A stretch of DNA of 64,000 nucleotides from NCBI GenBank assembly GCA_029855935.1, contig JAGSHN010000019.1, positions 41,216-105,215 of the forward strand. Direction: 5' to 3'. Both the position numbers and the translations under genes were made by a program. Shown in pieces: positions 1 through 64,000 of this stretch; the first letter of the stretch is position 1, and each line of letters starts with the position of its first letter. The notes under the pieces are model-generated. The model made no database searches. It was given only the letters and a program-made list of their open reading frames with translations, and was not told where the DNA came from. This DNA comes from Candidatus Thorarchaeota archaeon. GTDB taxonomy: Archaea; Asgardarchaeota; Thorarchaeia; Thorarchaeales; Thorarchaeaceae.

Positions 1-397
1 GTGGTCCTCTCCCAGTGGAGTGGCCATAGGTTGCGACTGAACTTGTGTATATGAGCCTAGGGGGTTGTTCGAGATCTCGTGCCGCCTCAACGACATTTCT
101 GGTGCCTCCAACGTTGACAGCCCTAGTCAGTTCTGGTTGCTCCTCCGACGCTGGGGGCAGGACTGCAGCAAGATGCACTATACAGTCGACATCTCTGACT
201 GCATCTCTCACGTCCTCAGGCGATCTGATGTCGCCCCATATCACATCCACTCTGTCCAGATGCCTTAGGCGGCGGGCACGGCGCTCATTGGTCTCTGTCC
301 GGAGATCGAAGGCCATCACGGTGTTTCCCTGCTCAAGCAGCTGCGGGACAGTGTTCTGTCCGATGTTTCCCAGTGCACCAGTCACCAGTACGCGCAT
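1..397 (-). CDS. NAD-dependent epimerase/dehydratase, N-terminal part (runs off the left edge)
   Basis: Reading the minus strand from the ATG at 395-397 gives about 132 residues that continue past the window edge. The start MRVLVTGALGNIG is the Rossmann dinucleotide-binding loop of extended short-chain dehydrogenases. It is followed by an acidic residue after the second strand (AFDLRTE), the motif VHLAAVLPP, an asparagine in AVNVGGT, and YTSSVATYG, which holds the strand before the active site. These are the landmarks of NAD-dependent sugar epimerases/dehydratases. The catalytic YxxxK lies outside the window, so substrate cannot be inferred. It is divergent from the MarR gene at 531 and may share its control region. 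Confidence 0.88.
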   Translation of the reverse strand, partial: MRVLVTGALGNIGQNTVPQLLEQGNTVMAFDLRTETNERRARRLRHLDRVDVIWGDIRSPEDVRDAVRDVDCIVHLAAVLPPASEEQPELTRAVNVGGTRNVVEAARDLEQPPRLIYTSSVATYGHSTGRGP

Positions 398-426
398 ACC
401 TACACCGAGCCCAGTCTACTAATTAG

Positions 427-444
427 TATTTCGGCGACGAAATA
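427..444. promoter_or_regulatory. Inverted repeat, candidate MarR operator
   Basis: TATTTCG, a 4-base spacer and CGAAATA form a perfect 7-4-7 inverted repeat in the gap between the divergent epimerase and MarR genes. Two more half-site-like copies, CGAACA and CGAAAT, follow within about 30 bases. MarR dimers typically bind such palindromes and repress both their own gene and the divergent one. The assignment to this MarR protein is inferred from position. Confidence 0.5.
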
Positions 445-530
445 TTGGATATCGAACAAAACGAAATGCTATTATCCGGGCCTGTGCCACTTGTTGTTCG
501 CACCCCTTGCGATGGACGAGGTAGCGTCTG

Positions 531-965
531 ATGGCGGATGATCGTGAGCGTCTCCTCTACGAGTTTGTGGGACTTCTCAGAGAGCTCAGCAGGATGAGAT
601 CGTTCTTTGTGATTGAGGGTCTCACCCTTGAGGAGTTCATGGTCCTAGATGAGGTCTCCGAGTCGGGGCCCTGTGTGATGCGTGACATTGCCACGGCACT
701 GTCTCTTCCCCCAAGCACCGCCACGGGGATAGTGGATCGCCTCGTGGAGAAGGACTATGTCCGGAGACGTCACTCCGACCGTGACCGCCGAAGGGTGATC
801 GTCGAACTGACGCCAGCAGGACTCTCCGCATACAACAAGTTTCGGGACAGAGCTCTGGCTCAGGTGGAGGACTCTGTGAGACATCTGAGCAATGGCGACC
901 TGCAGGCACTAATGAAGATAATACGCAAGATACTGGACCGTGCTGGAGAGCGGATGCAGTCCTGA
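531..965 (+). CDS. MarR family transcriptional regulator
   Basis: A 144-residue protein of normal MarR length. The winged helix-turn-helix lies at about residues 35-105: a helix with GPCVMRDIATALSL, the recognition helix PPSTATGIVDRLVEKDYV, and a basic wing RRRHSDRDRRRVIVELT, which closely matches the DxRDRR wing signature. Flanking helices would form the dimer interface. GAGGT at 518-522 sits 8 bases before the ATG and supports the start. It is divergent from an epimerase/dehydratase across a 133-base gap with an inverted repeat, so autoregulation and control of the epimerase are likely. The inducer is unknown. Confidence 0.9.
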   Translation: MADDRERLLYEFVGLLRELSRMRSFFVIEGLTLEEFMVLDEVSESGPCVMRDIATALSLPPSTATGIVDRLVEKDYVRRRHSDRDRRRVIVELTPAGLSAYNKFRDRALAQVEDSVRHLSNGDLQALMKIIRKILDRAGERMQS

Positions 966-1112
966 TGGGAGCCTTGGCCAAGGTTGAGGACGGACATTTT
1001 CTCCGACGAGATGTGTTCGTCTATCTGCCAGGACAGTCCGTACCAGAGAAAGAAAATGAGGATGGAGGCGATGAGTCTGAGACTCACCGCTCCATATACT
1101 GGGAGTCCTGTT

Positions 1113-2930
1113 CTACGGTACAGTCAGGGTCTCGGATGTCTCCACGTTGTCCGCGGAGTTATAGGTGTATCCCGTCTTGACGAGATTGGTCACAGTGGAT
1201 GTGTACGTGCCGGTCCCGCCACGCTGATACACGAACGTCACAGTTCCATCCGTCCCCGTGTCTGCGTTACCAGTGGCATGCGAGCCATCAGGTAGTGTCA
1301 TATCCAAGTAGACGGTCACGCCCGAGAGTGGCGAGCCAGTTCCGTCGTGGACTGTCACCTTGGTGTAGACATCGTACCAGACGAAGATCCAGAAGCCGCC
1401 CTTCTGATACCACATGTCGATGCTGGCGACATGCATTGTGTTGGCAGATCCTTCCTCTGTGGTCGCAGAGGCTGGATCAGACTTCTCACCCTCGTTGCCT
1501 GAGGTGTCGACCGCTGAGACCTCGTAGGTGTAGGTTGTGCCTGGGGACAGACCTGAGTCGGTGTAGGTCGTGTCCGTAGTCTCGGCAATCTTGGTGCCGT
1601 CACGGTAGACGTTGTAGTGGTCGAGGTCCGACTCGGTGTTGGCATCCCACGTCAGCTTGATCTGGGTTGACGACAGGGTCGTTGCGGTCAGGCCGGTCAC
1701 CTTGGCTGGTGGGGTCGTGTCAGGGGGTGTGCTGCCACCGCCCGCAGCGTCCACTGCAGCTGGGGCGTTGACCTCACCATATCCGTACCGTTCGTCCCAG
1801 CCGGAAGGTCCGAGGTCGGTGGATGTCGTGTGGAGTATGTCCCTCACCTGGGCGGGCGTCAGGTCATGATTGGCACTCAGTATCAGTGCAACGACGCCAG
1901 CGACCATCGGACAGGCCATTGAGGTACCGCTCATCGTGTCATAGTTCTTGCTGTAACCGTACCACCAGCTGGTGAGTGTCACCGAGTAGGTGGGCATCGT
2001 GCTATATATGTCGACACCGGGAGCGACAACCTCCTGCTCAGGGCCGTAGTTGCTGAAGCTTGCGAGCTGATGGTCCTTGTCAATTGCTCCCACTGCGATG
2101 GCGTTATCGTATGCTGCAGGATAGGATATCTGGTTCTTGCCGTCATTGCCTGATGCTGCAACGACAACTATGCCGGCATTGTATGCGCGGTTGACCGCAT
2201 CATTGAATGCCGAGTCGTAGCTACCACCGCCAAGGCTCATAGAGATGACGTCCATCCCGTTGTCTATCGCCCAGTCTATGCCGGCGATGATGTCACTTGT
2301 GTAGCCTGAGCCGTAGGCATCGAGTACACGGACAGCATAGATCGAGGCGTGGGGTGCAACTCCTATGACTCCCTCACCATTGTCCTCTGCCGCGACAATT
2401 CCCGCGCAGTGCGTGCCATGGCCATTTTCGTCCTTCGGGTCGTTGTCATCATCGACAAAGTCGTGACCGCCCGCGTAGACATCGTCAAGGTCGGGGTGCG
2501 TGTAGTCAATTCCGGTGTCCAGTATGGCGACCTTCACGCCACTACCATCCGGATTCCCTTGGACCACGTCGACAGCATCCTCGGCTCCGCCCCAGACCTG
2601 TTCGGCGTCCACATCGTCGACACCCCAGTCCAGGGTGTCTTGGAACAGACTGACTCTGTGGTCAATCTGGATTGACGACACGAACCACGCATGTTCGAGT
2701 GTATGGTACAGCGCCATGGGGATTCGTGCGGCCATACCGTTCAGCACACTGTATTCTTGATACACATCTATTCCCGCTATGTTGACCTCTACTCCCGGTT
2801 TGAACAGAATGACCGCGTTGACATAGCGATCAGTCTGTGGCGACCGATTAATCGCGACGAGCGCGTTGGAGAAAATGAGTACTGAGATCACCACAGCGGA
2901 GAACAGAACCGCTCTCTCTCTTCTCCTCAT
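1113..2930 (-). CDS. Secreted subtilisin-like serine protease with fibronectin III and C-terminal Ig-like domain
   Basis: A 605-residue extracellular S8 protease. An N-terminal hydrophobic segment (about 7-27) after RRRER acts as signal peptide or anchor. Residues 35-95 look like an I9-type propeptide. The catalytic triad is visible: Asp138 in AILDTGIDYTHPDLD, His171 in NGHGTHCAGIVA, and Ser337 in GTSMACPMVAGV, with the oxyanion Asn262 in ASGNDG. A fibronectin type III domain follows at about 405-495 (PAKVTGLTAT to YEVSAVDTSGNEG), and a beta-rich domain at 500-605 may bind substrate or cell surface. It is encoded alone, with an AT-rich TATA-like element about 90 bases upstream. It probably degrades external protein, which fits the amino-acid catabolic genes elsewhere in the window. 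Confidence 0.93.
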   Translation of the reverse strand: MRRRERAVLFSAVVISVLIFSNALVAINRSPQTDRYVNAVILFKPGVEVNIAGIDVYQEYSVLNGMAARIPMALYHTLEHAWFVSSIQIDHRVSLFQDTLDWGVDDVDAEQVWGGAEDAVDVVQGNPDGSGVKVAILDTGIDYTHPDLDDVYAGGHDFVDDDNDPKDENGHGTHCAGIVAAEDNGEGVIGVAPHASIYAVRVLDAYGSGYTSDIIAGIDWAIDNGMDVISMSLGGGSYDSAFNDAVNRAYNAGIVVVAASGNDGKNQISYPAAYDNAIAVGAIDKDHQLASFSNYGPEQEVVAPGVDIYSTMPTYSVTLTSWWYGYSKNYDTMSGTSMACPMVAGVVALILSANHDLTPAQVRDILHTTSTDLGPSGWDERYGYGEVNAPAAVDAAGGGSTPPDTTPPAKVTGLTATTLSSTQIKLTWDANTESDLDHYNVYRDGTKIAETTDTTYTDSGLSPGTTYTYEVSAVDTSGNEGEKSDPASATTEEGSANTMHVASIDMWYQKGGFWIFVWYDVYTKVTVHDGTGSPLSGVTVYLDMTLPDGSHATGNADTGTDGTVTFVYQRGGTGTYTSTVTNLVKTGYTYNSADNVETSETLTVP

Positions 2931-3015
2931 CTACATCACCAGTGTCCTGTGCTGCGATCAGGACATTTCCAATCTCTCATCCAATAGATGAGATGATGCA
3001 GTAATGACTAATCTG

Positions 3016-3026
3016 ATATTTAAAGA
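3016..3026 (-). promoter_or_regulatory. TATA-like element upstream of the subtilase
   Basis: The minus strand reads TCTTTAAATAT here, a good archaeal TATA-like sequence, about 86 bases before the protease start. It lies in the 195-base gap between the Lrp-like gene (stop at 3126) and the protease. No other structure is obvious in that gap. Confidence 0.4.
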
Positions 3027-3125
3027 CACTGGCAAAAACTGCACGCGTCTCGAACGTCGCACAGACGCACCCAGTTGTGTTCTTAGTGAGTGGGTCAGCT
3101 CGCTGGTGGAGTCGCCCGTTCAATA

Positions 3126-4316
3126 TCAGCGCTCCATATCGCGGAGCGGGGTCTCGACCACATACGACCGGTCGTTTCTCCAGCCACTCTCTGGGTCATA
3201 GTTCTCGTGATAGAAGAAGTACGTGTAAGAAGAGTCGAGCTGAAGCTGATAGACGTGGACATCTCTACAGTGCTCCCAGAAGAACTCGGAGATCTCAGGA
3301 GCGAATGATGGCGGTGTCATCGAGTAGAGCAGGAAGTCGTTGCCGTTGGTCACGCCCTTCATCTCGAAGGGTATGGCGCCGCTGTCGATGAACCAGTGGA
3401 AGGTCCGGGCATTGAGTTCTCCCTCTGTGTCGAACGTGCCGATGATCAGTTGCGGATACGTGAGGTCAAAGATTGTCCGGTCGTAGTAGAGGATGTCCTT
3501 AGGAGCAAAGAGCCTTCTGATTCGTTCGACGCGTCGTGAGATGGTCGTGGCATCTCTGTCATAGACCTCGGCCAGTCGAGTGAAGTTCGGATGGGCGTTG
3601 ATTGTCAGTTCGCGCAACAGCTGTAGGTCGAGCAGGTCTATGGACTCAGGTGGGGTCGGCCTGTCCTCGGGTGGGCTCTTGTCAGGACAGCGCTCAAGGA
3701 ACTCACTCCAGATGGACTCGACACGACTCAGACGAATCCCTATGGCTGACTTCCTCCCGTACTCGATCTCCCATCTATTGGTCTTGATGTCCCAGCGCTG
3801 GAGGTCGGCACCACGACCTGCAACGAATCTCGACTCGATGACTCTATAGTCCTCGCACGCGCCTCTCTCAACAAGAGCGTTGTACAGGTCACGTATCATG
3901 ATGTCTGTCTGAGGCGGGATGTCAAACTGGGCGTACAACACAGCCTCGTCTCCAAAGGCGACGACACGATAATGGGTGTGTGGATGGACATCGCAGAGTC
4001 GTTTGAGCCTGTTCAGCTGGTCCCTTGTCTGTATCCCTAGGAAGATAATATGGTGCCTAAGCAGGCCGAGGCTACTGGGGACGTAGGCGGCCTCGACCTC
4101 CGTCTGGAGACGCTCTCCCAGTAGCGGATCGGTTATCACCCTGCTGGGACGTAGAACTCCTCTCTCACGCAGTTTCATCAGGCGGAGTCGGACTGTCTCT
4201 GGTGCGACACCCATCTTCCTTGCTATCTGTGTGTTGCTCAGTGAAGGTTCCTGTTCGAGGGCCAGCAGAATCTTGAGGTCCCTACTATCAATGTGTGTCG
4301 ACGTGGAGGCCACCAT
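3126..4316 (-). CDS. Lrp/AsnC-like regulator with two winged-helix modules
   Basis: A 396-residue protein, more than twice the usual Lrp length. Residues 10-60 hold a first helix-turn-helix (DSRDLKILLALEQEPSLSN, then TQIARKMGVAPETVRLRLMKL). A second one at about 225-270 begins IDLLDLQLLRELTINAHPNF and continues AEVYDRDATTISRRVERIRRL. Each is followed by an alpha/beta region resembling the ligand-sensing part of Lrp proteins. It has the same tandem layout as the protein at 6380-7324. The ligand and targets are unknown. It is encoded singly, downstream of the small secreted protein gene on the same strand but separated by 60 bases. Confidence 0.75.
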   Translation of the reverse strand: MVASTSTHIDSRDLKILLALEQEPSLSNTQIARKMGVAPETVRLRLMKLRERGVLRPSRVITDPLLGERLQTEVEAAYVPSSLGLLRHHIIFLGIQTRDQLNRLKRLCDVHPHTHYRVVAFGDEAVLYAQFDIPPQTDIMIRDLYNALVERGACEDYRVIESRFVAGRGADLQRWDIKTNRWEIEYGRKSAIGIRLSRVESIWSEFLERCPDKSPPEDRPTPPESIDLLDLQLLRELTINAHPNFTRLAEVYDRDATTISRRVERIRRLFAPKDILYYDRTIFDLTYPQLIIGTFDTEGELNARTFHWFIDSGAIPFEMKGVTNGNDFLLYSMTPPSFAPEISEFFWEHCRDVHVYQLQLDSSYTYFFYHENYDPESGWRNDRSYVVETPLRDMER

Positions 4317-4376
4317 TGCTCTGTCTTCCTGTCAGATGTTTCATCGGGCTTTGGAGGGGACGTTGTATTGTGCTCC

Positions 4377-4886
4377 TCAACGGACCCCGAATGTCGGCTT
4401 TCCGCCCTCACTTCCGCCTGGCGGGTCGAACACGTAGTGTTTGTAGTCATATGGGGTCCCAGGTGTGTAGAGTATGGCGTGGACATAGACGGTGTAGTCG
4501 CCGGACTCTGTGGCGTGATTGAAGAACAGATTCTCTATCGTCACTGTGTCATAGAATGCGAGCACGTAGACTATGTACGAGTAATTGGTCCCCGAGGGTA
4601 GCTGTAGGGTGATCAGGTAAGCGAACCGGCAGTACGGGAAGAGGCCCTCGATGTCGAACCGTGTGATCACGAGGACATCATCGGAGAACGAGTCGTGGTC
4701 GAGGTCAGTGTAGGTCGCATATGTTATCGTCACAGTGATAGTCGGCTCGGTGCTGTCAGAGGAGTCGTCGGTGGAGGCCGCATACGCGGGCTGGACTCCA
4801 AGCAGCGCGAAGACCGTGAGCACTAGCAGGCCCGCCACGAGCGCTCTTGATTTCATCCCTCTCGGCGGGGTAAGCATCTCTCTCAT
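4377..4886 (-). CDS. Small secreted protein of unknown function
   Basis: A 169-residue protein with a clear signal peptide: basic KSR, a hydrophobic core ALVAGLLVLTVFALLGV, and a cleavage-like AYA-A. The start at 4886 is supported by AGGAGG six bases upstream; a second ATG at 4856 would also give a good signal peptide. The mature part carries an acidic loop DLDHDSFSDDV that resembles a calcium-binding loop, followed by alternating beta-strand-like segments rich in Tyr. No enzyme motif is visible. It may be a beta-sandwich surface protein. Function unknown. Confidence 0.7.
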   Translation of the reverse strand: MREMLTPPRGMKSRALVAGLLVLTVFALLGVQPAYAASTDDSSDSTEPTITVTITYATYTDLDHDSFSDDVLVITRFDIEGLFPYCRFAYLITLQLPSGTNYSYIVYVLAFYDTVTIENLFFNHATESGDYTVYVHAILYTPGTPYDYKHYVFDPPGGSEGGKPTFGVR

Positions 4887-4930
4887 CTCTTGCCTCCTCT
4901 CAAGTAGGCTGCACGCTGGTATGGCAAGAT

Positions 4931-4941
4931 GGCTATATATT
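4931..4941 (-). promoter_or_regulatory. TATA box of the small secreted protein gene
   Basis: The minus strand reads AATATATAG, 45-55 bases before the start codon at 4886, a typical archaeal promoter position for a gene with a short leader. Confidence 0.5.
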
Positions 4942-5038
4942 GGTTTTGGGAGAAACTGCGTTGCAGCTGGCAGTGCCGTACTACTGAGGGACCGTCAGCC
5001 GTGCTTGTCGAGGAGCGGAGGGGCGGACAGTAGCCGCC

Positions 5039-6295
5039 TCATGTCCCCTCGGCATATGCTCTGGCGTAGGCCTCCTGTTCCTCCGTCCACTCATCTATCT
5101 CTATGCCCATCGTGTGGAGCTTCATCAGGGCGGTCTGTTGGTCCAGCTCGTGCGGGAAGTCGTAGACCCCAGGTTCCAGCTCCTTGCCGTGTCGGGAGAG
5201 CCAGAGCATCGCATTGAGCTGCCCTGCAAAGCTGAGGTCCATTACCTCACTGGGATGTCCGCTTGCTGCAACAAGATTCACTAATCGGCCCTCTGCCAGC
5301 AGATAGATGGTCCTGCCGTCCTTGAGCGTGAACTCCTCAAGAGCGTGACGCACCCTCTTTCGCGAGACACTCATTGCCACCAGATCGGGCTCGTTGATCT
5401 CCACATTGTAGTGGCCAGCATTACCGAGCACGGCGCCGTCCTTCATCAGCTTGATGTGCTCGCCTGTGATGACATCCTTCATCCCGGTCGCCGTGATGAA
5501 CAGGTCGCCCTCGCGTGCAGCGTCCCTCATTGGCATCACACGGTAGCCATCCATTCGTGCCTGCAGAGCTCTGACCGGGTCGACCTCCGTCACGATGACA
5601 TCAGCGCCCAGCCCTCTTGCACGCATCGCGAGGCCTCTGCCGCAGTAGCCATAGCCCGCAATCACGACGGTCTTTCCTGCAATCAGTATCTCTGAGGCCC
5701 GGAGGACCCCATCAAACGTGCTCTGTCCCGTCCCGTAGACGTTGTCGAACATGTGCTTTGTGTCAGCGTCGTTGACGGCCATTATCGGATACTTCAGTAC
5801 GCCGTCCTCGGCCATCGCTCTGACCCTGATCACACCGGTCGTGGTCTCCTCGGAGCCGCCGTACAGATTCGGTATGAGATTCTGATGCTTGTTGTGCAGT
5901 GTGAAGATCAGGTCGGCGCCATCGTCAAGCGTCAGGTGCGGCTCTATCTTCAGAGTCTGGTCGATGCACCAGTAGTACTCCTCGGTGGTGAGGCCGTTCC
6001 ACGCAAAGACCGAGACATCGTTTGCAGCAAGGGCGGCGGCGACCCTGTCATTCGTCGACAGGGGATTGCATCCACACCAAGCCACCTGCGCGCCCAGCTC
6101 TCGGAGGGTCTCCACCAGCACTGCTGTCTCCTTTGTCACGTGAAGACAGCCCGAGATTCTGAAGTCCCTCAGCGGCTTCTCCTTCGAGTACTTCTTCCGC
6201 AGATGCATCAGCACTGGCATATGCTTCTCAGCGTAGTCAATCAGCCTCCGGCCCTCTTCGGCCAGTGAGATGTCCTTCACCTTGTAGTCCGTCAT
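5039..6295 (-). CDS. ahcY: Adenosylhomocysteinase
   Basis: A 418-residue S-adenosylhomocysteine hydrolase, which splits SAH into adenosine and homocysteine and so relieves product inhibition of methyltransferases. Recognisable parts are the N-terminal FRISGCLHVTKETAVLVETL (substrate domain), the Cys-containing AWCGCNPLSTNDRVAAAL, the NAD-binding loop VVIAGYGYCGRGLA followed by VIVTEVDP, and C-terminal HPSEVMDLSFAGQ. Length is normal for archaeal enzymes, which lack the insertion found in many bacterial ones. The protein is cytosolic. It is divergent from the Lrp-like regulator at 6380 with about 84 bases between, so that regulator is a candidate controller. Confidence 0.97.
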   Translation of the reverse strand: MTDYKVKDISLAEEGRRLIDYAEKHMPVLMHLRKKYSKEKPLRDFRISGCLHVTKETAVLVETLRELGAQVAWCGCNPLSTNDRVAAALAANDVSVFAWNGLTTEEYYWCIDQTLKIEPHLTLDDGADLIFTLHNKHQNLIPNLYGGSEETTTGVIRVRAMAEDGVLKYPIMAVNDADTKHMFDNVYGTGQSTFDGVLRASEILIAGKTVVIAGYGYCGRGLAMRARGLGADVIVTEVDPVRALQARMDGYRVMPMRDAAREGDLFITATGMKDVITGEHIKLMKDGAVLGNAGHYNVEINEPDLVAMSVSRKRVRHALEEFTLKDGRTIYLLAEGRLVNLVAASGHPSEVMDLSFAGQLNAMLWLSRHGKELEPGVYDFPHELDQQTALMKLHTMGIEIDEWTEEQEAYARAYAEGT

Positions 6296-6379
6296 AGTCT
6301 CATCCTGCCGTGACTCGCGGGCACAGTCATATTAGTGTTACATCACTGTCGGGAATCAATTGCACGGTGTTGTCCCGCA

Positions 6380-7324
6380 ATGAAGCAGAAGATTACTAGC
6401 GATGAACAGAGGTTACTGTGGCTTCTCGTCCGGAACGCGAGGACGCCTCTGACCGTGGTCGCCGAACAGGTCGGTCGCGGTCGTAACTGGGTCGCACGGA
6501 CGGTACGTCGTCTTGCAAGGACCGGTGTGATCCGGGCCTATACCACAGTCGTGAATCCGCTGGCGGGCCACATAGAACGCAGCACGATACTCCTTGTGAA
6601 GACGAATCCACGTGAGACTCATCTGAGTGGTGCATTGCTCAGAGTCCCAGACATCGAGTCCCTTGACGGGATCTCGGGGGAACACTCCCTGCTTGGGCTC
6701 TTCAGGTTCTCCAGCGCAACATCGTTTCGCGACTTCCTCGACCTTGTTGACAGTACGATAGCACGCAGCTCGTGGAAGACCTACTCACTCGTGCAGGTCC
6801 TCGCGACATACAAGACCAGGGGTTTTGAGGTGATGGCCCCTCCGCGAGTCAACTCGCCTCTCTCGGCCACTGACCTTGAGATACTGCGCATAGTCCGTCG
6901 TCAGACTCCCTCCCCTGAGAGACCGTTCCCGCTCTCGCAACGCGACATCGGTTCACGGCTGAGGCGACCACTGAGCCAACCGGCTGTGTCCAAGGCACTC
7001 GGGCGTCTTGAGTCAAGTGGTGTCATCCTCGGGTACTCTGTGGACATACCATTCCAGTATCTGGGCCTGCCAATCAAGTTCTTCGTGCAGATCAAGGCCT
7101 CCCCCGGGACAATTGCTGACACTGCACGCACCATTGCCGCAATCGAGGAGGTGTGGGACCTGCACAGGACGAGTGAGTCGTACAGTCTGTTTGCCACTGT
7201 CAGGACATCAAGTATCGACGACTACAATCGCTTCCTGCGCAGGCTCTATGGCGACGAGAATGTTCTCGACACTCACTCATACATCTCGCTTGAGGAGTGG
7301 CCGCTGCCTGCTCATAGTGGTTGA
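6380..7324 (+). CDS. Lrp/AsnC-like regulator with duplicated DNA-binding module
   Basis: The ATG at 6380 gives 314 residues; an in-frame ATG at 6335 would add a cysteine-rich 15-residue stretch unlike Lrp proteins, so the inner start is preferred. Residues 3-50 hold a winged helix (SDEQRLLWLLVRNARTPLT, then AEQVGRGRNWVARTVRRLARTGVI). A second helix-turn-helix at about 155-215 (SATDLEILRIVRRQ, then PAVSKALGRLESSGVILGY) is followed by a C-terminal alpha/beta sensing domain. It is the second protein of this tandem design in 4 kb and is divergent from ahcY, which suggests, without proving, a role in methionine/SAM-cycle control. Confidence 0.78.
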   Translation: MKQKITSDEQRLLWLLVRNARTPLTVVAEQVGRGRNWVARTVRRLARTGVIRAYTTVVNPLAGHIERSTILLVKTNPRETHLSGALLRVPDIESLDGISGEHSLLGLFRFSSATSFRDFLDLVDSTIARSSWKTYSLVQVLATYKTRGFEVMAPPRVNSPLSATDLEILRIVRRQTPSPERPFPLSQRDIGSRLRRPLSQPAVSKALGRLESSGVILGYSVDIPFQYLGLPIKFFVQIKASPGTIADTARTIAAIEEVWDLHRTSESYSLFATVRTSSIDDYNRFLRRLYGDENVLDTHSYISLEEWPLPAHSG

Positions 7325-7401
7325 CGCCACTTGGCTGTGAGCGCTGACGGAGGATCAACTTGGTCTTCCGTGCTCACACAGCGTGCCCCCAAGTTGGCCC
7401 A

Positions 7402-7773
7402 TCAGTAGATGACCATGTCCTCACGACTCAGATAGGCCATCTCGAACTCGCCGGTCAGACGGAGGACATTTCGAGGGCAGGACTCGACGCACTGGTTGCA
7501 CAGTGTGCATCGGTCGAAGTGACAGATTGGACGGTAGCCGGTCTTTGTCTTCACGTCCTCAGGCCGACACTCTATCATCTCAATTGCGCCGGAGGGGCAT
7601 ACTCTCTCGCAGATCTTGCAGCCGGTGCACTTGGCGGGCTCGGCGTACTCCCAGCGTCCTCTCAGCCCCTTGGGGATATTCAGTCCCCTCTTTGTCGCCG
7701 GATATACCACGGTGGCAGGCTTGGACACAGCACCCCTCAGCAGCTCTCTCTCCATCTTTCCGAGTCTTGGCAT
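7402..7773 (-). CDS. Ferredoxin-like 2x[4Fe-4S] subunit of a hydrogenase/complex I-like membrane complex
   Basis: A 123-residue NuoI/MbhN-like electron-transfer subunit. Two cluster motifs are present, CTGCKICERVCP and CTLCNQCVESCP, each followed by a Pro as in 8Fe ferredoxins. The first 45 residues would contact the membrane arm. It is the last gene of the operon 11561-7402, four bases after the NuoH-like gene. It would carry electrons from ferredoxin toward the proximal cluster in the NuoB-like subunit. Confidence 0.9.
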   Translation of the reverse strand: MPRLGKMERELLRGAVSKPATVVYPATKRGLNIPKGLRGRWEYAEPAKCTGCKICERVCPSGAIEMIECRPEDVKTKTGYRPICHFDRCTLCNQCVESCPRNVLRLTGEFEMAYLSREDMVIY

Positions 7774-7777
7774 CTTC

Positions 7778-8869
7778 TCACACCACCCCCAGCATCGGGA
7801 ACACGTAGACCAGCGCGACCTGTACTATGAAGAGTGACAGGATGGCAAGCGGGACCATAACCCTCCAGGCGTAGCGCACAATCTGATCGATACGCCATCG
7901 TGCGAATGCAGCCCGCATGTTCGACAGAATCACCACGACGACAGCGGACTTCAGCATGAAGACCAGCGGATAGTACACCCATCCGACCCAGGTCGTCGCA
8001 GCCAGTGTTGCAAAGTCCACTGAGAACAGCCGGAGTGGGATGAACTCAAGCAGGTACGGTCCTCCGAGAAACAGCGTCGTCGCCAGTCCTGCGCTGTACA
8101 CGAGAAGGATGTCCTCAGCGAGGTGAATCAGCGCGAGCTTCTTGCCACTGTACTCGACCTGCCAGCCATGAACAATCTCAGTCTCGGCGTGGCTCACGTC
8201 GAAGGGTATGCGCTCGAGCTCGGCCTCGCTTGTGATCAGGAATATGATGAAGGGTAGCATAAGCAGCCAGACGGTCGCAGGGCTTGACCGAACGAGGGTG
8301 TTCATTATGGTGCTGACGGACAGGCTACCCGCCAGAGTGGCAGGGATGATCAGGGCGATGATGAGCGGAATCTCAAAGCTGACCAACAGCATACCCGTGC
8401 GTGCCGCCCCAGTCTGACCGAACGGGTTTGAGGAGAAGTATCCCGCGAGGATGATGAGTATTGCCACGAGGGTGCTGAGGAACAGTATCAGTATGAGGTC
8501 ACCCTCAAAGCTCAGGATACCCTGAACGCCCGGCATGCTTGGGTTCACGTCCACCACTGGTAGGAACATGCAGAGGGTGAGGCTGAGAACCAGCATCACC
8601 ACTGGGACTGCAGCGAATCCGCGTCCGTCGGCCTTCTCTGGCGTGAGGTCCTCCTTGCCCAGCAGCTTGAAGAAGTCCATCAGAGGCTGGAGGATTCCCC
8701 TCCATCCGGTGTGAAGCGGGCCTATTCGGTTCTGCATTCTCGCGTAGACCTTTCTGTCTACCCACTCCCAGAGGAGTGCCAGAGTTGTGATGAACAGGAT
8801 TCCAGGAAAGACTAGGACCCAGAGTATCTGTAGGAGTATGTCCAGAGGCGTCGAGGCGAAGATCTGCAT
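7778..8869 (-). CDS. NuoH/complex I subunit 1-like membrane protein
   Basis: A 363-residue integral membrane protein with about eight hydrophobic helices. The family signature is visible in WEWVDRKVYARMQNRIGPL, then a GWRGILQPLMDFFKLLGKED stretch, and ERIPFDVSHAETEIVHGW, the loop that in complex I lines the quinone cavity and in group 4 hydrogenases anchors the hydrophilic arm. It starts 4 bases after the large-subunit gene. In a hydrogenase this subunit links the catalytic site to ion translocation. No separate antiporter-type subunit (NuoL/M/N) is encoded nearby. Confidence 0.93.
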   Translation of the reverse strand: MQIFASTPLDILLQILWVLVFPGILFITTLALLWEWVDRKVYARMQNRIGPLHTGWRGILQPLMDFFKLLGKEDLTPEKADGRGFAAVPVVMLVLSLTLCMFLPVVDVNPSMPGVQGILSFEGDLILILFLSTLVAILIILAGYFSSNPFGQTGAARTGMLLVSFEIPLIIALIIPATLAGSLSVSTIMNTLVRSSPATVWLLMLPFIIFLITSEAELERIPFDVSHAETEIVHGWQVEYSGKKLALIHLAEDILLVYSAGLATTLFLGGPYLLEFIPLRLFSVDFATLAATTWVGWVYYPLVFMLKSAVVVVILSNMRAAFARWRIDQIVRYAWRVMVPLAILSLFIVQVALVYVFPMLGVV

Positions 8870-8873
8870 CTCC

Positions 8874-10103
8874 TCACTCCTCCCTCCTCGGGTGCATCTT
8901 GTACCATTTGTTCGCCCGGACGCGCATCACATCCAGTGGGACCAGCTCCATCGTATCGTCCTCGGCATCGACTATGACGACCCTGTCGGTGCAGCTGTAG
9001 CACGGGTCGATGGCTGCAAGGATTATCGGGGCGTCCGCGAGATAGTTTCCTCTCAGTGTGTGCGCCATCGATACCCAGTTGGCGTGAGTCGGCGCCCGCA
9101 CCTTGATTCTCTCGGGCTTGTCGGTGCCGTTGGTCACCAGATAGTGAATGAGCTCTCCCCGCGGTGCCTCGTGACGTGCGAGGACCTCGTTTGGCTGAAT
9201 CCGCGGACGGACGCGCTCACGGATAGGGCCGTCTGGCATGTTCTGGAGCAACCAGCGGCACATATCGATTGCCTGCAGTGTCTCGACGACTCTGACGACC
9301 GAACGGCCCGCGACATCGCATCTGTCACTGAGGACCATCTCGAAGTCGCCAGTGTCCATCATAGGTATGTAGGCCTGTGTCGGGTCATTGAATCTGACGT
9401 CAACCGGGACATTGCTCCCCCGTGCCGTGGGACCAACGGCGCCTGTTCTCTTTGCAACATCAGTCTCCAGAATTCCCACACCCGCGACGCGATCCCAGAA
9501 GGTCTTCTCATAGATGACGACATCGCGATAGTACTTCATTCGTTCCTCTAGCCTGTCGAGACCCCTCAACAGCCTCGGTACGAGTTCGTCTGGGACGTTT
9601 CTCCGTACACCGCCAACGGTGTTCATATCATGGTGAACCCTGTTACCTGAGATGCTCTCGAGCATGTCCATCACGACCTCGCGGTCGCGCCACGTGTACA
9701 TGAACGCCGTGTCAAAGCCCACCTCGTGGAACGCCACGCCGAGCCAGAGGATGTGAGAGTGAATCCTATCGAGCTCCCAGATCAGTGTCCTGATGTACTT
9801 GGCCCGCTCCGGGATCTCGACCTCGGCGGCGAACTCCACGGCCTGGGCGTAGTTCCCGTTGTGAGTGGCGGAACAGATGCCACAGATGCGGGCCAACAGG
9901 TACAGGTTCTGGATGTGAGTGTTGGACTCTGCGAGCTTCTCCACGCCTCTGTGATTATAGCCGATGTTTACCTCAGCATCGACTATGTACTCACCCTCTA
10001 TTGTCAGCTTGAACATCCCGGGCTCCTTCAGTGCCGGATGCTGTGGGCCTATCGGGATGGACACACGCGGTGGGATGACGACTCTCTTCTCTGTGCTGGT
10101 CAC
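8874..10103 (-). CDS. [NiFe]-hydrogenase group 4-like large (catalytic) subunit
   Basis: A 409-residue protein of the NuoD/[NiFe] large-subunit family. Unlike complex I NuoD, it keeps both nickel-ligand motifs: Cys74 and Cys77 in ARICGICSATHN, and Cys368 and Cys371 in AIDPCYSCTDR. The central HSHILWLGVAFHEVGFDT and GNRVHHDMNTVGGVRR segments also match membrane-bound hydrogenases. This argues for a true Ni-Fe site that reduces protons or oxidises H2. About 38 residues follow the last cysteine; whether they are processed is not evident. Maturation genes (hyp) are not in the window. The nearest family is the Mbh/Ech-type group 4; the exact subgroup needs a tree. Confidence 0.88.
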   Translation of the reverse strand: MTSTEKRVVIPPRVSIPIGPQHPALKEPGMFKLTIEGEYIVDAEVNIGYNHRGVEKLAESNTHIQNLYLLARICGICSATHNGNYAQAVEFAAEVEIPERAKYIRTLIWELDRIHSHILWLGVAFHEVGFDTAFMYTWRDREVVMDMLESISGNRVHHDMNTVGGVRRNVPDELVPRLLRGLDRLEERMKYYRDVVIYEKTFWDRVAGVGILETDVAKRTGAVGPTARGSNVPVDVRFNDPTQAYIPMMDTGDFEMVLSDRCDVAGRSVVRVVETLQAIDMCRWLLQNMPDGPIRERVRPRIQPNEVLARHEAPRGELIHYLVTNGTDKPERIKVRAPTHANWVSMAHTLRGNYLADAPIILAAIDPCYSCTDRVVIVDAEDDTMELVPLDVMRVRANKWYKMHPRREE

Positions 10104-10104
10104 T

Positions 10105-10674
10105 CTACATCTCCTCCCTTGGCTTGGGTCCTGTTGTCTTCGAACGCTCCATCAGTCCACGCGGGTCGGACCAGTCCTTGCGCAGAGGATACTCGCCTCT
10201 TGGCCAGTTCTCAGGCAGTTCGCAGCGTCTCGGGTTCGGGTGGCCGACGGGGACTATTCCGAAGAGCTCCCGGATCTCGTTCTCCACGAACTCCGCGCCC
10301 GGTACGAGGTCGGTGATCGACGGATACTCTGGCCTGTCACGTGGGACGTTGACCCTGATTGTGATGGCGACTCTCTGGCTGTTCAGGAAGAAGTGATAGT
10401 TTGCCTGCAGCTCCTCTCCCAGGTCCCTGCCTGAGAGTGTGCCGAACTGCCACATATCGTGTTCCCGCTGCATGTACTGGATGAACTCTCTGAGCCTGTC
10501 CGGATGAACCCTCACGAAGACCCTCCTCGGCTGGACATGTACATAGCACTCGTCGACCACAAGGGCGTCGCCCATATCGGCAATGATCCTGTCCAGTATC
10601 TCATACTCCGTCTTGTGGGTGTCGTCGCGTGGTGCTGGGCGCCTCTCGGTCGTCTCTGCCTCTACACTGCTCAT
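10105..10674 (-). CDS. NuoC-like (30 kDa type) subunit
   Basis: A 189-residue homologue of complex I NuoC and hydrogenase small accessory subunits. The C-terminal signature is clear: SITDLVPGAEFVENEIRELF, then GIVPVGHPNPRRCELPENWP and GEYPLRKDW. It lies between the NuoB-like and large-subunit genes, the standard order B-C-D. It has no metal-binding motif and is structural, joining the large subunit to the rest of the hydrophilic arm. Confidence 0.92.
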   Translation of the reverse strand: MSSVEAETTERRPAPRDDTHKTEYEILDRIIADMGDALVVDECYVHVQPRRVFVRVHPDRLREFIQYMQREHDMWQFGTLSGRDLGEELQANYHFFLNSQRVAITIRVNVPRDRPEYPSITDLVPGAEFVENEIRELFGIVPVGHPNPRRCELPENWPRGEYPLRKDWSDPRGLMERSKTTGPKPREEM

Positions 10675-11201
10675 ATCTCAGCCACCTCCGTCTCGATAGT
10701 GCCGCACTCTGGTGATGGTGGTGCGGGCTCCTCAAACTCGGGGGCCAGCTGTGCAGGCTCCACTCCCATCATGTCGGCCAGCACCCTCAGGAGCTGGTAC
10801 GCACCGTAGGTGATTGCTGCTGGCTTAGGCGGACAGCCTGGGATGTAGGCCGTCACAGGGATTGCTTGGTCAACGCCACCGAGGACATTGTATGCCCCTC
10901 TGAACACTCCCCCACTACAGGCACACGACCCGACCGCGACCACATACTTCGGTTCGGCCATCTGCTCGTAGATTCTCTGTAGTCGTGGCTTGATCTGCTC
11001 TGTGACGGGTCCGGTGCACAGCATTATGTCAGCGTGACGCGGGCTTCCGACGAGCTTGACACCAAACCGCTCAAGGTCGAGTCGCGGCATCAGGGCGGCA
11101 ATTATCTCGATGTCACAGCCGTTGCAGCTCCCACTATTGAAGTGGAACACCCACGGCGACTTCACCTTCGCCTTGTTGAAGAGTCTCTTCAGGAATCCCA
11201 T
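10671..11201 (-). CDS. NuoB-like [4Fe-4S] small subunit
   Basis: A 176-residue small subunit carrying the proximal [4Fe-4S] cluster. Ligands are visible in SGSCNGCDIEII, in AVGSCACSGG and in IPGCPPKPAAITYG. This corresponds to NuoB and to the small subunit of group 4 hydrogenases. It passes electrons to or from the Ni-Fe site. It overlaps the NuoC-like gene by 4 bases, showing translational coupling. Confidence 0.94.
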   Translation of the reverse strand: MGFLKRLFNKAKVKSPWVFHFNSGSCNGCDIEIIAALMPRLDLERFGVKLVGSPRHADIMLCTGPVTEQIKPRLQRIYEQMAEPKYVVAVGSCACSGGVFRGAYNVLGGVDQAIPVTAYIPGCPPKPAAITYGAYQLLRVLADMMGVEPAQLAPEFEEPAPPSPECGTIETEVAEI

Positions 11202-11222
11202 GTGTGATGCCCTCCTTGTTGT

Positions 11223-11561
11223 TCACTCATTCTCCGGTGTATGAGACACGTAGGCTGCAGCCACAAGCGTGATGATCAGGTACACAATGACAACCAGTCC
11301 GGGGTTCGACCATGAGAGAAAGAGAACGAAGCCGATGATATCGAACAGCATAAAGTACAGGGCGTAGTTGAAGAAGTGCAGATGGAACTGCACCTTTCCA
11401 CCCAAGAACGCGGGCTCTCCACAGGCGTAGGCCTCAACGGCAGCGCCTGTCCTCCGGGAGGGTGGTGCATATGCCCTCCCCATCAGGAGGAGCATCCCCG
11501 CAAAGATGAGGCTCAGTGCAACGACCAGTATGAGTCCCAGTACCAGCTCCATGCCTACCAC
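11223..11561 (-). CDS. NuoA-like membrane subunit
   Basis: A 112-residue protein with three hydrophobic helices. The loop between helices 1 and 2 has YACGEPAF, the NuoA/ND3 pattern with its conserved cysteine, followed by FHFFNYALYFMLFDIIGFVLF-like sequence in helix 2 with its buried acidic residue (Asp). It is the first gene of the operon. NuoA is usual in complex I and F420H2 dehydrogenase but not a normal part of Ech/Mbh hydrogenases, so its presence beside a large subunit with Ni ligands is notable. Confidence 0.9.
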   Translation of the reverse strand: MVGMELVLGLILVVALSLIFAGMLLLMGRAYAPPSRRTGAAVEAYACGEPAFLGGKVQFHLHFFNYALYFMLFDIIGFVLFLSWSNPGLVVIVYLIITLVAAAYVSHTPENE

Positions 11562-11598
11562 TGTCCTGCGTGATACGGGCCGCGCGCATCAGGTCGTA

Positions 11599-11606
11599 CT
11601 AATATG
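11599..11606 (-). promoter_or_regulatory. TATA-like box of the hydrogenase-like operon
   Basis: The minus strand reads CATATTAG about 40 bases before the nuoA-like start. The six genes downstream have gaps of 21 bases or less, so one promoter can serve them all. Confidence 0.4.
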
Positions 11607-11747
11607 CTTGGTGGTCGAGGCGGCAGACCTGAGCCCAGTGTCAAGTCCTGCCGTACGGTCACAGCGTCTTCCGAACGGGCTCGACGCAGACAATGATATC
11701 TCTCTCCACGTAGAACACAGTACCCCTTGCTGGCGATGTCCCTCCCC

Positions 11748-12287
11748 CTATGGAGGCTGTTCTGCATCTCCACTCTCTAGATGCCTGCGGTAGATCTTGG
11801 CCAGCTCAATGTAGGACTTGGCCCCGACGGCAAAGGCGTTCTTTAGGGTCTCGGAGACCTCCTTGACGACCTTTCCAGGGATGCCCAACACCAGCGAGTT
11901 TGGCGGTATCACCGTGTTCTCGGTCACCACTGCTCCCGCACCGACGACACTATCATCACCGACCTTGGCCCCTGTGAGAACAATGGCGCCAATGCCCACA
12001 ACACATCTGTCGCCAATCTCACACGCGTGGATGACCGCATTGTGCCCAGCGGTGACATAGTCGCCGATGTAGGCGCCATTGCCGAAGGTGGTGTGCACGG
12101 TCACATTGTCCTGTATCGAGGTGCCCTTTCCCACCCGGATCTCGTTCATATCACCGCGCAGGACGGCAAACTCCCAGATGGAGGTGTCTTCGTCGACCTC
12201 GACATCGCCAATCAGTGACGCTCTGGGCGACACGTACGCCCGTGGATGGACTCTTGGAAACTTGTCCTCGAAGCGGTACAGTCCCAA
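11748..12287 (-). CDS. Gamma-carbonic anhydrase-like hexapeptide-repeat protein
   Basis: A 179-residue left-handed beta-helix protein. Repeating hexapeptides run from about residue 12 to 140 (SLIGDV, TSIWEF, YIGDYV, CVVGIG, AIVLTG, SVVGAG), followed by a C-terminal alpha helix. The three zinc histidines of gamma-carbonic anhydrases can be placed in VTVHTT and GHNAVIHAC, so CO2 hydration is plausible. Related proteins without this activity act as acyltransferase-like scaffolds. It is a trimer by family. It is next to, but not co-transcribed closely with, the hydrogenase-like operon (186-base gap). Confidence 0.85.
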   Translation of the reverse strand: MGLYRFEDKFPRVHPRAYVSPRASLIGDVEVDEDTSIWEFAVLRGDMNEIRVGKGTSIQDNVTVHTTFGNGAYIGDYVTAGHNAVIHACEIGDRCVVGIGAIVLTGAKVGDDSVVGAGAVVTENTVIPPNSLVLGIPGKVVKEVSETLKNAFAVGAKSYIELAKIYRRHLESGDAEQPP

Positions 12288-12374
12288 CTCTCAGCACCAA
12301 TCAGTTCACAGCCCAACGGTTCCTTAAGCTTATGTATTGCACCACTTCCATGTGAGGGTCGGAGTGATCTCACA

Positions 12375-12992
12375 TTGCCGTGGACCCCGATGCACTATCC
12401 ACTGGCCTACGTGCTCAGACGTGTTGACAAGCGTCTATCGCTCCCTGCGCTCACTGTCGGAGCTGTGCTGCCTGACGTCGAGGTGCCCATTCTGATTCTC
12501 TTCTTTCCGACCCTCCCCGACCATCTTGTACTGCATAGTCTGCTGGGCGCCCTGACAATCGGTGTGGCAATGGGAGTCCTCGTCACCCGTCTGTTCTATG
12601 CGCCACTGATGGGGCGGCTCTTCGCCCTAGACAGACAGCGTCTAGACCGCGAGTGTAGGCTGTCGCCAATGCTCGTCGTTTCGACGGTATTGGGCCTGCT
12701 CAGTCATCTCGGAATTGACTATCTGATGCATCCGTTCAACCCGCTCCTCTGGCCGCTGGTCGATCCCTATTCGTTGCCGGGCCCCCTTGTTGTCCTCCTC
12801 GCAGCAGACGGTGATCTCTCAATCGGCTTCTTCAATGCTGCGCTTGTGACCAACAGCCTGATGGTAATTGCGTGGCTGACCATATTGTTCGTGGAACGTG
12901 GTCCCAGGCTGTGGACTCATCTCTGGGTGGCACCACAGTCGGGCTATAGCAAGCCGCTCTCCGTGGTCACAGATGCTGAAGCCACAGTGTGA
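12375..12992 (+). CDS. DUF4184-like integral membrane protein
   Basis: I place the start at TTG 12375, preceded by GGAGTGAT. The first residues are then MPWTPMHYPLAYVL, which match the usual N-terminus of DUF4184 proteins (MPFTxxHxxxA). An upstream ATG at 12246 would overlap the gamma-carbonic-anhydrase gene and adds non-homologous sequence. The 205 residues contain about five hydrophobic helices and histidines in TLPDHLVLHSLLG, SHLGIDYLMHPFN. A promoter-like CCTTAAGC lies near 12322-12330. Function is unknown; related families include membrane-bound metal-dependent hydrolases. Confidence 0.7.
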   Translation: MPWTPMHYPLAYVLRRVDKRLSLPALTVGAVLPDVEVPILILFFPTLPDHLVLHSLLGALTIGVAMGVLVTRLFYAPLMGRLFALDRQRLDRECRLSPMLVVSTVLGLLSHLGIDYLMHPFNPLLWPLVDPYSLPGPLVVLLAADGDLSIGFFNAALVTNSLMVIAWLTILFVERGPRLWTHLWVAPQSGYSKPLSVVTDAEATV

Positions 12993-13024
12993 GCGAGTTC
13001 TCGGGTTGCATGCGAGGGAGTCGT

Positions 13025-13585
13025 CTACGAGGCCTGTGTCAAGGCTCTCTCTCCAGCCTTCATTCCCAGCTCCAGAGCCTTGAGATTAGTCTCGGCGAAA
13101 CGCGGCCATCGTTGAACTATCCGGTCCTTGAGTCCCTCAATTGAGACGGCCTTGGTGATGACAGAGAAGGCACCGAGCATCACCACGTTGGTCGCCTGCT
13201 TTGTGCCGACCTCCTTGTCTGCAATCCTTGTTGCGGGTATCTTGTACACCCTGACCCCCCTCGGTAGGTCCCCCTCAATCTCCACGAGGTCCTCATCCAC
13301 TATCAGGACGCCGTTCTCCTTCAGACCATCCTTGTACGACAGGTAGGCTGCCCTGCTCATCGCGATGAACACGTCGGGCTCCTGTACCTTTGGATAGTCG
13401 ATCTCCTCCTCATCGTCCATCACAACCTCGCCCTTGCTCGCACCGCCTCTGGCCTCTGGACCGTAGGACTGTGTCTGCACAACGAACTTTCCGTCGTAGA
13501 GAGCTGCGGTCTCTCCCAGTATTACTGCCATCGTCACTATGCCCTGTCCGCCAAAGCCAGCTATCCTGATCTCATATCGGGTCAT
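13025..13585 (-). CDS. korC: 2-oxoacid:ferredoxin oxidoreductase, gamma subunit
   Basis: A 186-residue gamma subunit. The N-terminal IAGFGGQGIVTMAVILGE and QSYGPEARGGASKGEVVMDD motifs are diagnostic; the domain binds the CoA part of the substrate. It overlaps the beta gene by 4 bases and is the last gene of the operon delta-alpha-beta-gamma. Together the four subunits oxidise a 2-oxoacid with CoA to acyl-CoA, CO2 and reduced ferredoxin. Confidence 0.92.
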   Translation of the reverse strand: MTRYEIRIAGFGGQGIVTMAVILGETAALYDGKFVVQTQSYGPEARGGASKGEVVMDDEEEIDYPKVQEPDVFIAMSRAAYLSYKDGLKENGVLIVDEDLVEIEGDLPRGVRVYKIPATRIADKEVGTKQATNVVMLGAFSVITKAVSIEGLKDRIVQRWPRFAETNLKALELGMKAGERALTQAS

Positions 13586-14433
13586 CGGGCCTCACTCCTT
13601 GCCTTCTCTTGGGCCTTCTTCAGGACCTCCGTGTACTCGGGCTTGTCGATATCTACAAACTCCCCACAGACAATCCTTGAGTCGTATTCGAGCTCGGCCT
13701 CGTGTGGCGGAAGTCCGTTCTGGATGTCTGCGACCTTGAGGAGGTGTCTATGCATCTCCACGCCATCACCCAGTCTGTTGCTCCTTCCGTACGATGTGGG
13801 ACAGGCACCTACTATCTCAACAAATGAGAAGCCCCTCTTCGCAATGGCCTTCTCAATCGACTTGGTCGCTCTTCTCACTTGGACTGCCGTCCAGCGTGCC
13901 ACAAAGGTGGCCCCCGATGAGGCCGCGAGTTTGACGAGGTTGAATGGCCATTCGATGTTTCCAATCGGCCGTGGACTGGTCTGTGTGTATCTCTCGTGTT
14001 CGGTGGTCGGACCGAACTGACCACCAGTCATCCCATAGTTGAAGTTGTTGAGGCACACGACCGTGATGTCGATGTTGCGTCTGCAGGCATGAATCAGATG
14101 ATTACCACCGATTGCAGCAATGTCGCCGTCACCTGAGACCACTATCACCTCAAGCTCTGGATTGGCTATCTTGACGCCCTCCGCAAATGCGATTGGGCGG
14201 CCGTGCGTTGTGTGGAACGTCCCGGTCTTGAAGTATCCCGAGACGCGTCCCGTGCAACCTATGCCTGAGACTATCACGACCTTGTTGAAGTCTATTCCGA
14301 GATTCTCTATGGCCCGGGCGACCATACCGGTCACTATTCCGATCGAGCAGCCGGGACAGTAGATCCATGGCAGCCTGTCGGTACGCATGTACTTGGCCAG
14401 CGGATGTACGAGAGTGTCAGACTCTGTAGTCAC
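13582..14433 (-). CDS. korB: 2-oxoacid:ferredoxin oxidoreductase, beta subunit (TPP-binding)
   Basis: A 283-residue beta subunit with thiamine-diphosphate motif SGDGDIAAIGGNHLIHA and the distal NNFNYGMTGGQ. The N-terminal YCPGCSIG and SGIGCTGRVSGYF hold cysteines typical of the Kor/Por beta chain. The short HTTHGRPIAFAEGVKIANPE block matches 2-oxoglutarate-type enzymes best. It overlaps alpha by 4 bases and gamma by 4 bases. Confidence 0.93.
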   Translation of the reverse strand: MTTESDTLVHPLAKYMRTDRLPWIYCPGCSIGIVTGMVARAIENLGIDFNKVVIVSGIGCTGRVSGYFKTGTFHTTHGRPIAFAEGVKIANPELEVIVVSGDGDIAAIGGNHLIHACRRNIDITVVCLNNFNYGMTGGQFGPTTEHERYTQTSPRPIGNIEWPFNLVKLAASSGATFVARWTAVQVRRATKSIEKAIAKRGFSFVEIVGACPTSYGRSNRLGDGVEMHRHLLKVADIQNGLPPHEAELEYDSRIVCGEFVDIDKPEYTEVLKKAQEKARSEAR

Positions 14434-15566
14434 TGTGTAACGACCTCCCTTATCTTCTGCAGTATCTCCTGTGGCAGCTGTGGGGTCCCCACGGGCTTCC
14501 TCATCATATGCACGGGGGTAGTCCCTGCGCTTGCTCGTACCATATGATAGAGCTGGCCCATGTTCTGCTCAGCCACAACTATATGACGCACCTCGCTTGC
14601 AAGGTCCATTATGGCCCGCTCTGGGAACGGCCATATGGTCTTGAGCCTGAGCAGTCCTGCCTTGAGCCCCTGCCTACGCGCCTCACGAATGGCCCTCTTT
14701 GCGCTGCGTGATGGAGTACCGTATGCTATGATTGCGACATCAGCGTCGTCGAGTTGGAATCTCTCCATCTCCACGATCTTGTCGACATTCCTGAGTATCT
14801 TCTCGTTGAGCCTAGTGATCAGCTCCATCTGAACGTCGTCCTTGTCCGACGGATAGCCTCTCCAGTCGTGAGTGAGACCTGTGGCGTAGAACTGATACCC
14901 CGACCCGAAGGTCGCCATTGGTGGGACGAGGTCTTCGTCTGGCTTGAAGGGAAGGTACTCCTCCGGTGGCACTGTGGGCCGTTTGCGATCTACAATCTCA
15001 AGGTCCTTCTCATCCGGGATGACGAGTTTCTCTCGCATATGACCAACGGTCTCGTCCGCGAGGACAAAGACTGGCACCCGGTATTGTTCAGCAAGATTGA
15101 ACGCCCTGACTGTCTGGTCGAACATCTCCTGCACAGATGCGGGCGTGAGAGCAATGATCTGGTAGTCTCCGTGGCTCCCCCACTTGGCCTGCATCACATC
15201 GCCCTGCTGCCCTCTCGTCGGCTGTCCAGTGCTCGGACCGCCTCTCATTATATTGACGAGGACGAGTGGTGTCTCGGTCATCACAGCAAGCCCGATGGCC
15301 TCCATCATCAGGCTGACACCCGGTCCTGAAGTGGCAGTCATCGCCTTTGTTCCTGCCCAAGACGCACCAATCACACTGGTTATCGACGCAATCTCATCTT
15401 CATACTGGACATAGGCGCCACCGACCTGTGGCATCCGGATTGCCATCCACTCCGCAATCTCCGTTGCTGGCGTGATGGGATATCCTCCGAAGTACCTACA
15501 GCCAGCACTCAGCGCGCCCTCCGCACAGGCGACATCGCCCATTGTGAACATCACCCGCTCTGGCAA
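14430..15566 (-). CDS. korA: 2-oxoacid:ferredoxin oxidoreductase, alpha subunit
   Basis: A 378-residue alpha subunit. Signature stretches are GDVACAEGALSAGCRYFGGYPITPATEI (in part), VQYEDEIASITSVIGASWAG, SGPGVSLMMEAIGLA and RGGPSTGQPTRGQQGD. The GGYPITPATE and MRGGPSTG motifs, with the separate four-gene layout, fit 2-oxoglutarate (KorA) enzymes better than pyruvate enzymes. Branched-chain 2-oxoacids remain possible. One base separates it from the delta gene. Confidence 0.92.
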   Translation of the reverse strand: MPERVMFTMGDVACAEGALSAGCRYFGGYPITPATEIAEWMAIRMPQVGGAYVQYEDEIASITSVIGASWAGTKAMTATSGPGVSLMMEAIGLAVMTETPLVLVNIMRGGPSTGQPTRGQQGDVMQAKWGSHGDYQIIALTPASVQEMFDQTVRAFNLAEQYRVPVFVLADETVGHMREKLVIPDEKDLEIVDRKRPTVPPEEYLPFKPDEDLVPPMATFGSGYQFYATGLTHDWRGYPSDKDDVQMELITRLNEKILRNVDKIVEMERFQLDDADVAIIAYGTPSRSAKRAIREARRQGLKAGLLRLKTIWPFPERAIMDLASEVRHIVVAEQNMGQLYHMVRASAGTTPVHMMRKPVGTPQLPQEILQKIREVVTQ

Positions 15567-15926
15567 CTACTCGTCCTCCTCCTTCTCTCTCTTTGCACGC
15601 TCCTGCTCGAACTCCGGGATCAGTGTCCCCTCCTGAAGCGTTCCCTTCTCGTATGCCTCTCGTGCCTTCTCTCTCTCTGTCAAGAAGATCGCCATATCCG
15701 GGCATATTCTCTCACAGAACTCGCAGTTCACACACGCATCAATGTCGCACGCCGTGACGGGATGGTACCCCTTCCGGTTGTACTTGCTCATATCGAGACA
15801 CAGCACATTCTTCGGGCAGAACTCAACGCAGAGGCCGCACTGCTTGCACTGCTCTTGGAGAATGACCAGAACCTTCTCTCTCTTTCTGGCCGGTCTTGGT
15901 ACTATTGGTCTGCGGACGGTTGACAT
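15567..15926 (-). CDS. korD: 2-oxoacid:ferredoxin oxidoreductase, delta (ferredoxin) subunit
   Basis: A 119-residue subunit with two [4Fe-4S] motifs, CKQCGLCVEFCP and CVNCEFCERICP. An unusual highly charged tail of about 40 residues (Glu/Lys/Arg-rich, coiled-coil-like) follows the second cluster. It is the first gene of the operon. A minus-strand CTTATAG at about 16018-16026 could be its TATA box, nearly 100 bases upstream. Confidence 0.9.
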   Translation of the reverse strand: MSTVRRPIVPRPARKREKVLVILQEQCKQCGLCVEFCPKNVLCLDMSKYNRKGYHPVTACDIDACVNCEFCERICPDMAIFLTEREKAREAYEKGTLQEGTLIPEFEQERAKREKEEDE

Positions 15927-16133
15927 CGCTGACTACTCCTTGCCCAACGCGTCATCGGCGGTGATGCGGAGCGTTGACCGATGGTCTTCTCCATCGGCGA
16001 CCCTCGCAGAATCCCACCGCTATAAGAGCATTACCTTGTTGGCCTGTCCTCTTCCTGTTGGAAACAGCCACAGTTAAGTTCACGTATTGTATCACCTGCA
16101 CGCACAGACAGAGAACGAGGTGGACTGTGCGTC

Positions 16134-16607
16134 TTGCCCGACGAAGAGATTGACGAGAAAGAGCTCGCAAAGGCGCTTAAGGGCAAGACGCTACAGGTAT
16201 ACTGGTATATGCTACGTCATCCCGAGCCGCTGACCGCCAGAGAGATTCAGCGTGGCACACGCCTGTCTAGTCCCTCCTTGTCAATGCATCATCTAGAACG
16301 TCTGCGTGCGCTCGGACTTGTGGACAAGAACGTCCACGGGGAGTATACGGTCAGGCGTGATGTGCGTGTTGGAGTGCTGAAGCTCTTTGTTGGTCGTGGT
16401 CGTCTGATGGTCCCCCGCTTTCTCTTCTATGCCACCTTCTTCTCATCGATAACCGCCGCACTGCTCACTGTCATCATACTCACGTGGAGCATCGCCGAGT
16501 GGGTCGCTGCCACCTTTGTGGCGCTGGAGATCCTGACGTGCCTCATACTGTGGACCGAGGCATTTCGCATATGGAGAGAACAACCTTTTCCGGAGGGTGA
16601 GGATTGA
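16134..16607 (+). CDS. Winged-helix protein with C-terminal membrane helices
   Basis: A 157-residue protein starting at TTG 16134. Residues 15-70 form a winged helix: LQVYWYMLRHPEPLTAREIQ, then SSPSLSMHHLERLRALGLV and a short wing. Two hydrophobic helices at about 95-118 and 122-144 anchor it in the membrane, so it is a membrane-bound DNA-binding protein. It overlaps the following surface-protein gene by 4 bases (stop and TTG start interleaved), so the pair is one unit. Such proteins may respond to signals at the cell surface; no ligand can be suggested. Confidence 0.75.
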   Translation: MPDEEIDEKELAKALKGKTLQVYWYMLRHPEPLTAREIQRGTRLSSPSLSMHHLERLRALGLVDKNVHGEYTVRRDVRVGVLKLFVGRGRLMVPRFLFYATFFSSITAALLTVIILTWSIAEWVAATFVALEILTCLILWTEAFRIWREQPFPEGED

Positions 16608-17629
16608 GTACTACGGTTAGAACTATCTGTCTTCTGACACACCGTTATGGTGTGAACATAAGACAGGGCATATTCCGTCTGAGGCGCAGCAGACGCATTG
16701 CACCGCTTATGGTGCTGATGCTGTCCATCGCACTGGCCAGTGCACTTGCCGTCCCGCTGGCCACAGAGACCACGACGGTGTCTTCTACAGCTCCGGTGAG
16801 AGAGGTGATGGGGGCTGCTGGCACCCCGAATGTCACACTCACCTATAACTCTCTGTGGAATCAGACAGAGTCGCCAGTCCACTCTGGTGATCGCATCGAG
16901 GGTGACCATATTGTCCTATTTGCTCGCTGGAGCCCTGCTTCTTCTGTCAACTCCTCAACGATTGAGGTCAATGCGACAGTCGTTCCAACGGTGATATGCG
17001 CGACGAACGACTCTGCGGTCGTGTCCGTAGACACGCGGGCGCTGGGAAACAACTTCACCTGCACGATCAATATGACCGCTCATTTGGCGAATGGGTCCGT
17101 CGTATACCAGCTTGTGGAGGACGTCTTCCTTGGGAACTTCTTCACCCCGCACGTGACAGTGGTCACTCCCAACGGTGGTGAGGTATGGACCGGTGTCAAC
17201 AACATCACGTGGGTCGCGTGGGACAACAACACCGAGGAGACACTGACCTTCGAGGTGCTGCTCTCATCTGATGGCGGCAAGACCTTCGAGTTGATAGCAA
17301 GCAAGATAACGGTCACTTGGTACGAATGGAACTGCACTCCCTTCTATCATCTCGACACCTATATGGTCAAGGTGCGAGTGACCGACGGGATCTACTGGTC
17401 AGAGGACACATCTGATGGCCTCTTTTCGGCAGGTGAGGTGCCTGTTCCGACAACAACCACCACTACCACCACTACCACCACGACAACCAGTACAACGCCC
17501 ACGACGAGTACTACCACAACAACCACTGCGCCAATTACTGAGCCTGCCATCATGTTCCTCGCTGCCGTGATGATCGTCGCCTCAGTCTTTGCTGTGGCCG
17601 CATACTACTCCGCCCGCCAGTGGATGTGA
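16604..17629 (+). CDS. Thr-rich cell-surface protein with beta-sandwich domain and C-terminal anchor
   Basis: A 341-residue protein. A signal-like segment lies at about 30-48 (PLMVLMLSIALASALAV). The ectodomain includes PNGGEVWTGVNNITWVAWD, the pattern of the Kre9/KNH-like beta-sandwich domain common in archaeal and bacterial surface proteins. A pure Thr/Ser/Pro linker at about 283-312 (DNA 17448-17525, ACC/ACT/ACA repeats) would be O-glycosylated. A final transmembrane helix FLAAVMIVASVFAVAAYY ends the protein. Many Asn-x-Ser/Thr sites suggest N-glycosylation. It is translationally coupled to a membrane-anchored winged-helix protein. Start is TTG 16604 with GGAGG upstream. Confidence 0.75.
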   Translation: MSTTVRTICLLTHRYGVNIRQGIFRLRRSRRIAPLMVLMLSIALASALAVPLATETTTVSSTAPVREVMGAAGTPNVTLTYNSLWNQTESPVHSGDRIEGDHIVLFARWSPASSVNSSTIEVNATVVPTVICATNDSAVVSVDTRALGNNFTCTINMTAHLANGSVVYQLVEDVFLGNFFTPHVTVVTPNGGEVWTGVNNITWVAWDNNTEETLTFEVLLSSDGGKTFELIASKITVTWYEWNCTPFYHLDTYMVKVRVTDGIYWSEDTSDGLFSAGEVPVPTTTTTTTTTTTTTSTTPTTSTTTTTTAPITEPAIMFLAAVMIVASVFAVAAYYSARQWM

Positions 17630-17710
17630 CACTCTGACAGGCTGACAGATGGTCATCCACGTGGACGAAGATGCTACACAAGGCAACACTAGGTCATAGG
17701 CGATGGCATC

Positions 17711-18613
17711 TCATTGGCCAAGGATGCGGCTGAGGAGGTCCTCGGTACTGATGACATGCTTGTGTAGACCCAGCTGTTCTGGCTCAAGGCCGAGCGCCAG
17801 CCCCAGAAGCTGTGTATAGTAGAGCACCGGCAGGTTGTACCTGTTCTCGCCGAGTTCCTTGTTGAGCTGCAGTTGTGAGAACTCGAACTGTAGATGACAG
17901 AAGGAACACACGTTGATGACAGCGTCTACTCCCGCAGCCATCATATTGTCGAGCTTCTCTCTGGCGATGTCAACGCTCACGGGCGCATTGCTCCCACGGA
18001 CGCCGCCGCCCGCACCACAGCACATGAACTTGTCCCGGTACTGCACACTCTCTGCACCGGTCGCCTCCACGAGTTCATCAAGGAACCTGTGCCTCTGAGT
18101 TCTTCTCCAAGGCCTGTTCTTGCTCGGTTTGAGCAGATGACACCCATAGTGGACCGCCACTCTGAGGCCCCTCAGTGGTCGCTTGACGAGTTCCCGTATT
18201 CTGTCCAGCCCGACGTCGAAGTAGATTACCTCGATGAGATGTCGGGCATCCACGTTCCCGGTGAACTTGATACCAAGCCCCTTGAAGACCCTCTGAACCT
18301 CTGCGAGCCGTTCAGGATGCTCGTGCAGCTCTGCAAGGGTTTCCTTGAATGTGCCATAGCACCCGTTGCAGCCAGTGATGATGTCGTGTCCGGCCTGCTC
18401 GGCAAGGGCGAGATTCCGGGAGGCCAGAGCAAGCCAGGTCGGCTCGTCAAACGACCTGATTACACCGGGTGCAGGGCAGCAACTGGCCCCTTGGAGATCC
18501 TCGAGCTCAATGCCAATGCGTGGCAGGACCTCCCTGATACTCTTCTCCACGTTTGGAAAACGATTCGGCATCACGCAGCCGAGAAAGAATGAATACGTTC
18601 TGCTCTCAGTCAT
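17711..18613 (-). CDS. hdrB: Heterodisulfide reductase subunit B-like protein (copy 1)
   Basis: A 300-residue protein with two cysteine-rich CCG domains. The first has FLGCVMP, GASCCPAPGV and GCNGCYG; the second has HYGCHLL, MCCGAGGG and CSFCHLQ. In methanogen HdrB these bind two noncubane [4Fe-4S] clusters that reduce a heterodisulfide. It overlaps hdrC copy 1 by 4 bases. All cluster ligands appear kept, so it should be active, but without CoM/CoB biosynthesis in view the natural disulfide substrate is uncertain. Confidence 0.92.
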   Translation of the reverse strand: MTESRTYSFFLGCVMPNRFPNVEKSIREVLPRIGIELEDLQGASCCPAPGVIRSFDEPTWLALASRNLALAEQAGHDIITGCNGCYGTFKETLAELHEHPERLAEVQRVFKGLGIKFTGNVDARHLIEVIYFDVGLDRIRELVKRPLRGLRVAVHYGCHLLKPSKNRPWRRTQRHRFLDELVEATGAESVQYRDKFMCCGAGGGVRGSNAPVSVDIAREKLDNMMAAGVDAVINVCSFCHLQFEFSQLQLNKELGENRYNLPVLYYTQLLGLALGLEPEQLGLHKHVISTEDLLSRILGQ

Positions 18614-19161
18614 TGACCGGACTCCTCCGTGCTCTCAATGAGGTCGATAAAGCCGGTCCTCCGCATTATCTCCTGGACCTGTTCCAGAGCCTCCCCGCTG
18701 GAGTGTGTCGTCGGCGGAATCTCCTGAAGCCCGAGCTCCCTGCGCATCTCCCGGTTCGCGTCGTCAAGTGGTACTGCGTGTCCGGTCTTGATCAGCTTCC
18801 GCGACGCCTTTCTGTGCTGAGGCAGCATAAAGCCCTCCTCCACGGCCATGTTCCTCATTATGATGATTGCATCAGTCACCTTGATCTGTCGCGGACAGCG
18901 TTCGAGGCATGTGAGGCACGTTGCGCACAGCCACAGATCGGGGGACGTGAGCACCTCCTCTTTCAGTCCGAGAAGTGCCTTCCTGATTATCTCCCGCGTT
19001 CTGAAGGCCGTTCTTCTGCCGCTGGGACAGACACTGGAACACGTGCCGCACTGAATACAGGTACGTATCCTATCAGCCCCAGCCTCAACAAGGGTGTCCA
19101 CAAACTTCGGGTCAATGTCCTCATCATCAATGATATCGCGGACAATAGTGGAGTCGGTCAT
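18610..19161 (-). CDS. hdrC: Heterodisulfide reductase subunit C-like protein (copy 1)
   Basis: A 183-residue electron-transfer subunit with two [4Fe-4S] motifs, CIQCGTCSSVCP and CATCLTCLERCP. It would carry electrons from HdrA flavin/clusters to HdrB. It precedes hdrB copy 1 in one operon (4-base overlap). Its N-terminus aligns well with the HdrC at 20489, which helped fix that start. Confidence 0.92.
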   Translation of the reverse strand: MTDSTIVRDIIDDEDIDPKFVDTLVEAGADRIRTCIQCGTCSSVCPSGRRTAFRTREIIRKALLGLKEEVLTSPDLWLCATCLTCLERCPRQIKVTDAIIIMRNMAVEEGFMLPQHRKASRKLIKTGHAVPLDDANREMRRELGLQEIPPTTHSSGEALEQVQEIMRRTGFIDLIESTEESGQ

Positions 19162-19207
19162 CAGGAACCCTCAACGCTTGTACTGGCGTGGAAGCGCGGC
19201 TATCAAG

Positions 19208-19218
19208 ACGATATAAGC
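19208..19218 (-). promoter_or_regulatory. TATA box of the minus-strand hdrCB pair
   Basis: The minus strand reads GGCTTATATCG about 47-57 bases before the hdrC start at 19161, a well-formed archaeal TATA box. Confidence 0.5.
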
Positions 19219-19246
19219 CTTCAGTACGGAAGTGCTGTTCTGATGC

Positions 19247-20329
19247 TCACTCGATATCGTACTCTGCGTCCGACAGTAGACCCACATTTCCCACTCGGAC
19301 GTTTGTCAGACCCGCCTCTCTTGCCACCTCGGCGGCTCTTCTTGCGTGCCTTCTGCTGGTCCTTGGAAGATCTGTCATATGGTGGTGTGGGGTGAAGCCC
19401 AGCAGGGCTGTAGGAATGGTTGGATCGCAGGATGCAATGAACTGGCACAGCTGGCGGACCTCGTGAAGACCGACGTAGCCCGGCACAAGCAGAATACTGG
19501 CCACTAGAAACTCGCCATCCCTGTTCCTTCCTCTTCCGGCGAGCGTTCTGAAGTTCTTGAGGACCAAGTCATTTCTGACGCCTGTGAGGGCGGTGTATAT
19601 CTGCGGGGAGAATGCCTTGAGGTCGAACTTGATGGTCCCTCCAGTAGACTCCACCATATCTGCGATTCTGTCGAGCCACTTGAAGGAGATGTTTCCATTG
19701 GTCTCGTAGCAGACCCGGACGAGTCGCTCCTCGTTTAGGAGGCGGGCGGTCTCCAGTGAGTGGGCTGCGTTGCACGCAGGGTCGCCCCCAAAGAAGCAGA
19801 CGCAGGCTGTGGCGGTGTCTGACACAGCGGCCAGTCCAGCAGCGGTCATCCGAGGTCGCCCTGTGACCATCATCTCCTTGTACGACTCGTTCTGACAGAA
19901 GAGGCAGTCGGAGTTGCACGAGCCGTAGAAGACTGCCAGATTCTTGAGACGTCTTCCATCGCGCGACAGCCCGCTCTTAGTAGTGACAGGGCACACCCAG
20001 TCGGCGACGCAATTTGTCGGGAGCGGGTCAAAGTACCATGAGACAATGGCCTCATCTGGATATCTCTCGACAACTCTTCCATCACGTACCGTGAAGGAAC
20101 CGCAGAAGCCAATCTCTCCCTCACTCAGCCTACAATGGTTACCGCACTCAGGACAGACATACTGCCCATCTGTCGGAGGCCTCGGAATCAGCCCCGCACG
20201 GGCCCGAAGGCTGGCGTGTGTGTCCACTGCTGTATTGACGAGGGTGCTGTCCTCTCTGTAGCACGCCCCACATCGTCCGAGGACGGATGCCGCCAGCGCC
20301 TCACGGTCCGGGTGCGCTGCACAGAACAT
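19247..20329 (-). CDS. Radical SAM protein, PflA/AmmeMemoRadiSam-like
   Basis: A 360-residue radical SAM enzyme. The CX3CX2C motif is in YGSCNSDCLFCQNE. N-terminal extra cysteines, GRCGACYRE and CPECGNHCRL...GFCG, suggest a zinc or rubredoxin-like knuckle. ETNGNISFKWLDRI and GGTIKFDLKAFSPQIY are typical of pyruvate-formate-lyase-activase-like members (COG1313 kind). No glycyl radical enzyme is encoded nearby, so the target is unknown; modification of a neighbouring Hdr protein is only a guess from position. It is divergent from hdrC copy 2. Confidence 0.82.
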   Translation of the reverse strand: MFCAAHPDREALAASVLGRCGACYREDSTLVNTAVDTHASLRARAGLIPRPPTDGQYVCPECGNHCRLSEGEIGFCGSFTVRDGRVVERYPDEAIVSWYFDPLPTNCVADWVCPVTTKSGLSRDGRRLKNLAVFYGSCNSDCLFCQNESYKEMMVTGRPRMTAAGLAAVSDTATACVCFFGGDPACNAAHSLETARLLNEERLVRVCYETNGNISFKWLDRIADMVESTGGTIKFDLKAFSPQIYTALTGVRNDLVLKNFRTLAGRGRNRDGEFLVASILLVPGYVGLHEVRQLCQFIASCDPTIPTALLGFTPHHHMTDLPRTSRRHARRAAEVAREAGLTNVRVGNVGLLSDAEYDIE

Positions 20330-20442
20330 AGTGGGCTCTGTATGCCCGGAAGCAATCTAATGTTTTGCCCTGTTCTAGGCCACTTCTTGGTGCCCCCTCC
20401 AGACGCTCAGACCGACAACGTGTCTTGCCCTTTGGTAATGGA

Positions 20443-20448
20443 TTTAAG
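20443..20448 (+). promoter_or_regulatory. TATA-like box of hdrC copy 2
   Basis: TTTAAG sits 41-46 bases before the chosen TTG start at 20489. Transcription would begin near 20472, which places the in-frame ATG at 20438 upstream of the transcript and argues against its use. Confidence 0.45.
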
Positions 20449-20488
20449 GCCGGAAGCAGAGTTGACCAGAGCAGTCGGTGGAACAACA

Positions 20489-21076
20489 TTGACGAGCCCT
20501 GAAACAGAGTCGGCAGTCATCATCGATGAGCCTGACACCTCGTTTGTCGAGATGATAAAGCGCACAGGTGGTCCGAACGTCCAGAACTGTTTTCAGTGCG
20601 GCACATGTAGCGGGAGCTGCCCCGCTGGGGCCCGGACGAACTATCTGGTCCGTCTGATCATAAGGAAAGCGCTGCTGGGCCTCAAAGAGGAGGTCATCTC
20701 GGCGCCAGAGCTGTGGTACTGTACCACGTGTTACACGTGTCAGGACCGCTGTCCTCAGGAGGTCAATCCGACGGACGTGATCAAGGCCATCCGCAACATT
20801 GCCGTGGCCGAGGGTTATATGCTGGACAATCACAGAAAGACCGCCGCAAAGGTCGTCGATGCTGGTCATGCTGTCCCCCTCGACAAGGACACCTGGAGAA
20901 AGCTTCGCGAGTCGGTCGGGCTTGAGCCAGTCCCGCCGAACGCCAGCGGCAATCCTTGGGCCATAGAGGAGATACGCAAGATCACGAGAAAGAGTGGCTT
21001 CGACTCACTCATCGGCTATGAGGAGATGCGTCGGGCTGCGGAGGAGAAGGCTCGCCAGAAGGCCAAGAAGGGGTGA
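20489..21076 (+). CDS. hdrC: Heterodisulfide reductase subunit C-like protein (copy 2)
   Basis: A 195-residue HdrC with CFQCGTCSGSCP and CTTCYTCQDRCP cluster motifs. The start is TTG 20489 with GGTGG upstream; it gives MTSPETESAVIIDEPD, which aligns end to end with the N-terminus of copy 1 (MTDSTIVRDIIDDED). A longer form from ATG 20438 is less likely because the promoter box overlaps it. The C-terminus has a Lys/Ala-rich tail. It is followed 8 bases later by hdrB copy 2. Confidence 0.9.
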   Translation: MTSPETESAVIIDEPDTSFVEMIKRTGGPNVQNCFQCGTCSGSCPAGARTNYLVRLIIRKALLGLKEEVISAPELWYCTTCYTCQDRCPQEVNPTDVIKAIRNIAVAEGYMLDNHRKTAAKVVDAGHAVPLDKDTWRKLRESVGLEPVPPNASGNPWAIEEIRKITRKSGFDSLIGYEEMRRAAEEKARQKAKKG

Positions 21077-21084
21077 TTTCACGG

Positions 21085-21999
21085 ATGGCACGGCCCAAAT
21101 TCTATCACTTCTTGGGATGCATCATCCCGCACAGATATCCCAGCATCGAGAGAGCTGCGAGGCTCGTCTTTGAGGACCTCGGTGTCGAGCTTCTCGATAT
21201 GGTGGGCGCGACGTGCTGTCCCGCCCCGGGTGTGTTCGGCTCTTTCGACCGCGTGACGTGGGCCAGCATTGCAGCGCGCAATCTCACCATTGCTGAGGCT
21301 GGTGGTCATCCGATCACTACTGGCTGCAACGGCTGTTTCGCGAGCCTTTGGGACGCGAACCATGAACTGCACGTGGACGAGGAGCTTCGGAAGAGGGTCA
21401 ACGAGAACCTTGCCGAGATTGGACGCGAGTTCAAAGGCACTATTGAGGTCACCCACTATGTCGATGTGCTTGTGAACACCGTGGGTCTGGATGAGGTGCG
21501 CCGACACGTGGTCCGTCCCCTTGAGGGTGTCAGGATGGCACTTCATCCCGGTTGTCACTGGATGCGTCCGCGCGCACTGAAGAAGAAGGACAATTCTGAG
21601 CGACCACGCATATTTCGCGAGCTCTGCGAGACCTCGGGCGCTGAGTACGTTCCCTACAAGGACGAACTGATATGCTGTGGCGCAGGTGGTGCCGTAAGGA
21701 CCGCGGATCTCAAGGTGTCACTTGACTTTACAAAGCAGAAGTTCGAGAGCATAGAGGAGGCGGGTGGCGCCGACATAATCGTCACGCCTTGCCCGTTCTG
21801 CGAACTTCAACTCGACCTAGGCCAAGTCGAGATTCAGAAGAACTTCGGAGTGGAGTTCACATACGATGTTCTTCACGTGATGGAGCTTCTTGCTCTCGCG
21901 TTCGGTCATGAGCCCGGTGAGTTTGGACTGAAGACGCACCTGCAGTATCTGCAGCGGAAGTCGGAGCCACGCTGGGAGCGTCTGGGTGTCAAGGCGTAA
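21085..21999 (+). CDS. hdrB: Heterodisulfide reductase subunit B-like protein (copy 2)
   Basis: A 304-residue HdrB with both CCG domains: FLGCIIP, GATCCPAPGV and GCNGCFA; then HPGCHWM, ICCGAGGA and PCPFCELQ. The ATG at 21085 with GGGGTGAT upstream is preferred over GTG 21073. Copy 1 at 17711 and this copy are closer to each other in these motifs than either is to copy 3. A hairpin follows just after the stop codon. Confidence 0.92.
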   Translation: MARPKFYHFLGCIIPHRYPSIERAARLVFEDLGVELLDMVGATCCPAPGVFGSFDRVTWASIAARNLTIAEAGGHPITTGCNGCFASLWDANHELHVDEELRKRVNENLAEIGREFKGTIEVTHYVDVLVNTVGLDEVRRHVVRPLEGVRMALHPGCHWMRPRALKKKDNSERPRIFRELCETSGAEYVPYKDELICCGAGGAVRTADLKVSLDFTKQKFESIEEAGGADIIVTPCPFCELQLDLGQVEIQKNFGVEFTYDVLHVMELLALAFGHEPGEFGLKTHLQYLQRKSEPRWERLGVKA

Positions 22000-22006
22000 T
22001 AAATGC

Positions 22007-22047
22007 GTAGAGAGGCAGAGTCTCGACCCTGGGGCCTACCTCTCTGC
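22007..22047 (+). other. Hairpin after hdrB copy 2
   Basis: GTAGAGAGG and CCTCTCTGC can form a 9-bp stem (one G-T pair) around a 23-base loop, beginning 8 bases after the stop codon. It may help 3' end formation or RNA stability. It has no trailing T tract, so it is not a classical terminator. Confidence 0.35.
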
Positions 22048-22134
22048 CTCACCTCAGGTAATCACTCGGTGTCAGTCGCTATCAGGCGATGACTGAGTCT
22101 GCACCTCCACTCGTGCAAGATCTGTCTCCTCCTC

Positions 22135-22157
22135 GTAGGTCCGGCCATTGGACCTAC
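22135..22157 (+). other. Perfect hairpin in the leader region of the HdrA-MvhD operon
   Basis: GTAGGTCC, a 7-base loop and GGACCTAC form an uninterrupted 8-bp stem. It lies in the 389-base gap (22000-22388) between hdrB copy 2 and hdrA-mvhD, about 180 bases before the promoter box. Apart from this, the hairpin at 22007 and the promoter box at 22334, I see no gene or tRNA-like structure in the gap. Confidence 0.4.
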
Positions 22158-22333
22158 ACCGAGAGAGATACGCACGCGTATACCTTCTCGTCGCTCTCAT
22201 CTGTCTGCGTCCCAACAGGTATTCTTGACCTCATCATATAGAAATCCTTCGGACTCGAAAGGCCTGTCTAGTCTTTGTCACACTGCTCTGATGATGTGTC
22301 ACAGGACCTCAGACGCACGGCGCGACAACTAAC

Positions 22334-22340
22334 CTTTTAT
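22334..22340 (+). promoter_or_regulatory. TATA-like box of the hdrA-mvhD operon
   Basis: CTTTTAT lies about 50 bases before the ATG at 22389. A transcript starting near 22366 would leave a short leader with GGAG near 22374, supporting ATG 22389 and excluding the upstream TTG at 22275. Confidence 0.45.
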
Positions 22341-22388
22341 CGTGCAAATTCGACCACTGAGGCTATCACGGACGGAGTGACCTCAGAT

Positions 22389-25300
22389 ATGGCGGCGACT
22401 GCAACCAAGCCGGTCGTTGTGATCGGCGCAGGGATTGCTGGCATCAGAGCAGCGCTCGACCTTGCGGACACAGGCATCAAGGTCTATCTTGTGGAGCGAA
22501 ATCCGTCGATTGGCGGCCACATGTCACAGCTTGACAAGACCTTTCCGACCCTTGACTGCAGCATGTGTATAATGGGTCCGTGGATGGTCGACTGTTCACG
22601 GCACCCCAATATCGAGATACTCTCCTATTCCGAGGTCGTCGAGGTATCTGGTCAGCGTGGTGACTTCAAGGTCCGCGTGCTGAGGCACAATCGTCGTGTG
22701 GACCCTGACAGGTGCACTGGCTGCGGCGACTGTCAGCGAGTCTGTCCAATCGAGGTGCCAAACGAGTACGACCTTGGCCTAAAGATGCGAAAGGCCGCCT
22801 ACATCCCCTTTGCCCAAGCAGTCCCGAATGTCGCGACCATTGACATTGACAATTGTATACAGTGCATGATGTGCGTCAAGACCTGCAAGGCTGACGCCAT
22901 AGACTTTGATATGAAAGACGAGGAGATGGAGATTGAGGCGGCGTCCATAATTGTCAGTACAGGATACGAGCTACTTGATCCGGCCACTGTGCCTGAGTAT
23001 GGTTATGGCCGTTTTGCCAACGTGGTCACTGCGCTTGAGTATGAACGGATGGTCTCGGCCAGTGGTCCCACAGGCGGTGTTGTGGTACGTCCGTCCGATG
23101 GACGGGAGCCACACACGATTGCGTTTGTCCAGTGTGTTGGGTCAAGAGATGTTAATCACTGCTCTTACTGTTCGAGAATCTGCTGCACGTACGCGACGAA
23201 GGAGGCGATAATCACCAAGGAGCACACTCCTGAGGTGCATATCGACATAATGTACAACGACCTCCGCGCTTTCGGAAAGGGCTTCGAAGAGTTCTTGGTC
23301 CGTGGAAAGAGAGACTACGGTATCAACTACGTGAAAGGACTTCCGAGTGAGATACTTGAGGACCCGGAAACGCGTGACCTGATTGTGCGTCACGTTGATG
23401 CAACAGGTCGCAAGGTCGTGGCAGAACGATATGACCTCGTCGTGCTATGTCCCGCAATAGTTCCAACGGACAATCAAGAGCTGTTTGACAGGCTTGGCGT
23501 GAAGGTGGACGCCAACGGCTTCGTCACAGTTCCTGACTCCTCCATCGAGACAGTGGGTACGACCGTTCCCGGAATCTATGTGGCTGGTGCCACAGAGGCC
23601 CCTAAGGACATTCCGGACTCTGTTGCGCACGCAAGCGCCGCGGCCGCCCTGTCCATCCTCGACAACTCGCTCCCGCCGCCGACGACTACTACCGAGTCTG
23701 TCCCCGCCAAGGCAGAGGAGGCCGTTGCAGACCCGCGAATTGGGGTGTTCGTGTGTTCGTGTGGGATAAACATCGCTGGTGTCGTGGATGTTGCTGATGT
23801 CACTCAGTACGCCTCCACCCTGCCGAACGTTGTGTACTCAGAGAACCTGCTCTATGCGTGTTCGTCGGACTCGCAAGAGGTGATCAAGGAGGCAATCAAG
23901 GAGCACGGTCTGACACGTGTCATTGTCGCGTCGTGTACACCACGGACGCATGAGCCGCTCTTCCGGGCGACGGTCGAGGAGGCTGGTCTGAACAAATACC
24001 TATTCGAGATGGCAAACATCCGGGAACACTGCTCGTGGATTCATCAGAGCGCCAAGGACGAGGCGACTGAGAAGGCCAAAGACCTTGTCAGGATGGCCGT
24101 GGCTCGGGCACAGCTCCTAGAGCCTCAGGAGGAGGCCACGACCCCCGTGGAGGGCGCAGCCCTCATCATCGGTGCAGGTGTCACCGGGATGTCCGCTGCG
24201 GAGCTCATTGCGGAGAAGGGCTTCAAGGTCTACCTTGTCGACAAGAGTGAGCGTGTGGGAGGACTCCTCAATCATCTGGCCACTGTGAACTTCGACTATA
24301 CTCCCTCAACAGAGATAATCAGTTCCCTGCAGCAGAGGGTGGTCGACAATCCGAACATAGAGATTCTGCTGGGCTCTGAGGTCGTAGACAATCGAGGCTC
24401 GGTCGGAGACTTCAACGTCACAATCCGTACCCCCAATGGCCTGCGCGACCTCAAGGTGGGCGTTGTGATAATCGCCACCGGTGCCGTGCCACTCGATGAG
24501 AAGGGTCTCTTTGGTCTTCACGAGCTGCCGGGTGTGATGACAGAGGTCGACCTGAGCCAGAAGATCGCCTCCGGCGAGGACATCAAGGATGGCGATACGT
24601 TTGCGGTCATTCATTGCGCCGGGTCTCGCGAGGACGAGTCGATAGAGGGGGCAAGGACATGGTGTTCCTCCATCTGCTGTACAGTGGCGCTGGAACATAC
24701 GCTTGAGCTACTGGAGAAGTATCCCAACTCGCGGGTGTTCCACTTCTATCGTGACCTCAGGGTGTCATACGACGGCGAGGACAAGTACCGCGAGGCACGG
24801 AAGAAGGGCGTCATCTTCATGAGATACGACAGGGATGACCCTCCCGTCGTCACTGAGGGCAAGGAGCGGAGGCTGCGTGTCGAGGCCTTTGACCTCCTGC
24901 TGGGAGCCCGTGTCGGTGTGGAGGTTGACCATGTAGTTCTCGCCACAGCGATGATACCCCCCTCTGGCAACAAGCAGGTATCGGAGCTGTTCAAGACCCC
25001 ACTCAATACCTCAGGATTCTTCATGGAGGCCCATCCGAAGCTACGCCCTGTCGACTCTCAGACGGATGGCATCTTCGTGGCAGGAACAGCAACGGCACCA
25101 AAGCGCATCCACGAGAGTATCATCCAGGGTCGGGCGGCGGCCGCCCGGGCGCTTGTACCTCTGGTGAACGGCGTGCGCAAAGCCGAGGCGATAGTGTCGG
25201 TGGTCGACCCCGACATCTGTGTCGGCTGTGGAACCTGTGAGATCAACTGCGCCTTTGGTGCCATCGAGGTCGTTCCCGGTCAGGGTGGTCATGACTATGC

Positions 25301-25847
25301 TGTGTCGAATCCGGTACTGTGTCAGGGCTGCGGGAAGTGTGCCGCTGGCTGTCCGGCTGGCGCCATCACAATGAAACACTTCACCGATGACCAGATCTTC
25401 GCTCAGATGCGCGCGGCCATCGAGGACATCCCTCCGACTGAACTGAGAATTCTCACCATTGTCTGTAACTGGTGCAGCTATGCAGGGGCGGACAGTGCGG
25501 GTGTGGCACGACTTCAGCAGCCCCCCTCCGTACGCGACATCCGTGTGATGTGCACTGGTAGGATAAGCGTCACACATCTTCTTGAGGCCTTCCGGTTGGG
25601 TGCCGATATGGTCTGGGTCTCCGGTTGTCATGTTGGCGACTGCCACTACGTTGATGGAAACTTGGCCTTTGACAGGCGATTCAGGATCGCACGAAAGATA
25701 CTCGAGAAGGCCGGTCTGGAGCCCGAGAGGCTCCAGTTCACGCACATCAGCGCAAGTGAGGGTGCGGCGTGGGCCGATGCTGTCCGTAGGATGACGGAGC
25801 TGGTGGAACGACTTGGGCCGAGCCCGTTACGTCGGAGAGGCGGATGA
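22389..25847 (+). CDS. hdrA: HdrA-like flavoprotein with two FAD modules and a C-terminal MvhD domain
   Basis: A 1152-residue fusion. In order: FAD Rossmann fold (VVVIGAGIAGIRAALDLA) with the HdrA cysteine motif TLDCSMCIMGP; two clusters (CTGCGDCQRVCP, CIQCMMCVKTCK); an HdrA core domain (VFVCSCGINIAG to SCTPRTHEPLF); a second FAD fold (LIIGAGVTGMSAAELIA); two more [4Fe-4S] motifs (CVGCGTCEINCA, CQGCGKCAAGCP); and from about residue 1019 an MvhD domain with CNWCSYAGAD, MCTGR and GCHVGDC for a [2Fe-2S] cluster. HdrA proteins bifurcate electrons; MvhD links them to a hydrogenase or dehydrogenase. The fused MvhD suggests a partner other than a standard MvhAG, none of which is encoded here. It starts an operon with hdrC and hdrB copy 3. 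Confidence 0.9.
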   Translation: MAATATKPVVVIGAGIAGIRAALDLADTGIKVYLVERNPSIGGHMSQLDKTFPTLDCSMCIMGPWMVDCSRHPNIEILSYSEVVEVSGQRGDFKVRVLRHNRRVDPDRCTGCGDCQRVCPIEVPNEYDLGLKMRKAAYIPFAQAVPNVATIDIDNCIQCMMCVKTCKADAIDFDMKDEEMEIEAASIIVSTGYELLDPATVPEYGYGRFANVVTALEYERMVSASGPTGGVVVRPSDGREPHTIAFVQCVGSRDVNHCSYCSRICCTYATKEAIITKEHTPEVHIDIMYNDLRAFGKGFEEFLVRGKRDYGINYVKGLPSEILEDPETRDLIVRHVDATGRKVVAERYDLVVLCPAIVPTDNQELFDRLGVKVDANGFVTVPDSSIETVGTTVPGIYVAGATEAPKDIPDSVAHASAAAALSILDNSLPPPTTTTESVPAKAEEAVADPRIGVFVCSCGINIAGVVDVADVTQYASTLPNVVYSENLLYACSSDSQEVIKEAIKEHGLTRVIVASCTPRTHEPLFRATVEEAGLNKYLFEMANIREHCSWIHQSAKDEATEKAKDLVRMAVARAQLLEPQEEATTPVEGAALIIGAGVTGMSAAELIAEKGFKVYLVDKSERVGGLLNHLATVNFDYTPSTEIISSLQQRVVDNPNIEILLGSEVVDNRGSVGDFNVTIRTPNGLRDLKVGVVIIATGAVPLDEKGLFGLHELPGVMTEVDLSQKIASGEDIKDGDTFAVIHCAGSREDESIEGARTWCSSICCTVALEHTLELLEKYPNSRVFHFYRDLRVSYDGEDKYREARKKGVIFMRYDRDDPPVVTEGKERRLRVEAFDLLLGARVGVEVDHVVLATAMIPPSGNKQVSELFKTPLNTSGFFMEAHPKLRPVDSQTDGIFVAGTATAPKRIHESIIQGRAAAARALVPLVNGVRKAEAIVSVVDPDICVGCGTCEINCAFGAIEVVPGQGGHDYAVSNPVLCQGCGKCAAGCPAGAITMKHFTDDQIFAQMRAAIEDIPPTELRILTIVCNWCSYAGADSAGVARLQQPPSVRDIRVMCTGRISVTHLLEAFRLGADMVWVSGCHVGDCHYVDGNLAFDRRFRIARKILEKAGLEPERLQFTHISASEGAAWADAVRRMTELVERLGPSPLRRRGG

Positions 25848-25851
25848 TGAG

Positions 25852-26400
25852 GTGACAGACGTGAGCGATGAGACGTGGGGTCAGTTCAAGACCTTTGAGA
25901 ACGCGGTCTTTGAGGCCTTTGACAGCGAGTTCACAAGAGAGGCGTCGAGACTCATCGGAGGCCAGGATCTCCAAGCCTGCTTCCAGTGTACGAAGTGCAG
26001 TGCCGGCTGCCCGGTGAGCGACAAGGTCAACGTACAGGTGCACGAGTTGATGCGGATGCTCGTGCTGGGCCTACGGGAGGTCCTTGAGACGGACATGGTG
26101 TGGCTCTGCACGACGTGCTATACCTGCCAGGAGCGGTGTCCTCAGGGCATCCACATCACCGACATAATCTTCGGCCTCAAGAATATGGCCTTCAGGCGCG
26201 GCATTGCCCCGCCCGGATATCTCGCTGCGCGCGAGGGGCTCTACAACACGGGGCGTCTGTACGAGCCCACAGAGTGGGAACGAGAGGACCTCGATCTGGA
26301 TCCGGTCCCGGAGTTCGACATAGATGACATCCAGACACTGTTCGAGGCGACAGGTCTGATGGGCCTCGGGAAGGGGAAGAAGAAGGCGGGGGGCGAGTGA
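25852..26400 (+). CDS. hdrC: Heterodisulfide reductase subunit C-like protein (copy 3)
   Basis: A 182-residue HdrC with CFQCTKCSAGCP and CTTCYTCQERCP. The GTG at 25852, four bases after the HdrA stop, is preferred; TTG 25813 would overlap hdrA by 35 bases and GTG 25861 is also possible. The C-terminus is Lys/Gly-rich. It sits between hdrA-mvhD and hdrB copy 3, giving a complete A-C-B set. Confidence 0.88.
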   Translation: MTDVSDETWGQFKTFENAVFEAFDSEFTREASRLIGGQDLQACFQCTKCSAGCPVSDKVNVQVHELMRMLVLGLREVLETDMVWLCTTCYTCQERCPQGIHITDIIFGLKNMAFRRGIAPPGYLAAREGLYNTGRLYEPTEWEREDLDLDPVPEFDIDDIQTLFEATGLMGLGKGKKKAGGE

Positions 26401-26401
26401 G

Positions 26402-27277
26402 ATGGGTGAACAGTACGAGGTATTTCTTGGCTGCGCCATTCCAAGCCGGTTCAACAACTATGAGAGCTCTATGCGAGCTGTTGCAGAGGCTCTTGACATC
26501 GAGCTACTCGACTTTGAGGGCGCCTCGTGTTGTGGGACTGTTGTGCTCAAGTCCATAGACGAAACGAGTTGGCTGGCCCTGTCTGGCCGGAATCTCGCTC
26601 TGGCCGAGAGCCGTGGTCACAACGTCGTGACACCCTGCAACGGGTGCTATGGTTCTCTCAGGGACACGCATCATGTGCTCACCGAGAACGAGGAGCATCG
26701 CAATACAATCAACAAGGTCCTGGGCAAGCTCGGACTGGAGTTCAAGGGATCGGTGCAGGTGCGTCACTTTGTCGAGGTGCTGTACGACCTGCGTGATAGA
26801 ATCAGGGAGAGGATTGTGAGGCCTCTGGAGGGACTACGTATCGCCTTCCATCCGGGTTGCCATCTCATCCGCCCGTCCAATGTCACTGGGTTCGACGATC
26901 CGGAGCTACCGCGTAAGGTCGATGAGCTGTTAGAACTGACAGGCGCGAAGAGCATATACTGGCCGCTGAAGCTGAGATGCTGTGGCTCTCCTCTCCTCAT
27001 TGCGAGTGAGGATGTCGCGATGAGAATACTCCGCGAGAAGATGCAGTCCGCAAAGGACTCCGGTGCCAATTGTGTGGTGACGAACTGTCCCGCCTGTCAC
27101 ACACAGTTTGATGTCCAGGCATTGGGCCTGACGAATGAGGCGGGCGAGTCGCTGGAGCTTCCGGCTCTTTTTGTCACGCAGGTGCTGGGCCTCGCGATGG
27201 GTCTCGATCCTGAGCCTCTAGGCCTTGATCTGAACAGGGTCCCGCTCGACCCCATTGCAGATATCCTGGGCATCTGA
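26402..27277 (+). CDS. hdrB: Heterodisulfide reductase subunit B-like protein (copy 3)
   Basis: A 291-residue HdrB with two CCG domains: FLGCAIP, GASCCGTVVL and PCNGCYG; then HPGCHLI, RCCGSPLL and NCPACHTQ. The first CCG motif has CCGTVVL where the other two copies have CCPAPGV, and the second has CCGSPL rather than CCGAGG. These differences around the cluster ligands suggest a different substrate disulfide or redox potential. It follows hdrC copy 3 by one base. Confidence 0.92.
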   Translation: MGEQYEVFLGCAIPSRFNNYESSMRAVAEALDIELLDFEGASCCGTVVLKSIDETSWLALSGRNLALAESRGHNVVTPCNGCYGSLRDTHHVLTENEEHRNTINKVLGKLGLEFKGSVQVRHFVEVLYDLRDRIRERIVRPLEGLRIAFHPGCHLIRPSNVTGFDDPELPRKVDELLELTGAKSIYWPLKLRCCGSPLLIASEDVAMRILREKMQSAKDSGANCVVTNCPACHTQFDVQALGLTNEAGESLELPALFVTQVLGLAMGLDPEPLGLDLNRVPLDPIADILGI

Positions 27278-27302
27278 GTGGAAATCGTCGACGCGTTTCT
27301 AT

Positions 27303-27884
27303 TCACTCTGCCGGCTCAGTCTGGAGTTTGCTCTCTCCGTAGAAGAGCTCCCCAATCTGTCTCATTGCATCCCTGACACATTCTCTCTTCCCACTGACGA
27401 GGAGGTGTCTGTCGCCATCAAGGCATATCAGGACCCTGCAGTGCTCGGCGAGTTCGGAGATCACCTCGACGGGTATGTCCTCCGGGAGACGTATCCTGAA
27501 GAATCCCACATCCTTCTCACGGGGCAGCTCCGTGATTGGCGTGGTCGGCTCCTGCTCTGGCAACGGGACCTCACCGTGCAGGGCGGCGTCAAAGCGCTCC
27601 TCCCACGATCTGCGATACTCCACCCCACCGCTCTCCTCGGCCCAGACCATCAGCATCTCGCGCAGTGAGTAGATCTTCTCCTCCATCTCAGTCCTCAACT
27701 GAGCATCAGCACCCTCTGTGGCACTGATGACATCCCTGTACGATCGCAGGTACTCAATGACCATCTTGCTATTGCGAAGGTCAGCATAGGTCAGGCTCGG
27801 TATGAAGACGCCTCTCTTCGTGAGCTCGCCCAGTAGGTCGTTGAGAACGACCCAGCACGCGGCGAGCTCCTCTATAGACACCAT
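27303..27884 (-). CDS. DUF2096-like archaeal protein
   Basis: A 193-residue soluble protein without cysteine clusters. The N-terminal half is helical (SIEELAACWVVLNDLLGEL, then ADLRNSKMVIEYLRSYRDV), and the C-terminal part from about 125 looks alpha/beta (FFRIRLPEDIPVEVISELAEH). This resembles DUF2096, a family found in methanogens and relatives with no known function. It is 10 bases downstream of the second hdrA on the same strand and convergent with hdrB copy 3, so it is probably co-transcribed with hdrA. The family label is from memory and should be checked by search. Confidence 0.55.
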   Translation of the reverse strand: MVSIEELAACWVVLNDLLGELTKRGVFIPSLTYADLRNSKMVIEYLRSYRDVISATEGADAQLRTEMEEKIYSLREMLMVWAEESGGVEYRRSWEERFDAALHGEVPLPEQEPTTPITELPREKDVGFFRIRLPEDIPVEVISELAEHCRVLICLDGDRHLLVSGKRECVRDAMRQIGELFYGESKLQTEPAE

Positions 27885-27894
27885 TGCTACTCAC

Positions 27895-30800
27895 TCACTC
27901 CCGCAGCATCTCGGCAATCTGCTCCATGTAGCTCTTCTCGCGCCACCATCTGAGGTCACGCGCGCCAGTCGGGCATATAGCTGCACAGGCGCCACAGCCT
28001 TGGCATCGCATCTCATCAGTGACGCTCTTCTTCACTCCGGGAGCCACCTCTATCATGCTGATTGCGTCATAGGGGCATATCTCGGAGTAGTGGCACAGGT
28101 CACAGCCGACACACAGTTCCTCGTCGACCACTGCCGTGAGCAGCTCTATGTCGACCTTTCCGAGAGTCAGCGGAACGACCGCCTGACTCGCTGCGCCTCT
28201 TGCCTGATTCACCGAGTCAGAGACGTTCTTTGCATAGGTCACTCCGAGAAAGACTCCTGGGACGGTGGTCTCCACGGGCCTGAACTTCATATGCATCTCT
28301 GCGAGGAACCCGTCCTGTCCTCTGTTGATACCAAGGGCCTTGACAAGGTCATTGACATCGTGTGGCGCCTCGAGTCCGAGAGCAAGGACGACCATATCAG
28401 ACTTGATCTTGAATGTCTTCTGTGTGAGAGTGTCGTAGATGGTCACAATGGCGCCGTCGCCATCCGGGTCTCTATCAACAGTCACAGGACGTTCTCGCAC
28501 CCAGCGCAGATAGGTGATCCCCATCTGCCTGTTCCCGCGCCACATCTCCTCCATCTTGTTGCCGAACGGCCGTATGTGTTCCTTGTAGGCCGAGAAGATT
28601 CTGATGTCCGGGAACTTCTCCTTGAGTTCTCTCTGGAGCGTGATCACAGCCGAACAGCAGACGCGTGAGCAGTACCTATTGCCCTCTCCCGGGTTCTGTC
28701 TCGATCCGACGCAGTGAATGAAGACAGGGTTCTTGGGTGGAGTCTTCAACTCACCGTTACGTAGCCGCCGCTCCAGCTCCAGAGTCGTGATGACAGCCGG
28801 CACCTCGCCCCAGCCATATTCGCCCTGCTTCGGTTCGTACGTGTCAGTGCCAACGGTGATGACAACCGTGCCGACACGATAGGTTGTTCGTTCTCCAGTC
28901 TCGACGTTCTCGACAGTGATGTCATAGTTACCATAGCTGCCGTCACGTGCCACTGGCTTGGACTTGAACACGACCTCAATGCGTCTATTGCGCTCAATCC
29001 TACCGACAAGGTCCTCCACTATCTCACTTGCGGGCGTGAGGTCCGGGAAGAGGCGATACAGCTCGTTAAGGCGTCCGCCAAGTCTGTCGGTCTTCTCTAC
29101 AAGGACGACATCGAATCCCTTCTTCGCAATGTCCAGTGCGGCAGTCATCCCCGAAACGCCGCCACCGATGACCATCACGCGTCGGGTGACCTCAACGGTC
29201 TTGACGGGGACTTCCTCGTTGTTGATGGCCTTGGCGACACCACTGCGGATCATATCCTGCGCCTTCTCCTGACGCACTTCCGGTGGCGCGTGAGCGTTGA
29301 CTAGGGCCAACTGCTCCCGCAGGCCAACGGGGCCGACGAGGTAGTATCCCGATAGCCCTGCTCTCTCAAGGGCGCGTCTGAACGTCTGCTCGTGCTGGAG
29401 CGGCGAGCAGGAGCCGACGACGACCCGATTGAGCTTATGTTCCTTGATGGCCTCTGTTATCAGTTCTTGTCCTGGGTCACTGCACATGAAGAGATAGTCA
29501 GTACTGTATACCACATGCGGGAGGCTCTTCGCCCACTCAGCCAGCCCTGGCGAGTCGATGACATTACCGATGATGCCACCGCAGTGGCAGATGAACACGC
29601 CGACCCTTGGCTCATCGCCGACCTCTATGGGCTCGATATCAGGTGGAGGCGCTGGCTCCGGGAGCGGGAGAATTGAATTGGCCACCATTGCCACACCCTT
29701 GCCCTCATTGACCGTGTCAGTGCCATCGCGTGGGCCATGGGCGCAGCCTGCGACGTAGATGCCGGGGCGTGTTGTCTCAAGGGCTGCAGTATTGGGGTGT
29801 CTCTCCTTTATCCATCCATTCTCATCAATCTCTATCTTTAGTAGCTTTGCAAGCTCCTCGTGACCCTGATTGGGACGGAAACTCGAGTTAAGCACAACCA
29901 TCGAGATCTTCTCTAGCTCCTTTATCTCGCCAGTCTCCGTGTCCTCAATCTTGACGAAGAGGTCGTGCGTGTCTGGGTCCTCTGAGATCTCGGCGACGCG
30001 GCCTCGGATGAACTTGATGCCCTGATTGTGCTGGGAGTCCCAGAGGAACTCCTCAAGGGCCTTACCCGCCGTCCGCAGGTCCATGTAGGTGTAGATTATC
30101 TCACAGTGGTCCTCCGGATAGTGCATCCTTGTGACCTGTGCCAACTTCAGTCCAAAGGAGCAACACACTCTGTTGCAGTGCTGGCTGTATCCCTGAATCT
30201 CCCCTCGCACGTCTCTGCTGCCTACACAGTTGATGAACAGTATCCTCTCGGGCTCTCTGCCATCGGAGGGTCTCACCATGTGAGCATCGGTGGGTCCTGT
30301 TGGATGCGACATTCTATCGTACTCAAGACTGGTGACGACATTGGGGAAGATGCCATACCCGTACTCCCCGTAGTCTAGGGGCTTGTATTCCTGGAACCCT
30401 GTGGCCACGATGATGGCGCCAACCTTCAGGTCGATGAGCTTGTCCTTGTCGTCGTAATTGATACAATCCTGTGGGCAGACGCCTGCACAGGTCCCACAGC
30501 CTATACATGCCTCCCTGTCGATTGTTGCAATGAGCGGGACCTGCTGTGGGAAGTTCATATAGATGGCCTTTCGCAATGACAGACCGTGATTGTACTCATC
30601 TGGTACCTCTACGGGGCACGCCCGGATGCACATCTGGCAACCAGTACACTTCTCCTCGTCGACGTATCGAGCCCTCTTTCTTATGGTGACGGTGAAATTA
30701 CCCTTTGAGCCCCTGACTTTCTCCACAGTCGAGAGTGCGTAGATTGTGATGTTTGGATGCTTGCCCACGAATGATGTCAGCGGTGTCATCACGCAGGCCG

Positions 30801-31002
30801 AACACTCGAGTGCGGGAAAGATCTTGTAGATGGCAACGTAGTTTCCGCCGATGTTCACAGTCCTCTCTATCATGTGGACATGGTATCCACTGTTCGCAAG
30901 GTCCAGGGCAGCATTGATGCCAGCCATTCCCCCGCCAATGACGAGGACATCCCTGGGTCTGCTGCCAGTCGAGTCGGGCCTCTCGGCTGATTGGCTCACC
31001 AT
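27895..31002 (-). CDS. hdrA: HdrA-like flavoprotein with two FAD modules (second copy)
   Basis: A 1035-residue HdrA. In order: FAD fold (DVLVIGGGMAGINAALDLA) with the motif ALECSACVMTP; clusters CTGCQMCIRACP and CIGCGTCAGVCP; the HdrA core domain (VFICHCGGIIGN, GSCSPLQHEQTF); a second FAD fold (VMVIGGGVSGMTAALDIA); and C-terminal clusters CVGCDLCHYSEICP and CQGCGACAAICP. It lacks the MvhD domain of the copy at 22389 and ends soon after the last cluster. It has no hdrB/C of its own in its operon, so it may pair with one of the other two BC sets in trans, with an external electron donor. A minus-strand TATA-like GTTATATCG lies near 31051-31061. Confidence 0.9.
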   Translation of the reverse strand: MVSQSAERPDSTGSRPRDVLVIGGGMAGINAALDLANSGYHVHMIERTVNIGGNYVAIYKIFPALECSACVMTPLTSFVGKHPNITIYALSTVEKVRGSKGNFTVTIRKRARYVDEEKCTGCQMCIRACPVEVPDEYNHGLSLRKAIYMNFPQQVPLIATIDREACIGCGTCAGVCPQDCINYDDKDKLIDLKVGAIIVATGFQEYKPLDYGEYGYGIFPNVVTSLEYDRMSHPTGPTDAHMVRPSDGREPERILFINCVGSRDVRGEIQGYSQHCNRVCCSFGLKLAQVTRMHYPEDHCEIIYTYMDLRTAGKALEEFLWDSQHNQGIKFIRGRVAEISEDPDTHDLFVKIEDTETGEIKELEKISMVVLNSSFRPNQGHEELAKLLKIEIDENGWIKERHPNTAALETTRPGIYVAGCAHGPRDGTDTVNEGKGVAMVANSILPLPEPAPPPDIEPIEVGDEPRVGVFICHCGGIIGNVIDSPGLAEWAKSLPHVVYSTDYLFMCSDPGQELITEAIKEHKLNRVVVGSCSPLQHEQTFRRALERAGLSGYYLVGPVGLREQLALVNAHAPPEVRQEKAQDMIRSGVAKAINNEEVPVKTVEVTRRVMVIGGGVSGMTAALDIAKKGFDVVLVEKTDRLGGRLNELYRLFPDLTPASEIVEDLVGRIERNRRIEVVFKSKPVARDGSYGNYDITVENVETGERTTYRVGTVVITVGTDTYEPKQGEYGWGEVPAVITTLELERRLRNGELKTPPKNPVFIHCVGSRQNPGEGNRYCSRVCCSAVITLQRELKEKFPDIRIFSAYKEHIRPFGNKMEEMWRGNRQMGITYLRWVRERPVTVDRDPDGDGAIVTIYDTLTQKTFKIKSDMVVLALGLEAPHDVNDLVKALGINRGQDGFLAEMHMKFRPVETTVPGVFLGVTYAKNVSDSVNQARGAASQAVVPLTLGKVDIELLTAVVDEELCVGCDLCHYSEICPYDAISMIEVAPGVKKSVTDEMRCQGCGACAAICPTGARDLRWWREKSYMEQIAEMLRE

Positions 31003-31120
31003 TTGACCTCTGCTCCAAGTCTCGGCTGTAGTGTCGTGTTGAACGGGCTCGGCGATATAACGATTGTGTCATGACAGTCATCCCCGCCCGTGCTCGACCC
31101 TCCGCCGTCACATATCAATG

Positions 31121-31128
31121 TATAAAAC
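31121..31128 (+). promoter_or_regulatory. TATA box upstream of the small coiled-coil gene
   Basis: TATAAAAC is 34-41 bases before the GTG start at 31162. The gap to the divergent hdrA holds a second TATA-like element on the minus strand near 31051-31061, so the two genes have separate promoters. Confidence 0.5.
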
Positions 31129-31161
31129 GGGTGACAGACAGAGAGGGAGGTGGTGTCCCTT

Positions 31162-31485
31162 GTGGCTGAGGATGAGAATAAAGAGTCAGCAGACTCTGAG
31201 CGCATTCGCAAGTCCCTGTCGCAGATTGTCGAGCAGCTCGAGCCCGCACCCGGCTCAAGTGGCGGGTGGGGCAGAGTACTATCCGAGCATCGTGCTCAGT
31301 GGGAGGAGTTGAAGAAGCAGATTCACGAGCGTCAGTCCTCGCTGAAGGCCCTTGTCCGCCGCAAGAGGGCCGGAGAGATCACTCCCGAGGAATTTGAGGC
31401 ACAGTACCAACAGATACAGGACGAGCTGACAGAGCTCGAGTTCAGAGTCTACAATCTCCGACTTGGCACCGATGTCCGTCCGTGA
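31162..31485 (+). CDS. Small coiled-coil protein of unknown function
   Basis: A 107-residue, highly charged protein. The second half (WEELKKQIHERQSSLKALV, then EITPEEFEAQYQQIQDELTELE) is predicted as a helical hairpin or coiled coil and contains an EEFE...Y pattern like SHOCT-type short C-terminal domains. GAGGGAGG at 31143-31150 precedes the start region; GTG 31162 is my choice among three in-frame GTG codons. It is monocistronic. No function is suggested. Confidence 0.6.
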   Translation: MAEDENKESADSERIRKSLSQIVEQLEPAPGSSGGWGRVLSEHRAQWEELKKQIHERQSSLKALVRRKRAGEITPEEFEAQYQQIQDELTELEFRVYNLRLGTDVRP

Positions 31486-31519
31486 CCCTGACAACACAGG
31501 GCGTGGGCGCGGGTGCAGA

Positions 31520-32584
31520 CTACTCCTCCTGTGCTCGGCGTACGATTATCACACCCTCTATCACAGCGACCACGGCCAGCACCACCGATAGAGCGCCGAG
31601 GGCAATTGTGATTGTCCGCTCCGAGAGGCCATTGGTCTCCTGCGAAGTCAGCGCATTAATCAACACGCCCAGATTGTACGACATCAGCGTCACATAGTCT
31701 GCAGTGCCAGTGAATACGGCTCTCCACCAGACTACAGGGGCTCCTGTGTCACTTGAGAGCTGCTCAGCAAACTGTCCAGCAGTCTGCAGATCTCCTACGT
31801 CCGAACCGAGAATCAGGTCAATGCTGCCGTTCTGAAGACCCTGCTGAATATCGAGGAGCCTTGGTCCGGATATGAAGACGTTCTCTCCCTCCTGCAGCAC
31901 CGCCTCGACAGTGACTCCGAAGGCCTCCGCGATATACGCCTCTGCTGGGAAGATGACCACCGCACGAAGTTCTGAGAGGTGATGCTCATCACTCATCTCG
32001 CCTATGAAGGACGTGAGATGGGCAACGCTACGGACAAAGTTGTCAAAGTTCAGGCGATAGTAGTCCGCGTCTGCAGGGTCCATGTCCGACAGCGCAGCCA
32101 GTGTGGCGTTTGCAATGGCTATCGCATTGTCTGGCAGCAGCCAGTAGCCGTGCGGGTTCAGCTCCTGACTGTCACTGCGTCCCGGGAATACTGACAGGGC
32201 GGCTCCTCTCTCCTCATAGTCCTCAATGGACACGTAGGGTGTCCCCGTCTGCGAGACTATGTCCTGTTCCCACGGGAAGTGTCCCGTCAGAACGAGCAGG
32301 TCCGCACTGTTCGCCTTCTCGACAATCTGCGGCGTTGCCGTGAAGGAGTGCGGCTCGACTCCCTCTGGGAGCATCACCTCAACATCCACGATGTCTCCAC
32401 CGACCTCGCTGACAATCGAGCCCAGAGGGGTTATCGCGACCGCCACTTGGACTTGGGCATCTCCAGAGGTCTGTGCCCGCACTGGTGGCATCGTCATCGT
32501 GATCATTCCGAGCAGCAACAGCAGAACGACCCCAATGACTACCGTCTGCACGCGACGCATATCACCCACCTTTCGTTCTCGCAT
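31520..32584 (-). CDS. Metal ABC transporter substrate-binding protein (ZnuA/TroA family), membrane-anchored
   Basis: A 354-residue cluster A-I binding protein. Signal peptide: MRRVQTVVIGVVLLLLLGMITM region. Metal ligands can be placed in GVEPHSF, TGHFPWEQ, LNPHGYWLLPDN and the C-terminal LGSDVGD (Asp), as in ZnuA/TroA. A final transmembrane helix (TIALGALSVVLAVVAVIEGVIIV) with RRAQEE after it anchors the protein to the membrane, an arrangement usual in archaea. It is divergent from the NikR-like regulator, ATPase and permease, with operator-like repeats between. Zn, Mn or Ni are possible cargo; the regulator favours Ni. Confidence 0.88.
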   Translation of the reverse strand: MRERKVGDMRRVQTVVIGVVLLLLLGMITMTMPPVRAQTSGDAQVQVAVAITPLGSIVSEVGGDIVDVEVMLPEGVEPHSFTATPQIVEKANSADLLVLTGHFPWEQDIVSQTGTPYVSIEDYEERGAALSVFPGRSDSQELNPHGYWLLPDNAIAIANATLAALSDMDPADADYYRLNFDNFVRSVAHLTSFIGEMSDEHHLSELRAVVIFPAEAYIAEAFGVTVEAVLQEGENVFISGPRLLDIQQGLQNGSIDLILGSDVGDLQTAGQFAEQLSSDTGAPVVWWRAVFTGTADYVTLMSYNLGVLINALTSQETNGLSERTITIALGALSVVLAVVAVIEGVIIVRRAQEE

Positions 32585-32592
32585 CGTAAGTG

Positions 32593-32652
32593 TTATTAAC
32601 AGCTGTGTACGAGATTATTAACGTTAATAGAACGTGTGTTGTGAGTTATTAA
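32593..32652. promoter_or_regulatory. Operator/promoter region with TTATTAA repeats and a 14-bp palindrome
   Basis: TTATTAA occurs three times in the same orientation, at 32593-32599, 32615-32621 and 32646-32652. The middle copy is part of a perfect palindrome TATTAACGTTAATA at 32616-32629. The region lies between the divergent binding-protein gene and the NikR-like regulator. The repeats may serve both as TATA elements and as the metalloregulator's operator. They differ from the E. coli NikR site. Confidence 0.5.
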
Positions 32653-32702
32653 GACTTTCGAAGGGCCCCACGCTGAGGGGTGACCGATCGGAGGTGTCAT
32701 GA

Positions 32703-33098
32703 GTGCCGATTGTTGCTGTCTCAATGCCGGAGTCTGACCTCAGGGAGCTTGAGAGGCTTCGAGAGCGAGGAGGCTTCTCCAGCAGATCGGAGGTCGTGAG
32801 ACGAGCCCTCCAGGTTCTCAATGCCGAGCACAGGCGCCTTGATGAGTTGGCAGGCCAGGTGACCGTGATTGTGGCAGTGACGTACTCCGTCAAGGGGCGC
32901 TCAGCCACATGCGACAGGGTCCAGCACGAGCACACTCGGCTGCTCAATGCGGTGATTCACTCGCATACCTGTGATGGGGCATGTATGGATGTGATGGTCG
33001 CCACTGGGGAGTCGGAAGAGATTCGCTCGTTCGTCAACAATCTACGTACACAGAGAGACGTCGCACAGATCTTCGTGAATATTGTGGAGGAGGGCTGA
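32703..33098 (+). CDS. NikR-like nickel-responsive regulator
   Basis: A 131-residue protein (E. coli NikR has 133). The ribbon-helix-helix domain is at 1-48 (IVAVSMPESDLRELERL, SSRSEVVRRALQVL). In the C-terminal ACT-like domain the four Ni ligands of NikR can be matched: His75 in VQHEH, His86 and His88 in VIHSH, and Cys94 five residues after His88. GTG 32703 with GGAGGTG upstream is the start. It heads an operon with the ATPase and permease of a metal importer, and is divergent from its binding protein, so it should repress them when metal is plentiful. Spacing of ligands supports nickel, although the transporter family is usually Zn/Mn. Confidence 0.82.
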   Translation: MPIVAVSMPESDLRELERLRERGGFSSRSEVVRRALQVLNAEHRRLDELAGQVTVIVAVTYSVKGRSATCDRVQHEHTRLLNAVIHSHTCDGACMDVMVATGESEEIRSFVNNLRTQRDVAQIFVNIVEEG

Positions 33099-33103
33099 TA
33101 GAG

Positions 33104-33907
33104 ATGTCAGAGACGCTGCTTGAGGCTCATGGTCTTACGGTACGTTATCCGGAGGGAGAGGTGGCACTGAAGGATGTGACCTTCTCGGTCGAGACCCCAT
33201 CCTTTATGGCCATCATTGGGCCGAACGGCTCCGGCAAGAGCACCCTCCTCAAGACTGCGCTGGGACTGCTCCGGCCAATCTCGGGCTCAATTCGACTGCT
33301 CGGTCACGACTCGACTCGCGAGAGTGCTGCAATACGCAGGCTCGTACGATATGTGCCGCAGCGTGACCGCATAGAGCTCACAGTGCCCATCAAGGTGAAG
33401 GACATAGTACTGATGGGCAGGCTGTTGAAGAAGAGGCCTCCTCGCATAGCATCTCGCACCGACAAGAGAATTGCACACGAGGCGCTGCAGCGGGTCAATA
33501 TGGACGAGTTCTGGGACCATCCGTTCAACGAGCTGTCGGGCGGTCAGCGACAGCGCGTGCTGGTTGCTCGTGCGCTCGCAGCGGAGGGTCCTGTGTTGAT
33601 GCTGGACGAGCCTCTTGCAGGCACCGATGCTGAGAGTCAGAGGCTGATCGTGCAGGTCCTCGGCGAGTATCATACTGAGAATGATGTCAACATCATCATG
33701 GTCACTCACGACCTGAACCCAATCCACAGCTACGTCGACAACGTGCTTCTACTCCGACGTACGGTCATCGGTCTTGGAAAGCCCTGTGATGTGATGGATC
33801 CCGCACTGCTCACTCAGGTCTACGGGCATAGCGCAAGGGTCGTCGAGTATGCCGGTCACAGGTACTGCGTGACAAGAGACACGGGGGTTGATCGTCATCA
33901 TGATTGA
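33104..33907 (+). CDS. Metal ABC transporter ATP-binding protein (ZnuC-like)
   Basis: A 267-residue ATPase from ATG 33104. Walker A is GPNGSGKST, the signature motif is NELSGGQRQRV, Walker B is VLMLDEPLAG, and the switch His is in IIMVTHDLNPI. It starts six bases after the regulator stop and overlaps the permease start. It energises uptake of the metal delivered by the 31520 binding protein. Confidence 0.93.
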   Translation: MSETLLEAHGLTVRYPEGEVALKDVTFSVETPSFMAIIGPNGSGKSTLLKTALGLLRPISGSIRLLGHDSTRESAAIRRLVRYVPQRDRIELTVPIKVKDIVLMGRLLKKRPPRIASRTDKRIAHEALQRVNMDEFWDHPFNELSGGQRQRVLVARALAAEGPVLMLDEPLAGTDAESQRLIVQVLGEYHTENDVNIIMVTHDLNPIHSYVDNVLLLRRTVIGLGKPCDVMDPALLTQVYGHSARVVEYAGHRYCVTRDTGVDRHHD

Positions 33908-34874
33908 GGGTCTACTATCGCTACTCTCCTCTCCCATTGTGTCGCGTGCCATCATTGGCGCGCTTCTCATTGCAGTGGTCGCATCCACCAGTGGCACGCT
34001 GCTCGTGTTTCGTGGGCTATCCTTTATGACATCGGGAGTTGCGCATGCAGCACTGGGTGGCGCTGCTCTAGGGCTGTATCTGCAGTACACCGGAATCGCA
34101 CCGTGGTTCGACCCGATCCTCGGCGCTCTGCTCTTCAGCACTCTTGTGGCGATGATAACAGGCTACGCAGGAGAGACTGGAATCTCTCAGAAGATGGAGG
34201 TCGCGGTTGGTGTCTCCTTTGCTCTCTCCATGAGTATCGCTGTCTTTCTGATGTACTATATCCCACCCACTCAGGTGCCACAGATATGGGGCTACTTGAT
34301 AGGGGACATCCTACTGTTGGACAATCTTGACCTTGTCCTGCTGGGCGGTACTGCGGTCCTCCTGGTTCTGCTCTTCATAGTGTTTCACAAGGAGTTCATC
34401 TACGTCAGCGTTGACATGGAGGGCTCCATTGCGCACGGTCTGAGTGCACGGGCGTACCACTATCTGATGTTGATCACGTCATCATTGGCAATCGCTCTTG
34501 CGACAAAGGCTGTGGGGGCCATCCTCGTCTATGCCATAATGGTAGCTCCCGCTGCTGCATCAAACGAGGTGGTCCGCTCTGTGCGCGGCGTCGTCGTGTC
34601 AGTGTTCATCATCGCTGTGCTGTCCGAGCTGGCGGGCCTGGCCGCGTCGTTCACCGTCAATGCCTCACCCAGCGCGATTGCAGGTATAATCGCAGCGATG
34701 TCCTACGTTGTGGCGATGCACATCAAGAAAGTCCGCGAGCACGCGAACTCCGATCTTGATGAGTTGGAGCTCGCTGTTCCGGGCCACGAGTATGGCCACG
34801 GCGGAGAGATGGGCGAACGAGATAGCAGTGGTGGGGATGAGAGCACAAGGGTGGTCTCGGAGGAGCCTGTCTGA
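33900..34874 (+). CDS. Metal ABC transporter permease (ZnuB-like)
   Basis: A 324-residue membrane protein of the ABC-3 family with about eight hydrophobic helices. VAHAALGGAALGLYL-like sequence near residue 50 and TKAVGAILVYAIMVAPAAAS near residue 205 are family landmarks. The ATG at 33900 overlaps the ATPase stop. After the last helix a hydrophilic tail of about 50 residues contains PGHEYGHGG, a His-containing acidic stretch that might bind metal on the cytoplasmic side. Confidence 0.9.
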   Translation: MIEGLLSLLSSPIVSRAIIGALLIAVVASTSGTLLVFRGLSFMTSGVAHAALGGAALGLYLQYTGIAPWFDPILGALLFSTLVAMITGYAGETGISQKMEVAVGVSFALSMSIAVFLMYYIPPTQVPQIWGYLIGDILLLDNLDLVLLGGTAVLLVLLFIVFHKEFIYVSVDMEGSIAHGLSARAYHYLMLITSSLAIALATKAVGAILVYAIMVAPAAASNEVVRSVRGVVVSVFIIAVLSELAGLAASFTVNASPSAIAGIIAAMSYVVAMHIKKVREHANSDLDELELAVPGHEYGHGGEMGERDSSGGDESTRVVSEEPV

Positions 34875-34951
34875 CGCCATCTGTTCGGCCGCTTGTCGGT
34901 ATCTTTAAGTAAGGTGTCCCTGTCGGACGCACGAAGGTCGGTGAGACTACA

Positions 34952-35350
34952 GTGAGCCAAGACATGCCTGACAAGAGGGAACTGATGCGTTCGAACATCA
35001 TCACCCTCATCTTGACGATCATCCTGCTGGTGCTTGTCATCCTTCTCTGGATGTGGTCCTCTCCTGACATCGTCGATACGACTCTTGTCGGTGCGCTCAA
35101 CAACATCAATCCATATGTGACCTTTGTAATCGAGGTCCTCCTCCTGTTCGGAGTGTTCGTCTTTGCCACAGTGACTGTCGTCAATCTCCGACTCCAGCTG
35201 ACCGATGTCAGGGCTGGCTGGACCGAGGTTGTCGTGATGCTGATAGCGATTGCCATCGTCAGCTATCTCGCCTTTGGGGTCAATGCGATGGGTGCCACTC
35301 TGATCCTGTCGCTGGGCTTCGTTGGCTATCTGTATCTGCTGCAGGAGTGA
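34952..35350 (+). CDS. Four-helix membrane protein of unknown function
   Basis: A 132-residue protein starting at GTG 34952. Hydrophobic stretches lie at about 12-34 (IITLILTIILLVLVILLWMW), 50-75, 90-108 and 112-130. There are no conserved catalytic or metal motifs I recognise. A TTTAAG element at 34904-34909 is about 45 bases upstream, so the gene has its own promoter and is probably not part of the metal transporter operon. Confidence 0.65.
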   Translation: MSQDMPDKRELMRSNIITLILTIILLVLVILLWMWSSPDIVDTTLVGALNNINPYVTFVIEVLLLFGVFVFATVTVVNLRLQLTDVRAGWTEVVVMLIAIAIVSYLAFGVNAMGATLILSLGFVGYLYLLQE

Positions 35351-35465
35351 GAGTGCTTGGTAGTCGTTGTGCAGCGGCACACTCTCCGTGTCTGCAGTGA
35401 CGATGGTGCATAGGAAACCTTATTTGGTCAGCCCAGAGTTGGGGCAATCAGACCTGAGAGGCAAA

Positions 35466-35480
35466 AGAGCCGGGGGCTCT
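35466..35480 (+). other. Short hairpin upstream of psmA
   Basis: AGAGCC, a GGG loop and GGCTCT form a perfect 6-bp stem. It lies in the 246-base gap 35351-35596 before the proteasome gene, downstream of a TATA-like CCTTATTT at 35418-35425, so it could be in the mRNA leader. Nothing else gene-like is visible in that gap. Confidence 0.35.
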
Positions 35481-35596
35481 CATACCCACCACAGATATCA
35501 GTCCTCGACGCGCGTCCAGAACTGTCAGGTTCGCCCATACTGATGAGAGGTTCTGACTCTCGGCGGACGTGATGAAGACCACCTGGAGGATTCAGC

Positions 35597-36355
35597 GTGT
35601 TTGGAATAAGCGGCGCAGGCTATGACATGAGCACAAGCATATTCAGTCCAGACGGACGGATATTTGCTGCAGAATACGCAAAGCGTGCAGTGGAACAGGG
35701 TGCAACGTCGATTGGCATCCTCACCGACAGCGGTATCGTCTTGCTTGCCGAGAAGAAGCTGATGCCACTCCAGGAGCCGGACAGCATCGAGAAGATTGCC
35801 AAGATTGACACTCACATAGGTGTTGCTACTTCTGGACTGATGGCCGATGCACGGAGATTGGTCCAGGAGGCACGGATAAAGGCCCAGTCCTACTGGCTCA
35901 CCTATGAGGAGCCTATCCCATGCGAGGCGCTTGCGGACCACATCTGTGACATAAAGGCGCAGTTCACTCAGCGTGGGGGCGCCCGCCCCTACGGTGTCGC
36001 GATGATAATAGGCTCTGTAGACTCGGATGGCTCTCCGCAACTGTATGTCACGGACCCCGTTGGTACATCCTGGGGGTTCTTCGCGGCGGTCATCGGCCGC
36101 GGCAGTTCGAAGGCGGGTGAGTATCTTGAGAAGCACTATAGTCGCAAGATGTCACTCGATGAGGCCATTCTGATGGCGATAAGGGCCCTTCGAGCCACAG
36201 GCGAGACTGATCTCGTGCCCGAGAACGTCGAGATTGCAGTGATTCCCGTCGAGACGCGTGAGTTCCGTCGTCTGTCGATCGAGGAGGTCGCGGACTATCT
36301 GAACAAGACGCAGAATCAGAGTGAGCAACAGCAACAGGAGCGAGAAGAGAGTTGA
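35597..36355 (+). CDS. psmA: Proteasome alpha subunit
   Basis: A 252-residue 20S proteasome alpha chain. The N-terminus has the YDMSTSIFSPDGRIFAAEYA signature in which the gate-forming H0 helix begins, followed by KRAVEQGATSIGI. Later landmarks are YTVD-like YVTDPVG and the DEAILMAIRALR helix. The GTG start at 35597 has GGAGG eight bases upstream. Alpha rings cap the protease chamber and dock the regulatory ATPase; the beta subunit is not in the window. It is followed by SBDS with stop and start overlapping (TGATG), the usual archaeal order. Confidence 0.97.
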   Translation: MFGISGAGYDMSTSIFSPDGRIFAAEYAKRAVEQGATSIGILTDSGIVLLAEKKLMPLQEPDSIEKIAKIDTHIGVATSGLMADARRLVQEARIKAQSYWLTYEEPIPCEALADHICDIKAQFTQRGGARPYGVAMIIGSVDSDGSPQLYVTDPVGTSWGFFAAVIGRGSSKAGEYLEKHYSRKMSLDEAILMAIRALRATGETDLVPENVEIAVIPVETREFRRLSIEEVADYLNKTQNQSEQQQQEREES

Positions 36356-37077
36356 TGGGCTCTGGTAGGAAGACTGGCGAGAAATGGTTAAAGCTTGATG
36401 CAGTCATTGTGGGACTCCACAAGGATGAGGATCGCTATGAGATCTTTGTGGACCCGGACTTGGCGTTCAGATACAGACGTGGTGAGGACATTCCCATCGA
36501 GTCTATCCTGAAGAGCTACGACCTATACGAGGATGCCCGGCGAGGCATGCGGGCGTCCGAGGAGCGTGCCAAGGAGTTCTTTGGCACAGACGACATCTTC
36601 GAGATAGCTGCGCAGATTCTGAAGCGTGGTGAGTTCAAGCTCACTCTTGAGCAGCGCAATCAGCTGATTGCCGAGAAGAGGGACGCAATCATCGAGCACA
36701 TAGCGAAGCGGGCGGTCAACCCTCAGACGGGGCACCCACATCCTCCTGACAGAATACGACAGGCGATGCAAGAGGCCAAGGTCAAGATTGACCCGTTTCT
36801 GAGCGTGGAGGAGCAGGTTCCTGCTGTGGTCAAGGCTCTGCGAGCGATTATTCCCATATCGTTCGAGAGCGTCAAGCTCCGCATCACGATCCCCGCGACG
36901 TACTCGGGGAAGGGCTACAATATGGTGGCAAAGGCCGGACTCATCAAGCAGGAGACGTGGAATCCGGATGGCTCATGGACCGGTCTTGTCGAGATTCCGG
37001 CCTCTCACAGGCAGCAGCTCTACGATGAGCTGAACCGTCTGACAAAGGGGCAGGTACAGATTGAGTTGGTGAAGTGA
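36355..37077 (+). CDS. Ribosome maturation protein SDO1 homologue (SBDS)
   Basis: A 240-residue SBDS protein. N-terminal domain: EIFVDPDLAFRYRRGE and FFGTDDIFEIAAQILKRGEF. Central domain: HIAKRAVNPQTGHPHPPDRI, the most conserved SBDS stretch. C-terminal domain from about 165 contains IPISFESVKLRITIPA. Eukaryotic and archaeal members help release aIF6/eIF6 from the large ribosomal subunit. It sits between the proteasome alpha gene and the exosome genes, a conserved archaeal arrangement. Confidence 0.97.
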   Translation: MGSGRKTGEKWLKLDAVIVGLHKDEDRYEIFVDPDLAFRYRRGEDIPIESILKSYDLYEDARRGMRASEERAKEFFGTDDIFEIAAQILKRGEFKLTLEQRNQLIAEKRDAIIEHIAKRAVNPQTGHPHPPDRIRQAMQEAKVKIDPFLSVEEQVPAVVKALRAIIPISFESVKLRITIPATYSGKGYNMVAKAGLIKQETWNPDGSWTGLVEIPASHRQQLYDELNRLTKGQVQIELVK

Positions 37078-37215
37078 GTCCTGTTCCGGCTCGCATCACC
37101 GAATCGACAGATGAGAGTCATCACAGATCAGGTGAATGAACAAACAAAGTGAAGAACGAAAGAATGAGTGAATGGACGCTCATAGTAGAAACAAGTCACA
37201 GGTAGTTGAAGAACA

Positions 37216-38145
37216 TTGGCTGGAACTTACTTTCAGAACAGAGAACTAGTGGTTCCGGGACAGCTCTTGGCCGAGGGAAGATATCGTGCCTCGGTCGGCA
37301 CATACAGTCAGGATGGCCGAATATACTCATCATTGGTCGGCCTAGCCGAGCTGCGCGGAAACACTGTGAAGGTGGTCCCGCTCGAGGGAGTCTACATCCC
37401 ACGTGAGGGGGACCTCGTTATTGGTACCATTCTTGTGGTTGCCGGAAACAATTGGAAGGTGGACATTGGGGGGCCTTATCAGGCATCGCTGCACGCGAAC
37501 AACGCACTACGACGCCCCTACGATGACGACATTTCGAGATACATGGACATGGGCGATGTGATCGCTGCAGAGGTGATTGCCTTCGATCGGAACACTGGTC
37601 CGTTCCTCTCAATGAGAGGTAGGGGACTTAGAAAGCTGACCGACGGAATGGTCCTTGAGGTCAGTCCGGCGAAGATACCTCGCATCATTGGTCGTCGCGG
37701 CTCGATGATAACGATGATCAAGAATCGTCTCCACATCCAGACGATCGTCGGACAGAACGGTCGCATCTGGATAAAGGCGCCCAATACTGCGATTCTCCGT
37801 ATTGCCATCAAGGCATTTCGGATGATTGAGGAACAGGCGCACACTACAAAGCTGACAGACCGTGTCAGTCAGATGCTGGATGAGGAGCTGCGGGCAATTC
37901 GCGGCGAGAAGGAGGCGCAGAGAGAGGCGACCCCGGAGTTGCCTGAGAAAGGTGCTGCTGATGCCGAGGGGGCCACGGCCGAGACGATGACCGCGACCGC
38001 GGCTGAGACTGTGGCCGAGGCAACGACCGGGACCGCAGCTGACGCGAAGACTGAGCCTGGCTCTCAAGCCGAGGCCAACACCGGCACACAGAGTGGAGAG
38101 ACGCTGACCAAAGAAGATGATGACAAGGAGGACGTGAGTGAATAA
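37216..38145 (+). CDS. rrp4: Exosome complex RNA-binding protein Rrp4
   Basis: A 309-residue Rrp4 starting at TTG 37216. N-terminal domain (VPGQLLAEGRYRASVGTY), S1 domain at about 65-140 (GDLVIGTILVVAGNNWKVDI), and a KH domain with the IGRRGSMI loop near residue 158. From about residue 225 an 80-residue Ala/Thr/Glu low-complexity tail follows, absent from most archaeal Rrp4 proteins and ending in a run of acidic residues. Rrp4 forms the RNA-binding cap of the exosome. It overlaps rrp41 by one base. Confidence 0.95.
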   Translation: MAGTYFQNRELVVPGQLLAEGRYRASVGTYSQDGRIYSSLVGLAELRGNTVKVVPLEGVYIPREGDLVIGTILVVAGNNWKVDIGGPYQASLHANNALRRPYDDDISRYMDMGDVIAAEVIAFDRNTGPFLSMRGRGLRKLTDGMVLEVSPAKIPRIIGRRGSMITMIKNRLHIQTIVGQNGRIWIKAPNTAILRIAIKAFRMIEEQAHTTKLTDRVSQMLDEELRAIRGEKEAQREATPELPEKGAADAEGATAETMTATAAETVAEATTGTAADAKTEPGSQAEANTGTQSGETLTKEDDDKEDVSE

Positions 38146-38957
38146 TGAGTCCCGAGATTAAGCCCGACTTTCTAATCAGTCCAGAGGGACTGCGTGTCGA
38201 CGGGCGAAGACCAGATGAGTTGCGCCCAATCGAGCTTGAGGTGGGCGTGTTGAAGACCGCTGATGGCTCTGCCATGATAAAGCAGGGCAAGACGCATATT
38301 ATCGCTGCAGTGTACGGTCCGCGGGAACTGCATCCGCGCCATCTCACACTGAACGACAAGGCCTATCTGCGCTGCGTCTATCGGATGGCGACCTTCTCGG
38401 TACCGGACCGGAAGAGGCCTGCACCGTCTCGCAGAGAACGTGAGATATCGATGGTCATTACCAACGCGCTTGAGCCTGCGCTATTCCTTGAGGAGTTCCC
38501 GCGCACTGTCGTTGACGTCTTCATACAGGTGATTCAGGCTGATGGCGGCACCAGGTGCGCTGCAATCAATGCAGCGTCTCTGGCACTGGCTGACGCGGGC
38601 ATCCCGATGAGGAGCCTTGTCCCTGCGGTTGCTGTCGGGAAGGCTGATGGGGTCCTGATTGTGGACCTTGGCGATGCAGAGGACAAATACGGAGAGGGTG
38701 ACGTGCCAATGGCAGTACTTCCGTCCACTGGTGAGATAACCCTTCTCCAGCAGGACGGCTCCTTCACGAAGGAGGAGTTGCTCGAGGCGATTCAGATGGG
38801 CCTCAACGCCTGCACGTACATCCACGAGCTTCAGAAGGACGCCCTGAAACGTGCATACCTGAGGAAGACTCCGGAGAAGGAGGACGAGGACGAGTACGAG
38901 GACGACCTTGAGACCGACCTCGGCGAGTCGGAGCTACCAGAGGAGGCTGATGAGTGA
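38145..38957 (+). CDS. rrp41: Exosome complex exonuclease Rrp41
   Basis: A 270-residue RNase PH-fold protein, the catalytic exosome subunit. GLRVDGRRPDELRPIELEVG opens the fold, and the phosphorolytic acidic residues lie in VDLGDAEDKYGEGDVPMAVL. RNA-binding arginines are in KRPAPSRRER. An acidic tail of about 25 residues ends the protein. It degrades RNA 3' to 5' with phosphate in a ring with Rrp42. Confidence 0.96.
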   Translation: MSPEIKPDFLISPEGLRVDGRRPDELRPIELEVGVLKTADGSAMIKQGKTHIIAAVYGPRELHPRHLTLNDKAYLRCVYRMATFSVPDRKRPAPSRREREISMVITNALEPALFLEEFPRTVVDVFIQVIQADGGTRCAAINAASLALADAGIPMRSLVPAVAVGKADGVLIVDLGDAEDKYGEGDVPMAVLPSTGEITLLQQDGSFTKEELLEAIQMGLNACTYIHELQKDALKRAYLRKTPEKEDEDEYEDDLETDLGESELPEEADE

Positions 38958-39787
38958 TGGGAGACTTCAGTGCGGAGACTATCAGTCATATTGACAGGAA
39001 ATACGTTCAGGACCTGCTGGCGAAGGGCGAGCGTGTCGACGGGCGTGCCTTCGACGAGTACCGTGACATTGAGATTCAGGTGGATGTCGTGGCCGCCAAG
39101 TCCGAGGGCTCAGCCATCGCACGTATCGGCGACACCCGCGTCATTGCTGGTGTGAAAGTCCTTGTTGGAGAGCCGTATCCGGACACACCTGACGAGGGCG
39201 TCACTATGATCACTGCGGAGATGGCGCCAATCGCTTCGCCGCTCTTCGAGGTTGGTCCTCCCAAAGAGGATGCAATCGAGCTCGCCAGAGTTGTAGACCG
39301 TGGTGTCCGCGAGTCTGAGTCAGTCGATGTCAAGGGTCTGGTGATAGAGCCCGGCAAGAAGGTCTACATGGTCTTCTGTGACCTCTACACGCTGGAGTAC
39401 GACGGAAATCTCATTGACGCGTGCTCTCTGGCCGCAAACGCGGCACTGCTGAGCACAAAGTTCGCGGAGATGAAGCTCGAGGACGACGAGGTCGTACCGA
39501 CTGGCCGTGAACTTGAGATACCGATCAAGAATCTTGCAGTGGAGTGTACCGTTTCCAAGATTGGAGAGCATCTGGTTGTTGACCCGGTGCTCAAAGAAGA
39601 GATGGTCCAGGACTGCCGGCTCACTATGGCAGTCGACCTCAACGATCACTTCACGGCCATGCAGAAGGGTGGCGGCACTGGCCCCATTGCGCTGAAACAG
39701 GTCGAGGAGGCAATGGACATCGCCCTTGAGAAGGCCCAGGCACTTCGCGAGGTGATCTTTGAGGCTACGGGACGGCGCATCGGTTAG
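38957..39787 (+). CDS. rrp42: Exosome complex protein Rrp42
   Basis: A 276-residue RNase PH-fold protein that pairs with Rrp41 to form the hexameric ring but lacks its own catalytic acid cluster. GERVDGRAFDEYRDIEIQVD and GDTRVIAGVKVLVGEPYPDTP are characteristic. ATG 38957 overlaps the rrp41 stop (TGATG), indicating coupled translation. Confidence 0.96.
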   Translation: MGDFSAETISHIDRKYVQDLLAKGERVDGRAFDEYRDIEIQVDVVAAKSEGSAIARIGDTRVIAGVKVLVGEPYPDTPDEGVTMITAEMAPIASPLFEVGPPKEDAIELARVVDRGVRESESVDVKGLVIEPGKKVYMVFCDLYTLEYDGNLIDACSLAANAALLSTKFAEMKLEDDEVVPTGRELEIPIKNLAVECTVSKIGEHLVVDPVLKEEMVQDCRLTMAVDLNDHFTAMQKGGGTGPIALKQVEEAMDIALEKAQALREVIFEATGRRIG

Positions 39788-40020
39788 GCTTGTCCTGACC
39801 GTGCCCCTCTCCCCTCTCCCAGCACAACTAGGCGCCAGCTCCTGCTCGTCTGGATCATCGTCCTGTGATGCCCTCTCGAAGTGGGGCTGGACAGATACGC
39901 TAATAAGGCGAACCGACGGGCGACTGATTGGCTCCGGCAGGCCCGTTGTGCGTCGTAAACACGATGACGAGTTCGGAGTCCGTGATGATCACAGCAGTAT
40001 AGAGATAGGAGACTGTTGAC
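39788..40020. other. 233-base gap between rrp42 and the eL43 gene
   Basis: The stretch has no open frame with recognisable protein. A GCTAATAAGG element near 39899-39908 could serve as a promoter for the ribosomal protein gene, and GGAG near 40007 could be its ribosome binding site. No tRNA fold was seen. Confidence 0.3.
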
Positions 40021-40428
40021 TTGGCGCGAACCAAGAAGGTTGGAAGCACAGGACGTTTCGGTCCACGCTACGGTGCGAAGCTACGCCGGCGAGTATTGGA
40101 GATAGAGCGTAAGAGAGCCGAACCACACCGTTGTCCATCCTGTGCGACGAGAGGGTCGGTCCGCAGAAGGGCTGCAGGTCTCTGGGAGTGTCGGAAGTGC
40201 GGTCTGGTCTTTGCTGGAGGTGCATACGTACCGTTCACCGATGCCGGAAAGGCTGCGCGACGGGCCATCGCTCAGAGAGTCTCCGACAGCCTGCTTGCTC
40301 TTCGCGAGGCCGAGGAGCGGGAGGCGGAGGCCAAGGTCGCGCCCACGCCAGAGATCGAGACGATTCCCGAGGTGGAGGTCACCGACAAGGCCCAGCCTGA
40401 GGATGCGGGACAGGGCCCAGAGAACTAG
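40021..40428 (+). CDS. Large ribosomal subunit protein eL43 (L37Ae) with C-terminal extension
   Basis: A 135-residue protein starting at TTG 40021. Residues 1-85 are eL43: KKVGSTGRFGPRYGAKLRRR, a zinc finger with CPSC and CRKC, and FAGGAYVPFTDAGK. From about residue 86 a 50-residue Glu/Ala/Pro-rich acidic tail follows, missing in typical archaeal eL43. It lies in the conserved exosome-ribosome gene string. The RNA polymerase subunit gene that often follows in other archaea is absent; only 33 bases separate it from the Brix gene. Confidence 0.93.
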   Translation: MARTKKVGSTGRFGPRYGAKLRRRVLEIERKRAEPHRCPSCATRGSVRRRAAGLWECRKCGLVFAGGAYVPFTDAGKAARRAIAQRVSDSLLALREAEEREAEAKVAPTPEIETIPEVEVTDKAQPEDAGQGPEN

Positions 40429-40461
40429 ACCTGTCATCAACTTGGCAGACCTCTGACGTTG

Positions 40462-41025
40462 ATGCTCCTCATCACAACCTCCCGGCGTACTTCGAACAGG
40501 GTTCGGTCGTTTGTCCGCGACTTGGAGAGCGTTTTGCCCCCCAGCCAGCGGTTCAACCGCGGCAATATGGGGATGGAGGAGCTGGTGCAGCGTGTTCTCT
40601 CCTCCGGGGCAAAGGCGGCTCTTATTGTCACTCTGCACAAGGGCAATCCCGGAGTGCTTCGCGTCATATACCCCGATGGCAGCGAACGTGTCAGGCTGAA
40701 GATAGAGAGTGCGGCACTCCGCCGTGAGGTGCTTCCGCGGCGCAAGATCCGTATAGAGCGCATCAACTCTCTTACAATCCCTCCTGCCGCCTCTCTGCAG
40801 ACATCCCGGCTTGCGGACCAGCTGGGAGAGATTCTGGACGTTCCTGTCGAGGAGATCCACCATCTCCAGTCAATGGGACCTGATGGTCGTGGTGCCGTCG
40901 ACATACGTCTGACAGACTTATACGGGGGCAGAACTCTATGGACACATCACTATGCAGAGGACGGCGTGGAGATAGGCCCCCGGATCCGCATCGCCGCTGC
41001 GAGGTGGAACTATGACGGCGGCTAG
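40462..41025 (+). CDS. Brix domain protein (archaeal Imp4-like)
   Basis: A 187-residue Brix-domain protein. ITTSRRTSNRVRSFVRDL at the start and RFNRGNMGMEELV are typical, with HKGNPGVLRVIYPDG following and IRLTDLYGGRTLW-type sequence further on. The eukaryotic family (Imp4, Brx1, Rpf) assists rRNA processing. It overlaps pcc1 by 14 bases. Confidence 0.9.
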   Translation: MLLITTSRRTSNRVRSFVRDLESVLPPSQRFNRGNMGMEELVQRVLSSGAKAALIVTLHKGNPGVLRVIYPDGSERVRLKIESAALRREVLPRRKIRIERINSLTIPPAASLQTSRLADQLGEILDVPVEEIHHLQSMGPDGRGAVDIRLTDLYGGRTLWTHHYAEDGVEIGPRIRIAAARWNYDGG

Positions 41026-41296
41026 GACCTCTTGGCTCAGGGGTGGAGAAGTGAGGCTTGAGCTGGAGCTCCATTCCCCGGAGCAGGTGGAGACCCTTCT
41101 GACGGCGCTGGCACCAGAGACGGAGTCAGCCCCCTCTGACCGTTCGAAGGTCCGCCTCCGTTCAGAGGGTCGGACACTGATCATCCACATCACCGCAGAG
41201 GACCTTGTAGCGCTGCGTGCAGCAACAAACTCCTATCTCTCCTGGGTCTCAGCGTGCCAACGGGCTATGGACGCGGTGACAGGCCAAAAGCCTTAA
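41012..41296 (+). CDS. KEOPS complex subunit Pcc1
   Basis: A 94-residue small alpha/beta protein. GGEVRLELELHSPEQVETLL and LIIHITAEDLVALRAATNSY fit Pcc1, the dimerisation subunit of the KEOPS complex that makes t6A37 in tRNA with Sua5. The partner subunit Cgi121 is encoded at 52827 and Sua5 at 53948. The gene overlaps the Brix gene. Confidence 0.88.
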   Translation: MTAARTSWLRGGEVRLELELHSPEQVETLLTALAPETESAPSDRSKVRLRSEGRTLIIHITAEDLVALRAATNSYLSWVSACQRAMDAVTGQKP

Positions 41297-41351
41297 GTCC
41301 CGTGCGCTGAGGCGCAGTCAAGCGGTCCGAGTTTTAGGGAGACTGAACGGT

Positions 41352-41708
41352 ATGGCGCAGCGGTTACCCCCCGAAGTCGAACAGGAGTATATGAAGTACG
41401 AGAACCTGCGGAGGCAGTACGAGGCCCTTCAGGTGGCAGTCCAGTCCATGAAGAACGAGTTGACGGAGCTCTCGACGACGCTCGAGGAGCTATCAAAGAT
41501 CCCTGATGACACTGTGACGTACAGGGTCGTCGGTCAGGTCATGTTTCGTGTTGACAAGCCCGCTCTCGTCGAGACTCTTGAGGACAGGAAGCGGACGACG
41601 GAGATTGCCCTAGAGTCCTACAAGAAGAAGCTGGACGCGAGCGTCGAGAAGCTGCAGGAGCTCGGCGCCAAGCTTCAGGCGGAGTTCGCAAAACTGGGAA
41701 TCAAGTAA
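41352..41708 (+). CDS. pfdB: Prefoldin beta subunit
   Basis: A 118-residue coiled-coil chaperone subunit. A long N-terminal helix (PPEVEQEYMKYENLRRQYEA, in part), a beta hairpin (VTYRVVGQVMFRVDKP), and a C-terminal helix (ALVETLEDRKRTTEIALES) give the jellyfish tentacle shape. A possible TATA element CCTTAAGTC overlaps the pcc1 stop near 41290. It hands unfolded proteins to the thermosome. Confidence 0.95.
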   Translation: MAQRLPPEVEQEYMKYENLRRQYEALQVAVQSMKNELTELSTTLEELSKIPDDTVTYRVVGQVMFRVDKPALVETLEDRKRTTEIALESYKKKLDASVEKLQELGAKLQAEFAKLGIK

Positions 41709-41717
41709 GGGATTGTG

Positions 41718-42017
41718 ATGGTGCGGGTCACAGAGGTCGGTCTGCCAGACCTGAGCGAGGACGACATTCACCGGCTCGCGGAAGAGTGCGAGGGAGAGAT
41801 CACACGGTTCATTCTGCGAATGGTCCCGGAGAAGAGCATAGACGAACTGATAGTGACGTGCAGTATCGACCTCAGTGACGTTCTCACTCTGGACGTTGAC
41901 ATTGAGCTGTCACAGAAGTACAGCACGGGCCACTCTCTGGATGAGGTGATCGAGCAGGCCGCAGAACACGGTCAGGACTGGCTTGAGCAACGTCTTCTGG
42001 AGATGAAGCATAATTGA
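41718..42017 (+). CDS. DUF3194 protein
   Basis: A 99-residue protein next to prefoldin beta, the position in which the archaeal DUF3194 family is found. LPDLSEDDIHRLAEECEGEI and CSIDLSDVLTLDVDIELS are visible. Function is unknown. ATG 41718 is preferred over GTG 41715. It overlaps the DHH gene by 4 bases. Confidence 0.75.
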   Translation: MVRVTEVGLPDLSEDDIHRLAEECEGEITRFILRMVPEKSIDELIVTCSIDLSDVLTLDVDIELSQKYSTGHSLDEVIEQAAEHGQDWLEQRLLEMKHN

Positions 42018-43018
42018 ACGTGAGGGACCTCCTCCGCCGCTCTGATAGAGTCCTTGTGGTGGGACACCACAATGCCGACCCGGACGCCGTGTGCTCGATG
42101 ATAGCCCTAGCCGATCTCTATCATCAGATCAATCCGAAGGGCGAAGTGACACTGGCCTGTGAGGATGTGAGCAAGCTCGCTACACAGGTTGTGGGTGTCT
42201 TTGGGCCTGTACCGATGATACTTGAGAACATCGACAAGGACGCCGAGTTTGACCTAGTTGTACTGGTTGATGTCAACAATGTCTTCCAGCTCGGTGAGCT
42301 ACACGACCTTGTGAGGGATCCCTCCCGCACGCTGGTGATTGATCATCACGGTATGAGCCCGGAGGTCGGCTCTGTGGCAGAACATCTTGTGATTGATAGT
42401 GACCGGTCATCGACGTGTGAGATCATAGTCCGCCTCTTCTCTCAGGCCGGCACTCCGCTCAAGCCGTACATTGCTAACCTCCTACTGTGTGGCATCCTCT
42501 ATGACACTCGTAGGTTCTACTATGGTGACTCTGACACTCTCCGGACAGCAATCTCACTGATTGAGGCTGGTGCGGACTACTCGGCCTGTCTCCGGGCCCT
42601 CGTGATGCGTCCTGATCGCTCTGAGAGGATTGCGCGCCTCAAGGCTGCGAGCCGGCTGAAGATTCATCTCATTGGCGACTGGATTGTTGTGACATCGAAG
42701 GTGAGCGCGTTCGAGGCCAGCGCCTGCCGCTCACTGCTCGACCTTGGCGCTGATGTGGCCATAGTGGGTGGAAAACCCTCCAAAGAGGTTGTCCGACTCA
42801 GTTCGCGGAGCACGAATGAGTTCTACAGAAGGACGGGTGTTGATCTTGGTCGCGACGTGATGACTCCCCTAGGGGAACTGATCGGTGGTGAGGGCGGTGG
42901 TCATCCCAATGCCGCCGGTGCCAATGGTACTCGCAACAGGGACAGGGCCCTGAAGATGGCTGTGGAGCTGATACGTGCCGCCATTGAGCGGGGCTCGTCA
43001 GAGTCTGTCTCGATGTAG
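42014..43018 (+). CDS. DHH/DHHA1 family phosphoesterase
   Basis: A 334-residue protein. The DHH domain has VGHHNADPDAVCSM, LVDVNNV and VIDHHGMSP; the DHHA1 domain ends with GGGHPNAAGANG. These are Mn-binding and substrate loops of single-strand nucleases and oligoribonuclease/pAp phosphatases. It resembles archaeal NrnA-like proteins that hydrolyse short RNAs or pAp. TTG 42014 overlaps the DUF3194 stop. The ECF transporter follows by 14 bases. Confidence 0.88.
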   Translation: MNVRDLLRRSDRVLVVGHHNADPDAVCSMIALADLYHQINPKGEVTLACEDVSKLATQVVGVFGPVPMILENIDKDAEFDLVVLVDVNNVFQLGELHDLVRDPSRTLVIDHHGMSPEVGSVAEHLVIDSDRSSTCEIIVRLFSQAGTPLKPYIANLLLCGILYDTRRFYYGDSDTLRTAISLIEAGADYSACLRALVMRPDRSERIARLKAASRLKIHLIGDWIVVTSKVSAFEASACRSLLDLGADVAIVGGKPSKEVVRLSSRSTNEFYRRTGVDLGRDVMTPLGELIGGEGGGHPNAAGANGTRNRDRALKMAVELIRAAIERGSSESVSM

Positions 43019-43032
43019 GAGGTGTTCGGTCC

Positions 43033-43878
43033 ATGGCTCTCATCGAGTGGCACGACTTCTCCTTCAAGTATCTTGGCACTGAGAGTCTTGCTCTCAATAA
43101 GATCAACCTGTCAATCGAGGCAGGCGAATACGTGGTCATCACGGGGCCGTCCGGCTGCGGAAAGACCACACTGTGTCGCACAATCAATGCTCTTGTCCCC
43201 CAGTTCCACAGAGGGTATATTGCCGGAGACGTCATTGTCGACTCGAAGAACACCCGTGAGCACTCTGTTGCCGAGATGGCCACCACAGTCGGCCTTGTGT
43301 TTCAGAATCCCGCAAACCAGCTCGTCACTCTCAATGTGATGAGGGAGCTGGCATTCGGCCCCGAGAACCTCGGCGTCCCACCTGATGAGATTCGCGAACG
43401 CGTGGAGGAGCTGATCTCCCTGTTCGGTCTCGAGGACCTCCGCGACAAGCATCCGCATGAGATGTCTGGTGGCGAGCAGCAGCGGGTGGCCCTTGCTGCG
43501 ACCTTGGCGTTGCGTCCCAAGATACTCGTTGCCGACGAGCCAACCTCGAATCTCGACCCACAGAGTGCCGAACAGATACTTCGTTTCGTTGCTGACCTCA
43601 ACAGACAGGGTATGACAGTGGTCCTTGTGGAGCACAGGCTCGACCTTGTGGCACGTGATGCCACTCGAATTGTCCTGATGAACGAGGGGTCAGTCGTTGC
43701 TGACGGTCCTCCGCGTGAGGTATTGACGATGGACATCTGTCGCAAGATCGGTGTGGGTGTTCCGAAGGCGGTGGAACTGTATCTCCGTCTGGCAAAGAGG
43801 GGCATCAGACTTCGTGAGGTACCCCTCACGAGCGACGAGGTGGCGCGCCTTGTCCAGGAGGTGGTGTCTGCAGTATGA
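43033..43878 (+). CDS. ecfA1: ECF transporter ATP-binding protein EcfA (copy 1)
   Basis: A 281-residue ABC ATPase. Walker A GPSGCGKTT, signature MSGGEQQRVALA, Walker B ILVADEPTSNLD and switch His in VVLVEHRLDLV. The Q-loop reads VFQNPANQLV, the ECF/cobalt type. The C-terminal 60 residues form the ECF dimerisation region. It overlaps the second ATPase gene by 4 bases. Confidence 0.92.
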   Translation: MALIEWHDFSFKYLGTESLALNKINLSIEAGEYVVITGPSGCGKTTLCRTINALVPQFHRGYIAGDVIVDSKNTREHSVAEMATTVGLVFQNPANQLVTLNVMRELAFGPENLGVPPDEIRERVEELISLFGLEDLRDKHPHEMSGGEQQRVALAATLALRPKILVADEPTSNLDPQSAEQILRFVADLNRQGMTVVLVEHRLDLVARDATRIVLMNEGSVVADGPPREVLTMDICRKIGVGVPKAVELYLRLAKRGIRLREVPLTSDEVARLVQEVVSAV

Positions 43879-44702
43879 TCATCCTTGAGGATGTCCACTA
43901 TGCCTATGACGGCGTCTATCCCGCGCTCAGGGGTGTTTCACTGCAGATTGATGATGGCGAGTCTGTGGCGATAATGGGTACAAATGGCGCAGGCAAGACG
44001 ACACTGATAAAGCATCTCAATGGACTTCTGCGGCCCGACCGAGGCCGTGTGTTCATAGATGGTGTGGACACATCCACGATGTCTGTGGCTGAGCTCTCGA
44101 GAATCGTCGGACTGGTCTGGCAGAATCCCGACCATCAGTTGTTCCTCGAGTCGGTGGAGAAGGAGGTCATATTCGGCCTCAAGAATCTCGGGTTCTCGGA
44201 TGAGGAGGCGAGAGAGCGCTGCGATGTCACGCTGAGAGATCTGGGTATTGAACATCTGGCCCAGAGATCCCCCTTCACGCTGTCTGGTGGCGAGCGCAAG
44301 CGCGTGACACTTGCCTGTGTTCTGGCCACGGAACCGCGTGTTCTCGCCTTGGATGAGCCGACAATCGGTCAGGACGCACTCCAGAAGGCCCGACTTGGCG
44401 CTATGCTGCAGGCGATGAACGCGTCTGGCCGGACCGTCATTGTTGTCACGCATGATGTGGAGTTCGCGGTGGAAAACTTCAATCGGACAATTGCTATGGC
44501 CGACGGCCGGATAGTTGCGGATGGCCCTACAAGGTCTGTCTTGAGTAACGATCGCGTCATAGAACAATGTTCACTCTCTCCTCCACAGATGACCCTCACT
44601 GCGAGAGCCCTGAACAGGCTCTTTCCGGATGTTCCCACTCGTCTTGCCTTTGTGGAGGAGGTCGAGTCACAGATCGTGCGGCTGCTGGGAGGAGGCGAGT
44701 GA
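43875..44702 (+). CDS. ecfA2: ECF transporter ATP-binding protein EcfA (copy 2)
   Basis: A 275-residue ABC ATPase. Walker A GTNGAGKTT, Q-loop VWQNPDHQLF, signature LSGGERKRVTLA, Walker B VLALDEPTIGQD, switch His in IVVTHDVEFAV. It pairs with the first ATPase as a heterodimer. The EcfT gene starts one base after its stop. Confidence 0.92.
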   Translation: MIILEDVHYAYDGVYPALRGVSLQIDDGESVAIMGTNGAGKTTLIKHLNGLLRPDRGRVFIDGVDTSTMSVAELSRIVGLVWQNPDHQLFLESVEKEVIFGLKNLGFSDEEARERCDVTLRDLGIEHLAQRSPFTLSGGERKRVTLACVLATEPRVLALDEPTIGQDALQKARLGAMLQAMNASGRTVIVVTHDVEFAVENFNRTIAMADGRIVADGPTRSVLSNDRVIEQCSLSPPQMTLTARALNRLFPDVPTRLAFVEEVESQIVRLLGGGE

Positions 44703-44703
44703 G

Positions 44704-45474
44704 ATGTCATTCCTCGAGGTCTTCCAGTACACTCGTCAGGACTCTGTCATCCACAGGCTCGATCCGCGTTCGAAGTTCGTCTTCTCAGGAACGTGTGCGG
44801 CCATCTCTCTGATGTTCCTCCAGATAGTCCCGCTCACAATCCTGCTCTTCGCCCTCATCCCTCTGTTGGCCGTCGCCAAGTCACTCGGCCGCTGGATGCG
44901 GAGCATGAGAGGTCTCCTTGGCCTCATCCTATTCATAATGGTCTTCAACACACTCTTTGCCACCGTCCCTCATCCGCTATCATACTCTATCGCACTGACG
45001 CTTCGCCTCATTGCCCTGATGACATCATTCTCACTCTTCTTTCTGACAGTCCATCCGGACGACCTCTCACAGGCGCTGATTCAGCTGCATGTCAAGTTCG
45101 AGTTTGCCTTCGCGATGAGCATGGCAATGAGGTACGTGCCGACGCTTGCTCAAGAGGCTTATGCAATAATGGACGCTCAGAAGGCCCGCGGTGTTGAACT
45201 GGACAAGGGCAACCTCCTCCGTCGTATCAAGAACGTCATCCCGATAATCGTGCCGCTGATAGTGGTGTCCATCCGGAGAGCCCTGTCAGTGGCAGAGAGC
45301 ATGGAATCGAGAGGCTTTGGCGCCAGTGAGAATCGCACCTATCTTGAGCGTCTGCAGTTTCGACGTGGTGATTGGGCCGTCGTACTGGTCTCGCTGCTGC
45401 TTCTCGCCAGTGCGGTCTACATCCGATACTGGCTTGGTCTGCCCGCATGGATGATGTGGGAGTTGCCTCTCTGA
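44704..45474 (+). CDS. ecfT: ECF transporter transmembrane subunit EcfT
   Basis: A 256-residue membrane protein. The N-terminal HRLDPRSKFVFSG and the two Ala-Arg-Gly-type coupling motifs (DAQKARGVEL and SMESRGFGAS) are diagnostic of EcfT. Five to six hydrophobic helices. No S component (substrate-specific membrane protein) is encoded beside it, so it probably serves S components encoded elsewhere, as in group II ECF systems; the vitamin or metal carried is unknown. Confidence 0.9.
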   Translation: MSFLEVFQYTRQDSVIHRLDPRSKFVFSGTCAAISLMFLQIVPLTILLFALIPLLAVAKSLGRWMRSMRGLLGLILFIMVFNTLFATVPHPLSYSIALTLRLIALMTSFSLFFLTVHPDDLSQALIQLHVKFEFAFAMSMAMRYVPTLAQEAYAIMDAQKARGVELDKGNLLRRIKNVIPIIVPLIVVSIRRALSVAESMESRGFGASENRTYLERLQFRRGDWAVVLVSLLLLASAVYIRYWLGLPAWMMWELPL

Positions 45475-45562
45475 GACTGCGGGTAGTCGTGCTGTCTACG
45501 GTGTTCCTGCTACCAGTCTTGTGTCATAGTTTATCTTGTAGTAGTGCATCTGTATACGTGCA

Positions 45563-46147
45563 ATGAATCCCATCAAAGGCGTCAAGCTTCCGCGTCGCAG
45601 ATCGTATACATTGAAGCGACTCCTGCAGGATGCAATGACGATTCAAGCGACACCCGGGGTCATCCAGAGACTGGGGAGCGAGGTCATCTATGCGGAGTGG
45701 AAGTTTGCGCAGGAGCAATTTGGGCCTGACAGTCCGATAACCCAGGGCCTGGCGAAGGCGCTCAGCTTTATGGAGAAGGAGTACGAGCGCATGCTTCTGG
45801 AGGGCGAGATCTCATCGCCCACTGACACACCACGGGCGGCCCTACAGAAGCTTCTCAAATCTCTTCCCAAGGAGGCCAAGGATCACGTCCTTGTGCGCGA
45901 CCCAGCCTATATCCATCAGGTCTTGGAGGAGGTTCTCGAGGACAGGCTCCGCGAGCTGGAGCGATGCAGCCAGATCGAGGCGGGCCTCAGACGCGAGGTT
46001 GAGGAGAACCCCGATGACCCTGACCTGTATAATCAGCTCCGTGTGGTTCTGTGGCTCAAGGGTGACTTTGAAGAGTCGAGTAAGGTCTTCGCACGCGCGA
46101 GGGAACTGGGCTGGTCGCCAGACAGGTCTGCGCTTGTGGCCCTGTAG
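45563..46147 (+). CDS. Helical protein with a TPR-like C-terminus, function unknown
   Basis: A 194-residue basic-to-neutral helical protein. The last 40 residues (NPDDPDLYNQLRVVLWLKGD, then FEESSKVFARARELGW) look like one tetratricopeptide hairpin. The first 130 residues are alpha-helical with no motif I recognise. It stands alone between the ECF operon and hutU. Confidence 0.6.
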   Translation: MNPIKGVKLPRRRSYTLKRLLQDAMTIQATPGVIQRLGSEVIYAEWKFAQEQFGPDSPITQGLAKALSFMEKEYERMLLEGEISSPTDTPRAALQKLLKSLPKEAKDHVLVRDPAYIHQVLEEVLEDRLRELERCSQIEAGLRREVEENPDDPDLYNQLRVVLWLKGDFEESSKVFARARELGWSPDRSALVAL

Positions 46148-46206
46148 CATCTCTGGATGGTAGGACAGGATGACCTACAACGCGCAGTCTAGCGCTCGTC
46201 GAAGCA

Positions 46207-46212
46207 TTTATT
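46207..46212 (+). promoter_or_regulatory. TATA-like element before hutU
   Basis: TTTATT, in the wider context CATTTATTC, lies 80 bases before the hutU start. It is the best promoter candidate in the 144-base gap 46148-46291. Confidence 0.35.
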
Positions 46213-46291
46213 CAAATCTGTGTGCCACGTCGCGGCGTGCCTGTGACAGGCTGTTGCCACCCTGATACGAGTAGTTCGCGGAAGTGATTGA

Positions 46292-48316
46292 ATGATGTTT
46301 GATGTGTCCAAGGCGATGACCATCTCGCTGTCGGACGAGTTTCCTCCCGACCCTGTGTTTGATCCCAAGATCCGGAGGGCACCAAGCAGGGGCTTCACGC
46401 TCACAGAGAAGGAAACCGTCCTCGCCCTCAAGAACGCGCTCAGGTATGTCCCTGAGAAGCTGCACAAGCGTCTTGCCCCTGAGTTCCTCAAGGAACTGAT
46501 GGATCGTGGTCGTATCTATGCCTACAGATACAGGCCGCCGGGCAGGATATACGCGCGGCCTGTCGACGAATACAGGGGGATTCTTGAGGCGCGGGCCATC
46601 CAGGTGATGATTGACAACAATCTGGACTTTGATGTGGCGCTGTATCCCTATGAACTCGTCACATATGGTGAGACTGGCCAAGTATGTCAGAACTGGATGC
46701 AGTACCGCCTCATCAAGAAGTACCTTGAGGTGATGACAGAAGAGCAGACCCTCATCGTCATGTCTGGCCATCCGCTGGGGCTGTTCCCATCTCGTCGTGA
46801 CGCGCCACGGGTGATATCCACAAACGGTCTAATGGTGGGCATGTTTGACACACCTGAGGAGTTTCACCGTGCACAGGCCCTTGGGGTGGCCAACTACGGT
46901 CAGATGACAGCTGGTGGCTGGATGTACATTGGTCCCCAGGGCATAGTCCACGGGACGTATATCACACTGCTCAATGCCGGACGGCTCTATCTGGGCGTGC
47001 CTCCTGACAAGGACCTGAGCGGACATGTGTATCTCAGCTCTGGTCTTGGCGGAATGAGCGGTGCGCAGGCCAAGGCAATTGAGATTGCAGGCGGCATTGG
47101 CATCATCGCTGAGGTTGACAAGAGCCGCATCGACACCAGATTGGAGCAGGGTTGGTTGTCGAAGTGGACCGACGACCTAGACCAAGTCTTTGAGTGGGTG
47201 GAGGAGCATCGCAAGACGGGAGCTCCAGTGTCCATAGGCTACTACGGAAATGTCGTGGACCTCTGGCAGTACGTTGTGGACAAGAACATCCCGATAGAGC
47301 TTGCCTCTGACCAGACATCCTGCCATGCGGTCTACGAGGGTGGCTATACTCCTCAGGGAGTGACGTATGAGGAGGGCAAGAGGCTGCTGAAGGAGAACTT
47401 CGACGAGTTCAGACGACTGGTCGACAGGTCGCTCCGCAAGCAGTTCGAGCTCATCAGGACAATGGCGGAGCGGGGCACCCACTTCTGGGACTACGGAAAC
47501 AGCTTTATGAAGGCCGTCTTCGACGCTGGAGTGAGAGAGATTGCGAAGAACGGTCATGACACCTCTGAAGGCTTCATATTTCCCTCCTATGTCGAGGACA
47601 TAATGGGCCCAATCTGCTTCGACTACGGCTACGGTCCGTTCAGGTGGGTCTGTCTGAGCGGCAAGCACGAGGACCTCATCGAGACGGACAGGGCCGCTAT
47701 GTCGTGTATCGATCCCACGCGACGTGCTCAGGACCGCGACAACTACGTCTGGATACGCGATGCAGAGAAGAACAATCTCGTGGTTGGCTCAGAAGCGCGA
47801 ATTCTCTATGCCGATGCGGCAGGCCGTGTCAAGATTGCTCTCAAGTTCAACCAGCTGGTGCGCGAGGGCAAGATTGGTCCTGTCATGCTCGGCCGTGATC
47901 ATCACGACACTGGTGGCACTGACTCGCCCTTCAGAGAGACCTCGAACATCCGTGATGGCAGCAATGTGATGAGCGATATGGCACACCACTGTTGGGCAGG
48001 AAACGCTGCCCGTGGCATGACGATGGTAGTTCTCTCCAACGGTGGCGGTGTGGGAACTGGCAAGGCAATCAACGGCGGCTTCGGTCTGGTCCTTGATGGC
48101 AGTGAGCGCGTCGACAGGATAATCCGCTCTGCGCTGGACTGGGACGTGATGAGTGGCGTGGCTCGAAGGGCGTGGGCCCGCAACGAACACGCGCTTGAGA
48201 CGGCTATCGAATGGAACGAGCGGATGGAGGGCCAGGGCCACATCACTCTGCCATATATCCCGGAGGAGGGCCTCGTCGAGGAGCTTGTCAGAGAGGCCTT
48301 CGAGGAGCGCAGGTGA
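46292..48316 (+). CDS. hutU: Urocanate hydratase
   Basis: A 674-residue NAD-dependent urocanase that converts urocanate to imidazolone propionate, the second step of histidine breakdown. Characteristic stretches are TYGETGQVCQNWMQYRLIKK, MVMSGHP-like IVMSGHPLGLFPS, the NAD fold GLGGMSGAQAKA, LASDQTSCHAVYEGGYTPQG, and GRDHHDTGGTDSPFRET near the active-site cysteine region. An in-frame ATG at 46295 is also possible. Length equals the longer, archaeal/eukaryote-like form rather than the ~555-residue bacterial enzyme. Confidence 0.96.
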   Translation: MMFDVSKAMTISLSDEFPPDPVFDPKIRRAPSRGFTLTEKETVLALKNALRYVPEKLHKRLAPEFLKELMDRGRIYAYRYRPPGRIYARPVDEYRGILEARAIQVMIDNNLDFDVALYPYELVTYGETGQVCQNWMQYRLIKKYLEVMTEEQTLIVMSGHPLGLFPSRRDAPRVISTNGLMVGMFDTPEEFHRAQALGVANYGQMTAGGWMYIGPQGIVHGTYITLLNAGRLYLGVPPDKDLSGHVYLSSGLGGMSGAQAKAIEIAGGIGIIAEVDKSRIDTRLEQGWLSKWTDDLDQVFEWVEEHRKTGAPVSIGYYGNVVDLWQYVVDKNIPIELASDQTSCHAVYEGGYTPQGVTYEEGKRLLKENFDEFRRLVDRSLRKQFELIRTMAERGTHFWDYGNSFMKAVFDAGVREIAKNGHDTSEGFIFPSYVEDIMGPICFDYGYGPFRWVCLSGKHEDLIETDRAAMSCIDPTRRAQDRDNYVWIRDAEKNNLVVGSEARILYADAAGRVKIALKFNQLVREGKIGPVMLGRDHHDTGGTDSPFRETSNIRDGSNVMSDMAHHCWAGNAARGMTMVVLSNGGGVGTGKAINGGFGLVLDGSERVDRIIRSALDWDVMSGVARRAWARNEHALETAIEWNERMEGQGHITLPYIPEEGLVEELVREAFEERR

Positions 48317-48373
48317 GTCCTACTACTGGCGGCGACGGGGGTCATAGCGGCCCCCGCCGCAGTGGTCCCTTCA

Positions 48374-49033
48374 TCAGCGGGTCTCGCTCTGACTGGCGAG
48401 CCCGTGTTTCAGTACATCTCCTGACAGGATGTGCGCCTCACGGATTGGCTGTACGGCCCCATCCCATATTGATGATCTCACTACGCGTATTGCAGTCTCG
48501 AGGCTGACACCGTGTCCCACCGAGACGTATATCGGTCGTCCTCGTCCCTCGGGCCAGAGTGCTGCGCCCAGCACCTCGTCATCCTCTGTCACCATAGCGA
48601 CATCCCCCGCACGTTCTCGTATGGTCCCAAGCAGCAGGCTCTTTGCAACACCTATCGTCTGTATGCCGAGTTCCACGCCCACCAGACAGGCCAGACCGAA
48701 TCTGCGCGGATGGAGGATGCCGTTCGCATCAATCAGGACAGGACCGTCCGGGCGGAACTGTCGTAATACCCGGATGATTGGAGGTCCCTCCCGCAACTGG
48801 AAGGCGCCCGGGATGTACTCTGCCTCAACGTGGTCCACATGATGCCCCACACGCAGAACGCGGCGTGAATGGATGTCCATCTCGACAGCACATGCCACGG
48901 CCAACGGGTCAGCATAGGCGACATCCACTCCTGTGACGCGTGTTACCTCGATAGGCCGGATGTCAGCCTGAATGACCTCATGCGCCCTTCTTCTCTGCTC
49001 CTCGTATACCTCTCGAAGGCGTTTCTCATCCAT
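48374..49033 (-). CDS. nfi: Endonuclease V
   Basis: A 219-residue deoxyinosine-repair nuclease. Metal and wedge motifs are present: GVDVAYAD (catalytic Asp), YIPGAFQLREGPP, LIDANGILHPRRFGLACLVGV (second Asp), and the later IGVAKSLL. It cleaves DNA one base 3' of inosine or, in eukaryotes, inosine-containing RNA. It lies on the opposite strand between hutU and hutH, so the hut genes are not one operon. Confidence 0.93.
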   Translation of the reverse strand: MDEKRLREVYEEQRRRAHEVIQADIRPIEVTRVTGVDVAYADPLAVACAVEMDIHSRRVLRVGHHVDHVEAEYIPGAFQLREGPPIIRVLRQFRPDGPVLIDANGILHPRRFGLACLVGVELGIQTIGVAKSLLLGTIRERAGDVAMVTEDDEVLGAALWPEGRGRPIYVSVGHGVSLETAIRVVRSSIWDGAVQPIREAHILSGDVLKHGLASQSETR

Positions 49034-49158
49034 CGATACAATCCCGCCGACACGGAGAACAATCTGAGCGCAGTCCTCCCGCGACGAACTTACGTCTTGT
49101 GATTGTCATTCAGTCATAACCGAATGAGGATATACTGTGAGTCTCGCGTACGGCAAGT

Positions 49159-49165
49159 CTTAAAG
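49159..49165 (+). promoter_or_regulatory. TATA-like element before hutH
   Basis: CTTAAAG lies 64-70 bases before the hutH start at 49229, in the 195-base gap between endonuclease V (divergent) and hutH. Confidence 0.4.
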
Positions 49166-49228
49166 CAGGGCTCCAAGACAGCGTAAGTCGCTGAGAGCAG
49201 GGTCATCTCACAGGGTGTTGATCAAGGG

Positions 49229-50764
49229 ATGACGGTCGCAATCGATGGTGAGAGTCTGACAATCGAGGATGTTGTCCGCGTCGCACGAGATGGAGTACAG
49301 GTTGTCCTCTCAGAGAGCGCCCGCGACAAGATTCTTCGGAGTCGTGAGGTCGTCGAGACTGCTGTGCGGGAGGGACGTACAGTCTATGGTGTGAACACAG
49401 GGTTCGGTGACCTAGCGAATGTGACAATCGATGCTGCGGATGTTGCAGCCCTACAGCTCAACCTCATACGAAGTCACAGTGTCGGTGTCGGTGACCCGTT
49501 TCCGGACGAGGTTGTACGGGCTATGATGCTCCTGCGAGCAAATGCTCTGGCCAAGGGCTACTCCGGCGTCAGGCTTGTGGTGGTCGAGACTCTGATCGAG
49601 ATGCTCAATCGTGATGTGGTGCCCGTCGTCCCACAGCAGGGATCTGTGGGGTCGAGTGGCGACCTAGCACCGCTGGCCCATATGGTACTTGTGATGATTG
49701 GTGAGGGCGAGGCACGGTATGGTGATGATGTCTTCTCAGGTGAGGAGGCAATGCACCGAGCGGGGATTGAGACACTGCATCTAGAGGCGAAGGAGGGCGT
49801 TGCACTGATCAACGGCACGCAGCCCATGACCGCTGTCGGTGCTCTCGCGGTACACGATGCGCTCGCACTCGTTCGGGATGCCACTATTGCGGGCGCGATG
49901 GGCCTTGAGGCGCTGAGAGGCACAAGGAGGGCGTACGACCCACGCATACACAGGATACGACCACACGAGGGACAGGCCGATGCCGCACAGGCACTGCTCA
50001 GAGTCCTGCAGGACAGCGAGATCAACCAGTCTCACGCCGACTGTGGCAAGGTGCAGGATGCCTATTCTCTGCGTTGCTTTCCTCAGGTACTGGGTGCCTG
50101 TATCGATGCCATAAGATATGTCTACAGCGTCATTGAGACAGAGATCAATGCGGCCACCGACAACCCTCTCGTCTTCTACGAGGGAGGTCACGATGTCATA
50201 TCTGGAGGAAACTTTCACGGTGAGCCCATTGCTCTCGCAATGGACTTTCTCGCCATCGCTCTTGCCGAGATTGGCAACATCGCCGAGCGCAGGATAAACC
50301 GGCTTGTGGACCCGAAGTTGAGCGGTCTTCCTGCCTTTCTGACCCGGAACAGTGGCCTGCAGTCGGGGATGATGATTGCACAGTACACAGCCGCCTCTCT
50401 CGTGTCAGAGAACAAGGTCCTCGCGCATCCGGCAAGTGTCGACTCAATCCCCACGAGTGCTGAACAGGAGGACCACGTTAGCATGGGGACCATTGCTGCG
50501 AGGAAGGCCCGTCAGGTCCTTGAGAACGTCCGCAACATCGTGGCGATTGAGTATCTGTGTGCATCGCAAGGGATTGACCTATTGCGTCCATTGCGCACGT
50601 CTGAACCGCTCGAATGCGCGCACGCCGTCATTCGGACTAGGGTGAGGGATCTCACAGATGACCGTCCGCTCTATCTGGACATCCGCGAGATTCGTAGCCT
50701 GATGGACAGTGGCGAGGTAGTCTCCGCAGTCGAGGCGGTCACAGGACCACTCTATGAGCCCTGA
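49229..50764 (+). CDS. hutH: Histidine ammonia-lyase
   Basis: A 511-residue aromatic ammonia-lyase that deaminates histidine to urocanate. YGVNTGFGDL near residue 53, NLIRSHSVGVGDP, and ALINGTQPMTA mark the family. The cofactor MIO normally forms from Ala-Ser-Gly in GSVGASGDLAPLAHM; here it reads GSVGSSGDLAPLAHM, so residues 142-144 are Ser-Ser-Gly (checked in the DNA at 49650-49661). The cyclising Ser-Gly is intact, so activity is likely, with an altered first residue. Other active-site parts are present (TDNPLVF, NFHGEPI). Confidence 0.95.
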   Translation: MTVAIDGESLTIEDVVRVARDGVQVVLSESARDKILRSREVVETAVREGRTVYGVNTGFGDLANVTIDAADVAALQLNLIRSHSVGVGDPFPDEVVRAMMLLRANALAKGYSGVRLVVVETLIEMLNRDVVPVVPQQGSVGSSGDLAPLAHMVLVMIGEGEARYGDDVFSGEEAMHRAGIETLHLEAKEGVALINGTQPMTAVGALAVHDALALVRDATIAGAMGLEALRGTRRAYDPRIHRIRPHEGQADAAQALLRVLQDSEINQSHADCGKVQDAYSLRCFPQVLGACIDAIRYVYSVIETEINAATDNPLVFYEGGHDVISGGNFHGEPIALAMDFLAIALAEIGNIAERRINRLVDPKLSGLPAFLTRNSGLQSGMMIAQYTAASLVSENKVLAHPASVDSIPTSAEQEDHVSMGTIAARKARQVLENVRNIVAIEYLCASQGIDLLRPLRTSEPLECAHAVIRTRVRDLTDDRPLYLDIREIRSLMDSGEVVSAVEAVTGPLYEP

Positions 50765-50812
50765 GATGGACTGTGAGATGGTAACCTGATGACTCAGATG
50801 CCAGCGGCTCGC

Positions 50813-52081
50813 TCAGGGTCCGAGCTTCGTGTGCACCACCTGCCCTGCCACTATCACCGTGTGAATGAGATTTGTGGCGAATCTGTAGGCCAGGTACTCG
50901 GGGTTTGGACAGTCGAGGACTATGATGTCGGCCCGTTTGCCTACCTCTATGGAGCCCAGCTGGTGCGCACGGTCAATCGCGTGAGCCGCATTGATCGTTG
51001 TGGCCGAGATTGCCTCTCTTGGGAACATCTTCATCTTGTAGCAGGCGAGGGCGATGGTGAAAAACATTGACTCATTGGCACAGTTGGGGTTGAAGTCTGT
51101 GGCAAGGGCAACAGGAAGCCCCATCTCAATCATATCGCGTGCGCGGGCGTAGTCGGTGTCAAGACTGAAGGCAGTCGCAGGAAGCAGAGTGGCAATCGTT
51201 CCTGCAAGACGCATCGCCTCAAGGTCATCATCCGATGCCATCAGCAGATGGTCGGCCGACACTGCACCAACCTCGGCGGCAAGGCCAGCACCTCCCAGAT
51301 GGACAATCTCGTCAGCGTGAACCTTCAGTTTCATCCCCGCGCTCTTGGCTGCGAGGAGTATTCTCCGTGACTGCTCGATGTCGAAGACTCCTCTCTCACA
51401 GAACACGTCACAGAACTCGGCAAGACCCGCCTTGGCCACCGAGGGTATCATCTCGTCAACAACGAGGTCCACGTAGTCGTCCGTTCGTCCCTTGTATTCT
51501 GGTGGTACCGCGTGGGCCCCGAGAAAAGTTGTCACAATCTCTGAGGGGAGCATCTCTCTGAGTCTCTGTGCTGCTGCGAGCATCTTCATCTCGTGTTCCG
51601 TGCTAAGGCCGTACCCGCTCTTGACCTCGATAGTCGTTGTACCGAGGGTGAGCATTCCATCTGCAAATGAGAAGGCTATCTTGGCAAGTTCGTCCTCTGA
51701 TGCCGCCCGTGTGGCTCTCAGAGTGTTGAGGATCCCGCCCCCAGCCTCAAGGATCTCCATGTAGGTCTTACCTGCCAATTTCATTGCAAAGTCGTTCTCG
51801 CGCGACCCGGCAAAGACAAGATGAGTGTGGCTGTCCACGAACCCGGGCATTGCAAACATACCGGGAAACTCGACCTCCAGCATCTCCGGTGCTGGCTCAT
51901 CGATCTGACTGACGACATCCTGTGTAGGTCCGACAGATACTATTCTGCCTCTCTCTATGGCGATCGCAGCGTCCTCTATGATTTCGAGTTCCCTCAGATC
52001 CTCACCGGTCTTCGGTGAGTCCGTGTGTCCAGCCAGCGTCGCCAGTTGTCCTATGTGTTTCAACACGAGGTCGGGTCGCAT
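50813..52081 (-). CDS. hutI: Imidazolonepropionase
   Basis: A 422-residue amidohydrolase that opens the imidazolone ring to formimino-glutamate, the third step of histidine breakdown. Metal-binding HTH is in GFVDSHTHLVFAGSREND, with further ligands in LGAHAVPPEYKG, KVHADEIVHLGGAGLA and SADHLLMASDD, and the last Asp in ALATDFNPN. It is convergent with hutH, 48 bases away. No gene for the fourth step (formiminoglutamase or formimidoyltransferase) is in the window. Confidence 0.96.
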   Translation of the reverse strand: MRPDLVLKHIGQLATLAGHTDSPKTGEDLRELEIIEDAAIAIERGRIVSVGPTQDVVSQIDEPAPEMLEVEFPGMFAMPGFVDSHTHLVFAGSRENDFAMKLAGKTYMEILEAGGGILNTLRATRAASEDELAKIAFSFADGMLTLGTTTIEVKSGYGLSTEHEMKMLAAAQRLREMLPSEIVTTFLGAHAVPPEYKGRTDDYVDLVVDEMIPSVAKAGLAEFCDVFCERGVFDIEQSRRILLAAKSAGMKLKVHADEIVHLGGAGLAAEVGAVSADHLLMASDDDLEAMRLAGTIATLLPATAFSLDTDYARARDMIEMGLPVALATDFNPNCANESMFFTIALACYKMKMFPREAISATTINAAHAIDRAHQLGSIEVGKRADIIVLDCPNPEYLAYRFATNLIHTVIVAGQVVHTKLGP

Positions 52082-52174
52082 CCTGTTTCTCCCTGTCCTG
52101 CCTCGCTATCACGCCCTAATTTGAGTTGTGCCGTCTGGACTTCAGAGTTCAGCTGACGGGCCCTCACTGCGGTG

Positions 52175-52182
52175 AATTAATA
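52175..52182 (+). promoter_or_regulatory. TATA-like element before the phosphoribosyltransferase
   Basis: AATTAATA lies 48-55 bases before the ATG at 52230, in the gap divergent from hutI. Confidence 0.45.
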
Positions 52183-52229
52183 TGCCGCCAGCAGGTGCCT
52201 GACTCAGAGAACTGAGGCTGAGATGCGTC

Positions 52230-52811
52230 ATGGAGTACTTGGTGCTGGGCTGGGACGACATCTACAATCTGACCCTGCAGCTCTCCGAGAGGATAGTCGA
52301 GAGTAGCTACGAGCCCAACGTGATTGTGGGGATTGCACGTGGAGGATGGATTCCGGCGAGAATCCTGTCCGACGTGCTCTATACTCAGACGATGTGGAAC
52401 GTTCGCATCGAGTACTATACCGAGCTCGGGATACGAGGTCCCGAGCCACGAGTGACCCAGCCTCTGTCTGTTCCTCTTGAGGGCAAGCGCATTCTTCTCG
52501 TTGACGAGGTGGCGGACACTGGTGAGAGCCTGAGTCATGCTGTCGACTACGTCCGTTCTCTCGATGTCGCTGATGTCCGTACGGCTGTCTTGCACCTCAA
52601 GCCGGCATCGATGATCCGCCCGGACTACTACATCCAGGAGGTCAATGCCTGGATAGTCTATCCGTGGGAGATACGCGAGTCGATAATCGCGCTTGTCAAG
52701 GAATTCCGCCGACAGGACCCGACGCTCACCCTGAAGGACATCCGTGACCGTCTCGTCTTCGAGGTGGGGTTCGACCCGACACTCGCCGACTACTTCATTA
52801 AGCGGCTCTGA
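52230..52811 (+). CDS. Phosphoribosyltransferase (archaeal Gpt-like)
   Basis: A 193-residue type I phosphoribosyltransferase. The PRPP-binding motif is RILLVDEVADTGESL, preceded by the PPi loop VGIARGGWIPAR. The family transfers ribose-5-phosphate from PRPP to a purine base; archaeal members of this length are often annotated as guanine/hypoxanthine or Gpt-like enzymes. The base cannot be told from the sequence. It is 15 bases upstream of the Cgi121 gene. Confidence 0.87.
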   Translation: MEYLVLGWDDIYNLTLQLSERIVESSYEPNVIVGIARGGWIPARILSDVLYTQTMWNVRIEYYTELGIRGPEPRVTQPLSVPLEGKRILLVDEVADTGESLSHAVDYVRSLDVADVRTAVLHLKPASMIRPDYYIQEVNAWIVYPWEIRESIIALVKEFRRQDPTLTLKDIRDRLVFEVGFDPTLADYFIKRL

Positions 52812-52826
52812 TGTCCCCTCCTCGTG

Positions 52827-53408
52827 ATGATTATCGAGACGCTCATACACGGCTCCAAGGAGCTCAAGGTCGGTATCTCAGAGCTTGACAACCGTGCTGG
52901 TCTGACTGACTCGCAGATGATCGATGTGGCACGTCACGCCTCTGAGGGGTTGCTTGCGCTGCGCCTCTTCGACCCCGCCAATATTGCAGCGCCCATCCAC
53001 GTACTGTCTGCGGCACAGAATGCGCTGAATGCGTGGCTCGGCGACTATGCGATCACACGATCTCTCGACCTTGAGATAGTGGTCTATGCCTCTGCTCAGC
53101 GTCAGATCGACCGTGCGCTTGCGCTGTTGGGCCTCAGACCAGGCCTCTCCACCGTGGGTGTCGTGATGATTGGTAGTTCCGAGACTGACCTCAAGGCCGC
53201 GCTTGCAAGGCTGTCATCAGACATTGGTCCCGAGAGACCGACTCCGTTTGCCCCCACCGAGGAGCGACTGAAACGGGTTGCCGAGGCCTTTGGAGTCTCC
53301 GAGTCTGAGATTGATATTCTGGCCGGCGGCCGAACTGTTGAGGAACGTGTTGAAGCGCTTGCACGATGTGTCGTCGGTCGTGTGTCGGTGGTCGCCGTCG
53401 AGTCCTAG
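52827..53408 (+). CDS. KEOPS complex subunit Cgi121
   Basis: A 193-residue protein. IHVLSAAQNALNAWLG and SLDLEIVVYASAQRQIDRAL are characteristic of Cgi121, the tRNA-CCA-end-binding subunit of KEOPS; the C-terminal PFAPTEERLKRVAEAFGVSE is a further helical part. KEOPS attaches threonylcarbamoyl to A37 of tRNA. It ends overlapping the THUMP gene by 4 bases (convergent). Confidence 0.85.
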   Translation: MIIETLIHGSKELKVGISELDNRAGLTDSQMIDVARHASEGLLALRLFDPANIAAPIHVLSAAQNALNAWLGDYAITRSLDLEIVVYASAQRQIDRALALLGLRPGLSTVGVVMIGSSETDLKAALARLSSDIGPERPTPFAPTEERLKRVAEAFGVSESEIDILAGGRTVEERVEALARCVVGRVSVVAVES

Positions 53409-53938
53409 TACTGGTCATCACGCATCGTCATTATTGAGAGGATGTCCTTCTCGGGGACAAGGACCGAGACACCCGTCCACTCTCCCACCACCTCAATCCA
53501 CACAGTCCTGTCGGGATTGTCCAGATTGACCTCTCTGTTGATGAGTGGTGCGACCTCGTTGATGATATCCCCACCTCTCAGCTCCGTATGCCTAGTGCGG
53601 ACCGTGATTCTGAACGTCTCCATTTCGGCTATCTTGTTGCCAAGTTCCTCCACCGCTGCCTTGATACTGTCAATCTCTGTGGGGACGCATCTCTCAAGCG
53701 GGATGAACTTTATTGCGAACCGGAACTGATAGGGGTTCTCCTCAGCAATCTCTCTCAGCCTACGGACGACCTCGAAGGGGTCCAGCGAGGTCTTGGACGC
53801 CAAGAGGCCTGTCACTCGTGTCCGATGCACTCTCAGCCGCTCGTCTCCGAGGAGGTCACCGACGAAGTACTGTACCTCCGACTGGGCTGCACGTTCACGG
53901 TTTCGTGGACAGGCTATGAGCAGGTTGTATTCGGCCAT
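53405..53938 (-). CDS. THUMP domain protein (Tan1-like)
   Basis: A 177-residue RNA-binding protein. The start AEYNLLIACPRNRERAAQSE and the THUMP core (FAIKFIPLERCVPTEIDSIK, then TFRITVRTRHTELRGGDII and LDNPDRTVWIEVVG) resemble Tan1/archaeal THUMP proteins, which assist acetylation of tRNA C12. No methyltransferase domain is attached. It is 9 bases downstream of sua5 on the same strand. Confidence 0.85.
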   Translation of the reverse strand: MAEYNLLIACPRNRERAAQSEVQYFVGDLLGDERLRVHRTRVTGLLASKTSLDPFEVVRRLREIAEENPYQFRFAIKFIPLERCVPTEIDSIKAAVEELGNKIAEMETFRITVRTRHTELRGGDIINEVAPLINREVNLDNPDRTVWIEVVGEWTGVSVLVPEKDILSIMTMRDDQY

Positions 53939-53947
53939 ATCATCAAC

Positions 53948-54658
53948 TCAGCTCTCGTGATGGATGATTCTTGCTGTCCAGAGTTCCATTGCAGCGGCGT
54001 CGCTGCGGAGTACTCTTGTCAGGTTCTCTATTGAGATGGCGCCCTCTCGATACACCCTGATACTGGCTGGGGTATTGCCATCCACTCTCACGATGGTGGA
54101 GTTGGCAGTCGCGCTCGAACGACCGCCATCAATATAGAGATCCACCTCATCACCGAGCTGCAGTCTCGCACTATCGACGTCAAAGGGAGTGGGTCCACCG
54201 CTGATGTTCGCACTGGTCCCCACTATGGGAGCGCCTATTCGCCTTGCCATCCCCCGCGGAATCACGTGGTCTGGAACGCGGATGGCGATGCTCTCGTGCC
54301 TTCCTCTGATGCGCGGACTGACCTCTCGCGACGGACACACAATCATCGTCAGGGCGCCAGGCCAGAAGAGTCTCGCCAGAGCGAGTTCGAGGCCGTAGAA
54401 ATCGTGGTACTCCTTGCACTGCTCAAGGTCGTGAAAGAGTAGTGGCAGTCCCATCAGTGGATCTCTGTGCTTGACTTGAATGAGCCTGTCAACAGCTGCG
54501 TCAATCCCGGGGTCACAGCCTATCCCATAGCTCGTGTCAGTGGGATAGACTACAAGACCGCCTCTCTCGAGTACCTGCACAGCCTCATCGAGTATCGGGG
54601 TCAGGTCGCCTCCCTCTGAGTACGTCACGACCTTGCTCGACAAATAGACCACATGCAT
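53948..54658 (-). CDS. Threonylcarbamoyl-AMP synthase (Sua5/YrdC)
   Basis: A 236-residue YrdC-domain protein from ATG 54658, chosen because GGAGG lies 7 bases before it; the upstream ATG at 54718 would extend into the intergenic region. GGLVVYPTDTSYGIGCDP, KHRDPLMGLPLLFHDLEQC, and GTSANISGGPTPF are family signatures. It lacks the usual C-terminal Sua5 domain, so it is a short TsaC-type enzyme. It supplies threonylcarbamoyl-AMP for KEOPS; Cgi121 and Pcc1 are in the same window. Confidence 0.92.
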   Translation of the reverse strand: MHVVYLSSKVVTYSEGGDLTPILDEAVQVLERGGLVVYPTDTSYGIGCDPGIDAAVDRLIQVKHRDPLMGLPLLFHDLEQCKEYHDFYGLELALARLFWPGALTMIVCPSREVSPRIRGRHESIAIRVPDHVIPRGMARRIGAPIVGTSANISGGPTPFDVDSARLQLGDEVDLYIDGGRSSATANSTIVRVDGNTPASIRVYREGAISIENLTRVLRSDAAAMELWTARIIHHES

Positions 54659-54732
54659 AGCCCTGCCTCCAAATACACTTATGGGCCTTGCGCTCAGCTG
54701 GATGGTGGGGAACCGCAACGGCGACGAATAGG

Positions 54733-55833
54733 ATGAGAGATGCTCGACTCACCGGTGTCATTCTGGCGGCCGGGCGCGGCGAGAGGCTTAGACCGCTCAC
54801 CGACACAGTCCCAAAGGCGTTGATTCCCGTTGTTGGTAGACCCCTCCTCATGCGTATTCTCGAGGCGTTGAGAGAGGCCTCTGTGGAGCGAGTCGTTGTG
54901 GGCACGGGTTGGCTGGCGGACAGGGTCATTCATTACGTCCGGGATGAACTGGGGTCCGACGTGATGAACGTGCAGGCCGTCCCAGTTCCTGACTACGTTG
55001 TGGGACCTCTAATGACGTTCGTGAGAGCAGTCTCTACAGTGATTGATGCGGACAGCGGTTTGGAAGAGAATGATGGCAGTGATGACGAAGAGGCGGCTCT
55101 CATAGTATTCCCGGGCGACTGCCTGCTGCCGCCCTCTGTCGCACAGGTCCTTGTCAATGAGGTGGACAGGCTCTCTGAGGAGTGTCCTGTCATTGTCGCC
55201 GTCGCAGAGTCTGGCACGGGCGCAGAGGTGTATGGCACAGACGATGGTGTCCTCACCGGGTTGGGCCGTGCCGTTCGACCGGAGGGGACACTGGTGGGAC
55301 GTAGTGCGATGGGCATTGCCGTCTCTCGGAGGTCTGTTGGTGTCTTCTCTGCCGCTCTTGACAGCGGGCTCACAAGGCTCGCTGACGTCATCAATATGAT
55401 GATCACCAGAGACACGTCCCCCAGGTTCGTCCAGGTTGAGAACGAGTTCCCGGTTGTCGACATTGACACCCCCTCCAGCCTACTGATGGCTGTGCGTGAG
55501 GTACTCAGCAGGCCTGACCTGGTACCAATCCAAGATGGAGTCTTTGTGCCAGGGGGTGACGTCATAGATGTGGGACATGACCTCGTTCTCTCGATGCAGA
55601 CATCCATAGATGCTGGCACGGGTCTTCACGGCCCTGTCTATATTGGTCAAGGATGCAATATCGAGGGGGGCTCGCGTATTGGGCCCTGGGCGTGCATCGA
55701 GGGGGGTTCAGTCATCGGGCGCAACTGCACGATGCACGATGCACTTGTGCTCAGTGGCTCATCAGTCCCCGACGGGGCTCTTCTGTCCAACACAATCGTC
55801 TTCGGCGACATAGTACTGAGGAGTGATGAATGA
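54733..55833 (+). CDS. Nucleotidyltransferase with C-terminal hexapeptide repeats
   Basis: A 366-residue sugar-phosphate nucleotidyltransferase. Catalytic N-terminal GVILAAGRGERLRPLTD and PKALIPVVGRPLL form the nucleotide-binding signature. VFPGDCLLPPS holds the metal-binding Asp. The C-terminal 80 residues carry left-handed beta-helix repeats (PVYIGQGCNIEGG, RIGPWACIEGG, VIGRNCTM). It may form CDP- or dTDP-activated alcohols. The ATG at 54733 is preferred over ATG 54688. It overlaps the CDP-alcohol transferase gene, implying a two-step pathway. Confidence 0.87.
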   Translation: MRDARLTGVILAAGRGERLRPLTDTVPKALIPVVGRPLLMRILEALREASVERVVVGTGWLADRVIHYVRDELGSDVMNVQAVPVPDYVVGPLMTFVRAVSTVIDADSGLEENDGSDDEEAALIVFPGDCLLPPSVAQVLVNEVDRLSEECPVIVAVAESGTGAEVYGTDDGVLTGLGRAVRPEGTLVGRSAMGIAVSRRSVGVFSAALDSGLTRLADVINMMITRDTSPRFVQVENEFPVVDIDTPSSLLMAVREVLSRPDLVPIQDGVFVPGGDVIDVGHDLVLSMQTSIDAGTGLHGPVYIGQGCNIEGGSRIGPWACIEGGSVIGRNCTMHDALVLSGSSVPDGALLSNTIVFGDIVLRSDE

Positions 55834-56455
55834 GTTGCCAAGCAGGTTTCGTCTTCGACGTGTCTTTAGAGGCGTGGTTCTCGCCATAGCCCGCCCTCTT
55901 GCATCACGCGGTGTCAACCCCGACGCAATCAGCTACCTGACTCTGCTGACTGCCTACGCTGGTGGTCTGCTTCTGCTGCTGTTTCAACACCAACCGGTCT
56001 TCGGCGTCTTTGTGTTTCTCACAGGCCTGTTTGATGGAGTGGATGGTGCAGTGGCACGGCTGAGTGGGAGGTCCTCGCCGATGGGTCCCCTTTTGGACTC
56101 GGTGGTGGACAAGGTCGCCGAGGTCACGCTCATACTGTTCATTGCATTGAGCCTTCCTGAGGTGGTGATTCTCGGAGTCTCCGTACCAGTCTGGTGTGTC
56201 CTGTGCGTTTCAGGCTGGCTGCTGACCAGCTATACACGTTGTCGTGCTGAGTCGCTGGGCGTGAGTGACCTTGACATTGGTCTTGGAGCGCGGTCTGAAC
56301 GCCTCTTCACGTTGTTCGTGTTTTCGGTCTTCTGGCTTCTCAGGTGGGGACTTGTGGTTGTGACCCTGCTTGGAATCGGCACTGCAGCATACCGTTTTCG
56401 TCACTACAGTGAGGAGCTGCAGCAGGCCACGCGATCGGATCTTGAACAGGCGTAG
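55826..56455 (+). CDS. CDP-alcohol phosphatidyltransferase family protein
   Basis: A 209-residue membrane enzyme. The family motif DG-x2-A-R-x8-G-x3-D-x3-D is fully present in DGVDGAVARLSGRSSPMG plus LLDSVVDKVAE. About five hydrophobic helices surround it. Members join CDP-activated alcohols to lipid or inositol-type acceptors. Paired with a nucleotidyltransferase (8-base overlap), it resembles the IPCT/DIPPS pair that makes di-inositol phosphate and the archaetidylinositol phosphate route; which product applies here is open. Confidence 0.88.
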   Translation: MNELPSRFRLRRVFRGVVLAIARPLASRGVNPDAISYLTLLTAYAGGLLLLLFQHQPVFGVFVFLTGLFDGVDGAVARLSGRSSPMGPLLDSVVDKVAEVTLILFIALSLPEVVILGVSVPVWCVLCVSGWLLTSYTRCRAESLGVSDLDIGLGARSERLFTLFVFSVFWLLRWGLVVVTLLGIGTAAYRFRHYSEELQQATRSDLEQA

Positions 56456-56735
56456 GAGAATTGGACACATCAATGGTGCAGCTGAGCACGACATCTGACT
56501 GATGAGAGAGCCTGTTCTATGTCACGCTGATGACGACTGGTGGTCGGTGCTGTGACGAAGTCGGGAACAAGAGCGTAGAGCCATCTCTGTGGGGCGCGAC
56601 CTGTCTATGTCCATTTGCAGCCCCACGCGACTGATAGACGCAATAGTATCCGCACCGGGCCTGCTTGCAGCCTCTATCAGCACGCCTCTGAGACTTGCCG
56701 AGCCGCAAGAATGGGAGAGAGTCGGCCGTGACACG

Positions 56736-56987
56736 GTAGGGCTTGGAGTGTCTCTCGAAGAAACTCCAGATGACTTCAGGTGCATCCGCATCGCGGCCTG
56801 TATTGCCAATCGCCTTGGAGGACAGACACTGGTACACGCCCGGCCATATGTGACCACCACCCTCAATATCATACAACACCATCTCCGCTTCACCATTGTC
56901 ATCGCTGTAGCGAACACAGTGGATTCGTGTACCGGCCCCCGGGTAGATGTCCGGGAGCCAAGACCCGACGGTCTGTTCCAGCAGTTG
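56736..56987 (-). pseudogene. Remnant of a polyhydroxybutyrate-depolymerase/LpqC-type esterase
   Basis: Translating the minus strand after the stop at 56988-56990 gives 84 residues containing VLYDIEGGGHIWPGVYQ and DADAPEVIWSFFERHS, which match the conserved C-terminal end (EGGGHTWPGG, then DIDASEVIWEFF) of this secreted hydrolase family, with the catalytic His. No N-terminal part, start codon or GxSxGG nucleophile is found in the frame; only the last ~80 residues survive. It lies in an 814-base stretch (56456-57269) with no intact gene, so this is a decaying locus. Confidence 0.65.
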
Positions 56988-57269
56988 TTATGATCGGCCC
57001 GGTACTCACTGCACGGGCTGCCCCGCTGCCCGAGGAACAGGTGATGGTGACCGTAGTGACCGCCACCACTCCGCATCCTATCGCGCTCTCCACGAACAAT
57101 ATCCATCAGCGCTCCCTACTAGTTGCTGAGGCATTGTCAGTCCGGTGGAAGTTTGCAACCCCCAGACCAGAGTACAACAAACTTGTAGCCAGCCTCTCTC
57201 GACAGTCGAGGACTCCCGGCACCATCATACTTAAGAGCGACCCTAATCTCGGCGCAGTCCAGAGACGTA
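56988..57269. other. Non-coding remainder of the decayed locus before 57270
   Basis: Several short open frames cross this stretch but none resembles a protein I recognise and none has a convincing ribosome site. CTTAAGA at about 57228-57235 is a TATA-like element for the gene at 57270. Confidence 0.3.
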
Positions 57270-57704
57270 ATGGAGCAAGGACTCATGCCCATCTTCAGAG
57301 CTGACCACTATCTTCTTGCAGATATTGCGGATCCGACTGACATCAAGGAGGACGCTGAGAGAATCCTTGAGGGTCTGAAGGACATCCCCGTTCTCAAGGA
57401 CCTCGCAATGGTCTCGAAACGTCTTGAGGGGGCCTCGTGGATGGAGATACTCGGTCGCGTGGATATCCCCGAGGGGTCCAAGGCATTCTGGGCGATGGTG
57501 AAAAAGGAGGCAACCGAGAGAGAGCCTTACAATCTCTTCGTCAGAGTCGATGTCAATGCTGAGGCAGACGACATAGAGAGTGCGAGGGCGAAGGTGAAGA
57601 AGTGGATTGAGACCGAGTGGGTCCCAAAGATTGAGGCAAGGATTCCGCTCAAGAACGTGAGGGTGCTCCGCCCAGAAGAGATCTATATGCCTCCACTGAA
57701 GTGA
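57270..57704 (+). CDS. Conserved-looking soluble protein, function unknown
   Basis: A 144-residue protein with alternating helix and strand: FRADHYLLADIADPTDIKED, a helix ERILEGLKDIPVLKDLAMV, then YNLFVRVDVNAEADDIESAR and IPLKNVRVLRPEEIYMPPLK. No cofactor motif. Codon use and acidic/basic balance look like neighbouring real genes, and a TATA-like CTTAAGA precedes it. ATG 57285 is an alternative start. No family is recognised. Confidence 0.65.
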   Translation: MEQGLMPIFRADHYLLADIADPTDIKEDAERILEGLKDIPVLKDLAMVSKRLEGASWMEILGRVDIPEGSKAFWAMVKKEATEREPYNLFVRVDVNAEADDIESARAKVKKWIETEWVPKIEARIPLKNVRVLRPEEIYMPPLK

Positions 57705-57717
57705 GCCTGTCAGACTG

Positions 57718-58734
57718 CTAATCGGTCACACGCAGCAGATAGATGGTATTCATCACAGCCTGTACTATCTCTCTATGCCCGTCACCGTCGACGTCACCGA
57801 CTGCGACGAGCGCGTCCGCTGCGCGTCTACGCGTCTTGATTGAGGCCTCCTCCACCAGCCGTCGTCCATCCAGCGAGAAGATACTTAGCAGCGAGTTCGT
57901 CTGCGTCAGAACCACCTGACCCGGCGAGGGAGCACCATCCGTTATCCTATCGACGACAACAGCGCTGACCGGACCCGGTGCCCGAATGTTGTCGTAGATC
58001 TCTATTCCCGTGGGGCCAGAACCGAAGACCGTGACGTTCCTATCGGCCACCGCCACTATCTCGTCCAGCCGACCCCCCGTGATCTGTCCAGTGGCGACAA
58101 TGTTCACTGGTCCTCTTGCCCGGAACTTCCCAATCTCATGCAGCCTGTCATCCGCATACTGATAGACAAAGATATGCTCACTGTCATCACCAAAGACGAA
58201 TCTGGAGTAGGGCAGGCTTCTACTACGGAACGGTGCTATTGAGAAGACGGGTCTCTCGACGACCTTGTGGGCGAGCTTGTCAAGTGTGTCTGAGAACCAT
58301 CCAAAACATCGGAGTGCGTTGTCATCGGTTGAGACTATCACTTCCGCCTTCTCGTCGCCCACCATATTCCCCACACAGACCGCCGTCGGCATAGTCCTGA
58401 GCGGACAAGCGCACATCTCAGTTATGTTATCGCCACCCAGCCCCACCACACGCAGGCTCGTATCCATCCCGCCAATCACTATGTCTGGTTGGCCGTCCCC
58501 GGTCACATCACCTATCGCCATCGCGGCCACGGGAGGGAGATTGGCGAGCCTCACGACCTCCACAAAGGAGCCCTCGTTCCCGAGCCGCATGATCCGGACT
58601 GCACCGTCTATGGTGGTCACGACCAACTCATCACGGTTGTCCCCTGTGACATCAACGAGGGCAATCGAAGTCACTGTTTCTCTCAGTGAGTGTTCGGAGA
58701 CCATGTGTATCTCTGTCACAGGGTGCACCACCAA
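57718..58734 (-). CDS. FG-GAP/VCBS-type beta-propeller protein without signal peptide
   Basis: A 338-residue protein with about six repeats of the type ALVDVTGDNRDELVVTT, AIGDVTGDGQPDIVIGG, GNMVGDEKAEVIVST and AVGDVDGDGHREIVQA, each ending with a strand like VRIMRL or LLSIFSL. The DxTGDGxxDIV loops bind Ca in FG-GAP propellers. There is no signal peptide or membrane helix, so unlike most archaeal FG-GAP proteins it should be cytosolic. In eukaryotes intracellular propellers of this kind occur in BBSome and KICSTOR (ITFG2) subunits; a relationship here is only a hypothesis. The start is TTG 58734 or a GTG just after it; ATG 58704 would cut the first strand. Confidence 0.75.
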   Translation of the reverse strand: MVVHPVTEIHMVSEHSLRETVTSIALVDVTGDNRDELVVTTIDGAVRIMRLGNEGSFVEVVRLANLPPVAAMAIGDVTGDGQPDIVIGGMDTSLRVVGLGGDNITEMCACPLRTMPTAVCVGNMVGDEKAEVIVSTDDNALRCFGWFSDTLDKLAHKVVERPVFSIAPFRSRSLPYSRFVFGDDSEHIFVYQYADDRLHEIGKFRARGPVNIVATGQITGGRLDEIVAVADRNVTVFGSGPTGIEIYDNIRAPGPVSAVVVDRITDGAPSPGQVVLTQTNSLLSIFSLDGRRLVEEASIKTRRRAADALVAVGDVDGDGHREIVQAVMNTIYLLRVTD

Positions 58735-58773
58735 GGACTTGCGCGGCCCTTGGCGACTTCAGACCGAGCGGGA

Positions 58774-58780
58774 TTTAAGA
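58774..58780 (+). promoter_or_regulatory. TATA-like element of the 58848 gene
   Basis: TTTAAGA places transcription start near 58805. That excludes the upstream in-frame start at 58782 and supports ATG 58848. The reverse strand also reads TCTTAAA, so it might serve the divergent propeller gene too. Confidence 0.45.
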
Positions 58781-58847
58781 GTTGTTCCGTGAGGCTAGAG
58801 TGGACACTTGGGTCAACAGGCCAACGATAGTCTCGAGACGAAGTGAT

Positions 58848-59426
58848 ATGCGCAGGGATGATCTTCTCACCGAGCCAGTGCGGCTTGAACATTGGAATGC
58901 ATCTGTCGACGAGGTCGCCCACCAGCTCTCGTCTTTCGTGCTTGAGTTCGAGTCTTTTACGCCTGAATCTTTCTCGGAGATAAAGTTCCATTTGCTCAAG
59001 GGTCCCGGCCTGACAAGGGAGGCGCGACGAGAGTTCTGCAGAGTGGCCATCGCTCACAGTCACTGTCCATCCTGCGAGGACCTGTATGTGGCAAAGAGGT
59101 GCCCTCTGTGGTACCGTCTATACCGGACGGTGCGCTGGCACAGCCTGCAGCGAGCACCGCCCTGCATCCGCATTGCGTACGTACGCCGGAACATCAAGAC
59201 GGTGGTGGACTACCTTGCGTTGGCAGGACTACTCTCTCCACCATTCTACAGACCGCCTCACGGTCTGTCCTGCCGGATGATGCAGAGTTGGGACCTCTGC
59301 AGACCCAACACGTATTGTACTGCCAAGCGGACTGACAACGTACTCGAATACACCTCTGCTCGCGAGAGGGTCAAGTTGTCTCGCCCTCTTCACTCAGATC
59401 TCGACATCGATGAAGAGGAAGATTGA
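58848..59426 (+). CDS. Cys-rich protein resembling the Fe-S C-terminal domain of DNA primase large subunit
   Basis: A 192-residue protein from ATG 58848. After an acidic helical N-terminus it has eight cysteines: 64, 73, 76, 85, 106, 142, 151 and 157. The last four sit in APPCIRIA, GLSCRMM, WDLCRPN and NTYCTAK, which match the order and flanking residues of the [4Fe-4S] site of PriL/Pri2 (PPCI, then SCxxM...GLC...C). The spacing between the first and second of these is shorter than in PriL, and the first four could form a separate metal site. There is no primase N-terminal domain. An HD hydrolase follows. The assignment is a pattern match, not proven. Confidence 0.5.
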   Translation: MRRDDLLTEPVRLEHWNASVDEVAHQLSSFVLEFESFTPESFSEIKFHLLKGPGLTREARREFCRVAIAHSHCPSCEDLYVAKRCPLWYRLYRTVRWHSLQRAPPCIRIAYVRRNIKTVVDYLALAGLLSPPFYRPPHGLSCRMMQSWDLCRPNTYCTAKRTDNVLEYTSARERVKLSRPLHSDLDIDEEED

Positions 59427-59485
59427 ACAAAGGCCACGTATGACCCCTATCGTCTGATGCAATCGCTTGGCATAGGTGGACAAAG

Positions 59486-60997
59486 ATGTCTGATGAGCGG
59501 CCCGGCCGAGAAGGCCCGACTGGGGCTCTACAGGATGAGATTGACACCGACCTGATTCGGATGATCAGACGGACTGGGCTCCGTGAGGATGTCCTCATCC
59601 GAGCACGTCAGTCCCAGAACACGGACTGGCTGTCCATCGAACGCATCCTCAGGGAGCACGAGCAGATGGAGTCTCTTGCTCAGCGTTACTCTCGCCCGAA
59701 GGCGATCCAAGACCCCGTCCACGGGGCCATTCTCCTTGAACCGTGGGAGCTTGATGTGATCTCCACTTGGACGATGCAGAGACTGAGGTACGTGCGTCAG
59801 CTGGGCCCTGCGTACTTGGTCTACCCCGGAGCGAACCACACGCGCTTTGAACACAGCCTCGGCACAAACTATCTCGCTCAGAAGTGTCTGCGGGTTGTAA
59901 GCTATTGTGACAAGCTAGGCGCTGAATCATTTCATCCCCTCAACAGGCTCCTCGACGATGATCAACAGATGTTGTTCCGGGCGGTTGCACTCCTGCACGA
60001 TGTGGGTCATCCTCCGACATCTCACACAATTGAGCCGGCGCTGGGGTCTTGGGCTGGGCTGAGCCATATCGACCTGAGCGAGTATCTCATCCTCCACAGC
60101 GAGATAGCCGATGTTCTCAGCGAAAACGGGTTGTCGGCCATTGTCGTTGCGGATGTCCTCCGCCGACGCGTCTCGGACCCCATCCTCCGGCTCATCTCCG
60201 ACTTCATTGACTCGCCCCTTGACATTGACAAGACAGACTATCTCATCAGGGACGCACGCTTTAGTGGTGCCGAACTCGGACTGTTTCCTGCGGAACGGGT
60301 CCTGCTGACAAGCCGTGTGGTCAGGCTCGATGGCGCGTACGTGCGAGCGTTTATGATTAAGGCCCTACATTCACTGGAGGCTCTGATGCTGAGTCGCAAC
60401 TGGATGTTCAGCGACCTCTACTTCCATCACACGGTGCGGGTGGCCGAGTCGCTCATCGACAGGGCCACATACCTGAATCTGCGGGAGGAGGGGCTCTCAC
60501 GTAGCGAGTGTATCGGTCTGTTCACGAGAATGACTGACGAGGACCTCTATCGGTGGCTCGCCTCCTCGGATATGGCGATAGTTCGGGAGTATGTGAACAG
60601 AATTCGTCACAGAAGGTTATTCAAGGTGGTCGTCACACGCCGTCTGGAGTCCCTCTCTGACGCCACGAGAGATCGTCTCCTAACTGCAGCGAGGGATGTT
60701 GAGAGGCTGATGGAGATTGAGAAGGAGCTGCTTGACAGTTCTGGCGGCGTGATTGTGGACGTAGTAACTCCCGAGGTGGGTGCTGAGAAGATCTCGCAGA
60801 TTCCGCTCATCGTGCCCGACGCGGTTGGTAGAGCACGAGTCGTCAGGATGACAGAGATTGAGGCGGGTCGTCCTCTTGTATCAATACTCGAACAACAGCG
60901 CAGGACAATGCCCACCGTGAGGCTCTATGCAGACGCCACGAACGCGGAGACGGTCGTACGCAGGTTCAACAAGGAGTTTCCATCCGCCACGGGCTGA
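59486..60997 (+). CDS. HD-domain hydrolase, SAMHD1/dNTPase-like
   Basis: A 503-residue protein. The HD core holds AIQDPVHGAILLEPWELDVI, QRLRYVRQLGPAYLVYPGA, HTRFEHSLGT (metal His) and LHDVGHPPTSH (His-Asp). FIDSPLDIDKTDYLIRD further on supplies the last Asp. This layout matches the dNTP triphosphohydrolase/SAMHD1-like family, including the conserved DPVHG. The C-terminal third is helical and poorly conserved. It might hydrolyse dNTPs or another nucleotide. ATG 59486. Confidence 0.88.
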   Translation: MSDERPGREGPTGALQDEIDTDLIRMIRRTGLREDVLIRARQSQNTDWLSIERILREHEQMESLAQRYSRPKAIQDPVHGAILLEPWELDVISTWTMQRLRYVRQLGPAYLVYPGANHTRFEHSLGTNYLAQKCLRVVSYCDKLGAESFHPLNRLLDDDQQMLFRAVALLHDVGHPPTSHTIEPALGSWAGLSHIDLSEYLILHSEIADVLSENGLSAIVVADVLRRRVSDPILRLISDFIDSPLDIDKTDYLIRDARFSGAELGLFPAERVLLTSRVVRLDGAYVRAFMIKALHSLEALMLSRNWMFSDLYFHHTVRVAESLIDRATYLNLREEGLSRSECIGLFTRMTDEDLYRWLASSDMAIVREYVNRIRHRRLFKVVVTRRLESLSDATRDRLLTAARDVERLMEIEKELLDSSGGVIVDVVTPEVGAEKISQIPLIVPDAVGRARVVRMTEIEAGRPLVSILEQQRRTMPTVRLYADATNAETVVRRFNKEFPSATG

Positions 60998-61025
60998 TCT
61001 CTGTTCGGTGTCTCTGTGACCCAGT

Positions 61026-61715
61026 CTATCGCTCAACCAGCGGGTCGATGATACCTATTACCGCATCGAGTCCGTGCATCAGGTAGACAATCCCATAGAT
61101 TGCCTCCACGAGGGTGCCCTTGTCGTGCTCCATCTCCGACTTGCTCTCGGCTGGCGGGTCAAAGTGAATCCGATACTCGTACAGGCGCCATTCATCGCAC
61201 AGTGCGGCGAGATGCTCGTTACTTACAGAACGTGCCCGTGCTTGGGTCAGGTCCCCCACATCCAGCATCTCAGGAGTCCATAGCCTATGAAGCACCGCCA
61301 GAGAGATTGCCGCATCCCCGACCAGCGCCAAGACCTTGGCCATCTCGCTTGTAGAGGCGAGTCGTCTGAGCATATCGCAGTCAACGCTGGCGCCGGGCTC
61401 TATGCCTCTGCAGAAGTGACTCTCCAGCTCTAGAAACAGGTTCTTTGTGCTAGGCTGGAACAGTGAGACGATGAGCATCTCCTCCCTGTGTATCTCGACC
61501 CCCAGACGTGATTTGAGATGTGGAATGAGCTCGGTCTTGGCCCTCTCAATCCTGAAGAGTATGGACCCTATCTGGTCGAGCCAGCGTTCAAACTTCTGGA
61601 TTGTCCTGGTGTTCTCAGACGGCACTGCCTCCATCTCATTCTCCAGGAACCGACCTATCTGCAGCAGTGCTCTGTGAATACCGATGTCCCTCCAGGGCAG
61701 AATCATCCGTTTCAC
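61026..61715 (-). CDS. RNase III-domain-like protein with incomplete active site
   Basis: A 229-residue protein. From about residue 80, EMLIVSLFQPST (ALTHPS-like), VLALVGDAAISLAVLHRLW (LEFLGDAVL-like), DLTQARARSVSNEHLAALCD (LTxxRxxLVSN) and VEAIYGIVYLMHGLDAVI (EALIGAIYLDxG) follow the order of the RNase III fold. Asp134 and Glu204 of the catalytic set are in place, but the acidic residue four before Asp134 is Ala, and the acidic residue three before Glu204 is Thr. No dsRNA-binding domain follows. It may be an archaeal RNase III variant with altered chemistry or a binding-only protein. It is the second gene of an operon with a winged-helix regulator (4-base overlap). Confidence 0.6.
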   Translation of the reverse strand: MKRMILPWRDIGIHRALLQIGRFLENEMEAVPSENTRTIQKFERWLDQIGSILFRIERAKTELIPHLKSRLGVEIHREEMLIVSLFQPSTKNLFLELESHFCRGIEPGASVDCDMLRRLASTSEMAKVLALVGDAAISLAVLHRLWTPEMLDVGDLTQARARSVSNEHLAALCDEWRLYEYRIHFDPPAESKSEMEHDKGTLVEAIYGIVYLMHGLDAVIGIIDPLVER

Positions 61716-62506
61716 AATAGCCCCCTGCCTGGGATGTAGTGTGTGAGAGTGGTCTTCCTCGCCCTGTGCCTCCTGATGTATATGGCGGTCACAGCGTAGT
61801 CGTTGGCAAGAAGGCAGAAGGCGAGTCCTATTAGAGAGGGCGCCGTTGAGAGGTCGAAGATGACATTATGCCCGGGTAGCTCCTCCAGCAGAATCTTCTC
61901 TATGTGTGAGTATGTCGCCATAAGGTCGCCTTGGACCCCACCGTCTTGGTATCCCACCACCTCCTTGGGCAGCTCGTCCCAGATTCCCTCCCATCTCTTG
62001 GTGGTACCATCCGGCACATGTCGTGTCAAGTCCTTCGAAACACCTTTTGCAAACCTCGCTGCCTCGACAACGATCCTGAGCCGGTTGAAGTGTGCCTCCG
62101 CCTCCTGAGTGAACCAGTGCACAAGTGGTCGCACCTGCTCCGGATTCGAGACCGAGGATATGACGGTCGTGTTACGTGTCACATTGAGCACACGACGTAC
62201 AGCTGGTGCGGCCCGTGGCGCGATGCTGAATACCCTCTGCCTGGACTCGCGGTGGCTCACAATGATACCAAGTCTCTCCAAGTGTCTGGTGTTGAAGTAG
62301 AGCTTCGGGTCTGTCACCACCACCTTGTCCTCGTCGATGTCCGTCTTGCCAGCGCGGTGCATCCTTTCTATCATGTCACGACGGATCTTCTCACGGAGCT
62401 GGCTACCGGTCCTCGGCCCCTTCTCAAGCTCCTCCAGTATCACCCTGCGCGCACTGACGCTCTCTACCTCTCGTCTGATCACCTCGTCCGCAGTTTCCCA
62501 GAACAT
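61712..62506 (-). CDS. Winged-helix protein with C-terminal CARF-like Rossmann domain
   Basis: A 264-residue protein from ATG 62504-62506, where GAGGAG precedes by 3 bases; the longer frame from 62641 has no support. Residues 1-105 form a winged helix: SARRVILEELEKGPRTGSQL, then KLYFNTRHLERLGIIVSHR and a wing. The C-terminal half alternates strand and helix: TVISSVSNPEQVRPLVHWF near 115 and HNVIFDLSTAPSLIGLAFCL near 220, then a strand VTAIYIRR. The DLSTAPS turn after a strand resembles the D-L-T-G loop of CARF/Csa3-type sensors. Order (wHTH first) differs from Csa3. CARF assignment is tentative. Overlaps the RNase III-like gene by 4 bases. Confidence 0.5.
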   Translation of the reverse strand: MFWETADEVIRREVESVSARRVILEELEKGPRTGSQLREKIRRDMIERMHRAGKTDIDEDKVVVTDPKLYFNTRHLERLGIIVSHRESRQRVFSIAPRAAPAVRRVLNVTRNTTVISSVSNPEQVRPLVHWFTQEAEAHFNRLRIVVEAARFAKGVSKDLTRHVPDGTTKRWEGIWDELPKEVVGYQDGGVQGDLMATYSHIEKILLEELPGHNVIFDLSTAPSLIGLAFCLLANDYAVTAIYIRRHRARKTTLTHYIPGRGLL

Positions 62507-62529
62507 ATCTCCTCGAACAAATATCAACA

Positions 62530-62548
62530 ATATATGTGATATATGTAT
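62530..62548. promoter_or_regulatory. AT-rich element upstream of the winged-helix operon
   Basis: ATATATGTGATATATGTAT lies 24-42 bases before the regulator start on the minus strand, where its TATA box should be. A related sequence in the opposite orientation is at 62677-62700, near the actin promoter. The shared core is ATAC-x-TATATCAC followed by TAT. Confidence 0.45.
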
Positions 62549-62676
62549 TGTCATGGCTGGGAACGTTCCCAATGTACGCCTGACACCCCGACAGGGTCTG
62601 TGTGTGACGATGATCCGTCCGTCATAGGTCCAGATCGGCAAACACTGCGGAGACGGTCGTCATGACGGCTCAAATT

Positions 62677-62700
62677 GATACTATATCACCTATGTATATC
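62677..62700. promoter_or_regulatory. Related AT-rich element upstream of the actin promoter
   Basis: GATACTATATCACC followed by TATGTATATC is similar to the reverse complement of the 62530 element and is itself imperfectly palindromic (GATA...TATC). It lies 41 bases before the actin TATA box. The gap 62507-62842 otherwise holds only the promoter elements and no gene. Confidence 0.4.
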
Positions 62701-62740
62701 AAGTAGTTATTGTTCGGAAGGGGCCTCATCCCGACAAGGC

Positions 62741-62747
62741 TTAAATA
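62741..62747 (+). promoter_or_regulatory. TATA box of the actin gene
   Basis: TTAAATA, within GGCTTAAATACACG, is a strong archaeal TATA box about 100 bases before the actin start. Transcription from near 62772 would give a leader of about 70 bases, unusually long for an archaeal mRNA, with GAAGAGAGGA just before the ATG. Confidence 0.55.
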
Positions 62748-62842
62748 CACGCGTCCGCAAGGTATTAGCAGAGTTCTGTGAAGCTGTGGGCGAAGAACTT
62801 GGATTCTTATCCAGAAAAAACTGAAGAGAGGACCGAATCAAA

Positions 62843-63982
62843 ATGGCTGAAGACGAGTTTCTGGGCGCCAAGCCGATTGTCATAGACAATGGCACTGGCT
62901 TGAGCAAGAACGGGTACGCGGGTGAGGACCAGCCACGGAGCGTCTGGCCGACGCTGATCGGCTATCCACGGTATGAGAGCATCATGACCGATGTTGACCA
63001 CTACACACGTGACTACTACATCGGTGAAGAGGCTATCAACCTGCGTGGTGTGCTGAAACTGGTCTACCCCATCACGCACGGTGTCATCGAGGACTGGGAT
63101 GCCATCGAGAAGATCTGGAGCTACACCTTCTACAACGACCTGAAGGTGGACCCCAGTGAGAATCCCGTCCTGCTGACCGAGGCCCCGTTCAATCCTCGTG
63201 AGAACAGGGAGCGGATGGCCTCCGTGATGTTCGAGAACTTCGGTGTGCCGGCGGTCTACGTGGCAACACAGGCCATCCTGTCACTCTACGCTTCTGGTAG
63301 AACGACGGGCCTCGTGGTTGACTCCGGTGATGGTGTCACCCACATCGTGCCCATCTACGAGGGCTTCTCGATCACACACGCTATTCGGAGGATTGACCTC
63401 GCAGGTCGTGACATCACCGAGTACCTGCGCAGGCTTCTCAGACAGAGAGGCTACTCCTTCGTCAGCGGCGCGGAGAAGGAGATAGTCCGTGACATCAAGG
63501 AGAAGCTGTGCTACGTCGCTCGCGATCCTGAGCAGGAGCGTATGGTGGCCGACTCGGCTGGTGTCGACAAGCAGTACATGCTGCCTGACGGCGAGACGAT
63601 AACAATCGGTGCTGAGCGTTTCCTCGCTCCCGAGCTGTTCTTCAATCCGAGCGCCATAGGCCTTGACACAATGCCCCTTGACGAGCACATCGTCGAGGCA
63701 ATCAAGGCATGCGATGTCGACCTGCGACGTGACCTCTATGCCAACATTGTGCTCTCGGGCGGCTCCACGATGTTCGAGGGGCTGAAGGACAGACTCCTGA
63801 AGGAGATATCCGAACTCGTACCCGAGAATGTCGAGGTCAGGATCATCGCACCTCCGGAGCGTCAGTACTCCGTCTGGATTGGCGGAAGCATCCTTGCATC
63901 ACTGAAGACCTTCCAGAAGATGTGGGTCTCACGCAAGGAGTTCGAAGAGGCCGGTCCAGAGGTCATCCACCGCTGTATCTAA
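62843..63982 (+). CDS. Actin (Asgard, lokiactin-type)
   Basis: A 379-residue actin, nearly the length of eukaryotic actin (375). Phosphate loops [19 protein letters not shown] and [20 protein letters not shown] are almost eukaryotic, as is the connection [19 protein letters not shown] and [16 protein letters not shown]. The nucleotide loop [18 protein letters not shown] and the end [20 protein letters not shown], then ...HRCI match actin subdomain 1. It should bind ATP and polymerise. The close similarity to eukaryotic actin rather than crenactin places the genome in Asgard archaea. Regulators such as profilin are not in this window. Confidence 0.98.
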
Positions 63983-64000
63983 GCGCTCGCTAGTTCATAA

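Follow-up and report, generated by a model that had tools for sequence, protein, structure and literature searches.

In the methanogen HdrABC-MvhADG complex (5odc), HdrA is a homodimer with all domains in one copy, and MvhAG is encoded with the complex; in M. acetivorans HdrA2B2C2, HdrA2 is fused to MvhD (PMC5296606). Type II HdrA proteins (A3 and A3+MVH; Lyu et al. 2025, PMC12054007) and the HdrA3/HdrA4 proteins of ANME (Chadwick et al. 2022, PMC9012536) carry two TrxR/FAD halves per chain. In type II HdrA, the N-terminal domain and Cys197 are lost in a complementary fashion, one half is A6-like and the other A12-like, and MvhD is either fused or not. The Hdr-type methylene-THF reductase of acetogens also combines a fused HdrA containing two TrxR domains with HdrBC and MvhD, and associates MetVF with HdrABC (PMC9430772).

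In the sHdr-LbpA system (PMC6067878), HdrBC modules flank the gene for a short HdrA devoid of ferredoxin and N-terminal domains, and the hdr cluster includes a gene for a lipoate carrier with two conserved cysteines. The Ehe/Ehd complexes of Culexarchaeia and Methanomethylicia (PMC9723716) combine Nuo-like genes of the group 4 [NiFe] type with neighboring HdrBC genes; Culexarchaeia additionally have a GcvH there, for which a disulfide-carrier role with HdrB has already been suggested. For Atabeyarchaeia and Freyarchaeia, an energy metabolism involving H2, ferredoxin and an unidentified heterodisulfide has been proposed (PMC11291895).

Gene content of the Hdr island

The window analysed here, a 64,000-nt stretch of a Thorarchaeota-type genome, contains an island of three HdrB/HdrC pairs and two HdrA genes. 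Pfam and NCBIfam profiles agreed on the gene identities and located every HdrB, HdrC and HdrA gene where a first-pass annotation of the sequence had placed it, with the cysteine motifs it had quoted (CCPAPGV in HdrB1 and HdrB2, CCGTVVL in HdrB3). The same annotation had reported two HdrA, one of them with MvhD. Both genes and the single MvhD fusion were recovered, but their double length, with two FAD/thioredoxin-reductase halves each, had been overlooked, as had a radical SAM gene and a DUF2096 gene inside the block.

HdrB1 (17711..18613) and HdrC1 (18610..19161) lie on the minus strand, divergently oriented to HdrC2 (20489..21076) and HdrB2 (21073..21999) on the plus strand, and a gene for an AmmeMemoRadiSam-like radical SAM protein (PF04055; 19247..20329, minus strand) separates the two pairs. 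The plus strand continues with a double HdrA fused to MvhD (AAD; 22389..25847, 1152 aa), HdrC3 (25852..26400), which starts 4 bp after AAD, and HdrB3 (26402..27277). On the minus strand, a gene for a KH-like DUF2096 protein (PF23100/PF09869; 27303..27884) is conserved in front of the second double HdrA, which is without MvhD (AA; 27895..31002, 1035 aa).

Upstream of the island, the minus strand encodes a 2-oxoacid:ferredoxin oxidoreductase (gamma, beta, alpha and ferredoxin-like genes; 13025..15926), a possible source of ferredoxin. Also on this strand are the H, D, C, B and A genes of a Nuo-like membrane complex (7778..11561), whose NuoD harbors both [NiFe] CxxC motifs (RICGICS and DPCYSC), marking it as group 4 hydrogenase type. 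This proximity to HdrBC is reminiscent of Ehe/Ehd, but in the window ~6 kb and the 2-oxoacid oxidoreductase genes lie between the two; in another Asgard family (f6; f numbers denote Asgard families), group 4 hydrogenase-type genes and HdrBC are close together. The same window also contains an actin gene (62843–63982), which supports placing the genome among the Asgard archaea.

Two classes of HdrB and HdrC

Pairwise identities of the HdrB proteins (40% for B1/B2, 43% for B1/B3 and 38% for B2/B3) and the HdrB tree rule out recent duplication of the BC pairs, in keeping with the differences between copies remarked on at first pass. The tree resolved two classes, alpha and beta, each forming one side of a branch (support 100/99 and 99/95, respectively). 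HdrB1 and HdrB2 belong to the alpha clade together with methanogen HdrB (100/99), the methanogens being represented by PDB sequences, and HdrB3 falls outside it, in the beta class. Profile scores agree: the curated TIGR03288 HdrB equivalog cut-off of 345 bits was exceeded by HdrB1 (395 bits) and HdrB2 (368 bits) and not reached by HdrB3 (282 bits).

Both cluster loops are changed in HdrB3 (CC-GTVVL ... CCGS--PLL; CCPAPG ... CCGAGGGVR in HdrB1). The ten cysteine ligands of the two non-cubane clusters are nevertheless kept, here as in all six HdrB of the genome (the three of the island and three others). HdrC co-varies with the HdrB class: the GHAVP motif is kept in the alpha partner HdrC1 (TIGR03290 205 bits, cut-off 160) and lost in the beta partner HdrC3 (102 bits, below the cut-off); HdrC2, likewise an alpha partner, scored 192 bits. 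Beta HdrB genes adjoin asymmetric HdrA in families f1, f6, f11, f12, f13, f24 and f26.

The first-pass annotation had suggested a disulfide chemistry other than that of CoM-S-S-CoB and a phylogeny as its check. With methanogen PDB and Asgard sequences, HdrB3 supports the suggestion by lying outside the methanogen clade; since HdrB1 and HdrB2 fall inside it, their sequences speak against it. These two sit with methanogen HdrB, yet their organism has no MCR to form CoM-S-S-CoB.

Two asymmetric double HdrA

Residue mapping against 5odc_A revealed the two halves of AAD to be complementary. The N half comprises a TrxR-FAD domain with an inserted 2[4Fe-4S] ferredoxin (eight insert cysteines), Cys194, Cys197, Glu356 and Lys409, and is without the N-terminal domain; the C half has the N-terminal cluster domain, a TrxR-FAD domain without insert, Ser and Glu in place of Glu356 and Lys409, a C-terminal ferredoxin and, at its end, a complete MvhD domain. 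In AA, which has no MvhD, the N half possesses the inserted ferredoxin, Cys194/197, Asp356 and Lys409, and the C half the N-terminal cluster domain, Thr in place of Lys409 and a C-terminal ferredoxin. The TrxR-cluster cysteines are kept in all halves of both proteins, and both residue patterns are conserved across relatives. An AF2 model of AAD, computed as a single chain without cofactors, was of modest confidence (pTM 0.74, pLDDT 69) and matched 8rvy_A and 5odc_A in the PDB.

From their sequences, AAD and AA appear to be type II double HdrA, in which a bifurcation-competent half is fused to a half without the inserted ferredoxin, Cys194/197 and Lys409. They share with described type II proteins the two TrxR/FAD halves, the complementary losses, the A6-like and A12-like halves and the optional MvhD. 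Compared with unfused HdrA of the same genome, the halves showed 51% (A6) and 40% (A12) identity, and only 27% with each other; a recent internal duplication is thereby ruled out, each half being closer to a different HdrA class than to its neighbor. The order of halves, A6-A12, is that of Lyu et al. (PMC12054007) and opposite to that in Chadwick et al. (PMC9012536). Both bifurcation residues occur in one half only of AAD, whereas 75% of the type II sequences of Lyu et al. were reported to have the two. A further difference is the host, a non-methanogenic Asgard archaeon without MCR, and neither a molybdopterin enzyme nor FdhB adjoins the genes.

With methanogen HdrABC-MvhADG and HdrA2B2C2 the island has in common all HdrB cluster cysteines, HdrC, MvhD, FAD and ferredoxin elements, and AAD resembles HdrA2 in its MvhD fusion. 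In place of a homodimer, however, both HdrA are asymmetric double chains, MvhAG is encoded only elsewhere in the genome, and HdrB3/HdrC3 lie outside the methanogen clade. Tree support for the AAD lineage was 99/98 and for the AA lineage, which includes relatives from f13 and f26, 100/100. AAD and AA are two old lineages, not duplicates.

Conservation of the island and pairing of its subunits

Of the family's 47 genomes, 37 have a close HdrB3 orthologue (73–86% identity), and most loci of these relatives long enough to show them retain the AAD-C3-B3 and DUF2096-HdrA adjacencies; the island is therefore not a chance arrangement. All named genomes matched by HdrB3 were those of Asgard archaea, and the Thorarchaeota among them lend further support to the Asgard assignment. 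As the radical SAM gene is present in only some relatives in the synteny comparison, it was ruled out as a part of the module. The DUF2096 gene adjoins alpha HdrBC in another Asgard family but hydrogenase maturation or CooC-like genes in others, and because of these neighbors its product is not supported as an Hdr-specific subunit.

This comparison of gene order across related genomes, proposed at first pass, showed the block to be conserved within the family and C3-B3 to be tied to AAD. The same tie is seen in two other Asgard families, f6 and f12, whose homologous AAD-C-B genes are packed with FrhB into a single operon. The first-pass idea that two HdrA could serve three BC pairs by free mix-and-match is not supported, in view of this tie, of the divergent arrangement of C1B1 and C2B2 and of the separate lineage of AA, which has links of its own. 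The BC pairs therefore do not appear to be interchangeable.

Lipoyl carriers and the disulfide substrate

No MCR was found in the genome, and no ComA either, although the latter is a weak result because the control, M. acetivorans, also came out without ComA. A disulfide other than CoM-S-S-CoB is likely, as the first-pass annotation had suggested.

Non-canonical GcvH-like carriers (with motifs such as ESGKW) lay near Hdr or Nuo-like genes at 19 of 33 loci, as opposed to 0 of 18 for canonical GcvH (Fisher p = 3e-5), and by family in 8/14 vs 0/7 (p = 0.018), in a search that was seeded with an HdrBC-adjacent carrier and so favored such loci, the sampled loci being not independent. Relatives in f6, f12, f13 and f26 have a lipoate carrier gene in the hdr cluster; carriers beside Nuo-like genes may serve another purpose. 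An f13 operon encodes an AA-lineage HdrA-MvhD followed by a GcvH-like carrier, HdrC and HdrB, and in f6 alpha HdrBC occurs with a lipoate ligase and a carrier. As the AA lineage shares an operon with such a carrier, HdrC and HdrB in another Asgard family, the disulfide is probably not CoM-S-S-CoB.

The Thorarchaeota genome itself encodes such a GcvH-like carrier and lipoate ligases. Genes for a carrier, a lipoate ligase, MvhAG and FrhB are all missing from the island, and the 64,000-nt window has no lipoate carrier gene; here, unlike in the Culexarchaeia cluster, the carrier gene is at another locus of the genome, and in Thorarchaeia it adjoins GlcF/GlcD-like genes.

Discussion

From genes, residues, lineages, gene order and MCR absence, all read from the sequence, we infer electron path, pairing, substrate and direction as follows. 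AAD, HdrC3 and HdrB3 (module 1) would form a soluble flavin-based bifurcating or confurcating complex in which the HdrA acts as a pseudo-dimer within one chain. The island does not encode its donor subunit; candidates are MvhAG, whose genes lie at other loci of this genome, and FrhB, whose gene belongs to the corresponding operon in other families. C1B1 and C2B2 (module 2) would be two disulfide-cleaving modules of the methanogen type that lack their own HdrA and work with AA or with the nearby Nuo-like hydrogenase. The data suggest that the island enzymes are disulfide oxidoreductases of a bifurcating or confurcating, non-methanogenic kind, the best substrate candidate being a lipoyl disulfide bound to a protein. 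That the island consists of separate redox modules of a non-methanogenic archaeon rather than of one mix-and-match machine, with the lipoyl disulfide on a dedicated GcvH-like protein, is a reading to which we give about an even chance.

Part of this scheme is shared by ordinary H2-dependent Hdr-Mvh bifurcation, in which MvhAG from elsewhere docks on the MvhD of AAD, the substrate is a small heterodisulfide and the extra BC pairs are isoenzymes for different conditions. It would draw on the complete MvhD domain that ends AAD, MvhAG-like genes on contigs C24 and C28, and the H2/ferredoxin/heterodisulfide scheme for Atabeyarchaeia and Freyarchaeia (PMC11291895). Both MvhAG sets, however, adjoin an MvhD gene of their own, in f6 and f12 it is FrhB, not MvhAG, that accompanies the AAD-C-B homologues, and the lipoyl-carrier operons are left unexplained. 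We thus consider it somewhat unlikely, while noting its compatibility with the donor side of the modular scheme.

The altered cluster loops of HdrB3 might indicate that HdrBC cleaves no disulfide, either passing electrons to another enzyme, as proposed for acetogen MetVF-HdrABC-MvhD, or serving as a plain electron wire like EtfD; a second TrxR half is indeed fused to HdrA in the methylene-THF reductase sets of Moorella and Sporomusa (PMC9430772, PMC9012536). Here, a MetF-Hdr link is ruled out, MetF being encoded on contig C21, where no Hdr gene adjoins it. Moreover, the ten cysteines kept in all six HdrB include those at positions 81 and 234, which in HdrB, unlike in EtfD, bridge the catalytic irons (PMC13083937), rendering this alternative improbable.

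Lower still is the probability of an sHdr-LbpA sulfur-oxidising system or a direct relative, with HdrBC processing sulfane sulfur or persulfide on a lipoyl carrier fed by DsrE-type proteins. The order hdrC1B1A-hyp-hdrC2B2 (PMC6067878), with HdrBC modules flanking HdrA, resembles C2B2-AAD-C3B3, the first gene of another Hdr operon in this genome (L027) belongs to the DsrE family, and HdrCB in f26 relatives has genes for a dedicated carrier, a lipoate ligase and DsrE/F/H as neighbors. But sHdr HdrA is short (6tjr, ~340 aa) and without the ferredoxin and N-terminal domains present in AAD and AA (1152 and 1035 aa), nearly all Asgard carriers examined have zero or one cysteine instead of the two typical of LbpA (with exceptions among archaeal LbpA; PMC6067878), the carrier gene is not in the island, and ferredoxin- and H2-type enzymes point to an anaerobe rather than a sulfur oxidiser. 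That the substrate is CoM-S-S-CoB or a near analogue, which the cell scavenges or produces through an unrecognised pathway, is very improbable: HdrB1 and HdrB2 do keep methanogen loops and share the methanogen clade, but MCR and, more weakly, ComA are missing.

Extending the modular reading, we propose tentatively, at less than even likelihood, that in Asgard archaea, Thorarchaeota among them, dedicated lipoyl proteins of the non-canonical GcvH-like type take the place of CoM and CoB, and that a protein-bound lipoyl disulfide is reduced or oxidised in reactions coupled to ferredoxin and H2 or F420H2 by asymmetric double-HdrA complexes and by group 4 hydrogenases linked to HdrBC. Hdr complexes are widespread in Asgard genomes. 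Since particular HdrA lineages and HdrBC pairs are linked, in several Asgard families, to GcvH-like carriers of the non-canonical type, there is a concrete candidate for their disulfide that is testable with recombinant proteins. If the proposal is true, the 'unidentified heterodisulfide' of Asgard energy metabolism would be a lipoyl disulfide on a protein. This would connect the heterodisulfide system of methanogens with the sHdr-LbpA system of bacteria, and would have consequences for how energy metabolism is viewed in the archaea nearest to eukaryotes.

Two double HdrA proteins in one gene island

The source genome (G000) comprises 2.97 Mb in 32 contigs, and the window covers positions 41216–105215 of its contig C8. 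Its named close relatives are Candidatus Thorarchaeota, and the window includes an actin gene (62843–63982). The three HdrB/HdrC pairs and the HdrA genes that the first-pass annotation had placed at 17711–31002 were all found there, and Pfam and NCBIfam identify them: pairs C1B1 (17711–19161, minus strand), C2B2 (20489–21999, plus) and C3B3 (25852–27277, plus), a double HdrA fused to MvhD (AAD; 22389–25847) and a second double HdrA without MvhD (AA; 27895–31002). Intergenic gaps in this Hdr island measure –4 bp (C2/B2), 389 bp (B2/AAD), 4 bp (AAD/C3), 1 bp (C3/B3) and 10 bp (DUF2096/AA).

Each double HdrA contains two FAD/TrxR halves, which we mapped onto HdrA of Methanothermococcus thermolithotrophicus (5odc_A, sequence rebuilt from alignments). 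The N half of AAD has Cys194, Cys197, eight inserted-ferredoxin cysteines, Glu356 and Lys409, and lacks the N-terminal cluster domain and the C-terminal ferredoxin. The C half bears MvhD together with the N-terminal domain and the C-terminal ferredoxin, has Glu, Ser and Glu in place of Cys197, Glu356 and Lys409, respectively, and is devoid of the ferredoxin insert. AA follows the same plan minus MvhD, with Asp356 and Lys409 in its N half and Thr at position 409 of its C half; the key N-half positions of both proteins showed no variation across relatives. Cys197/N-terminal complementarity of this kind was described by Chadwick et al. (PMC9012536), and such proteins are the type II HdrA of Lyu et al., where Glu356 and Lys409 serve as bifurcation markers (PMC12054007). 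Because the residue maps are complementary and the halves are closer to the unfused HdrA pair of another locus of this genome, L028 (51% and 40%), than to each other (27%), AAD and AA would each most simply be a pseudo-dimer in a single chain with one bifurcation-competent flavin. An AlphaFold2 model of AAD (pLDDT 69, pTM 0.74; best PDB matches 8rvy_A and 5odc_A, E about 1e-47 to 1e-46) lends this reading modest support. In a tree of double HdrA, AAD and AA fell into separate lineages (support 99/98 and 100/100) and are therefore not interchangeable duplicates.

Two classes of HdrB and HdrC

Outside the island, the genome encodes three more HdrBC pairs and additional HdrA genes. Locus L027 (G000:C24:50000–64000) contains an HdrC-HdrB-HdrA-MvhD-VhuG-like-FrhB operon headed by a DsrE-family gene (2684–9353), which suggests a link to sulfur transfer and F420 as redox partner. 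L028 (G000:C24:76000–92000; 2738–13136) combines a type III HdrA with GltD insert, beta-class HdrCB, the split A6 and A12 HdrA and all of MvhDGA, and an aldehyde ferredoxin oxidoreductase gene lies divergent to it; this set may form a complex that handles NAD(P)H, H2, ferredoxin and a disulfide. At L029, HdrCB with two HdrA adjoins an acyl-CoA dehydrogenase. Free of any Hdr gene, L030 (G000:C28:4000–15000; 3024–8901) has MvhA, MvhG and MvhD adjoining aldehyde ferredoxin oxidoreductase and ferredoxin genes. In the window itself, a Nuo-like D subunit (8874–10103) retains both [NiFe]-binding CxxC motifs (RICGICS, DPCYSC), and its complex is therefore of the group 4 hydrogenase type.

B1, B2 and B3 share 38–43% pairwise identity. 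None of the genome's six HdrB has lost any of the ten cluster cysteines, among them Cys81 and Cys234, whose bridging role is known from PMC13083937. CCPAPG and CCGAGGxVR, as in methanogens, are kept by B1, B2 and the L027 HdrB; residues are missing from both loops in B3 and the L028 and L029 HdrB. HdrC co-varies, with a GHAVP region present in copies C1, C2 and C4 and gone from C3, C5 and C6. An unrooted HdrB tree of 58 rows, which included four methanogen sequences but no sulfate reducers, placed an alpha class (B1, B2 and all four methanogen sequences) on one side of a branch with support 100/99 and a beta class (including B3) on one side of a branch with 99/95; a third class with CCPDP had lower support (94/67).

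Gene order in Asgard families

A close B3 orthologue is present in 37 of the 47 genomes of the family, and AAD-C3-B3 is contiguous in most loci covering the region; one single-contig genome (L048, L112) has no AAD adjoining C3B3. In relatives, C1B1 and C2B2 are divergently oriented, and inserted genes sometimes part C2B2 from AAD. Two further Asgard families (f6, f12) have an AAD-HdrC-HdrB-FrhB operon (46–47% identity to B3, 48% to AAD; FrhB assigned by Pfam for L122). More generally, in f1, f6, f11, f12, f13, f24 and f26 the neighbour of beta HdrB is an asymmetric HdrA, whether fused or split, except for two copies in f11 that adjoin a complete HdrA-MvhD. Alpha HdrB outside the island neighbours a complete single HdrA or no HdrA. 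Because of this gene order, namely the AAD-C3-B3 adjacency, the f6 and f12 operons and the beta HdrB neighbours, we read AAD as pairing in a fixed manner with C3B3.

Other neighbours recur. DUF2096 (27303–27884; L137 8702–9274; L170–L176) is almost constantly adjacent to AA among relatives; it neighbours HdrA in Thorarchaeia, alpha HdrBC in f6 and a HycI-type hydrogenase protease in f13, with a CooC-like ATPase and CobO nearby in f11, and may help assemble nickel or iron-sulfur enzymes. A conserved protein of ~750 aa, containing a winged-helix stretch and, at its C terminus, a 4Fe-4S dicluster domain (L029 9045–11321; L113, L120, L121, L124), adjoins beta HdrBC in f1, f24, f25 and f26. Group 3b (sulf)hydrogenase genes lie beyond the second HdrA in several relatives (L038, L042, L044, L111) and on contig C2 in the window's own genome.

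Lipoyl carriers beside Hdr genes

MCR alpha was not found in the genome by a search that was positive for both methanogen controls; ComA was not found there either, a weak result, as M. acetivorans also lacks it. Genes for GcvH-like lipoyl proteins (carriers) accompany Hdr genes in other Asgard families. In f6, a single run of genes, divergent from NuoABCDH, encodes DUF2096, alpha-class HdrB and HdrC, a lipoate-protein ligase and a GcvH-like protein; in f12, 30 bp separate the end of a GcvH-like gene from an HdrA-MvhD, HdrB, HdrC set; and an f13 operon encodes an AA-lineage HdrA-MvhD, GcvH-like protein, HdrC and HdrB. Two carriers adjoin HdrBC in f26, where, at another place, carrier and ligase occur together with DsrE/F/H genes and HdrCB. 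These Hdr-linked carriers keep the lipoyl lysine in non-canonical motifs (e.g. ESGKW, ETGKW, EAGKY, EAGKG) rather than ESVKA. Non-canonical carriers lay no more than 3 kb from an Hdr or Nuo-like gene at 19 of 33 loci (8 of 14 families), compared to none of 18 loci (0 of 7 families) for canonical GcvH (Fisher p = 3e-5 by locus, 0.018 by family); as the search started from a carrier adjoining HdrBC and the class boundary was adjusted after a first look, these p-values are descriptive, and counting by family is the fairer measure.

The window's genome encodes a canonical GcvH (contig C14), lipoate ligases and one non-canonical carrier (contig C16) with GlcF/GlcD-like neighbours; thus, for the window itself, the lipoyl link comes from homology and from synteny observed in other families rather than from the window's own gene order. 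In Thorarchaeia (L208, L215, L216), a non-canonical GcvH-like gene is conserved with an AAA ATPase gene and these GlcF/GlcD-like genes, which encode a CCG-domain protein and an FAD dehydrogenase.

Proposed electron path

By analogy with the methanogen enzyme, whose path PMC9012536 summarises, electrons would most likely pass from a donor through MvhD and the C-terminal ferredoxin to the N-half FAD. From there, one branch would most likely run via the inserted ferredoxin to free ferredoxin, and the other via the TrxR cluster to HdrC and HdrB; observed here is the presence of the ligands alone, the path itself being that of the methanogen enzyme. Lipoyl disulfide has a potential of about –290 mV. 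As this is far lower than the –145 mV of CoM-S-S-CoB (PMC9012536), a lipoyl-disulfide system would run near equilibrium with H2 or F420H2, and confurcation, i.e. oxidation of ferredoxin and dihydrolipoyl protein, is conceivable.

Earlier work has already described this HdrA type, HdrBC, the fusion to MvhD and Hdr clusters in Asgard archaea. The heterodisulfide of other Asgard archaea has been stated to be unidentified (PMC11291895), GcvH was suggested as the disulfide carrier of HdrB in Culexarchaeia (PMC9723716), and lipoate carriers are established for sHdr (PMC6067878). None of the literature searched, which left out most subscription papers, reported that carriers accompany Hdr genes in several Asgard families, that Asgard HdrBC divide into alpha and beta classes, or that there are two double-HdrA lineages.
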